DNA of 37,504 bases. Origin: Zavarzinia sp. (GTDB lineage: Bacteria > Pseudomonadota > Alphaproteobacteria > Zavarziniales > Zavarziniaceae). The notes below the pieces were generated by a model. The model was not told the origin of the DNA, did no database searches, and saw only the letters and a list, made by a program, of their open reading frames with translations. The stretch spans positions 5,111-42,614 of the forward strand of contig JAOZVS010000132.1 in the NCBI GenBank assembly GCA_025869435.1, given 5' to 3'. Position numbers and translations under genes: made by a program. Below, in pieces: positions 1 through 37,504 of this stretch (positions are counted from its first letter, which is position 1; every line of letters starts with the position of its first letter).

Positions 1-915
1 CCCATCAGGGCGCCGGGGGCCCTTTTTTGCGCGGGCTTACCCGGGTTCCCGCCGGCCCGGCGGCGGGCCCCGGGGGGCCGCGCGACGCTTTTCGGGGCCG
101 GGGCCATCGCGCTCTGGTCCACCCTCGCCCTGCTGACCACGCTCGCCGAGATCCCCGCGCTCGAGAAGACCGCCATCACCTTCGCCATCGGCGGTCTCGT
201 GCTCGCCGCGATGAATCTCGTCCGGGGCGACGGTCTTTCGCTCTATCGCCAGCCCTGGCCGGTCTGGGCGATCGGGCTTGGCGGGATGTTCGGCTATCAC
301 GCGCTCTATTTTTTCGCCCTCGGCATCGCGCCGCCCGCCGAGGCCAGCCTCGTCAACTACATGTGGCCCCTGCTGATCGTCGTCGGCACCGCCTTCCTGC
401 CGGGCGAGCGCCTGCGCCCGCTGCCCGTGCTGGGCGCGCTGATGGGCCTTGGCGGCGTCGTCTTCCTGATCGGTCCCCGGGCGCAATTCTCGATGGATGC
501 CATGGGCGGCTATGTCGCGGCCCTCGCCGCCGCCGTCACCTGGGCGGCCTATTCCCTCGCCTCGCGCCGCATGGCCGGGGTGCCCAGCGGCATCGTCGCC
601 GGCTTCGCCCTTGGCACCGCCCTGCTGGCGGCCATCGGTCACCTGTTGTTCGAGAGTTTCGTCTGGCCCGAGGGCGGCCTTGCCTGGGCGTCGCTGATCG
701 CCCTCGGCCTCGGCCCCGTGGGCGCCGCCTTCCTGCTGTGGGATGTCGGCATGAAGGGCGGTAACCCGCGCCTTCTGGGCGCCCTCGCCTATGCGACGCC
801 GCTGACCTCCACCATCCTTCTCGTCCTGGCCGGCAAGGCCGAGGCGAGCGCCGGCATTTTCGTCGCCTGCGTCGCCATTACCCTCGGCGCCATTCTCGCG
901 GGGCGGAAGGGATAG
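1..915 (+). CDS. YddG-like DMT/EamA-family exporter, 5' end incomplete
   Basis: Inner-membrane exporter of the drug/metabolite transporter superfamily. The closest remembered relative is YddG, an aromatic amino acid exporter with ten membrane helices. From about base 85 the protein runs through hydrophobic segments to the stop at 913-915. Family-like stretches are ALWSTLALL near the start, SLVNYMWPLL (compare VNYLWP in YddG), WAAYSLASRR and LLWDVGMKGGN. The frame is open back to base 1 but has no start codon there, and the first 80 bases are an odd run of G and C blocks that does not look like YddG. The true start is therefore either upstream of the window or garbled by a sequence error at a contig edge. 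From base 85 the length (about 277 residues) is close to full family length. Substrate unproven. Confidence 0.8.
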   Translation, partial: PIRAPGALFCAGLPGFPPARRRAPGGRATLFGAGAIALWSTLALLTTLAEIPALEKTAITFAIGGLVLAAMNLVRGDGLSLYRQPWPVWAIGLGGMFGYHALYFFALGIAPPAEASLVNYMWPLLIVVGTAFLPGERLRPLPVLGALMGLGGVVFLIGPRAQFSMDAMGGYVAALAAAVTWAAYSLASRRMAGVPSGIVAGFALGTALLAAIGHLLFESFVWPEGGLAWASLIALGLGPVGAAFLLWDVGMKGGNPRLLGALAYATPLTSTILLVLAGKAEASAGIFVACVAITLGAILAGRKG

Positions 916-972
916 GCTTGCCACGGCACCGTCCTCCCCTAGTCTTCGGAAAACACCAAGGGAGAGACGACA

Positions 973-1599
973 GTGTCCGTGATCAAAGTCCACCATCTGA
1001 ACGATTCGCGCTCGCAGCGCATCCTCTGGCTGCTGGAGGAACTGGGCGTGCCTTATGAGGTCGTGCCCTATGCCCGCGACGCCGAGACTCGCCTGGCGCC
1101 GGAAAGCCTGAAGACGGTGCATCCCCTGGGCAAGAGCCCGGTGATCTTCGACGGCGACCTGCGCGTCGCCGAATCGGGCGCCATCGTCGCCTATCTGATC
1201 AACAAATACGGCAAGCGCCGCTTCGGCCCCGACATCGAGGCCGAGGTCGCCTATGAGGAATGGCTCCATTTCGCCGAAGGCTCGGCCATGCTGCCGCTGA
1301 TGCTGGCGCTCTATTGCAGCCGGCTGGGCGAGGCCGCCGGCCCGCTGATGCCCCGGATCCAGTCCGAGGTCGCCAACCATCTGGGCTTCATGGAAGAGGC
1401 TCTGGGCGCGAATGACTATTTCCTGGGCGCGGAGCCGACAGGCCCCGACTTCATGCTGATCTTCGTCGTCGAAGTCGCCCGCGCGCTGGGCTTCCTTGGC
1501 CCCTACGCGCGCCTTGCCGCCTATATGGCCCGGATCCACACCCGCCCGGCCTATCAGGAGGCCATCGCGAGAGGCGGCGCCTATAGTTTCGCTTCGTGA
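973..1599 (+). CDS. Glutathione S-transferase family protein
   Basis: Cytosolic GST of 208 residues that would conjugate or isomerise electrophiles with glutathione. The N-terminal thioredoxin-like domain (about 1-80) contains NDSRSQRILWLLEELG, then the cis-proline segment HPLGKSPVI and the glutathione-contacting ESGAIVAYL (E-S pair). The helical C-terminal domain fills about 90-205. The start is GTG at 973, preceded by GGAGAGA at a good distance; MSVIKVHHLN is a typical GST beginning. It lies 57 bases after the exporter and its last 19 bases overlap the 3' end of the oppositely oriented cupin gene. Substrate not predictable. Confidence 0.9.
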   Translation: MSVIKVHHLNDSRSQRILWLLEELGVPYEVVPYARDAETRLAPESLKTVHPLGKSPVIFDGDLRVAESGAIVAYLINKYGKRRFGPDIEAEVAYEEWLHFAEGSAMLPLMLALYCSRLGEAAGPLMPRIQSEVANHLGFMEEALGANDYFLGAEPTGPDFMLIFVVEVARALGFLGPYARLAAYMARIHTRPAYQEAIARGGAYSFAS

Positions 1600-2051
1600 G
1601 GGCCACGTCGCCGCGAACTCGGCCGGGGTTTCGGCCGCCAGTCGGGCGGGGCCATTTCGAAGCCGGCGAAGTCGAAGCCGGGGGCGACGGTGCAGCCGAC
1701 CAGGGTCCAGCGGCCGAGACTGACCGCCGCCTGCCAGGCGAAGGCGGGCACCACCACCTGCGGCTGCTGACCGAGGTGAATGTCGGGACCGAGGTGATGG
1801 CCCGAAATGTCGTGGCCATCGGGCGAGATCGACAGGGCGAGCGGCGCGCCGGCGTACCAGTGCCAGACCTCGACCGCGTCGACCCGGTGCCAGTGGGAAT
1901 TTTCGCCCGATTGCAGCAGATAATAGATCGCCGTCGACGAGGCCCGGCCCGGCCCGCCATCACGGAAGGTCTCGCGGTAATGACCACCCTCGGGATGGGG
2001 CTGCAGGCCGAGGCGGCGGATCACCTCGGCCGCGTCGAGGCCGGCGCTCAC
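1581..2051 (-). CDS. Cupin domain protein of the DUF985 (cupin_5) type
   Basis: Small single-domain cupin of 156 residues. Hallmarks are HPEGGHYRETFR near the N-terminus, AIYYLLQSGENSHWHRVDAVEVWHW split over the first cupin motif, and the terminal segment VGCTVAPGFDFAGFEMA. The GTG start at 2051 is chosen because it overlaps the stop of the upstream GST as GTGA, implying translational coupling; a longer reading from 2141 would lie inside the GST gene and looks like shadow. Third gene of a gloB-GST-cupin operon. DUF985 proteins have no settled function, although sugar or epimerase-like roles have been proposed for cupins of this shape. Confidence 0.85.
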   Translation of the reverse strand: MSAGLDAAEVIRRLGLQPHPEGGHYRETFRDGGPGRASSTAIYYLLQSGENSHWHRVDAVEVWHWYAGAPLALSISPDGHDISGHHLGPDIHLGQQPQVVVPAFAWQAAVSLGRWTLVGCTVAPGFDFAGFEMAPPDWRPKPRPSSRRRGPHEAKL

Positions 2052-2665
2052 ACCGGATCCTTCGGGAGCGTCGCGAGGAAGGACGGGCGCTTCGACGCCG
2101 TTTCGAACCAGCCGGCAAGGGCGGCCCGGCCGTCCCGCCAATCGTCGGCGGGAAAACGGAAATCGAGATAGCCGAGCAGGGCCAGCACCGTGATCTGGCC
2201 AACGTCGAGCGCCGGACCGAAGCCGAACACAGCATCCTCGAGCGCGTCCAGCCCGCGCGCGACGGCGCGCATCTGGCGTTCGACCCAGGCGGCCGAGCGT
2301 TCCGCCTCGGGCCGCCGGCCTTCGAGCAGGCGAAGCACCAGGGCGTCGAGCACACCGTCGGCCAGGGCCTGAAGCGTCAGGACCCGGGTCCGCTCCGGGC
2401 CGGTCGCGGGAATGAGGGACGGGCCACCATGCTGGCGGTCGAGAACATCGAGGATGACGGGACTGTCGAAGACGACCGTGCCGTCATCAAGAACGAGGGC
2501 TGGCACCTTGCCGAGGGGATTGGTCGCCCCGATGTCCGTATCCGGCGCCCAGACATTCTTGGCCAGCAATTCGATGTCGCCGGCAAGGCCCGTCTCATGG
2601 GCGAGGATCATCACCTTGCGGACGAAGGGCGAGGTGGGCGACCAGCACAGGCGAAACCGGCTCAT
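2048..2665 (-). CDS. Glutathione S-transferase family protein
   Basis: GST of 205 residues. The thioredoxin-like domain starts SPTSPFVRKVMILAHETGL, followed by NPLGKVPALVLDDG (cis-Pro) and FDSPVILDVLD, where the D-S pair replaces the usual E-S contact to glutathione. An all-helical domain occupies about 90-200. It begins with ATG at 2665, overlapping the gloB stop by four bases (ATGA), and it overlaps the cupin start at its own stop. Coupling to gloB suggests a shared glutathione-linked detoxification role; that link is inference from position. Confidence 0.9.
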   Translation of the reverse strand: MSRFRLCWSPTSPFVRKVMILAHETGLAGDIELLAKNVWAPDTDIGATNPLGKVPALVLDDGTVVFDSPVILDVLDRQHGGPSLIPATGPERTRVLTLQALADGVLDALVLRLLEGRRPEAERSAAWVERQMRAVARGLDALEDAVFGFGPALDVGQITVLALLGYLDFRFPADDWRDGRAALAGWFETASKRPSFLATLPKDPV

Positions 2666-3435
2666 CGGAAATTGTCCTTGGCCTTGCGCAGGGCCGTGAA
2701 AACGGCGAGCGGCGGCGCGTCACCCATTTTCAGTTCCTTGGCGATGGTCCGCTGGTCGGCGCGCAGGAAAGGATTGGTCGCGAGTTCGACGCCGATCGTG
2801 GTCGGCACCGTCGGCTCGCCCAGGCGGCGGGCGGCCTTCACGCTGACCTCGCGCACCCGGAGCGCGGGATTCTCGAGATCGACGCTGAGGGCGAAACGGA
2901 TGTTCGCCTCGGTATATTCATGGGCGCAGTAAACCTTGGTCAGGCCCGGCAGGTCGGCCAGCTTGTTCAGGGAGGCCCACATCTGCTGCGGCGTCCCCTC
3001 GAACAGGCGGCCGCAGCCGGCGGCGAACAGCGTGTCGCCGACGAAGACGACTTCCGCCGGCTCGAACCAATAGGCGACATGGCCGGCGGTATGGCCGGGC
3101 ACGTCGAGAACCTTGCCGGTGATCGCGCCGATCGACACCGCGTCCCCCTCGCCCACCGCGCGGTCGATGCCGGGGATCTTGTCGGCCTCGCCCCGAGGCC
3201 CGACGATGGTCAGGCCATAGCGCGCCTTCAGCTCGAGGTTGCCGCCGACATGATCGGGGTGATGATGCGTGTTCAGGATCAGCGACGGCCGCCAGCCCAG
3301 CCGCTCCAGCGCCTCGGCCACCGGGCCGGGATCGGCCGGGTCCACGATGGCCACGACGCCCGTCGCGGGGTCCCGCACCAGGGGCACGTAATTGTCCGTG
3401 AAACACGGGATGAGCTGGATGTCGAAGCCGGTCAT
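2662..3435 (-). CDS. gloB: Hydroxyacylglutathione hydrolase (glyoxalase II)
   Basis: Metallo-beta-lactamase-fold thiolesterase that hydrolyses S-lactoylglutathione to lactate and glutathione in methylglyoxal detoxification. The binuclear metal motif THHHPDH is at residues 56-62, a second metal His is in DVPGHTAGH, and the metal-bridging Asp is in VFVGDTLFAAGCGRLFEG. The C-terminal HAGH domain contains CAHEYTEANIRFA and the glutathione-binding tail. The 257-residue length is normal. The start is ATG at 3435 (MTGFDIQLIPCFTDNY, typical GloB N-terminus), not the longer upstream reading. It is first in the gloB-GST-cupin operon and is divergent from the methyltransferase, with 63 bases between. 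Confidence 0.95.
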   Translation of the reverse strand: MTGFDIQLIPCFTDNYVPLVRDPATGVVAIVDPADPGPVAEALERLGWRPSLILNTHHHPDHVGGNLELKARYGLTIVGPRGEADKIPGIDRAVGEGDAVSIGAITGKVLDVPGHTAGHVAYWFEPAEVVFVGDTLFAAGCGRLFEGTPQQMWASLNKLADLPGLTKVYCAHEYTEANIRFALSVDLENPALRVREVSVKAARRLGEPTVPTTIGVELATNPFLRADQRTIAKELKMGDAPPLAVFTALRKAKDNFR

Positions 3436-3498
3436 GGGAACACTATAGGCAGAAGGACGCGGATCGGCCACGATGCCGGGCATCCGGGTGGGACAAAA

Positions 3499-4308
3499 AT
3501 GCGGCTGGACGTTACCGAATTTCGTGCCTTTTACGATAGCCCTCTCGGCGCCGTCACCCGTCGGCTGTTGCGCCGCCGCCTGAAGGAACTCTGGCCCGAC
3601 CTTCGGGGCATGTCCGTGCTTGGTCTTGGCTATGCGACGCCCTATCTGCGGCCTTTTCGGGGCGAGGCCGAACGGGTGATCGCCCTGATGTGCGGCGCGC
3701 AAGGGGTGACACGCTGGCCGCGCCGGGGGCCGGCGGCGGTCGCCCTGTCCGAGGAAACCGCCCTGCCCCTCGCCGATGGCTCGATCGACCGCATCCTGCT
3801 GGTCCATGAACTGGAACTGGCGACCGACCTGCGGCCCCTGCTGCGCGAAATCTGGCGCGTGCTGGCGCCGGAAGGCCGGGTCATCGCCGTGGTGCCCAAC
3901 CGGCGCGGCATCTGGGCCCGCCTCGACATGACACCCTTCGGCGCCGGCCGGCCCTATTCCCTGTCACAGATCGAACAGACCCTGCGCGGGGCGATGTTCG
4001 AGCCGCTGAACAGCCATCCCGCGCTTTATCTGCCGCCGACGAAACGCCGTTTCCTGATCCGCACGGCGCCTTTCTGGGAAAAGATGGGCAGCCGCTGGTG
4101 GCCCAGCTTCTCCGGCCTTCTGCTGGTCGAGGCGAGCAAGAGCCTCTACGCCCTGACCCCGCCGGGCGAGCGGGTGACCGGCCGGGTCAAGGCCAAGGCC
4201 CTGGTGCCGTCGCTGGAGCACCAGGCGGCGTCAGCCCCGGGCGAGCTGGAATACCGCCTGTTCGCCGAAAAGATTGGCCAGCCGCCCGGCGCCCCGGATC
4301 GGCCGTGA
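3499..4308 (+). CDS. Class I SAM-dependent methyltransferase
   Basis: Methyltransferase of 269 residues with a Rossmann-type fold. The SAM-binding region is VLGLGYATPYLRPF (about 38-52), a non-canonical form of the GxGxG motif. Then come ALPLADGSIDRILLVHELE (acidic and post-I motifs, about 90-110) and the typical LLREIWRVLAPEGRVIAVVPNR. This type is commonly found beside gloB in alphaproteobacteria, as here. The substrate is unknown. ATG 3499 was chosen because the family-like text begins MRLDVTEFRAFYDSPLG; the frame stays open upstream only as shadow of gloB. Its last 78 bases overlap metW on the other strand. Confidence 0.85.
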   Translation: MRLDVTEFRAFYDSPLGAVTRRLLRRRLKELWPDLRGMSVLGLGYATPYLRPFRGEAERVIALMCGAQGVTRWPRRGPAAVALSEETALPLADGSIDRILLVHELELATDLRPLLREIWRVLAPEGRVIAVVPNRRGIWARLDMTPFGAGRPYSLSQIEQTLRGAMFEPLNSHPALYLPPTKRRFLIRTAPFWEKMGSRWWPSFSGLLLVEASKSLYALTPPGERVTGRVKAKALVPSLEHQAASAPGELEYRLFAEKIGQPPGAPDRP

Positions 4309-4848
4309 CGCGCCGTCGCCATTGACCGCGAGGCCACGCTCGACCGAAACACCCATCGCGACCGTCATATCCAGAAAGTCCCGGATGGTGCAGAGGTGGA
4401 TGTTCGGCGTCGAATACCACGGCTCGGCCAGGCAGGAGGTCATGGGCATGGTGCCGCCGAGCAGCAGATGGGTGCGCACCTTCCAGAAACCGAAGTTCGG
4501 GAAGGAGACGATGGCGTGGCGGCCGATGCGCAGCAGTTGCTCGACCACGAGGCGCGGATTGCGCGTCGCCTGCAGGGTCTGCGACAGGATCACGTAATCG
4601 AAGGCGCCGGCCGGATAATCGGCGAGGTCGGTGTCGGCATCGCCCTGAATGACCGACAGGCCCCGGGCGACACAGGCGTTGACGCCTTGCTGCGACAATT
4701 CCATGCCACGGCCATCGACGCCCTTGCGCTCCACCAGCCAGGCCAGCAGGGCGCCGTCGCCGCAGCCGACGTCCAGCACCTTGGTGCCCGGCGTCACCAT
4801 CTCGGCGATGACGCCGAGGTCGACGCGAATGGATTCGGCCCCGCTCAT
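4231..4848 (-). CDS. metW: Methionine biosynthesis protein MetW
   Basis: Methyltransferase-fold partner of MetX, found with it in many proteobacteria and needed for full homoserine acyltransferase activity in the organisms studied. It has 205 residues. The SAM-like motif [15 protein letters not shown] is at about 25-39, then [14 protein letters not shown] and the MetW-specific [10 protein letters not shown] and [16 protein letters not shown]. The start ATG at 4848 overlaps the metX stop by four bases, so the two are translationally coupled. The 3' end overlaps the convergent methyltransferase gene by 78 bases; both ends look genuine by family resemblance. Confidence 0.95.
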
Positions 4849-6047
4849 CCCCGCACCGCCTTCTGACGCGCCGCCCAGGCCGAGGAGATGAAACCGCTCA
4901 TCGTGCTGTGGAATTCCGGCTCGTCGAGCAGGAAGGCGTCATGGCCCTTGTCGGTCTCGATCTCGACGAAGGAGACATTGGCCGCCGCCGCGTTCAGGGC
5001 GTGGACGATCTTGCGATTCTCCGCCGTCGGGAACAGCCAGTCCGAGGTGAAGGAGACGACGCAGAACCGGGTCCTCGTGCCCTCGAACGCTTTGGGCAGC
5101 GAGCCGCCATTGGCTTCCCACAGGTCGAAATAATCCATCGCCCTGGTGATGTAGAGGTAGGAATTGGCGTCGAAGCGCTCGACGAAGCTCGATCCCTGAT
5201 GCCGCAGATAGGATTCCACCTGAAAATCGGCGTCGAAGGAAAAGCCCAACCGGTCGCGCGATTGCAGGCGCCGGCCGAACTTGCGGTGCAGCGCCGGCTC
5301 GGACAGATAGGTGATATGGGCGGCCATGCGCGCGACGGCGAGACCGGCGCGCGGCCGCGTGCCCGCGTCGAGATAGGCCCCGCCCCGCCATTCCGGATCG
5401 GCCATGATCGCCTGGCGGCCGACCTCGTGGAAAGCGATGTTCTGGGCCGAATGGCGGGCGGCGGTCGCGATCGGCACGGCGGCGAAGACCCGCTCGGGAC
5501 AGGCCGAGGCCCATTGCAGCACCTGCATCCCCCCCATGGAGCCGCCAATGACGCAAAACAGGGTCTCGATGCCGAGGTGATCGAGCAACAGACCTTGCGC
5601 CCGCACCATGTCGCCGATGGTGATCACCGGAAAATCGAGGCCATAGGGCCGCCCTGTCGCCGGATTGGTGTCGCGCGGGCCGGTGGTACCCATGCAGCCG
5701 CCGAGGACATTGGAGCAGACGACGAAGAAACGGTCGGTATCGATGACCTTGCCCGGGCCGATCAGGTCGCCCCACCAGCCGGGCTTGCCGGTCATCGGAT
5801 GGGTCGAGGCGGCATAATGGTCCCCGGTCAGCGCATGGCAGACCAGCACCGCGTTCGATTTCAGTGAATCGAGGGTGCCATAGGTTTCGTAGGCGACGGT
5901 AAAGGGACCGAGGGTCGCGCCGGAATCGAGCCGCAAGGGAGCGTCCACCCCAAGCAGGGCGCGCTTGCCGGCGGAGGCGGCGAGGCTGGCGCCGGCCTCG
6001 GCTTCAGGTCCGGGGGCCGGATTTTCGGGTTCGGCGAAGATGGTCAT
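4845..6047 (-). CDS. metX: Homoserine O-acyltransferase
   Basis: Alpha/beta-hydrolase-fold enzyme of 400 residues that transfers an acyl group (acetyl or succinyl) to homoserine in methionine synthesis. The nucleophile Ser170 lies in the elbow [10 protein letters not shown]. Other family landmarks are [22 protein letters not shown] (oxyanion region), [15 protein letters not shown] (catalytic Asp) and DKGHDAFL (catalytic His). The first 30 residues are a variable extension. Whether it uses acetyl- or succinyl-CoA cannot be decided here. It starts at ATG 6047 with no strong Shine-Dalgarno sequence. It is followed by metW. The 128 bases upstream hold a hairpin with a T-tract (see 6123-6157). Confidence 0.95.
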
Positions 6048-6122
6048 GATCGAGGCACAATCGGTTAGGCGGCAGGCACACGCAAGTCAATGTTTTCTTT
6101 GCGTTCCCGTTGCCATCCGTCT

Positions 6123-6157
6123 AAAAACGTCAGGCCTTCGGACGGCCCGTCCGGCCT
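6123..6157 (-). terminator. Hairpin with T-tract in the metX leader or upstream region
   Basis: On the minus strand, arms AGGCC and GGCCT (6153-6157 and 6132-6136) enclose GGACGG and CCGTCC (6147-6152 and 6140-6145) with a three-base bulge, followed by GACG and five T (6127-6123). This has the form of an intrinsic terminator directed toward metX. It could be an attenuator if metX is transcribed from farther upstream, or an insulator if the metX promoter lies in the remaining 75 bases. I recognised no SAM riboswitch. Confidence 0.4.
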
Positions 6158-6175
6158 TCAGTTCAGTACCCGCGA

Positions 6176-7021
6176 ATGAGCGAGAAACCCATCGACCTCG
6201 ACGACCTGCGGCGCGAGATCGACCAGATCGACGACCGCCTCCACGACCTGTTGATGGAACGGGCTGACGTCGTGCAACGGATAGCCGTCCTCAAGCGCGG
6301 CACCGCGGCACTGCGGCCGGAACGCGAAGCCAGCATCCTGCGCCGGCTGGTCGGCCGCCATCGCGGCACCTTGCCCGTCGGGCTGCTGGGCCGGATCTGG
6401 CGCGAGATCATCTCGAGCCTTACCCGCGGCCAGGCCCCGCTGTCGGTCGCGCTCTATGCCCCCTATGGCCTTCTCGAGCATTTCGATGTCGCCCGGGCGC
6501 ATTTCGGCGCCGCCCGCATCGATCTGCACGACACCCCGGCCCAGGCCCTGCGCGCCGTCGCCGAAAGTGGCGGCCTGATCGTCGGCGTGCTGCCGCTGCC
6601 GGCGGGGGACGAGAATGCCTGGTGGCCCAATCTCGCATCGACGGACACCGCGCGCCCCCGCATCATTGCCCGCCTGCCCTTCATCCGCGACGGCTCCAGC
6701 CCGGTCGAGGCGGTGGCGGTTGCCCCCTTCGGTCCCGGGGTTTCAGGCGATGACGCCGGCTATCTGATCATCGTCACCGGCTATGGCACGGAAATCAGCC
6801 GGGGCCGCCTGAGCGATCGTCTGACCGCGGTCGGCATCAACGGCCAGTGCATCGACAGCCGCCAGCGCGGCGGCGACACGCTGCATCTGTTCGAGGTCGA
6901 TGGTCCGCTGCATGACGGCGACCCCCGTCTTCATTCGCTGCTGGCCGCCCATGGCGACGAGATCGCCCAGGCGATCCCCGCCGGCGGATATGCCCGGCCG
7001 ATCAGCACGTCCGGCTATTGA
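6176..7021 (+). CDS. Chorismate mutase (AroQ type) with C-terminal extension
   Basis: Converts chorismate to prephenate for phenylalanine and tyrosine synthesis. The AroQ helical domain is residues 5-90: DLRREIDQIDDRLHDLLMER, then AVLKRG (active-site Lys), RPEREASILRRLV and the arginine/glutamate pattern to IWREIISSL. Residues 90-281 look like the divergent, probably regulatory or structural, C-terminal half common to the alphaproteobacterial form, not an intact prephenate dehydratase. ATG 6176 is followed by typical sequence. It is the first gene of an aromatic amino acid operon with hisC and prephenate dehydrogenase. Confidence 0.85.
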   Translation: MSEKPIDLDDLRREIDQIDDRLHDLLMERADVVQRIAVLKRGTAALRPEREASILRRLVGRHRGTLPVGLLGRIWREIISSLTRGQAPLSVALYAPYGLLEHFDVARAHFGAARIDLHDTPAQALRAVAESGGLIVGVLPLPAGDENAWWPNLASTDTARPRIIARLPFIRDGSSPVEAVAVAPFGPGVSGDDAGYLIIVTGYGTEISRGRLSDRLTAVGINGQCIDSRQRGGDTLHLFEVDGPLHDGDPRLHSLLAAHGDEIAQAIPAGGYARPISTSGY

Positions 7022-7050
7022 TCCCTTCAGTTTCCCCGAGGAGAGGCGTC

Positions 7051-8163
7051 ATGCCCCCGGTCGATTCCAGGCCCCAGCCCCGTTCCAGCATCCTTGAGAT
7101 CGCCGCCTATGTCGGTGGCCGGTCCAAAGCCGAGCCGGGCCAGCGGGTGGTCAAGCTTTCGTCCAATGAATCCGGCATCGGCCCCAGCCCCAGGGCGATG
7201 GAGGCCTTCAGGACCATTTCGGCCGAATTGCACCGCTACCCGGACGGCGGCGTCAGCGCCCTGCGCCAGGCGATCGCCAGCCGTTTCGACATTCCCGCAG
7301 ATCGCATCGTCTGCGGCGCCGGCTCGGACGAGCTCATCCACCTGCTGACGATTTCCTATGCCGGGGCGGGGGATGAAGTCCTCTATTCCGAGCACGGTTT
7401 CCTCGTCTATCCGATCTCGGCCCGGACGGCGGGCGCGACGCCGGTGAAGGCGCCCGAGAAGGACCTTCGCGTCGATGTCGACGCCCTGCTCGCGGCGGTG
7501 ACACCGGCGACCAAGATCGTCTATGTCGCCAATCCGAACAATCCGACCGGCACCTATGTCCCGCCCGAGGATATCGCGCGGCTGCATGCCGGCCTGCCGC
7601 CCCATGTTCTTCTGGTGCTCGACGCCGCCTATGCCGAATTCGTCGATACCGACGATTACGAGGCCGGCATCCGCGCGGTCGAGGCCGCGGAAAATGTCGT
7701 CATGCTGCGCACCTTCTCGAAGCTCTACGGCCTCGCGGCGCTGCGCCTCGGCTGGGCCTATTGCCCGGAAGGCGTCGCCGACGTGCTGAACCGGGTGCGC
7801 GGACCCTTCAACATCTCGATGGCGGCCCAGGCCGCGGGCGTCGCCGCCCTGGCCGACGATGAATTCCTCGAGGAAGCACGGCGCCACAATACGCAGTGGC
7901 GCGCCTGGCTGACCGGCCGGCTGACCCAGCTCGGCCTGAAGGTCGCGCCCAGCGTCACCAACTTCCTGCTGGTCGAATTCCCCCGGGAAGCCGGCAAGAC
8001 TGCCGCCGAGGCCGATGAATTCCTGACCAACCGCGGCATCCTGCTGCGCCGGGTCACGTCCTACGGCCTGCCGCATCACCTGCGCATCTCGATCGGCACC
8101 GGCGAGGAATGCGAGATCGCGGCCGCCGCCATCGCCGATTTCCTGCGGGGTGACCATGGCTGA
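7051..8163 (+). CDS. hisC: Histidinol-phosphate / aromatic aminotransferase
   Basis: Fold type I PLP aminotransferase of 370 residues. Landmarks are KLSSNESGIGPSPRAMEA, the phosphate-binding GAGSDELI (89-96), NPNNPTGT (161-168), DAAYAEF (191-197), the PLP lysine K224 in TFSKLYGLA, and RLGW. The start is ATG 7051, which has GAGGAGA 7 bases upstream; an in-frame TTG overlapping the preceding stop has no such signal. It sits between chorismate mutase and prephenate dehydrogenase, so it probably also acts on aromatic keto acids, as related HisC enzymes in this context do. The specificity claim is inference. Confidence 0.9.
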   Translation: MPPVDSRPQPRSSILEIAAYVGGRSKAEPGQRVVKLSSNESGIGPSPRAMEAFRTISAELHRYPDGGVSALRQAIASRFDIPADRIVCGAGSDELIHLLTISYAGAGDEVLYSEHGFLVYPISARTAGATPVKAPEKDLRVDVDALLAAVTPATKIVYVANPNNPTGTYVPPEDIARLHAGLPPHVLLVLDAAYAEFVDTDDYEAGIRAVEAAENVVMLRTFSKLYGLAALRLGWAYCPEGVADVLNRVRGPFNISMAAQAAGVAALADDEFLEEARRHNTQWRAWLTGRLTQLGLKVAPSVTNFLLVEFPREAGKTAAEADEFLTNRGILLRRVTSYGLPHHLRISIGTGEECEIAAAAIADFLRGDHG

Positions 8164-9088
8164 ACAGCCCCTGTTCAGCCGCGTCGCGCTGATCGGCATC
8201 GGCCTCATCGGCTCGTCGATGGCGCTCGCTATGCGGCGCCACGGCCTTGCCGGCGAGATCGTCTGCGCCGCCCGTTCGGAAGCGACGCGGGCGACGGCGC
8301 TGCGCCTTGGCCTCGTCGATGCCGCCCATGCCACCGCCGCCGAGGCCGCGAAGGGCGCCGACCTGATCGTCCTCGCGACGCCGATCGGCGCCTTCGGCAG
8401 GATCGCCGAGGAAATCGGCCCGGTGGTCGAGGCCGGCGCCATCGTCACCGATGTCGGCTCGGTCAAGGCCATGGTCCTGCGCGAGGTTGGGCCGCATCTG
8501 CCGCTCAACGTGCATCTGGTGCCCGGCCATCCGGTCGCCGGGACCGAACATTCGGGGCCGGAAGCCGGTTTCGCCGAATTATTCGAGAACCGCTGGTGCA
8601 TCCTGACCCCGCCCGAGGATGGCGATGCCGCCGCCCTCGACAAGGTCTCGCGCCTGTGGGCCGCCATGGGTGCCAAGGTCGAGATCATGACCGCCCAGCA
8701 CCACGACCTGGTGCTGGCGATCACCAGCCATGTGCCGCATCTGATCGCCTACAATATCGTCGGCACGGCCTCGGATCTCGAGACCGTCACCCAGTCGGAA
8801 GTGATCAAATATTCGGCCGGCGGCTTTCGCGATTTCACCCGCATCGCGGCGAGCGACCCCACCATGTGGCGCGACATCTTCCTGAACAACAGGGAAGCCG
8901 TGCTCGAGATGCTGGGCCGCTTCGTCGAGGATCTGACGGCGCTGCAGCGCGCGATCCGCTGGGGCGAGGGCGACACGCTGTTCGACCTCTTCACGAGGAC
9001 GCGGGCGATCCGCCGCTCCATCGTCGACGCCGGTCAGGAAACCCCGGCCGCCGACTTCGGCCGCCGGGTCCCGGGCAGCGCCGAATAG
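8156..9088 (+). CDS. Prephenate/arogenate dehydrogenase
   Basis: NAD(P)-dependent oxidative decarboxylase for the last committed steps of tyrosine synthesis (TyrA/TyrC family), 310 residues, with no fused chorismate mutase. The Rossmann motif VALIGIGLIGSSMALA is at about 10-25, VTDVGSVKAMV and the catalytic-region PGHPVAGTEHSG follow, and SHVPHLIAY and GGFRDFTRIA are typical of the C-terminal helical domain. The start is either ATG 8156 (GGGG a few bases upstream) or GTG 8150; both overlap the end of hisC by a few bases, which fits an operon. Confidence 0.93.
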   Translation: MAEQPLFSRVALIGIGLIGSSMALAMRRHGLAGEIVCAARSEATRATALRLGLVDAAHATAAEAAKGADLIVLATPIGAFGRIAEEIGPVVEAGAIVTDVGSVKAMVLREVGPHLPLNVHLVPGHPVAGTEHSGPEAGFAELFENRWCILTPPEDGDAAALDKVSRLWAAMGAKVEIMTAQHHDLVLAITSHVPHLIAYNIVGTASDLETVTQSEVIKYSAGGFRDFTRIAASDPTMWRDIFLNNREAVLEMLGRFVEDLTALQRAIRWGEGDTLFDLFTRTRAIRRSIVDAGQETPAADFGRRVPGSAE

Positions 9089-9119
9089 CTTTGCCGCCCG
9101 GCGAAGCGCCCTCCCCCTG

Positions 9120-9204
9120 TCGTCGTCCCGGCGAAGGCCGGGACCCTGGGCCGGCAAGGGCGCCTCTCTCGTCCAAAGGCCCCGGCCTTCGCCGGGGCGA
9201 CGAG
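9120..9204. repeat. REP-like extragenic inverted repeat
   Basis: Left arm 9120-9145 and right arm 9179-9204 are reverse complements at 24 of 26 positions, separated by 33 bases. Each arm carries its own small palindrome (CCCGGC-GAAG-GCCGGG on the left). The motif with CCGGCGAAGGCCGGG resembles dispersed extragenic palindromes common in alphaproteobacteria. It lies between two convergent genes and may end transcription from both. I found no second full copy in this window. Confidence 0.75.
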
Positions 9205-9221
9205 ATAGTCGGAAAACGGTG

Positions 9222-10298
9222 CTAGAACAGGGGCCGGAGTTCGCCCACCTGCACCGGCCCCATCGAGACCTTGCCGTCCTGGAAGGTCAGGGCGAAGGGC
9301 ACCCGCCCTTCCGCGTCCCTGGTGATGAAGCCGATGGCGTTCAGGGCCTTCTTGATGCTCTGCGCCTGGCCGGGATTCATGCGGCCCCGCGCCACCGCGC
9401 CGTCGATCAGCGGCTCCAGCCCGCCGACCCGGCCCGACATGGCGCCGAGGAGGCGCATCTCGCCGTCGACCGAGAAACTGCCGGTCATGGTCGAGTTCAG
9501 GCTGCCCCAGCGGGTTTCCGCCCGCGTCAGCTCGATGGTGCCGCCGGCCTGCGCCCAGGCGCCGATCATGTCGCGCGGCGCCGTGCCCGGCAGATAGCGC
9601 GGCAATGGTCCGGCCAGGCCGACCGTATAGCCGAAGGACGTGATCTCGTTGCCGAGCACGGCATCGGGCAGCGGCGGCAGCACCACGGCCTCGCCATCCA
9701 GCGCGAGTTCCATCGACAGGGGCGCGGTCGGCGTATTGCCGGCGGCACCATCGCTGGCCGGGACCGGCCCGCCGTCCAGCAGGCGGGCGTGAATCTCGAA
9801 GACCTTGGCCGAGACGGGTCCGGCGAGCAGGCTCGATTCCAGCCGGGGGCGATCCATCGACAGGGCGAAGCGCTTGGGTTGCCCACCTTCGAGGCCGACC
9901 GACAGGCCGGTCGACTCGGCGCGGTAAGTCGCGCGCTGTTCTTCGTTGCGGGCGTCGGTCCAGCGGGTCACCGCGTCGCCTTCGATGCGGGCAACGACGA
10001 GATTGGGGTTCCACGGCAGGCCGAGCACGACCAGCCTCGGCACGGCGAAGGCGGGTTTGCCCGGCTGACGCGGCATGGAGATGGTCAGATTGTCGACCGT
10101 CGCCTCGATCCGGTAGGGATAGCCGCCGACATCGAAATTCGTGAAGGCGATCTCGACACCGCTGGCCGTCTGCTGATCGATGAAGGCCCGCGCGCGCTCG
10201 CGCACCTGACTGGCGAGCATGAACCAATAAGCGGTCCAGACGCCGATGGCGACGATGACGAATAAAGTCAGGTAGAGATACCGTCTGGATTTCACCAC
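9222..10298 (-). CDS. DUF2125 domain protein, membrane-anchored
   Basis: Protein of 358 residues with a short basic N-terminus and one hydrophobic helix at about 7-27 (LYLTLFVIVAIGVWTAYWFM), then a long beta-rich domain likely facing the periplasm. Matching stretches for DUF2125 are FTNFDVGGYPYRIEATVDN near the start of the domain and LNAIGFITRDAEGRVPFALT near the end. The family's function is unknown. The start is GTG 10298 with GGGAGA upstream. It is convergent with prephenate dehydrogenase and divergent from the ChaC-like gene, an arrangement common in this group of bacteria. Confidence 0.8.
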   Translation of the reverse strand: MVKSRRYLYLTLFVIVAIGVWTAYWFMLASQVRERARAFIDQQTASGVEIAFTNFDVGGYPYRIEATVDNLTISMPRQPGKPAFAVPRLVVLGLPWNPNLVVARIEGDAVTRWTDARNEEQRATYRAESTGLSVGLEGGQPKRFALSMDRPRLESSLLAGPVSAKVFEIHARLLDGGPVPASDGAAGNTPTAPLSMELALDGEAVVLPPLPDAVLGNEITSFGYTVGLAGPLPRYLPGTAPRDMIGAWAQAGGTIELTRAETRWGSLNSTMTGSFSVDGEMRLLGAMSGRVGGLEPLIDGAVARGRMNPGQAQSIKKALNAIGFITRDAEGRVPFALTFQDGKVSMGPVQVGELRPLF

Positions 10299-10382
10299 AA
10301 TGTCTCCCTTGGCCCCGGCCGGCTCCCTCTATAGGCAAGGATGGTCGGCGGCGGAAGAGGCCGCGGCGTGATCGAGGATGGC

Positions 10383-10958
10383 ATGGCGGAACTGACGGGT
10401 GACTTGTTTGTGTTCGGTTACGGCTCGCTGATCTGGCGGCCGGGCTTTTCTCATGTCGATTGCCGGCCGGCCACGCTGCACGGCTATCACCGCGCCTTCT
10501 GCATCTATTCCCACCATTACCGCGGCACCTGCGAGAAGCCGGGCCTTGTTCTCGGCCTCGATCGCGGCGGCTCGTGCCGGGGCGTCGTCTTCCGCGTCGT
10601 CGCGGCCGAACGCGAGGCCACCCTCGCCTATCTGCGCGAGCGGGAACTGGTCACCAATGTCTATATCGAGAAATTCCTGCCGGTGCGGACCGATGCCGGG
10701 ATGCATCCCGCCGTCACCTATGTCGCCGATCGGGCCCATGAGCAATATGCCGGCGGCCTCGGCTTCGAGCAGCAGGCGCGGATGATCGCCGACGCCGAGG
10801 GTATCGCCGGGCGCAACCGCGACTATCTGGCCGCCACCGTCGACGAAATCACCCGCCTCGGCCTTGGCGACGGCACCCTGCACCGGCTTCGCCGCGCCGT
10901 CGACGCGATCCCCGCCGGTCCCCTCGGCGATCACGAGGTCCAGCATCTGGCGGGGTGA
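10383..10958 (+). CDS. ChaC-like gamma-glutamylcyclotransferase
   Basis: Enzyme expected to cleave gamma-glutamyl groups, chiefly from glutathione, releasing 5-oxoproline. The substrate-binding motif is in FVFGYGSLIWRPGF (about residues 8-21). It is followed by RAFCIYSHHYRGT, GLVLGLDRGG, and the catalytic-Glu region RERELVTNVY. The 191-residue length is normal for ChaC. ATG 10383 is preferred (GAGG 5 bases upstream; MAELTGDLF); an in-frame ATG at 10341 would add 14 residues of unremarkable sequence. Confidence 0.88.
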   Translation: MAELTGDLFVFGYGSLIWRPGFSHVDCRPATLHGYHRAFCIYSHHYRGTCEKPGLVLGLDRGGSCRGVVFRVVAAEREATLAYLRERELVTNVYIEKFLPVRTDAGMHPAVTYVADRAHEQYAGGLGFEQQARMIADAEGIAGRNRDYLAATVDEITRLGLGDGTLHRLRRAVDAIPAGPLGDHEVQHLAG

Positions 10959-10991
10959 GTCCCGGCCGCGGGCGGCGTGTTGCGGAAAACG

Positions 10992-11495
10992 TCAGCGACC
11001 GAGCCGTCGCGCGTTGGCTTCGGCCGTGCGCAGGACCGGCGCCATGATCGCGTCCTGCGACCGCATCATCAGCGCGCCGAGGGCCAGACCCTGGGAATAG
11101 GCCCGGCCCATCCAGTCGGACGCCGCCTGCTGCTGCAGGGCGGCCAGTCCGACCGGCGAGCCACTGACGGCAGAGGCCGCGGCGATATCGTTGGCGGCGG
11201 CGATTTCCCGGCGGATATAGCCTGAAACCTGATCGGCGATCAGGCCGGACCAGCGCAGCCAGATCTGGGCCGCTTCGGAAAAAGCCCCGATCTTTTCGGG
11301 GATCATGCGCGAGAATTCAGCGTGATCGGCATCGGCCGGGCTCATCATCGCCCGGGTGCCCAGCACCATGCGGTGATGGATGACCCGCCCCGCCGCACGC
11401 ACGAGATCGCCGGTCTTGCCAGCGTTGGCGCCGGCAAGATGCAGCGTGCTGTTGAATTTCCGCGCATCCCGATGGGCTTGAGTGGGCGACTTCAT
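10992..11495 (-). CDS. Phasin family protein
   Basis: Protein of 167 residues, mostly amphipathic helix, resembling small phasins that coat polyhydroxyalkanoate granules. Phasin-like features are SRMIPEKIGAFSEAAQIW, the Ala-rich segment ANDIAAASAVSGSP and the C-terminal IMAPVLRTAEANARRLGR. The start is ATG 11495 (MKSPTQAHRDARKFN) with a GGGA-containing site upstream. It stands alone, with an AT-rich 174-base upstream region that probably holds its promoter. Phasins often accompany stress genes such as those that follow. Family assignment is from resemblance, not certain. Confidence 0.6.
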   Translation of the reverse strand: MKSPTQAHRDARKFNSTLHLAGANAGKTGDLVRAAGRVIHHRMVLGTRAMMSPADADHAEFSRMIPEKIGAFSEAAQIWLRWSGLIADQVSGYIRREIAAANDIAAASAVSGSPVGLAALQQQAASDWMGRAYSQGLALGALMMRSQDAIMAPVLRTAEANARRLGR

Positions 11496-11669
11496 GATGG
11501 ATTTCCCGACAGATCGCCGATGCCGACGGGCACCGCGCGACAAAAGATGAAAATGAAAAACAGGCTATCGCCGCGACCTCAAGTCAAAATCATCGGCCAG
11601 TAAAACTCAGTTCTACACAATATAGGTATTGGCGAGGCATATAAAATGAGACCTTCCGGTAATCGGGGC

Positions 11670-12554
11670 TCAATTCTGCACGAAATGCGGGCCGGTGCTC
11701 ACCTGAACTTCGACATGCATCGACAGAAAGGCATCGGCCCGACCACCGAAATTGCCGGCGACCGGCACCACTTGCCGAATATCGCGGCCGACCGCGACCG
11801 GGATCAGGTTAAGGCCGCCAACACTGCGGTTGGTCGGGTCGAAAGTGATCCAGCCCGCGCCCGGCACATAGACCTCGGCCCAGGCGTGGGTCGAGCCGGC
11901 CCCGGCCGAGCCGGCACGGCCCGAATAGGAATTGTCCAGATAGCCGGAGACGATCCGCGCGCCAAAACCAAGGCTGCGCACCGCCTCGACGAAGAGCACG
12001 GCGAAATCCCGGCATGACCCCCAGCCCCGATCAAGCGTTTCAAGCGGCGTCTGCGTGCCCTCGTCTTCCCTGTCCTGATAGCGGATCCAGGCGGATATCC
12101 CCGTGCACATGTCCTTGAGCAGCGAGAGCGTGTCCGTTGGATTGCCGCGGACGAAACCGGCGGCCCAATTGCGCAGGCGGCCGGCCGGATCGGCATGACG
12201 GGGAAAGATCAGGGCGCCGAGATCGGTCACCTCGTCCGCCTCGTAACGGAAGGGATAGTCGATGGCCGATGCCGCGATGTCGAAAACCGGCCAGGCCACG
12301 GCGTCGAGTTCGATCGTGGAGCGGCAGACGATCTCCAGCTGATCGGCAAGCCCCTGGAAATACGCCGTCGCGACGATGTTGCCGTAGACATCATTGGCCC
12401 AGGTGAGCGTGGCGACGGGGGAAGTCGCGATGTCGAAGGCGCGCAGGCGCAATTCACGGCTTTCCCGGGGCCGCACCATCAGCCGGTGAGGACCGAGGGC
12501 GACCGGGCTGCGGTAGCGATAGACGGTGCGGTGATAGATACCAAGCGCGATCAC
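11670..12554 (-). CDS. Transglutaminase-like cysteine protease family protein
   Basis: Transglutaminase-core protein of 294 residues, probably a protease or peptidase. An N-terminal beta domain begins YHRTVYRYRSPVALGPHRLMV (typical transglut_N start, split here from residue 7 on). The catalytic triad is Cys181 in GWGSCRDFA, His223 in STHAWAEVYV and Asp239 in ITFDPTN. The preferred start is GTG 12554 with GGGAGAG upstream; a longer reading to 12641 would run into the 3' end of the broken dehydrogenase and adds no family-like sequence. Substrate unknown. It may be co-transcribed with the genes upstream. Confidence 0.85.
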   Translation of the reverse strand: MIALGIYHRTVYRYRSPVALGPHRLMVRPRESRELRLRAFDIATSPVATLTWANDVYGNIVATAYFQGLADQLEIVCRSTIELDAVAWPVFDIAASAIDYPFRYEADEVTDLGALIFPRHADPAGRLRNWAAGFVRGNPTDTLSLLKDMCTGISAWIRYQDREDEGTQTPLETLDRGWGSCRDFAVLFVEAVRSLGFGARIVSGYLDNSYSGRAGSAGAGSTHAWAEVYVPGAGWITFDPTNRSVGGLNLIPVAVGRDIRQVVPVAGNFGGRADAFLSMHVEVQVSTGPHFVQN

Positions 12555-12579
12555 GATAGCCAGTGCTCTCCCAGCCGCA

Positions 12580-13631
12580 TCAGGGCCACGAACCTCCAGC
12601 GAGGCCGCGACCATCGGTCGAGGGTGGCGGAACTTCGACAATGACCTTCAGGGCCCGCGTCGCCGCCGAGTGAGCAAAAGTTTCATATGCATCCCGAATC
12701 CGGTCCAGCTTGAAATGGTGTGTCACCAGGCGGCTCGGGTCGAGTTTCTCGGAACGAACCATGTTCAGCAGCATCAGGGTGCTGATCGTGTCCACCAGCC
12801 GGCTGTCGGCCGTGATGTTGCGATCCCACAAATGCTCGAGGCAGCGATCCGCCCGCCCGTCCCGATGATGGCACGGCACAGCGCCGTGCTGGCCGGAAGG
12901 CCAACCGTGTCAATGGCCGTGTCCACGCCTCTGCCCCGGGTCAGATCCACCACCGCCTTGCGGGCCCGCCCCCCGAGGCCATCGACGGTGGTTGTCGCGC
13001 CGAGACCGACCGCTATTTGGAGCCGCGCCTCATCCATGTCGATCACGATGATCGCCGCGGGAGCATAAAGCTGCGCGACCAGCAGCGCCGCCATGCCCAC
13101 GGGTCCCGCGCCGATGATCGCGACTGTCCGGCCGGCCTGGACCTGACCGCCGAGGACACCGCACTCGAACGCGGTGGGCATGACGTCGCTCAGCATGACG
13201 AGCGCATCCTCGTCCGCCTCGTCCGGCAGGAGATAGAGACTGTGATCCGCGAAGGGAATCCGAACGAATTCAGCCTGTGTCCCGTCGATCGTATGGCCCA
13301 GCATCCATCCACCGTGGAGACAGCGGGAATATTTCAGCCGCCGGCAGCGATCGCATTGGCCGCAAGCGGTGATGCAGGAAATCAGGACCTTGTCCCCGAT
13401 CCCGAACATCATCACGCCCTGCCCTTTCGCCGCGACCACGCCGACCCCCTCGTGGCCGAGGACACGGCCGGGCTCGCATGTCGGCACGCGCCCACCGAGG
13501 ATGTGAAGATCAGTCCCGCAGATCGTTGTTCTCGTTATGCGGACGACGACATCCGTTGGCGCCGAAATCCGAGGCATCGGCCGGTCTTCCAGCGCGGTGC
13601 GACCATCCCCGCAATAGACAAACGCTTTCAT
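12580..13631 (-). pseudogene. Zinc-dependent alcohol dehydrogenase, broken by deletion and frameshift
   Basis: The first 260 or so residues read as an intact medium-chain zinc alcohol dehydrogenase. The catalytic zinc region is TTICGTDLHILGG (Cys38) with GHEG (His60, Glu61), the structural zinc has Cys90, 93, 96 and 104, and the NAD motif is IIGAGPVGMAA. At about base 12850, right after GTGGRIA, the frame runs out of register. The remaining 80 residues continue in another frame as LEHLWDRNITADSRLVDT and RLVTHHFKLDRIRDAYETF to a stop at 12580. About 11-12 codons that normally join these parts are missing, with a net frame change, so this is a deletion and not a single-base error. ATG 13631 has GGGGG upstream. 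Confidence 0.85.
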
Positions 13632-13800
13632 CGAGCCCCCGGCGATGTCCCCATGCACCCAATTCCGGGAAACCTTAGCGTCCGCGAACACCGCGGATCA
13701 GGATCGGAAAACACTCACGCCCGCGTCAGGGCCGCACGGGTTCGCGTTGCCGGCCGGTCGACGCTATAACAATGCGTGCGACACGGAAGGACGGTCACCG

Positions 13801-15819
13801 ATGGGCGCGACGCCGAGACAGGATCAGGCCGCCGAAGACATCTGGCAGGAGCCGCTCGACCAACTGCTCGGACGATTGAAAACCACCCCCGCCGGCCTTG
13901 AGGGCACCGATGTACCATCGCGGCGGGCGCGATACGGTCTCAACGCCGCCAAGACCCAGCGGCCCACGCCGCTCTGGCTGCAGTTTCTGCCGCGTTTCCG
14001 CAATCCGCTGGTGATCATTCTCCTTGTCGCCAGCGGGCTTTCCGCCGCGACGGGCGATGTGACCAGCTTTTTCGTCGTCGTCGCCATCGTCACCATGAGC
14101 ATCACGCTCGACTTCGTTCAGGAAGCCCGCGCCCAGAGCGCGGTCGAGGCGCTGCGCCGGTCGGTCGCGGTCCGGGCAAGCGCGCGCCGTGACGGCACCT
14201 GCGTCTCGGTGCCGATCGATCAGCTGGTGCCGGGCGACATTATCGAACTGATCGCTGGCGATCTCGTCCCCGCCGATGCCAGGCTGATCGAAAGCCGCGA
14301 CCTCTTCGTCAACCAGGCCCTGCTCACGGGCGAACCCTATCCCGCTGAAAAACAGGTGACCGACACCGCCCTGGGGGCCGAAAATCCGGCCGGCGCCTCG
14401 AACACGGTCTTTTCCGGCACGTCGGTGATCAGCGGCACGGCGACCGCCGTCGTCTGCCGCACGGGTGGCGCGACCGCGCTCGGCCATCTCGCCACCGGCC
14501 TCGCGGAGAAACCGCCGGCCACCGCCTTCGCCATCGGCATCCACCGCTTCGGGATGCTGATCATGCGTTTCACCATCCTGATGGTGCTCTTCGTCCTCGT
14601 GGTGAATATCTCCTTCGCCCGGCCCGCGCTGGAATCGCTGATGTTCGCGCTCGCGCTCGCCGTCGGGCTGACGCCCGAGTTTCTGCCGATGATCGTGACC
14701 GTGACGCTGGCCAGGGCGGCCATGGATCTGGCCAAGCGCAAGGTGATCGTGAAGCACCTCACGGCCATTCACGACCTCGGCGCCATGGATGTCCTGTGCA
14801 CCGACAAGACCGGCACCCTGACCGAAGCCACGATCAAGCTGGTCCGCGTCATCGATGGCACCGGCGCCGAGAGCCGGCGAGCCTACGCCCATGCCTGTAT
14901 CAACAGCCATTTCGAGAGCGGAATGAAAAGCCCGCTCGACGAGGCGATCATCGCCGCCCATCCCTTCGACATGACGGCCTGGAAGAAGATCGACGAGGTG
15001 CCCTTCGATTTCGAGCGCCGCCGGGTCTCGATCCTGGTCGAGCACGAGGCCGGTCGCCGCCTGATCGTCAAGGGCGCGCCAGCCCTTCACGCCGCCGATG
15101 TCGGAGTTTCGGTCGATGGCGCGGCCGATGTCGCCCGGGCGGCGGCCGACCTCATCCTGCTCGATCATGATTTATCGGTCGTGCGCGATGCCGTGGTTCA
15201 CGGCCGCGGCACGGTGCGGAATGTCGCCAAATACGCCCTGATGGGGTCGAGTTCGAATTTCGGCAACATGTTCAGCATGGCGGGGGCGGCGCTGTTCCTG
15301 CCCTTCCTGCCGATGCTGCCGATCCAGATCCTGCTGAACAACCTGCTCTATGACGTCTCGGAAATCGCCATTCCCTTCGATCGGGTCGATGAAGAGGCAA
15401 CCGCCCGCCCGGTGACCTGGGATGTCGGACTGATCGAGCGGTTCATGCTCGTCTTCGGGCCGCTCAGCTCGGTTTTCGATTTCCTGACCTTCTATGCCCT
15501 GCTGCATCTCTTCGACGCGGGCGAAGCCCTGTTCCAGACCGGCTGGTTCATCGAATCCATTACCACCCAGGTGATGGTGGTCTTCGCCATCCGCACGCGG
15601 CACCGGCTGTTCCGCAGCCGGCCCCACCCCTTGCTGATCGCGATGGCGGTAGGGGCGGTCGCCGTCGCGATCGCCCTGCCCTTCCTGCCCGTTGGCGAGT
15701 GGTTCGGTTTCGTCGCGCCGCCGCTGTTCTTCGCCTATCTGTTCGGCACGACCGTGCTTTATCTTGTGCTGGTCGAGATCGCGAAGTTCTTCTTCTACCG
15801 CTCGGCCGCCGGGCGTTAG
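13801..15819 (+). pseudogene. MgtA-like P-type cation ATPase with large in-frame internal deletion
   Basis: Inner-membrane P-type ATPase related to Mg2+ importers MgtA/MgtB, 672 residues against about 900 for the family. Present are the N-terminal region, helices 1-4, the actuator loop LLTGEPYPAEK (T176-K184, with Pro where most members have Ser), the phosphorylation motif CTDKTGTLTEA (Asp335) and the C-terminal helices from SSNFGNMFSMAGAALF on. Residues 423-431 read VKGAPALHA. This fuses the N-domain KGAP motif directly to the segment that normally follows GDGxND (DAPALHAADVG). About 190-200 residues, including the TGD and GDGxND motifs of the P domain, are gone, so ion pumping is not expected. 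ATG 13801 has GGAAGG upstream. Divergent from the broken dehydrogenase. Confidence 0.85.
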
Positions 15820-15834
15820 CCCGGGGCCGGCCGG

Positions 15835-17538
<1,704 letters not shown>

Positions 17539-17593
17539 TCATCCAGAATTCGGACGCAATATTTGAAATTGATACGGGCGATATATGGCGCCC

Positions 17594-17615
17594 AATCCCG
17601 GGAATTCCCGGGATT
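17594..17615. repeat. 22-base perfect palindrome between ureD and the groEL paralogue
   Basis: The sequence AATCCCGGGAATT and its mirror form a perfect 22-base palindrome centred between 17604 and 17605, in a 250-base gap. It is 75 bases beyond the ureD stop and 155 bases before the groEL start. It could be the end-of-operon hairpin for urease, or an operator for groEL. On the plus strand it is followed by a T-rich stretch, although no plus-strand gene ends here. The rest of the gap is AT-rich toward ureD and shows no other feature I can name. Confidence 0.5.
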
Positions 17616-17689
17616 TATTTTCATTTCGCAAAATATTCACGTTTTCGGTATTTTGCCGATCGCGCCCGCACAAAATACAGCGGATCGAT

Positions 17690-18490
17690 CTATTTCCGCC
17701 GCGGCGCCGGGATCTGGCCGACCAACGCCTCGAACGCCAGATCGAAGATCAGCGACAGGCCCTTGCGAAAGCAGTCGCCTTCCGGCGCCAGCAGGCGGAT
17801 GCCGAGGCCAAGGCCACCCGGCAGAAGGGATGCCCCGGCATGACAGCCGAGGGCATCCAGCCGCGCCTCGATCTCGGCCCCGGCGAGGGCTGCGCTGCCC
17901 GGGCCAAAGATCAGGGCGCTGCCCAGGCAGCGGTATCCGCCCATGGCGCTCTGGAGAAGCGCGCCGCTCACGGCCTGGCGATCGCACAGCAGAAGGGTGC
18001 CATCAGGGGCCTGTATCCGGTTCTCGACCATCAGACTGTCGAAACCGCGGCCCGCGCCGGTCGGATCATGGGCCAGCACGCCATCCGTCACCACACCGGC
18101 GGCGCCGGGCCACAGGGTGACCGCCAGCCGGCTGTCCAGCGCGGCACCGGGCAGCAGGATCGCCGGCTCCGGCGTATGGGCGACGAAACTTCCCGCCTCC
18201 AGACACAGGCTGGTCGACTGGAGGGCCGGCTGGCCCCGGCAATCGTGAACGACGGTCGAGGCCTGGCTCGTCACCTGCGCCGCCGCCCCGGGGCCGACCC
18301 GCAGATCGAGCGTCAGCCGCTCCCCGCTATAAAGCCCACCGGACGAGGATTGCAGATAGAGCGTGGCCAGATCCGGCCGCGCCCGGTCCAGATAGAAGGG
18401 CCGGGTGATATGGAAGGGATAGGGCACATATTGGCGCGTGAGCACGCTGCGCCCGCCGCCGGACTCGAAGCATAGTTCCGCCCCGGCCAT
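17690..18490 (-). CDS. ureD: Urease accessory protein UreD
   Basis: Scaffold protein of 266 residues that binds apo-urease and, with UreF and UreG, helps deliver nickel. UreD-like stretches are YPFHITRPFYLD near residue 25, QSSSGGLYSGERLTLDL, AAAQVTSQASTVVHDC and the internal FDSLMVENRI. The start is ATG 18490, four bases after the ureG stop. It is the last gene of the urease operon, whereas in most proteobacteria ureD comes first. Confidence 0.92.
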   Translation of the reverse strand: MAGAELCFESGGGRSVLTRQYVPYPFHITRPFYLDRARPDLATLYLQSSSGGLYSGERLTLDLRVGPGAAAQVTSQASTVVHDCRGQPALQSTSLCLEAGSFVAHTPEPAILLPGAALDSRLAVTLWPGAAGVVTDGVLAHDPTGAGRGFDSLMVENRIQAPDGTLLLCDRQAVSGALLQSAMGGYRCLGSALIFGPGSAALAGAEIEARLDALGCHAGASLLPGGLGLGIRLLAPEGDCFRKGLSLIFDLAFEALVGQIPAPRRK

Positions 18491-18494
18491 CGCG

Positions 18495-19142
18495 TCAGGC
18501 CGCCGGGGCGTGATCGAACAGGACCGCCGCGACGATGGCGTCCGCCACGGCGGCCACGCCCGCGCCGCGCCGCGCGTTGGTCGCGATCACGGGACGGCCG
18601 CCCCGCACCTGCCGGGCCTCCGCCAACATGCGCGGAAGATCGACGCCGACATGGGGGGCAAGATCGGTCTTGTTCACCACGAGAAGATCGGCGCGCAGCA
18701 CGCCCGGCCCCTTCTTGCGCGGAATGTCGTCGCCGCCGGCCACGTCGATCACGAAGATCCACCAGTCGACGAGATCGAGGGAGAAGGTGGAGGCCAGATT
18801 GTCGCCGCCGCTTTCGAAGATCAGCAACTCGACACCGGGGAAACGCTCCTCCAGCACATCGCCGGCCATGATGTTCAGGCTGGGGTCCTCGCGGATCACC
18901 GTATGGGGGCAGGCGCCCGCCTCGACCGCCGACACCCGTTCGGGATCGATCAGGCCGGAGCGGCGCAAGCGCTCCGCGTCCTCGGCCGTGACCAGATCAT
19001 TGGTGATCACGGCCAGGTCGACACCCCGCGCGTGCAAAACCGGGATCAGCGCCTCGATCAGGGCCGTCTTGCCCGATCCGACCGGGCCGCCGATGCCGAT
19101 GCGCGCCGCCGTGGAACGCCGTGCTTCCAATGCGCTGTTCAT
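18495..19142 (-). CDS. ureG: Urease accessory GTPase UreG
   Basis: Nickel-binding SIMIBI GTPase of 215 residues that drives nickel insertion into urease. The P-loop GGPVGSGKT is at 18-26. The metal motif CPH lies in [16 protein letters not shown], the Walker B-like [12 protein letters not shown] follows, and the guanine motif is VVNKTDLAP. There is no His-rich N-terminal extension. ATG 19142 is used; a GTG at 19151 in the same frame would overlap the ureC stop as GTGA and is a real alternative. Between ureC and ureD. Confidence 0.95.
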
Positions 19143-19147
19143 TCCGG

Positions 19148-20860
19148 TCACCGCAGCATGTAGCGCTGGCCGAGGGGAACTTCCGAGGCCGGCTCGCAGG
19201 TGGCGATCTCGCCATCGACATAGACATCGAAAGTCTGGGGATCGACGCGCATTTCGGGACAGCGGTCGTTCCACAGCATGTCGGCCTTGGTCAGCTTGCG
19301 CGTGCCCTCCGCCGGCAGCAACATCTTGGACAGGCCGAGCGTGCCCGCCAGACCTTTCTGAATCGCCAGCGGATGGACGAAGCAGGCGGAAAGCGCCGGC
19401 GCCGCCCGGCCGAAGGCACCCCATTGCGGCCGCATCCGCAAGGGCTCGCAGGTCATCAGCGATGCCGCGGAATCGCCCATGGCGCCCCAGGCGATGAAAC
19501 CGCCCTTGATCACGATTTCCGGCTTGATGCCGAAGAAGCCCGGCCGCCAGACGACGATATCCGCCATCTTGCCATCCTCGAGCGAGCCGATGTGCTGGGC
19601 GACGCCGAAGCTGCGGGCGGCATTGATCGTGTATTTCGCGACATAGCGCTTGATGCGGGCATTGTCGCCCCGGCCGGGCTTGTCTTCCGGCAGAGGCCCG
19701 CGCTGGCGCTTCATCTTCGAGGCCAGCTGCCAGGTCCGGCAGATCACCTCGTGAATGCGGCCCATGCCCTGACTGTCGGAGCCCAGCATGGAGATGGCAC
19801 CGATATCATGCAGCACGTCTTCGGCCGCGATGGTCTGGGCGCGGATCCGGCTTTCGGCGAAGGCCACGTCTTCCGGGATCGCCGGGTTCAGATGGTGGCA
19901 GACCATGGTCATGTCGAGGTGTTCGTCGAAGGTGTTGACCGTGTAGGGATTGGTCGGATTGGTCGAGGACGGCAGGCAGTTGGCGAGCCCCGCCACCCGG
20001 ATGATATCGGGGGCGTGGCCACCGCCCGCCCCTTCCGTGTGATACATATGGACCGTGCGCGTGCCGATCGCCGCCAGCGTATCCTCGACGAAACCGGATT
20101 CGTTCAGCGTGTCGGTGTGCAGCTGAACCTGGAAATCCAGATCGTCGGCCACCGACAGGCAGTGATCGATGGTCGCGGGCATCGCCCCCCAGTCCTCGTG
20201 GATCTTCAGACCGACGCAGCCCGTTTCCAGCTGTTCGACCAGCGAGGCCGAGACATGGGAATTGCCCCGGCCGAGAAAGCCGAAATTGACCGGAAAGGCT
20301 TCCGCCGCCTGCAGCATCTTGCCGACGTTGAACGGGCCGCCGCAGTCGATGCCGACGGTGATCGGACCGAGCGAGCCGCCGAACAGCGTGGTGATACCCG
20401 ACGAGATCGCGTGGTCGCAAAGGCCCGCGCTGTCGAAATGGACATGGACATCGATCGCGCCGGCCGTGACGATCAGGCCCTCGCAATCGCGGACCGTGGT
20501 CGCGGCCGAGACGATCAGCCGGGGATCGACGCTATCCATGATGGCCGGATTGCCCGCCTTGCCGATGCCGACGATGCGGCCGTCGCGAATGCCGAGATCG
20601 CCCTTAACGATGCCGACGACAGGATCGATGATCACGGCGTTGCACAGCAGGAAATCCAGCGCCCCCTCCGCGCTGGTCACACCGGCGGCGAGACCGATGC
20701 CATCCCGCAGGGTCTTGCCGCCGCCATGCAGGCATTCGTCGCCGTAGACCGCGTAATCCTTCTCGATCACCGCGACGAGGCCGGTATCACCCAGTTCGAT
20801 GCCATCGCCCACTGTCGGGCCATAGAGCGAGGCGTAAGCCGCCCGAGAAATGATCGCCAT
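19148..20860 (-). CDS. ureC: Urease subunit alpha
   Basis: Catalytic subunit of urease (urea to ammonia and carbamate), 570 residues. Every expected nickel-site residue is present: H139 and H141 (DVHVHF), the carbamylated K219 and H221 (GLKIHEDWG), H248 ([10 protein letters not shown]), H274 ([12 protein letters not shown]), flap C321-H322-H323 (MVCHHL) and D362 (GSDSQGMGR). By offset from the Klebsiella numbering the match is nearly one-to-one. The loop following HVHF lacks the usual ICPQQ and TTCTPG segments and reads GLCDH and GIDCGGPFN instead, so this is a divergent lineage, although probably active. ATG 20860 directly follows ureAB, with 3 bases between. Confidence 0.96.
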
Positions 20861-20863
20861 GGC

Positions 20864-21559
20864 TCAAGCCCCCCTGAAACCGCGGGCCCGCGCCAGCGCG
20901 AGGGCCGCGTCCTTGACCGCCGGGTCGGTCACGTCGCCCCCGGTCAGTCCGTTCAACCCGGTCAGCGACTGGCGCCCGCCGAAGCGGACGAGGGTGACGG
21001 ATTTTTCCTGCCCCGGCTCGAAGCGGACGGCGGTGCCGGCGGGAATATCCAGCCGGCGCCCGAAAGCGGCCTCGCGATCGAAATCGAGGGCCTTGTTCGC
21101 CTCGAAGAAATGATAGTGGGAACCGATCTGGATCGGCCGGTCGCCGCTGTTGCGCACCAGGACGCTGACCGGCGGACGGCCGGCGTTCAGCTCGATATCG
21201 CCATCGGCCGGATGCAGGCGCCCGGGCACCAGAGCATCGGGCGCCGAGCCCGCCGCCGGGCGGATGGGTTCATGCACCGTGACCAGTTTCGTGCCATCCG
21301 GGAACAGACCCTCGACCTGCAGGATCGGCATCAGGGCGGCGACACCCGGCATGACATCGTCGGTCGTCAGCACGGTGGAGCCGAAGCCCATGAGATCGGC
21401 GACCGAACGCCCGTCCCGCGCGCCTTCCAGGATTTCGTCGCAGATCAGGGCGACTGCTTCCGGGTGGTTCAGCTTCAGGCCCCGGGCCCTGCGCTTGCGG
21501 GCCATTTCGGCGGCGGTGAAGATGACCAGCCGTTCCATTTCCGTGGGTGTCAGCAGCAT
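20864..21559 (-). CDS. ureAB: Fused urease gamma-beta subunit (UreA-UreB)
   Basis: A single 231-residue protein containing both small urease subunits. Residues 1-100 are UreA-like: [44 protein letters not shown], and [17 protein letters not shown]. Residues about 110-225 are UreB-like: [41 protein letters not shown] and [18 protein letters not shown]. Such fusions are best known in Helicobacter and occur in some other bacteria. ATG 21559 is preferred over a longer reading to 21739 that lies in ureF. Followed at once by ureC. Confidence 0.95.
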
Positions 21560-21566
21560 GGCGACC

Positions 21567-22232
21567 TCAATTGGCAAAGAAGCGCACGTCGGCGCGCATG
21601 TGGCGTTGAACCGCGATATCGACGAAGGGCGTGAAACTGGACAGGTCCTCGCCCGGCGCCGGCAGGACCACCAGATCGGCGCTGTCGTCGAGGGCATGAA
21701 CAAGGGCGCGCTGGGCTTCGATCGCGCCGATCGCGCCAAGACGCACCGCGGCCTGGGTCAGCGCCGTCGCGGTGGTGTAATGCGATAGCGCCACCGCTTC
21801 TTCCGGGGAAATGCCAAGGCGGGCCCAGACCAGACCCTGCACCACGGCAAGGTGGCCGGGCGCGGTGCCGGCGCGGATCCGGCGCAGATAGTCGCCGGCG
21901 CCAGCCGTGCCCAGCCTGTCGTGGGTGGTCAGGAAGGCCCGGCCATTGCGCGCCGAGCCTTCCCGCAAGGGCGCCACCAGGCTGGAAACCTCGACCAGAC
22001 GGTCGCAGGCGGCGACGAGATCGAGATCATCGGCCGACCAATAGGCCCTCGCCAGCGCCACCCGGTCGAACCGCGCCCAGCGATGGCGAAGGAGCAGCGA
22101 GAGCGCCTCGCCCAGCGCCAGCGCCGTCGACAGATCCGTGGCGGCGGCCAGGGCTTCCATCCCGTTGGAGAAGCCGAAACTGCCGCCCGGAAAGGCGCTG
22201 TCCGCCTGCCACAGGAGACGGCTCAGGGGCAT
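21567..22232 (-). CDS. ureF: Urease accessory protein UreF
   Basis: All-helical accessory protein of 221 residues, thought to bridge UreD and UreG in the nickel-delivery complex. UreF landmarks are [21 protein letters not shown] at the N-terminus (from residue 6 on, typical PxGxxxxSxGxE pattern), [16 protein letters not shown] in the middle and [10 protein letters not shown] near the end. ATG 22232 overlaps the end of ureE by 10 bases, indicating coupling; the 7-base gap to ureAB continues the operon. Confidence 0.93.
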
Positions 22233-22690
22233 TTGGGCAGGCTTTCGAGAACGCTGGCGCCAAAGGTTCGGCCGCCGAGCTGGCTTGCCATCCGGGCGAT
22301 ATAATCGGCTGCCGGCGCCTCCAGCGCGACGAGCAGCGCGCCGCCCTCGAAACGCACCTTCCAGTGCAGATTGCCGGCGTGATAGCCGAGTTCGAGCGCG
22401 TCTTCCGGCCGCTCGGGCACCAGGCGCAACCAGTGCTGGCCAGCGACCCGCAACACGATCGCCGAATGACCATCGAGGAAAAGCACCGCGCCATCGAACA
22501 ACTGCTGATCGCGCGGCAAGGCGATCGCGAGATCCCGCCCCCGGCCCGAGGTCACGCGCAGACGGTGACGGGCGATATCGACCGGGTCGATGGTCACGAG
22601 GTCGATCCCGCCATGATGCTCGACATGGTGCAGCCTTTCGGCCAGCGCGGGATCCATCCGGTTGCCCAGGATGGCTTCGATCTTCTGCAT
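22223..22690 (-). CDS. ureE: Urease accessory metallochaperone UreE
   Basis: Nickel-binding chaperone of 155 residues. The N-terminal peptide-binding domain contains RGRDLAIALPRDQQLFDGAVL. The C-terminal metal domain contains ALELGYHAGNLHWKVRFEGG, where the conserved GNxH motif (GNLH) supplies the nickel-binding His, and ends at SLPKCP with no His-rich tail. ATG 22690 has a strong GAGGAGGGGG site upstream. First recognisable urease gene of the operon. Confidence 0.92.
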   Translation of the reverse strand: MQKIEAILGNRMDPALAERLHHVEHHGGIDLVTIDPVDIARHRLRVTSGRGRDLAIALPRDQQLFDGAVLFLDGHSAIVLRVAGQHWLRLVPERPEDALELGYHAGNLHWKVRFEGGALLVALEAPAADYIARMASQLGGRTFGASVLESLPKCP

Positions 22691-22713
22691 GGCCCCCTCC
22701 TCTTTGCCCGGAT

Positions 22714-22730
22714 CCCGGCGTCACGCCGGG
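22714..22730. repeat. Hairpin over the stop codon of the small unknown gene, before ureE
   Basis: CCCGGCG and CGCCGGG (22714-22720 and 22724-22730) flank the three bases TCA, which on the minus strand are the TGA stop codon (22721-22723) of the 100-residue gene. A seven-pair GC stem here sits 24 bases before the ureE start and could influence coupling. It also resembles the core of REP palindromes. Confidence 0.4.
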
Positions 22731-23023
22731 TGCGCGGATCTGCGGTACATGAAAACGCATCTGCCCGCCCGCGCCGGGCCGAAGCCGGGAGCGGGATCGA
22801 GGCGATAGCGGCCAACCATGAAATCGACCACGGTTCGTGCCGCGACCGGGGTCATCGCCGGCTTCCACAACCAGATGTCGCGGTCGCGATCGATGCCCAG
22901 GGTGTCGAACATCGCCTGTTCCGGGTCCTCGGCCATGCCGATGGTCCAGTCCTCCATGCGGGCGCCGAATTCCTTGATGTAACTGAAGCAGTCGAATTTG
23001 ATCTGCTGCACGGAAAAGGTCAT
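22721..23023 (-). CDS. Small protein of unknown function in the urease operon
   Basis: I do not recognise this 100-residue protein. The N-terminus MTFSVQQIKFDCFSYIKEFG is followed by an acidic stretch (EDWTIGMAEDPEQAMFD) and a basic C-terminal third (GRYRLDP, CVFMYRRSAHP). There is no signal peptide or membrane helix. It has a good site upstream (GAGGGGAGGG before ATG 23023) and lies 15 bases after the Sel1 gene and 30 bases before ureE on the same strand, so it is almost certainly translated with them. Aromatic residues are frequent (W, F, Y). Any role in urease or amide metabolism is inference from position. Confidence 0.7.
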   Translation of the reverse strand: MTFSVQQIKFDCFSYIKEFGARMEDWTIGMAEDPEQAMFDTLGIDRDRDIWLWKPAMTPVAARTVVDFMVGRYRLDPAPGFGPARAGRCVFMYRRSAHPA

Positions 23024-23038
23024 GGCCCTGCCCTCCCC

Positions 23039-23734
23039 TCAGCCCGGAACCGGCACGAGGCGGGCGGGCGAACTGACCGAGGCGGTGCGGCCGCGCCAGG
23101 CCTGAAACAGGCCGGCGCCGCGCTGCTTTTCCTCGGCCGACATCTGGGACACCACGCCTTCCAGGGCATTGAGCGCGGTGCCCACGCCATGCTGGGCCGC
23201 CAGCGACAGCCAGGCGAAGGCCTGGGAGCGATCCTTCTCGACCCCGAAACCATTGGCATAGAGAAAGCCGAGGCGGGCCTGAGACGGGTAATGTCCCTGT
23301 TCCGCGGCGCGGCGGAACCAGAGGGCAGCGGCGGCCTCGTCCTTGGCCACCCGGTCGCCCTTGAAATAGAGCGCGGCCAGATTGGCCTGCGCCATGGCGT
23401 CGCCCGCCTCGGCGGCCCGGGTCAGCCAGGCAAGACCGGCGACGGCATCGGCTACGGTGCCCTGCCCCATCACCAGCATGGCGCCGACATTGGTCATGGC
23501 CGCGATCGCGCCGGCTTCCGCCGCCCGCAGATACCAGGTGAAGGCGATGCCAAGATCGGATGCCACACCTTCGCCATTGGCGTGGAGCGCCCCGACCCAG
23601 GCCGCCGCCTCGGCATCGCCGTCCTCGGCAAGCGCGAGAAACATGACCCGGGCACCGGCGGCGTCACCCCGGTGATAAAGCGCGACCGCCTCGACGAGGG
23701 TGGGCGTGGTCGCGATGTCTGTGGCCGTGTTCAT
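23039..23734 (-). CDS. Sel1-repeat (SLR/TPR-like) protein
   Basis: Soluble protein of 231 residues built of about five Sel1-like repeats from residue 20 to 200, visible as WYLRAAEAGAIAAMTNVGAML, WLTRAAEAGDAMAQANLAALY (each starting one helix pair) and WFRRAAEQGHYPSQARLGFLY. Sel1 repeats mediate protein-protein contacts. There is no signal peptide from the chosen start ATG 23734 (GGGGAT upstream). The short C-terminal tail includes MSAEEKQRGAG, like the ends of many SLR proteins. It is placed between the Rieske-like gene and the urease genes; a scaffold role is possible but not shown. Confidence 0.85.
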   Translation of the reverse strand: MNTATDIATTPTLVEAVALYHRGDAAGARVMFLALAEDGDAEAAAWVGALHANGEGVASDLGIAFTWYLRAAEAGAIAAMTNVGAMLVMGQGTVADAVAGLAWLTRAAEAGDAMAQANLAALYFKGDRVAKDEAAAALWFRRAAEQGHYPSQARLGFLYANGFGVEKDRSQAFAWLSLAAQHGVGTALNALEGVVSQMSAEEKQRGAGLFQAWRGRTASVSSPARLVPVPG

Positions 23735-23745
23735 GGCTATCCCCG

Positions 23746-24771
23746 TCAATAGATGAAAGAGGCGAGTTCGTTGGCGGCGCCGTCGAGCGGATGGGCATCG
23801 AAGCGTCTCACGACCCTGTCGCACAGCCAGCGCGCCGCCGGGTCCGAGACCACGGGAACGGGGCCACGTCCGCGCATGTCGACGATGGCGTCGACCGCGG
23901 ACTGGCTGCGCGCCGCCTCGATCCCCCGGCTGTTGATCACATTGCGCCAGCCGAGCCCGTCATCGCCAAAGACATGGACGCGGCACAGCGTCCTTGTCAG
24001 CGCGGTGGGTTGCAGCAGGACGACACAGACGGCCTCCCCGGCCTTGAGCACGACGAGATTGGGAAACAGCCAGGCGGCCCGGCCGCGCGCGCGGCCCAGC
24101 ACTGTCTCGCCCGTCAGCATGTCGGCGCTGCCGGACGGCGTTTGCGTGTCGATCCCGGCGACATATTGCCCGGCGAGTTTCCAGTTGCAGCCGAATTCCA
24201 GCCATTCCTCGAACAGGCGCGGCGTGCCGTCGCGCGCGATCATCGGCGCGAATTCCGCCAGTGCCGATGCAATGCGATCGATCTCCTCGCCGTGGGGATC
24301 GAGATGGGCGAAGAGCAGCGATCCGGCCTCGGCGACACGCACGGGCAGCAGGCGTTCGGGCCGCAGGCCGAGATATTGGTACATCTCGGGCGTATCATCG
24401 CCGAGCTCGCCCGCGCTGATTGCCTTCCGGTCCCGGCTATGGCCGCAGGAGGTGAAGGAACAGGGCGTCTTGGTGCCTTGCTGGCACTGCAGGGGCACGA
24501 AGCGGCAACCACCGTGCTGCGCCTTGTTGAACCGGCCAGCCAGGCCGCCATCGGCACCGCGCTGCACATGCATGGCGTGATCGCCGATCGTATAGGGCAG
24601 GACATCGCCGGTCTCGGCGACATCGTCACGGGTGCCGATGCAGATCCAGTCCCGGGTCCAGATCGCCTCGTCTTCCTGACGGGCAAAGCCAAGGGTCCTG
24701 AAGGCCGCGATATCCAGCATATTCGGTCTATCCGCCTTTGGCCGCGCGCTCGAGCCGTCCCGCACCATCAT
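23746..24771 (-). CDS. Rieske-oxygenase-like protein with lost metal ligands
   Basis: Protein of 341 residues with the layout of a ring-hydroxylating oxygenase alpha subunit: EDEAIWTRDWICIGTRDDV (33-51), a Rieske-position segment (80-115), LLPVRVAEAGSLLFAHLDP (141-159) and the NWKL motif (196-199). The canonical C-x-H pair reads A84-Q85-H86 and the C-x2-H pair reads C104-S-F-T107, so half of the [2Fe-2S] ligands are absent. Instead there are four cysteines at 89, 96, 104 and 109 plus H111. After NWKL, where the oxygenase iron histidines should follow, the sequence is AGQYVAGIDTQTPSG with none. ATG 24771 has GGGAAGG 7 bases upstream. It follows the DMFase gene. Oxygenase activity seems unlikely; the function is unknown. 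Confidence 0.8.
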   Translation of the reverse strand: MMVRDGSSARPKADRPNMLDIAAFRTLGFARQEDEAIWTRDWICIGTRDDVAETGDVLPYTIGDHAMHVQRGADGGLAGRFNKAQHGGCRFVPLQCQQGTKTPCSFTSCGHSRDRKAISAGELGDDTPEMYQYLGLRPERLLPVRVAEAGSLLFAHLDPHGEEIDRIASALAEFAPMIARDGTPRLFEEWLEFGCNWKLAGQYVAGIDTQTPSGSADMLTGETVLGRARGRAAWLFPNLVVLKAGEAVCVVLLQPTALTRTLCRVHVFGDDGLGWRNVINSRGIEAARSQSAVDAIVDMRGRGPVPVVSDPAARWLCDRVVRRFDAHPLDGAANELASFIY

Positions 24772-24807
24772 GCCTGTGCCTTCCCTGCCAGCCGGATCGG
24801 AAGAAGT

Positions 24808-24850
24808 GGCGGGCATCCGCGGCGCTGGGTCGCCGCCGCGAATGCCCGCC
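24808..24850 (-). terminator. Strong stem-loop just after the DMFase large-subunit gene
   Basis: Arms GGCGGGCAT (24808-24816) and ATGCCCGCC (24842-24850) plus an inner seven-pair stem (24818-24824 with 24834-24840), one mismatch between, give about 16 pairs around a nine-base loop. On the minus strand it begins 10 bases after the dmfA2 stop. A pyrimidine-rich stretch follows but no clear run of T. It may be a partial terminator or a 3' mRNA stabiliser that separates importer-DMFase expression from the Rieske-urease unit. Confidence 0.55.
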
Positions 24851-24859
24851 GTCACCGCG

Positions 24860-27256
24860 TCACCGCGATGAAGCCAGAACCGGGCTTTCGTAATCCGCCC
24901 GGCCACGATGCCTGATCGCCTCGGCCGGGGCCGCCGGCAGCGGACCGTCCTTGGCGAAGTAATCGAGCACATTCTTCGTCAGCTTCGAGATGTTGTTGTC
25001 GCAATTGTTCCACGGCAACGACCCGCAGTAAGCGATCGAGCTGAAGGCGAAGCAACCACCACCGTTTGGCGTCTCGTGGAAGGTGATGTCGGCGCGAACG
25101 CGCGGATGCACCGTGCCGTCGAGACCCTGCTGGTTGAAGCCGAAGTCCTCCATGACGAGGAGATAGGCTTCGGTGTGACGCCCGGCCGAGGTCGCCACCG
25201 TCAGGATATGCGGGGGCGAGCCCAGCATGGTGTCCACGATGTCGAGTTCGAGACCGGCGGCGCCGCCGCCGACGAGACCGAAATTGCCCAGCTTCTCGTC
25301 ATATTCGATGCCTTCGAAGGCGAAGGCCACGCGGCTGTCCAGGCTTTCCGGCGTCCGCGAGTAATAGGTCGAGATGTCGAAGCCTTCGGACGACATGCCC
25401 GTGCCGGCGACCGAGTGCAGGTAACGGCCACGATAACGCCACATGCCACCCAGCTCGCCCGTGCCCTGGTGGTAATATTCACCGGGGTCGGCACGCCAGG
25501 TGCGGATGCCGGATTCGCAGCGCCGCATCTCGGTGACGATGCCCCGGCCCAGCTCGTCATAGGCCGGATGGAAGGAATGCACCCAGTACCAGGCGTCGGC
25601 GCCCATGTACATCAGGCGGCCGCCGCGCTGCGTGTAATTGTGCAGGGCGTCGAGCTGCGGACCGGAATTATGTTCGGGATGCGAGCCGGTGATGATGACG
25701 TTGTAATTCTCCAGCCGGGCGAGACCGTCATAGGTCACATCCTCGTCGGTGAAGACGTCATAGTCATAGCCCATGGTCTCCAGCCAGTAGATGAGGTGGA
25801 GGTCGGCGGGATACTGCCACGGCGCCTGAGCCAGGAAGTGGTCGTACTTCGGCCGGATCGACAGGATCGGCCGCAGGCGCGACGACAGGCAGATGCCCGA
25901 GCCGTCGGTATGGGTGTCGTAGATCGAGCCGGCATATTCGCGGTGCTCGGCCAGGAACATGTTCTGCTGCTGCATGATCGGCACGCGGTAGACGAAGAGT
26001 TCCGCGCCTCCGGCGTTGCAGGCGACATGCTCGTTGGCATAGGCCATGTAGGAGATGGTCGGAACCATCACCGCGATCTTCGACTGTTCCTGACCAAGAC
26101 GCGGCACGACCCAGAACGGCACGTAATCCTCGTCGCCCTCGGACGTTGTGACCTTGGCGGCGTAGAAACGGCTCTTGGCGTCCTCGGGCACGTCCCACTC
26201 GAAGCTGACTTCCCAGCGGGCGTTGTCGAGATCGTCGTCATGGAAATGGATCGCGCCATATTCCTTGGGCGAGGATTTCCAGTCGAACACGGTGCCGGCC
26301 CAGTTGTAGCCGGTCAGGGCCCGGGTCGGGCAGTTCACCAGCGCGGCGTGGAACTTGTAGGGACCGAGGTCCTTGGCCGTCAGCGTATTGATCCCGTCCG
26401 AGAAATCCCAGGCGGCGACGATGGCTTCCGACAGGGCGCCGGTCGGGCCGGAATTGCGCCGCTCGGTCAGGCCGGGCTGCACGCCCGCCTTCATCATCTC
26501 GATCTCGAAACGCGACAGGGCGCGGCTGCACAGCCGCGGGCTGTCGATCTTGCCGTTGTAATGACCGGCGACGACGACGCCCTTGGGCAGTGACGAATAG
26601 GCCAACGGGCTCGGATCCAGATGGCCGACATAGCCGGCGATCACCAGCGGAATGGCCGAATGCTCGATCTTGCCGGCGAATGTCGCCGTGACCGGCGGGA
26701 TCACCGGATCGAGGGCATAGACGACCTGCGGCTCGTGATAGAGCACGACCTCGCCGGTCGCGGCATCGAAGCTGGCGGCCAGGAAATGCCAGGCATGGTC
26801 GCGCAGCCTGGCGCCGGTCGAGAAGGTCTCGCCGTTGATGCGAAGCTCGGCGCAGCCTTCCTCGTTGATGAAGAGGCCGTAACCCTTGCCGTCCGACCAT
26901 TTGGTCACCAGGCCCTGGGGACCATGTTTCCAGTAGCGGGGATCGGTCGCCGGCGTGGTCGGCCAGATCCAGCACTGCAGGGTGAAACTCTCGACGCGGA
27001 GCTGCGGCGCATCGGCGACATAGCCGTAGGAGCCGCCGTAAACGACCTGCTTCACACCTTCATAGGTGCCTTCGATCGCCGACGGAACCGCCGCCTCGAT
27101 GAAGCCGGGGCCGCGCGGGTTGGTGTCGCCATTGATCAGACGAACGATCGAAGCATCGTATTTCGCGGGGCCGTCGCAATTGATGTAGAACTTGATCTTG
27201 CCGCCGGGATGAACGCTGAACTTGTCAGCGTAACCGGTGAGCCGCATGGCGCACAT
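24860..27256 (-). CDS. dmfA2: N,N-dimethylformamidase-type large (beta) subunit
   Basis: Iron-dependent amidohydrolase subunit of 798 residues, resembling the large subunit of DMFase, which splits N,N-dimethylformamide into dimethylamine and formate. A LamG-like beta domain spans about 90-240 (FTLQCWIWPTT, HAWHFLAASFDAATGEVVLY). The catalytic domain follows from about 390. The known enzyme holds a mononuclear iron with two Tyr and one Glu (Tyr399, Tyr440, Glu521 in Paracoccus). Corresponding residues here appear to be Tyr406 (SYMAYANE), Tyr446 (AGSIYDTHTDG) and Glu528 (GSHPEHNSG, with the neighbouring His526 also kept). ATG 27256 has a clear GGAGGA 8 bases upstream. The true substrate could be another small amide. 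Confidence 0.88.
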   Translation of the reverse strand: MCAMRLTGYADKFSVHPGGKIKFYINCDGPAKYDASIVRLINGDTNPRGPGFIEAAVPSAIEGTYEGVKQVVYGGSYGYVADAPQLRVESFTLQCWIWPTTPATDPRYWKHGPQGLVTKWSDGKGYGLFINEEGCAELRINGETFSTGARLRDHAWHFLAASFDAATGEVVLYHEPQVVYALDPVIPPVTATFAGKIEHSAIPLVIAGYVGHLDPSPLAYSSLPKGVVVAGHYNGKIDSPRLCSRALSRFEIEMMKAGVQPGLTERRNSGPTGALSEAIVAAWDFSDGINTLTAKDLGPYKFHAALVNCPTRALTGYNWAGTVFDWKSSPKEYGAIHFHDDDLDNARWEVSFEWDVPEDAKSRFYAAKVTTSEGDEDYVPFWVVPRLGQEQSKIAVMVPTISYMAYANEHVACNAGGAELFVYRVPIMQQQNMFLAEHREYAGSIYDTHTDGSGICLSSRLRPILSIRPKYDHFLAQAPWQYPADLHLIYWLETMGYDYDVFTDEDVTYDGLARLENYNVIITGSHPEHNSGPQLDALHNYTQRGGRLMYMGADAWYWVHSFHPAYDELGRGIVTEMRRCESGIRTWRADPGEYYHQGTGELGGMWRYRGRYLHSVAGTGMSSEGFDISTYYSRTPESLDSRVAFAFEGIEYDEKLGNFGLVGGGAAGLELDIVDTMLGSPPHILTVATSAGRHTEAYLLVMEDFGFNQQGLDGTVHPRVRADITFHETPNGGGCFAFSSIAYCGSLPWNNCDNNISKLTKNVLDYFAKDGPLPAAPAEAIRHRGRADYESPVLASSR

Positions 27257-27332
27257 GAGTAGAGTCCTCCGTTCCACGCATCCCTGGGGGATGTTGGTGA
27301 GTTGATCCCAGTTTTCGAGGGCACCAGGGTCC

Positions 27333-27355
27333 GCCGGGTCCGACCCAAACCCGGC
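27333..27355 (-). other. Intercistronic hairpin between the two DMFase subunit genes
   Basis: GCCGGGT (27333-27339) and ACCCGGC (27349-27355) pair around nine bases in the 122-base gap between dmfA1 and dmfA2. No T-run follows on the minus strand, so it is more likely an mRNA stability or processing element than a terminator. Nothing else is evident in the gap apart from the dmfA2 ribosome binding site. Confidence 0.35.
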
Positions 27356-27378
27356 AAATCGTCGGTGCGTTCAGCCGG

Positions 27379-27819
27379 TCAGGTCACGGGCCAGTTGTCA
27401 TCCCGGCGCTTGTAACCTTCATGATAATGCTCGGGCATGCCGTCGGTTTCCGGCATTTCATCGAGCCGCATCAGGAAGATGTCGTGCTGGATTTCCTGCT
27501 CGCTGGTATAGACCTTGTCGTTGACGAAGGTCGGCGGCACGCCGCGGATGCCCGACAGGCGACCGATGCGCCAGGCCTTCTCGACCTCGGTGCAGATGAC
27601 GACGAGCTTGCCCTTGACCGAGGCGCCGCGCATCCGCAGCAACACCCGGCGCAGCAGATAATCCTCGTGGACGCCGCCGCTGATATCGGTGGTGTCGCCC
27701 GGGGTCGCGCATTTGAGGACGGAGAAGCCGGCGACGCCTTCCATCGATTTCGTGCACTCCAGGTGTTCCTGGATCAGGCGCTCGCGCTCGGGCGTGCCCT
27801 TCTTTGGTATCGGAATCAT
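27379..27819 (-). CDS. dmfA1: N,N-dimethylformamidase-type small (alpha) subunit
   Basis: Protein of 146 residues matching the small DMFase subunit in size class and in position directly before the large-subunit gene, the usual dmfA1-dmfA2 order. It is charged and soluble: IPKKGTPERERLIQEHLECT near the N-terminus (from residue 4), a central LLRRVLLRMRGASVKGKLV, and the C-terminal MPEHYHEGYKRRDDNWP. The small subunit supports the large one in the active heteromer; it carries no known catalytic residues. ATG 27819 has GAGGGAAG upstream. It lies 56 bases after urtE. Confidence 0.82.
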   Translation of the reverse strand: MIPIPKKGTPERERLIQEHLECTKSMEGVAGFSVLKCATPGDTTDISGGVHEDYLLRRVLLRMRGASVKGKLVVICTEVEKAWRIGRLSGIRGVPPTFVNDKVYTSEQEIQHDIFLMRLDEMPETDGMPEHYHEGYKRRDDNWPVT

Positions 27820-27875
27820 GTCTTCCCTCGCTTCATGGTCCGGTTTCGACCCAGTACTGGGGACGCGGCGCGCCC

Positions 27876-28574
27876 TCAGATCGTCAAATGCCTGTTCACC
27901 AGTTCTTCCGTGACTTCGCCGATCGGGCCCTTGGCCACGACGCGGCCGTGATCCATCATCACGAAGGCATGGCCCAGCTTGCGGGCGACCTTGATGTGCT
28001 GTTCGGTCAGGATCAGCGTGATGCCGAATTCCCGGTTCAGCCGCATCAGCGTGTTGCCGATTTCCTGCACGATGTTGGGCTGGATGCCTTCCGTCGGCTC
28101 GTCGAGGAGCAGCACCGTCGGATTGGCGGCGAGCGCGCGGGCGATCGCCAGCTGCTGCTGCTGCCCGCCCGACAGAAGACCCGCCCGCTTGTTCAGGTTT
28201 TCCGCGAGATAGGGAAACAATTCGAGGCAAAGCGGCGGAACCTCGGTCGCGGCATCGGCCCGGGCGAAAGTGCCGAGAAGGATATTCTCCCTCACCGAGA
28301 AATTGCCCAGGATCTGCCGGCCCTGCGGCACGTAACCAAGGCCGTAGCGGGCGCGGTCATGGGTCGGCCGGTTGCCGATGTCCTGGCCGTTGATGGTGAT
28401 CTTGCCGGTCGAGCGATCGGTGAGACCCATGATGGTGCGCACCAGCGTGGTCTTGCCCACGCCGTTCCGCCCCAGCACGCACAGGCACTCGCCCTTCTCG
28501 ACGCCGAAGCTCATCTCCCAGAGGATCGGGGTCTTGCCGTAGTAGGATGTGACATTCTCGAATTCCAGCAGCAT
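27876..28574 (-). CDS. urtE: Urt-type ABC importer ATPase UrtE
   Basis: Branched-chain-type ABC ATPase of 232 residues, second of the two motor subunits. Walker A is GRNGVGKT at 35-42, Q-loop GYVPQGRQIL, signature LLSGGQQQQLAIARAL, and Walker B LLLDEPTEGIQPNIVQEIG. The phrase DEPTEGIQP is characteristic of UrtE, the urea transporter ATPase, rather than LivF. GAGGAG precedes ATG 28574, which lies 2 bases after the urtD stop. Last transporter gene before the DMFase genes. Confidence 0.9.
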   Translation of the reverse strand: MLLEFENVTSYYGKTPILWEMSFGVEKGECLCVLGRNGVGKTTLVRTIMGLTDRSTGKITINGQDIGNRPTHDRARYGLGYVPQGRQILGNFSVRENILLGTFARADAATEVPPLCLELFPYLAENLNKRAGLLSGGQQQQLAIARALAANPTVLLLDEPTEGIQPNIVQEIGNTLMRLNREFGITLILTEQHIKVARKLGHAFVMMDHGRVVAKGPIGEVTEELVNRHLTI

Positions 28575-28576
28575 GG

Positions 28577-29317
28577 TCAGTGCTCCTCACTGCCGAGATA
28601 GACTTCGCGCACCCGGGCGTTGGCTTCGATCTGGTCGATCGAGCCCGTCGCGAGATGGGCGCCCATGTGCATGACCGTGACCACATCCGCGATCTCGCGG
28701 ACGAAAGCCATGTCGTGTTCGACGACGACCAGGGTCTTGGTCTTCTTCAGCTCGTTGAACATGCGGGATGTCTTGTCGATTTCCTGCTCGGTCATGCCGG
28801 CCGCCGGTTCGTCCATCAGCAGGATCTGCGGGTCCTGCATCAGGACCATGCCGATCTCCAGCCACTGGGTCTCGCCGTGGGACAGCGTGCCCGCCTCGAT
28901 GGCGAGGCGCTGGGTGAGGCCGACCTGGGTCGCCACCTCGTCCAGCTTCCGCTCCATGCCCGGATCGCGGAAACGGAACATGTTCTTGAACGGGCTGGTC
29001 TGCCGGCTGTAGGCGACTTCGAGGTTCTGACGCACGGTCAGATCCTTGAACACCGCCGGCACCTGGAACTTCCGGCCGATGCCCCGGCGCGCGATCTCGT
29101 GCTCGTCGAGACCGGTGATGTCATTGTCGTTCAGCAGGATCCTGCCCGAGGACGGCTTCTGCCGGCCCGTGATCATGTCCATCGTCGTCGTCTTGCCGGC
29201 ACCATTCGGGCCAAGCAGACAGCACAGCGTGAGTTCGACCACATCGAGGCTGAAGTCGTTCAGGACGACCGTGCCGCTGTAATCCTTGGACAGGTTGTGG
29301 ATCTCGAGGATACCCAT
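28577..29317 (-). CDS. urtD: Urt-type ABC importer ATPase UrtD
   Basis: ABC ATPase of 246 residues. Walker A is GPNGAGKT at 36-43. The signature is the unusual LSHGETQWLEIGMVLMQDP, a UrtD trademark in place of LSGGQ, followed by the Walker B region LLMDEPAAGMTEQE and H-loop VVEHDM. ATG 29317 has GGGAGGG upstream. It lies 14 bases after urtC and 2 before urtE. Confidence 0.92.
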   Translation of the reverse strand: MGILEIHNLSKDYSGTVVLNDFSLDVVELTLCCLLGPNGAGKTTTMDMITGRQKPSSGRILLNDNDITGLDEHEIARRGIGRKFQVPAVFKDLTVRQNLEVAYSRQTSPFKNMFRFRDPGMERKLDEVATQVGLTQRLAIEAGTLSHGETQWLEIGMVLMQDPQILLMDEPAAGMTEQEIDKTSRMFNELKKTKTLVVVEHDMAFVREIADVVTVMHMGAHLATGSIDQIEANARVREVYLGSEEH

Positions 29318-29331
29318 CGTCTCGCCCTCCC

Positions 29332-30447
29332 TCAGCCCTGAACCTTGGCGCCGGCAACCGGCCCCGGCGCGGATTCGCGCTCGGCCGCGGGTTTCGCCAC
29401 CAGAAGACCGAGACCGCTTTCCAGAAGACCCGCCAGGCCCTTGGGCAGGAAGCGGACCACGAAGATGAAGAAGCCGCCGAGAATGAGCAGCCAGGTGGCG
29501 AGAAATTCGTCACCCAGATAGCTCTGGCCGCCCTGGATCATGAAGGCGCCGATGATCGAGCCGAGCAGCGACATGCGCCCGCCGATCCCGGCCCAGATGA
29601 CCATGGAGATGCTGAAGGAGACATCGAGCTGCGCCGGCGAGACATATTGCACGGCAACCACCCAGCAGCAGCCGGCGATGGCGGCGATGAAGCCGGACAC
29701 GGCATAGATCACCGTCTCGTAGTAGGAGACGCTGTAACCGAGGAAACGCACCCGCTCGGAATCCGCGCGCACCGCCTGAACGATCAGACCGAATTTCGAC
29801 GTCGTGATCAGCTTGATGATCAGGGTCATGGCGGCCAGCAGGAACAGCACCATCCAGTAGATGAAGCCGCTGTAGGGATCGATCTCGAAGCCGCCGATGC
29901 TCAGGGGCGCCGGCGGGCTGATGCCGTTGACGCCATTTGTGAAGGGCTGACTGTCGAGGATGATCGTGTACCAGGCCGAGAGCATCGCCAGCGACATGAT
30001 GGCGAAGAAGGGACCCGAGACCCGCGCCCGGAACATGATGGTGCCGAAGATCACGCAGAACAGGGTCGGCACGGCAAGGGCGATGAAAATGCCCCAGCCC
30101 GTGTGCCAGAACGGCTCCCACATCAGGGGCAGCTGTTCGACGCTGTTGTTCAGCATGAAGGGCGGCATCGGGCTGGTTTCGGGATCCTGGCTCTGCATCT
30201 GCATGGTCATGGCCATGCCATAGGCGCCGAGGCCGAAGGCAATGCCCTGACCGAGATTGAGGATGCCGCCGAAGCCCCAGCACAGCGAGATCGACAGCGC
30301 CAGCATGCCAAAGACGCCATAGGTGGCGAACTGGTTCATCATGAAGGCGTCGTCGCTGAGCACGGGAACGAACGCCAGAGCCCCGAAGAACAGGACATAG
30401 ACGACCCATTGGGCGGTCTTGTTATGGTAGGGATTGCTCTTGAACAT
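29332..30447 (-). CDS. urtC: Urt-type ABC importer permease UrtC
   Basis: LivM-type inner-membrane permease of 371 residues with about nine to ten hydrophobic segments, starting with VVYVLFFGALAFVPVLS. Family motifs are GFGGILNLGQGIAFGLGAY (about 58-76) and the cytoplasmic-loop segment VQAVRADSERVRFLGYSV, which contacts the ATPases. The C-terminus is a short hydrophilic tail rich in Ala, Glu and Pro. ATG 30447 has GAGGAG upstream and it lies 27 bases after urtB. Confidence 0.92.
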   Translation of the reverse strand: MFKSNPYHNKTAQWVVYVLFFGALAFVPVLSDDAFMMNQFATYGVFGMLALSISLCWGFGGILNLGQGIAFGLGAYGMAMTMQMQSQDPETSPMPPFMLNNSVEQLPLMWEPFWHTGWGIFIALAVPTLFCVIFGTIMFRARVSGPFFAIMSLAMLSAWYTIILDSQPFTNGVNGISPPAPLSIGGFEIDPYSGFIYWMVLFLLAAMTLIIKLITTSKFGLIVQAVRADSERVRFLGYSVSYYETVIYAVSGFIAAIAGCCWVVAVQYVSPAQLDVSFSISMVIWAGIGGRMSLLGSIIGAFMIQGGQSYLGDEFLATWLLILGGFFIFVVRFLPKGLAGLLESGLGLLVAKPAAERESAPGPVAGAKVQG

Positions 30448-30474
30448 GGTGCGTACTCCTCGTCCGTCAACGGG

Positions 30475-31371
30475 TCAGCGTCGTGCCTTGGTGATCGCGA
30501 ACAGGCCCTGGGGCTTGTAACGAAGCAGGATCACGATGAGGACGAAGAGCAGGAAGCGGGCGAAAGTATCCGAGGTGAAATAGGCGAAGATCGACTGCAG
30601 CTCGCCCGTGCCGGCGCCGGCCGCGACACTGCCGACCAGCGAACCGCCACCGACGACGACCACCAGGAAGGCCTGGACGACATAGGACGTGCCCATGGTG
30701 GGCAGCACGATGTTCAGCACCCCGAAGAGCGAGCCGGCGACACCGGCGAGGCCGGCGCCCAGCGCGAAGGTCATCATGTAGACCCGGCCGGAATTGATGC
30801 CGAAGGCGGCCGCCATTTCCTTGTTCTGGGTGACGGCACGCACCTGCATCCCGAAGCGGGTGCGATAGAACAGATACCAGATCATGGCGACCAGCAGGGC
30901 GGTGATCAGCAGCACGACGATGCGGAAGAGCGAGATCGAGAAGAAGCCGATCTCGACGCTTTCCTGAAACATCTGCGGCACGGCGATATATTTCGGGTCC
31001 GACCCGAAGATCAGCCGCACGCCCTGCATCAGCACCAGCGACACGCCCCAGGTGGCGAGCAGCGTATCGAGCGGCCGATTGTAGAGATAGCGTATCAACC
31101 CTCGTTCCATGATCAGGCCGACCAGGCCGACGATGACGAAGGACGCCGGAATGCACAGGAAGAACGGCACGCCGAAATAGGCCTGAAGCATGTAGGACGA
31201 ATAGGCCCCGAGCATCAGGAATTCGCCATGCGCCATGTTGATGACGCCGGCCGTGCCATAGATGATGGTAAGACCGAGCGCCGCGATCAACCAGATCGAA
31301 CCGATCGAAATGCCCAGCAGCAGGGCACTCGCAAAAGCACTCAAGTCGAAATTTCCGAACAGACTGTCCAC
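30475..31371 (-). CDS. urtB: Urt-type ABC importer permease UrtB
   Basis: LivH-type inner-membrane permease of 298 residues with about eight helices. Motifs are GLTIIYGTAGVINMAHGEFL (about 32-51) and the loop RAVTQNKEMAAAFGINSGRV. It lacks the long N-terminal periplasmic domain found on many UrtB proteins, and so is closer to the FmdE-like permeases of short-chain-amide transporters. The start is GTG 31371 with GGAGG 6 bases upstream. It follows urtA after 121 bases that hold a stem-loop. Confidence 0.9.
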   Translation of the reverse strand: MDSLFGNFDLSAFASALLLGISIGSIWLIAALGLTIIYGTAGVINMAHGEFLMLGAYSSYMLQAYFGVPFFLCIPASFVIVGLVGLIMERGLIRYLYNRPLDTLLATWGVSLVLMQGVRLIFGSDPKYIAVPQMFQESVEIGFFSISLFRIVVLLITALLVAMIWYLFYRTRFGMQVRAVTQNKEMAAAFGINSGRVYMMTFALGAGLAGVAGSLFGVLNIVLPTMGTSYVVQAFLVVVVGGGSLVGSVAAGAGTGELQSIFAYFTSDTFARFLLFVLIVILLRYKPQGLFAITKARR

Positions 31372-31454
31372 GTTGCGCCTCCGCCGGCAAAATCAATGAC
31401 ACACACGCGACCCATTTCGCATGTATCACCCTGCCCGCTGCCTCCCGGTCGGGC

Positions 31455-31479
31455 GGCACGGCCCTCATGGAGCCGTGCC
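31455..31479 (-). other. Stem-loop after the binding-protein gene urtA
   Basis: GGCACGGC (31455-31462) and GCCGTGCC (31472-31479) form an eight-pair stem 13 bases past the urtA stop. It lacks a T-run. Hairpins in this position are known in other ABC operons to protect the upstream message and keep the binding protein more abundant than the permeases; that role is inferred here. Confidence 0.5.
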
Positions 31480-31492
31480 TTGTCGTTGTCGT

Positions 31493-32800
31493 TCAGATGA
31501 CGTTGGTGCGCAGCTTGCCGTCCGGCGCCATCAGGCCCTTGGCGGTGCATTTGCCAAGGTCGGGATAGATCGAGTACGGATCCGGCGCCACATGTTCGGC
31601 GGCCTGCTTCACGATCTTGAAGCTGCCGTCGGCCTGGCACTGACCGATCTTCGGCACCAGCCAGGTGTTGAAGTTCTCGGGATCGATCCAGGTCAGGCCT
31701 TCGGGCGAGACTTCGTCCGGCACCTTGATGCCGGCGCTGGCGTCGCGCAGCTTCGCGGAAGTGACGTCCTCGATGCCATGGTCCGCGATGGCCTTCTCGA
31801 GGCCATACTTGAAGACATAGGCCGAGGTATAGGTCTCTTCCATGTTGTAGTGCGTGGTGCCGTTCTTGCCGTATTTGCTGCCGAGGAATTTCTCGACGAA
31901 CTTCGCGTTGGTCGGATTGTCCAGGCCCTGGAAATAGGGCGCCGACAGGAAGTGACCGGCGCCATATTCGACACCCATCGCCTTGGTCTCGATCTCACCG
32001 GTGGTGAGCGAGGCGATCGGCATTTTCTCGACCTTGAAGCCTTCCTGCTTGAACTGCTTGTGGAAGGCGATGTCGGACGCGCCGACCACGGTCGAGAAGA
32101 TGAAGTCGGGGTTGGCCTGCTTGATCTTGTTCAGCACGGGGGTGAATTCCGACGAACCGAGCGGGATATATTCCTCGCCCAGCAGTTCGCCGCCCGCCTG
32201 CTCCAGCCACACCTTGGCGTTCTTGTTCGACTCCTTCGGCCAGACATAGTCCGAGCCGACGAAGAAGACCTTCTTGCCGAAGTTCTGGACCATGAAGGGG
32301 ATCAGGTCCTTGGAATGCTGGTTGGCCAGGGGGCCGGTGCAGATGGTGTTCTGCGTGCATTCCGCGCCTTCGTAACAGGTCGGATAATAAAGCAGGCTCT
32401 TGTGCTGCATCACCGCCGGCAGCACCGCCTTGCGGCTGGCCGAGGTGTAGCAGCCGAAGGTCGCGATCACCTTGTGACGAAGGATCAGCTCCTTCATCTT
32501 TTCGGAATAGACGTTGAAGTCGGACTTCGCGTCGATGATCACGGGTTCGATCGGCGAGCCATTGATGCCGCCGGCCGCGTTGATCTCGTCGATGGCATAT
32601 TGCATCGCGAGGGTCGAATCCTCTTCCGGCACGGCCAGCGAACCGGTGAGCGAGAACAGGATGCCGATCTTGATCGGCTCGCCCTTCTTCAGGGTGGCAC
32701 CCCAGGCTTCCCGGGTGACCGGCACCCAGAGATGCGGCGCCGCGATCGCGGCGGCGGCCACGGCCGTCTTCTTCAGAAACCCACGACGTGAAATCTTCAT
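31493..32800 (-). CDS. urtA: Urt/FmdD-type substrate-binding protein (urea or short-chain amide)
   Basis: Periplasmic binding protein of 435 residues in the Peripla_BP_5 family that includes UrtA (urea), FmdD (short-chain amides) and AmiC. A Tat signal, MKISRRGFLKKTA, is followed by an Ala-rich hydrophobic stretch to about residue 35. Family landmarks are IKIGILFSLTGSLAVPEED, FGCYTSASRKAVLPA and YPTCYEGAECTQNTICTGP. Urea versus amide specificity cannot be decided by eye; the DMFase and urease genes downstream fit either. ATG 32800 has AAGGAGG 6 bases upstream. First gene of the urtABCDE set. Confidence 0.9.
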   Translation of the reverse strand: MKISRRGFLKKTAVAAAAIAAPHLWVPVTREAWGATLKKGEPIKIGILFSLTGSLAVPEEDSTLAMQYAIDEINAAGGINGSPIEPVIIDAKSDFNVYSEKMKELILRHKVIATFGCYTSASRKAVLPAVMQHKSLLYYPTCYEGAECTQNTICTGPLANQHSKDLIPFMVQNFGKKVFFVGSDYVWPKESNKNAKVWLEQAGGELLGEEYIPLGSSEFTPVLNKIKQANPDFIFSTVVGASDIAFHKQFKQEGFKVEKMPIASLTTGEIETKAMGVEYGAGHFLSAPYFQGLDNPTNAKFVEKFLGSKYGKNGTTHYNMEETYTSAYVFKYGLEKAIADHGIEDVTSAKLRDASAGIKVPDEVSPEGLTWIDPENFNTWLVPKIGQCQADGSFKIVKQAAEHVAPDPYSIYPDLGKCTAKGLMAPDGKLRTNVI

Positions 32801-32887
32801 AGCCCGCCTCCTTGCATGTCCATCGCCTGCCTGAGCCCCCGGTAGGAAACCTGATGGTTACAATCCTGCCAGCGACGCCCGGACAAC

Positions 32888-32916
32888 ATTTAGTGAGAAG
32901 TCTTCAGTATCGTCAA
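32888..32916 (-). promoter_or_regulatory. Candidate sigma70-type promoter of the urt operon
   Basis: On the minus strand TTGACG (32916-32911) and CTAAAT (32893-32888) are separated by 17 bases, about 88 bases before the urtA start. They lie in an AT-rich part of the 290-base gap between the kinase and urtA genes, unlike the GC-rich surroundings. The -35 hexamer is good, the -10 moderate. Confidence 0.4.
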
Positions 32917-32962
32917 GAAATATATTTTCTTATTAGTCAATTTAGTTTCCTGACCGGAATTT

Positions 32963-32978
32963 TGCAAAGACATTCCCG
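32963..32978 (-). promoter_or_regulatory. Weak sigma54-like -24/-12 element upstream of urtA
   Basis: CGGGAATGTCTTTGCA on the minus strand has GG and GC at the right 10-base spacing and TTTGCA at the -12 side, but differs from the consensus TGGCAC at three of six positions. Sigma54 control by NtrC would suit a nitrogen-scavenging operon. The match is too weak to rely on. Confidence 0.25.
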
Positions 32979-33070
32979 CGCGCAGGCAAATAGATCGCCC
33001 ACGGTTATATTTTTCGTTTTCTTCGAGACCAGGGACATCATTGGCCCTGAAACATCCGGTGTTCAGACAG

Positions 33071-33084
33071 GGCGCCGAAGCGCC
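33071..33084 (-). terminator. UUCG-capped hairpin after the kinase-like gene
   Basis: On the minus strand GGCGC-TTCG-GCGCC forms a five-pair GC stem with the extra-stable UUCG tetraloop, 6 bases after the stop of the kinase-like gene. No T-run follows, so efficiency as a terminator is uncertain. It marks the probable end of the DeoR-M20-kinase unit. Confidence 0.4.
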
Positions 33085-33090
33085 GCCCGC

Positions 33091-34038
33091 TTAGACCTTG
33101 CGCAGCGAATATTCCCAACTGTCGCTGTTCATCAGCGTGCGAGCCCGCATGAACTTCCAGATGCCGTATTTGTAGTAGTCGAAATCGATCGACGAAATGC
33201 GTCGCTGCACCATCGACCAGGTGGCCCACTTGATGTCGGCCAGTGCCTTGTGCAGATGGATGCGAGCCGAAATCTCCGGCGTTACCTGACCGAAATAATC
33301 CTCGATGATCTCCGCCTCGGTATCCGGGTCGAAGAACATCTCGCCGAACCACATGGCGATCTCGTAGGCGCGATCGTTGTTCGAGGCATATTCGAAATCG
33401 ATCAGCATGACTTCGCCCGTGCCGTCGACCATGAAGTTGGCGGCGATCGTGTCGTTCATGCAGGGCACCAGATCGATCCCGGCGGCTGTGATCGCCGCCT
33501 TCGCCCGGTCGCACTGCAGGCGAAGCCAGGCGTGATCGAGGGGACGCCGGGCGCCCAGCTCCGCCGACTGCGCCTCATGCTCGTCGATCATGTCGAAGAC
33601 GGTCTTGGTCAGGCCGAGGCGCGGCTGATCGTTGAAGGCCCGCAGGGCTGTCGTCGCGTTGCGCCGCATGTGGGGTTGCAGGAAATCATCGTTGGACGAC
33701 GACCGCCAGCCGTCGACATAGCCGAGGATTTCAACCCCGCTGTCCTCGATGAAGCCGACCACCGGCGGACCATAGCCCGAGGCCGCGGCGGCCAGGCTGG
33801 CGTCATGCGCGGCCCGGCGATCGACGAAGATCTCGGTGCCGGGCCCCGGGATCTTGACGAAGTAATCCTGGGCATCGCCTTCGACCCGGACCCGCCAGTT
33901 GGCGTTGGAAATGCCGCCCGATACCACACGGTAGGACAGCGTCCTTCCCTGCCACGCCGCGACCTTGGCGATTTCCCGCTCCAGCGCCCGCGCGGCCTGT
34001 GCCGCCCCCTGACCATATGCCGTGAAGGAGGTACTCAT
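33091..34038 (-). CDS. Choline-kinase/aminoglycoside-phosphotransferase-like protein 1
   Basis: Protein-kinase-fold small-molecule kinase of 315 residues. The N-lobe shows SGGISNANWRVRV (39-51) and the ATP lysine K62 (YFVKIPG). The catalytic loop is PCMNDTIAANFMVD, with D196 and N201 kept but Met where the Brenner motif has His. The metal-binding loop is LIDFEYASNNDRAYEIAMWF (D214), very like LicA-type choline kinases. The helical tail ends SWEYSLRKV. ATG 34038 has AGGAGGG upstream, and the neighbour kinase gene ends 2 bases before. The substrate is unknown; an amino-alcohol or another hydroxylated nitrogen compound is plausible. Confidence 0.82.
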   Translation of the reverse strand: MSTSFTAYGQGAAQAARALEREIAKVAAWQGRTLSYRVVSGGISNANWRVRVEGDAQDYFVKIPGPGTEIFVDRRAAHDASLAAAASGYGPPVVGFIEDSGVEILGYVDGWRSSSNDDFLQPHMRRNATTALRAFNDQPRLGLTKTVFDMIDEHEAQSAELGARRPLDHAWLRLQCDRAKAAITAAGIDLVPCMNDTIAANFMVDGTGEVMLIDFEYASNNDRAYEIAMWFGEMFFDPDTEAEIIEDYFGQVTPEISARIHLHKALADIKWATWSMVQRRISSIDFDYYKYGIWKFMRARTLMNSDSWEYSLRKV

Positions 34039-34040
34039 GG

Positions 34041-34955
34041 TCAGACCCTCCTCAGCCAGGTTTCGAAGCGGGCATCCGACAGGGACTGACGCAGGCGCAG
34101 CAGGCGCCACTGGCCATATTTGAAGAACTCGATGCCCTGACCGCGGTGAAGCGCGGCATTCCACAGGCCCCACAAGCCCCAATACATGTCATCGGCCATG
34201 GCATAGAGCCGGACGCGGGCATATTCGGCGTGGTGACAGCGGCCCGCCCACAGCTCGAGCGCGGCCTGCCATTCTTCCTCGAACTGGAAGAGTTCATTGA
34301 GGACGACGGCGACATCGAGCCAGGGATCGCCCATGCCGGCCCGATCGAAATCGACCAGCAACACCCCGCCGTCCCTGCCCCGCAGCACATTCGAAGCGGC
34401 GCCATCAGCGCGGACCGGCACCGCATCGCTGCCGGCGGCGGCCATCGCAATACCGATCAAGTCGACACATTGGCCAAGCCAGACGGCATCATGGGGAAGA
34501 TTGGCCCCAGCCCCGGCCGCGAGAGCGCGCAGGGCGGCGATATCGGCGAAAATATCGCGCCGGACAGAAAGCGTCCCCGCCGCGTGAAATGCCTTCATGG
34601 CGCCAAGCAGAGGCGACAGGCGCTCGTCGATCAGATCGTCGATACAGGACCAATGCCAGTCCGCTTCATCCAGCGCCTCGAACACCAGCAGCCCCCGATC
34701 GGCGTCCGCCGCCAGAAGACGGGGCGCGATACCGATGGCGCCGGCCAGGGCCGAAGCCTCGGCAACGGCCGCGACATCGATCACGGCCCCCTGCCCGGCA
34801 CGCAGCTTCTTCACGAAGCAGGGTCCCGAAGCGGTTTCGAGACGCTGGCCATCCCAGTCGGTCGCGAGCCGGAGGGGCGAGGCGACGGGCCGCGTGTCCG
34901 GCACGCCAAGGCGCGCCGCCAGATCCGCGATCATCGAGCCGCCGAGCGCCGTCAT
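34041..34955 (-). CDS. Choline-kinase/aminoglycoside-phosphotransferase-like protein 2
   Basis: Second kinase-fold protein, 304 residues, more divergent than its neighbour. The ATP lysine lies in GPCFVKKLRAG. The catalytic loop reads VRADGAASNVL, so the usual H-x-D is R-A-D with Asp and Asn retained. The metal loop is LLVDFDRAGMGDPWLDVAVV. The C-terminus is rich in Trp, Leu and Arg and ends FETWLRRV, similar to the end of the first kinase, which suggests an ancient duplication. ATG 34955 overlaps the upstream M20 stop as ATGA. Whether both are active kinases or one is regulatory is open. Confidence 0.78.
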   Translation of the reverse strand: MTALGGSMIADLAARLGVPDTRPVASPLRLATDWDGQRLETASGPCFVKKLRAGQGAVIDVAAVAEASALAGAIGIAPRLLAADADRGLLVFEALDEADWHWSCIDDLIDERLSPLLGAMKAFHAAGTLSVRRDIFADIAALRALAAGAGANLPHDAVWLGQCVDLIGIAMAAAGSDAVPVRADGAASNVLRGRDGGVLLVDFDRAGMGDPWLDVAVVLNELFQFEEEWQAALELWAGRCHHAEYARVRLYAMADDMYWGLWGLWNAALHRGQGIEFFKYGQWRLLRLRQSLSDARFETWLRRV

Positions 34956-36256
34956 GCCGCCGCTCCCTCGTCTTCCAGCACCGCGCCGGCCAGGCACATG
35001 CGCCCGATCACGCCGGCCATCACCTCAAGACCCGCCTCCAGGTCCTCGGGCGAGGTATATTCCCCCTCGTTATGGGCGATGCCGCCCGCGCTCGGCACGA
35101 AGAGGAGCACCGTCGGCGTTACCTGCGACAGGGAAATGGCGTCATGGCCGGAAACCGTGTCGACATCGGCCGAAGCAAGCCCGACCCCCGCCGCGACCTC
35201 ATGCGCGAGATCGCCAAGGGCGGGATCCAGCCCGGCTGGTGCCCGCAGGCTGCGATCCTCGATCTCGAAACTCGTGCCCGTCATCGCGGCGAAGCGGTTC
35301 AGGCTCGCCGCGAAACGCCGCTCCGCCCTGTCGAGAACCTCGGGCTGGCGCGATCTGAATTCGACATAGGCGGTCACGTCGGACGGCACGACATTGGCCG
35401 AATTGGGATAGACATGAAGCCGGCCAACCGAACTGTGCATGACACCGGCAGGCTCGCCATCGGCGATCGCCCGAACTTCGGCGATCACATGGGCAGCCGC
35501 CAGCAGGGCGTCGCGCCGGTCCTTCATCGGGGTGGGGCCGGTGTGGGCCTGATCGCCCTTCAGCCTGACCCGCAATTTCAGGGCGGCCCAGGTGCCGCGC
35601 ACCACGCCAATCCGCGTGCCCGAGGATTCCAGGCCGCGCCCCTGTTCGACATGAACCTCGGCATAGCCGGCCACGTCGAGATCGAGGCCCCGGGTTCCTT
35701 TGAAGCCGATCCGGCTCAGGGCCTCGCCCAGACTGATACCGGCTTCATCGCGAACAGCGAGGGCATCCTCGGCGTCCAGGGCACCGATGAAGACGCTGCT
35801 GCCGAGCAGGCTCGGCACGAAGCGGGCGCCTTCCTCGTTGGTCCAATTCACCATGGCCAGATTGAAGGCCGGCGTGATCCCTGCCCCTGCCACCGCCTGT
35901 GCCACGGCCTGCTGCGCCAGCGCGGCGCAAACCACGCCGTAAGCGCCGTCATAGCGTCCGCCCGTGGGCTGGCTGTCGAGATGGGAGCCGCAGAGCACCA
36001 CCGGTGCCCCTTTCCGCCATTCGATCACGCCGAAGACATTGCCCACCGGGTCCACCCGAACATCCACGCCCCGCGCCGCCAGCCAGTCGCACAGGACCTG
36101 CCGCGCCGCGCCGTCCTCCGCGCTGGCCGACAGCCGGTGCAGGCCGCCGCGCGCCGTGGCGCCCGGACGGTTGATCTCGTCGAACAGGCGGTGCAGCTCG
36201 GCCTTGTCCTCGGGCCGGGGACGGAACATCGGCAGGGGCGCCTCAGCAGACGACAT
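34952..36256 (-). CDS. M20-family zinc amidohydrolase (hydantoinase/carbamoylase type)
   Basis: Binuclear-zinc hydrolase of 434 residues in the group containing allantoate amidohydrolase, N-carbamoyl-amino-acid hydrolase and beta-ureidopropionase. Metal ligands are H92 (CGSHLDSQP), D103 (GRYDGAYG), E141-E142 (NEEGARF, including the catalytic Glu) and the His of EVHVEQG; SGHDA and GIAHNEGEYT complete the family pattern. The dimerisation domain lies at about 215-330. Substrates are small C-N compounds such as carbamoyl or ureido derivatives; which one is unknown. ATG 36256 lies 14 bases inside the 3' end of the regulator gene, and its stop overlaps the next gene. Confidence 0.9.
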   Translation of the reverse strand: MSSAEAPLPMFRPRPEDKAELHRLFDEINRPGATARGGLHRLSASAEDGAARQVLCDWLAARGVDVRVDPVGNVFGVIEWRKGAPVVLCGSHLDSQPTGGRYDGAYGVVCAALAQQAVAQAVAGAGITPAFNLAMVNWTNEEGARFVPSLLGSSVFIGALDAEDALAVRDEAGISLGEALSRIGFKGTRGLDLDVAGYAEVHVEQGRGLESSGTRIGVVRGTWAALKLRVRLKGDQAHTGPTPMKDRRDALLAAAHVIAEVRAIADGEPAGVMHSSVGRLHVYPNSANVVPSDVTAYVEFRSRQPEVLDRAERRFAASLNRFAAMTGTSFEIEDRSLRAPAGLDPALGDLAHEVAAGVGLASADVDTVSGHDAISLSQVTPTVLLFVPSAGGIAHNEGEYTSPEDLEAGLEVMAGVIGRMCLAGAVLEDEGAAA

Positions 36257-36998
36257 CTGTCCGCGCCTCCCTGAACGCCGCCGCGTAATCGGCGGACAAG
36301 GGTTCGTTGGTGATCAGGGTCGTCACGGCGGCGAAATCCAGCGTGCGCACGAAGGCGCGGCGGCCGAATTTGCTTTCATCGGCGAGGATCACGGAGCGTT
36401 CGGCCCGGCCGACCAGCACGCGGCGAAGCTGCGCCTCCTCCTCCTCGTAATCCATGAAGCCCTGGTCGAGATTCACCGCGCCGATGCCCATGAAGGCGAT
36501 GTCGTAACAGAAGGCGCCGGCCCAGCCGATCGCATCGGCGCCGATCACCGCGTTGTCCTTGGCCCGCACGGTGCCGGGCGCGATCATCACCCGGTTGTTG
36601 CCCCGGCGCGCCACGGTCAGCGCGACATCGAGCGAATTGGTGATGACATTGAGGCCGCGCTGCTCCGCCACCCGCTGGGCCAGGGCATTGGCGGTCGTGC
36701 CGGTATCGATGAAGATCGACATGCCCTCGCGCAGCAGCGCCACCGCCAGCGCGGCGATGCGCTGTTTCTCGCGGGGGTTCACCCGGCCGCGGACATCGAT
36801 GGGCTGTTCCTCGTTCCGGCGCGGCACCACGGCGCCGCCATGGATGCGGCGCAGCCGGCCTTCGCCCTCCAGCGCTTTCAGATCGCGGCGGATGGTCTCA
36901 TCGGTAACCTGCAGCGTTGCCGCAAGTTCCGCCACCCGGACCTGACCATTCCGTTCGAGCCTAGCCATGATCTCGTCCAGCCTGTGCTGCCCCAACAT
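36243..36998 (-). CDS. DeoR/GlpR-family transcriptional regulator
   Basis: Regulator of 251 residues. The N-terminal winged helix-turn-helix (about 1-57) shows QVRVAELAATLQVTDETIRR followed by DLKALEGEGRLRRIHGGA. The sensor domain (about 75-235, DeoRC fold) includes the phosphate-contacting IFIDTGTTANALAQ, ITNSLDVAL and VILADESKFGRRAF. Family members usually respond to phosphorylated metabolites, so products of the two downstream kinase-like proteins are natural candidate effectors (inference). ATG 36998 is preferred; an in-frame TTG at 37007 is possible. First gene of the M20-kinase unit. Confidence 0.9.
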   Translation of the reverse strand: MLGQHRLDEIMARLERNGQVRVAELAATLQVTDETIRRDLKALEGEGRLRRIHGGAVVPRRNEEQPIDVRGRVNPREKQRIAALAVALLREGMSIFIDTGTTANALAQRVAEQRGLNVITNSLDVALTVARRGNNRVMIAPGTVRAKDNAVIGADAIGWAGAFCYDIAFMGIGAVNLDQGFMDYEEEEAQLRRVLVGRAERSVILADESKFGRRAFVRTLDFAAVTTLITNEPLSADYAAAFREARTDVVC

Positions 36999-37079
36999 GC
37001 GAAACAATGCCCCCGATCAATCCGCCCGGCCCTCGCCGGATCGTGAAAGCCGCGGAGAGACCAAACGCCATAATGTTGT

Positions 37080-37096
37080 ATTTGTTGTTTTTATGC
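37080..37096. repeat. ATTTGTTG repeat copy 1 upstream of the DeoR gene
   Basis: ATTTGTTGTTTTTATGC matches the copy at 37261-37277 at 14 of 17 positions, same orientation. T-rich TTGTT repeats of this kind are plausible sites for a DeoR-family repressor acting on its own gene, about 85 bases away. It may equally be promoter-associated AT richness. Confidence 0.35.
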
Positions 37097-37186
37097 ATCC
37101 GCCCGGCACGCCGCCGTTCCGATGCCACCGTCCCGCGCGCGAGAGCGCCACTTCCGCGCGCCTCGCCCGCATTTCCCGGTGTTTCC

Positions 37187-37205
37187 GTTGCAGTCGTGCT
37201 GCAAC
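37187..37205. promoter_or_regulatory. Inverted repeat GTTGCAG-N5-CTGCAAC, possible operator
   Basis: Perfect seven-base arms (37187-37193 and 37199-37205) around five bases, in the 296-base gap between the DeoR gene and the NorD-like gene. The size and symmetry fit a dimeric helix-turn-helix regulator. Which regulator binds cannot be said. Confidence 0.4.
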
Positions 37206-37260
37206 CCATCCCTGGGCACCAGTTTGGAATCACAACAGCCTGAGTCAACAGAAATTTGGG

Positions 37261-37277
37261 ATTTGTTGCTTTTTCGC
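37261..37277. repeat. ATTTGTTG repeat copy 2 upstream of the DeoR gene
   Basis: ATTTGTTGCTTTTTCGC, second copy of the motif at 37080-37096, 18 bases beyond the stop of the NorD-like gene. Between the two copies the gap also holds the GTTGCAG inverted repeat and GC-rich sequence with no coding signal. Confidence 0.35.
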
Positions 37278-37294
37278 GCTTCATTTCCGCCCCC

Positions 37295-37504
37295 TCAGCG
37301 CCGCAGCCGGGCATAGATCTGCATCATGCGATCGGGCAGCGCGCGCAGATTGCGGACGGAGACATGACCATGGCGCCCGAAGATGCGATCGAAGGCCTGT
37401 TCGGCCCCGGATTCGAGACCGATGGCATAGGTGGCGATGCCCCGCCCCGCCAATTCGCGCACCGCCTGGCGCGCATCCTCGGTCAGATAGCGGCGATCAT
37501 GGAT
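37295..37504 (-). CDS. norD: NorD-like protein, C-terminal fragment at the window edge
   Basis: The last 69 codons of a gene entering from the right. The text RRYLTEDARQAVRELAGRGI, then AIGLESGAEQAFDRIFG and ALPDRMMQIYARLRR, fits the end of the VWFA domain of NorD, a protein needed for nitric oxide reductase maturation in denitrifiers. The related CbbO-type proteins end similarly and are the alternative. No start lies in the window. The stop is at 37295-37297. Confidence 0.65.
   Translation of the reverse strand: MHDRRYLTEDARQAVRELAGRGIATYAIGLESGAEQAFDRIFGRHGHVSVRNLRALPDRMMQIYARLRR

Follow-up and report, generated by a model that had tools for sequence, protein, structure and literature searches.

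Rieske oxygenases are defined by two iron sites. Their alpha subunits (PF00848; folds 3vca/4qup for stachydrine demethylase and 6y8s for CntA) hold a [2Fe-2S] cluster in an N-terminal Rieske-type domain, through ligands of the form C-x-H ... C-x2-H, and a second iron in a 2-His-1-carboxylate site. Additional cysteines occur in this group, with the Cys206/Cys209 pair of CntA lying by an intact mononuclear iron site (PMC10952381). Rieske-type domains without cluster ligands have been described for the plant and algal membrane proteins TEF5/PSB33/LIL8, where TEF5 is an assembly factor for PSII, another metalloprotein complex (PMC12164590).

DMFase, by comparison, is a hydrolase whose iron is bound by Y399, Y440 and E521, with H519 essential, and which is active as DmfA1A2 without any partner of the kind described below (PMC7686228). 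A second pair, carried by plasmid pAMI5 of Paracoccus aminophilus, shares 34% (DmfA1) and 40% (DmfA2) identity with the pAMI2 proteins, and no link between this copy and the use of DMF was found (PMC4543880); the Rieske-type gene standing beside it is not discussed in the text of that paper, from which the word ‘Rieske’ is absent.

Here we describe a family, named R4C in this work, whose members sit beside a DMFase-like hydrolase, lack both canonical iron sites and carry a new, invariant set of cysteines and histidines on the old Rieske site. Our starting point is a stretch of 37,504 nucleotides from Zavarzinia sp. (contig JAOZVS010000132.1, assembly GCA_025869435.1), referred to throughout as the window. 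The literature that we searched, restricted to open-licence papers, holds no description of the family.

R4C retains the fold of a Rieske oxygenase

23746..24771, minus strand: R4C, Rieske-oxygenase-fold protein with a rebuilt Cys4/His3 site; 342 codons including the stop, Met at 24771

Read from 24771 to 23746, the gene translates into a protein of 341 amino acids, for which the sole Pfam match is Ring_hydroxyl_A at a sub-threshold score; the PF00848 cut-off is passed by the orthologue from genome G086, with the window's own R4C falling below it. NCBIfam returns weak matches to GbcA (NF058607) and HcaE (NF042946), and a sequence search of the PDB leads to the alpha subunits of biphenyl and benzene dioxygenase. 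An AlphaFold model based on 33 aligned sequences (pLDDT 80, pTM 0.83) finds its top Foldseek matches in the PDB among stachydrine demethylase, CntA and terephthalate dioxygenase (E about 1e-14); as modelled, the whole chain adopts the Rieske-oxygenase alpha-subunit fold, including the N-terminal Rieske-type domain, with pLDDT dropping below 50 over residues 87–110 (full-length numbering), the section that corresponds to the cysteine-bearing loops. The catalytic-like domain is partly retained, in the form of NWK, PN and QP elements. No export signal is evident on inspection of the R4C N-termini, so the protein is presumably cytoplasmic.

R4C descends from the Rieske oxygenases, though by their defining features it is not one of them. 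The automated annotation of the Paracoccus copy as a ‘biphenyl 2,3-dioxygenase’ is, on present evidence, misleading.

Both iron sites are lost and the Rieske site is rewritten in place

24427..24525, minus strand: conserved motif block KAQHGGCRFVPLQCQQGTKTPCSFTSCGHSRDR, codons 83–115
24568..24579, minus strand: codons 65–68, with His65 and His68; invariant in 29/29 orthologues, not His in 17 canonical oxygenases
24516-24514, minus strand: His86
24507-24505, minus strand: Cys89
24486-24484, minus strand: Cys96
24462-24460, minus strand: Cys104
24447-24445, minus strand: Cys109

A first-pass annotation of the sequence had placed Ala84, His86, Cys89, Cys96, Cys104, Thr107, Cys109 and His111 at the Rieske site, and the translation has each residue at the position claimed; the first Rieske cysteine is indeed Ala84 and the second Rieske histidine Thr107. 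Its description of a new four-cysteine set requires some revision: Cys89, Cys96 and Cys109 are new, but Cys104 is the second Rieske cysteine, retained. Of the two histidines that it noted nearby, His86 (the first Rieske histidine, also retained) is invariant in 29/29 orthologues, whereas position 111 is Tyr in 27 and His in 2, placing His111 outside the conserved site. The spacing of the motif is preserved, as A-x-H-x17-C-x2-T; with the usual 17-residue gap between His86 and Cys104 kept, the Rieske site was rewritten in place.

The 29 orthologues compared come from three family-level groups and from P. aminophilus pAMI5 (the Paracoccus row being left out of one R4C alignment). In all 29 the cluster ligands are absent, the motif reading A/V-x-H ... 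C-x2-T/L, with position 84 occupied by Ala in 28 and Val in one, and position 107 by Thr in 28 and Leu in one. We set these against 17 canonical Rieske oxygenases of the same class, selected for C-x-H...C-x2-H, such that the presence of Cys84 and His107 in them is true by construction. Position 109 is Trp in all 17 of the canonical proteins, Cys is found at 89 in two and at 96 in two, the four-cysteine set in none, and none has His at position 65 or 68. The second iron site has gone as well, in agreement with the earlier remark that the non-heme iron histidines after NWKL are missing: the carboxylate-His-His pattern that follows NWK is seen in 17/17 canonical oxygenases and in 0/16 R4C members. 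Taken against the oxygenases, then, R4C shares one motif cysteine, one histidine, the motif spacing and the NWK and PN elements; it is without Rieske Cys1, His2 and the 2-His-1-carboxylate site, and has three new invariant cysteines and two new invariant histidines in addition.

Invariance of the four cysteines among homologues, proposed at the outset as a check, is borne out, with Cys89, Cys96, Cys104 and Cys109 identical in 29/29 orthologues, as are His86 and, absent from the first-pass list, His65 and His68. No other cysteine is invariant, the remaining five of the window's R4C varying between members. Conservation is far higher in the block 83–115 than elsewhere in the protein (19/33 columns invariant, against 11/226 in residues 116–341, for 19 orthologues), and the invariant polar neighbours of the cysteines include Q85, R90, Q95, S105, S112 and D114; the remainder has diverged to 34–47% identity with the window's sequence. 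Nine pairwise comparisons give dN/dS values of 0.12–0.34 for R4C and 0.02–0.12 for dmfA2; R4C is under purifying selection, whilst evolving several times faster than DmfA2. The view that the protein is functional rather than decayed is therefore supported, by the invariance of the cysteines in 29 orthologues together with purifying selection.

R4C is inherited and located with one clade of DmfA2

24860..27277, minus strand: dmfA2-like, DMFase large-subunit homologue; iron ligands conserved, with N547D and Y522H
27379..27819, minus strand: dmfA1-like small subunit, 146 aa; 65–72% identical to orthologues in R4C carriers

The window's DmfA2 is a clear homologue of the large subunit of Paracoccus DMFase, aligning with 6LVB over its full length (E = 7e-154). 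Throughout the R4C-linked clade the ligands Y399, Y440 and E521, and the histidine H519, are kept (29/29), with Asp at position 547 and His at 522 (29/29); N547 is retained in 10/11 more distant homologues. The clade can be described as a branch of the DMFases in which the 2-Tyr-1-Glu iron ligands are intact and the adjoining pocket is altered; it differs from DMFase also in the constant presence of R4C and of a small orphan gene (small100, see below), and mostly of a Sel1-repeat gene. The dmfA1-like product is 28–39% identical, over short stretches, to those of some more distant DMFase-like loci.

Searches for R4C returned a 53% identical relative in the same class (G086) and a second on plasmid pAMI5; a profile built from these two and the window's R4C found members in 16/21 genomes of family f81, and a profile of the window and f81 proteins found them in 11/248 genomes of family f70, plus five further members in genus g222. 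Among 398 sampled genomes of the phylum, the only match besides the window's own genome was in G525. A scan of genome contigs gave distant oxygenases only, and one of viral contigs no match.

At all 29 loci read, R4C adjoins a single DmfA2-like clade, whose members are 71–81% identical to the window's DmfA2, and in each carrier for which we read the neighbourhood it lies directly downstream of dmfA2; the suggestion that it is a partner of the DMFase is supported by this arrangement. Nineteen more distant DMFase-like loci carry neither R4C nor small100, and in 0/19 does a canonical Rieske gene stand directly downstream of dmfA2, though a few occur kilobases away. A homologue with canonical ligands beside a DMFase gene, which the first-pass annotation had named as the sign of simple decay in the window's copy, was not found at these 19 loci. 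The linkage holds genome by genome: a DmfA2 homologue is present in 64 of 385 genomes of the class and R4C in only five, all with a DmfA2 of at least 74% identity; in f81, 16/16 R4C-positive genomes have a clade-type DmfA2, and the five R4C-negative ones only homologues of 49% or less. In a forward test within g222, genomes picked by their DmfA2 alone proved to contain R4C in 5/5 cases against 0/6 controls, with R4C no more than 1.4 kb from dmfA2 in all five and no more than 250 bases from it in four. R4C is thus co-inherited and co-located with DmfA1–DmfA2.

The surrounding gene cluster

27876..28574, minus strand: urtE-like ABC ATPase
28577..29317, minus strand: urtD-like ABC ATPase
29332..30447, minus strand: urtC-like permease
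30475..31371, minus strand: urtB-like permease
31493..32800, minus strand: urtA-like binding protein, below the UrtA equivalog cut-off
23039..23734, minus strand: Sel1-repeat protein
22721..23023, minus strand: small100, orphan protein of about 100 aa, matching neither a Pfam family nor a fold in the PDB
22223..22690, minus strand: ureE-like (cluster urease)
21567..22250, minus strand: ureF-like; start not fixed
20864..21571, minus strand: urease gamma-beta fusion; start not fixed
19148..20860, minus strand: ureC of a second urease, nickel-ligand motifs kept
18495..19424, minus strand: ureG-like; true start probably further downstream
17690..18490, minus strand: ureD-like

The window, G525 and f70 share the order urt-like importer, dmfA1, dmfA2, R4C, Sel1, small100, interrupted at some of these loci by further genes that lie between the importer and dmfA1. 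In f81, Sel1 and small100 are swapped; the Paracoccus locus, which lacks Sel1, reads dmfA1, dmfA2, R4C, small100, AmiS/UreI channel, and Sel1 was also not seen on the short contig of L070. Sel1 is accordingly present at all but two of the R4C loci read, and small100 at every one, 36–49% identical to the window's. For the AlphaFold model of small100 (pLDDT 90.6) the PDB offers nothing better than E 0.5, and the protein may belong to a fold or family that has not been described. Among the identified cluster partners we recognised neither a Rieske reductase gene nor one for a ferredoxin.

The urease operon, whose cluster-type enzyme retains its nickel-ligand motifs, follows in the window, L105 and L139–L142 and is inverted in L143; in f81 carriers it lies elsewhere in the genome, and several f70 loci have no adjacent urease. 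At least two urease alpha genes are found in 12/12 R4C carriers tested. A partnership with urease, the other possibility raised in the first-pass annotation, is the weaker one: a cluster urease adjoins R4C only in the window and some of f70, f81 carriers having theirs elsewhere.

An aliphatic amidase of the AmiE type lies within or beside the cluster in L139–L142 (matching NF009802 in L140), with a 52–53% identical relative lying close to the clusters of L071 and L072. Its positions in the f70 genomes are:

L139:11507-12631: aliphatic amidase
L140:7193-8338: aliphatic amidase
L142:17805-18833: aliphatic amidase

Beside the cluster in L142 (3251-6868) and L024 (8274-11690) we also see genes for a sensor kinase, a response regulator and an AmiC/UrtA-like binding protein, likely to provide amide-sensing regulation. 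A choline-kinase/APH-like gene accompanies the cluster, both in the window (33094-34182, minus strand) and in some f70 genomes (L140:851-1954; L141:856-1959), on differing sides of it. Directly beyond ureD, the window carries a GroEL gene (15838-17529, minus strand); we considered it as a chaperonin of the cluster and rejected it, as it was not seen at the other loci read.

Discussion

The reading that we favour, at roughly even odds (about 0.5), is that R4C, no longer an oxygenase, serves a single clade of DMFase-type metallo-hydrolases as a dedicated accessory protein, with a rebuilt cysteine-rich site that most probably binds a metal. The metal would be iron or zinc, bound either as a mononuclear centre or as an Fe-S cluster, and R4C may dock onto DmfA1A2 together with Sel1 and small100, there to load, assemble, hold or tune the tyrosinate-iron site of a clade with an altered pocket. 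The cluster as a whole may take up a short-chain amide or a substituted urea and hydrolyse it; the Urt-like importer, second urease and aliphatic amidase point that way, and with its binding protein below the UrtA equivalog cut-off, the ligand of the importer may not be urea.

A narrower version, in which the new metallocentre makes R4C a dedicated maturation or activation partner for the iron site, with Sel1 and small100 taking part in assembly, we hold as a tentative proposal, possible though on balance doubtful. Two points tell against the favoured reading as well as this one: as DMFase is active without such a partner, a maturation role would have to be peculiar to the R4C-linked clade, and the fast evolution of R4C relative to DmfA2 is unusual for an essential loader of an active site. 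A precedent for the accessory role, by analogy, is TEF5/PSB33, in which a ligand-less Rieske-like domain serves in assembly; R4C is, however, a two-domain bacterial alpha-subunit homologue, and the passages of PMC12164590 consulted describe no replacement cysteine set for TEF5. CntA resembles R4C in having extra cysteines, but those of R4C occupy the former Rieske site, in a protein left with no iron site.

Rather unlikely, in our estimation, is that the four cysteines hold a structural zinc in place of the cluster, making R4C a permanent subunit of the hydrolase complex, either structural or for substrate channelling, that performs no chemistry itself; four cysteines within 21 residues, a retained fold, the lack of a catalytic site and the strict linkage to DmfA2 would all suit such a role, yet the invariant Q85, R90, Q95, S105, S112 and D114, along with His65, His68 and His86, exceed what a structural zinc usually needs, and so many invariant polar residues around the cysteines suggest, in our judgement, more than a structural knot.

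Less probable again is a redox protein, with a [2Fe-2S] or [4Fe-4S] cluster bound mostly by cysteine and acting as an electron carrier, or as a redox or iron sensor, for the amide pathway. The site does occupy the former [2Fe-2S] position, with the spacing unchanged and one old Cys and one old His kept. That said, the hydrolase requires no electrons, R4C is, unlike the Rieske oxygenases, tied to a hydrolase, with no reductase or ferredoxin recognised among the genes identified in its clusters, and we know of no Fe-S protein with the cysteine spacing x6-x7-x4.

The cysteines could alternatively pair as disulfides or form a metal-free thiol switch, as in the loops of bc1-type Rieske proteins, given that Cys89 falls at what we take to be the position of their loop-1 disulfide cysteine; this we regard as improbable, the invariant His86, His65 and His68 beside the cysteines suggesting ligands instead, and the protein being presumably cytoplasmic.

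A role as helper of the cluster urease, or in nickel handling, would explain the direct linkage of the urease operon in the window, L105 and L139–L143 and the multiple urease alpha genes of the carriers, but is highly improbable, and as a main role we reject it, because R4C follows dmfA2 and not adjacent urease; f81 and several f70 loci have R4C with dmfA1A2 and no urease alongside, and the urease is already served by a UreD, E, F and G encoded with it. Lastly, that R4C is a decayed oxygenase, as the loss of both iron sites and the fast evolution might imply, is rejected: the new site is invariant in 29/29 orthologues, dN/dS stays at or below 0.34, the reading frames are intact and gene order is conserved.

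For the Rieske family, R4C is a clear example of evolution rewriting a metal site: the fold is kept, both original sites are discarded, and new cysteines and histidines have become fixed in their place. The strict tie between R4C and DmfA2 offers a testable lead on how a two-tyrosine iron site is loaded or tuned, as well as on an undescribed cluster for the utilisation of amides or ureas. Were the maturation reading true, R4C and its neighbours would form an accessory system for DMFase-type enzymes comparable to that which UreD, E, F and G provide for urease.
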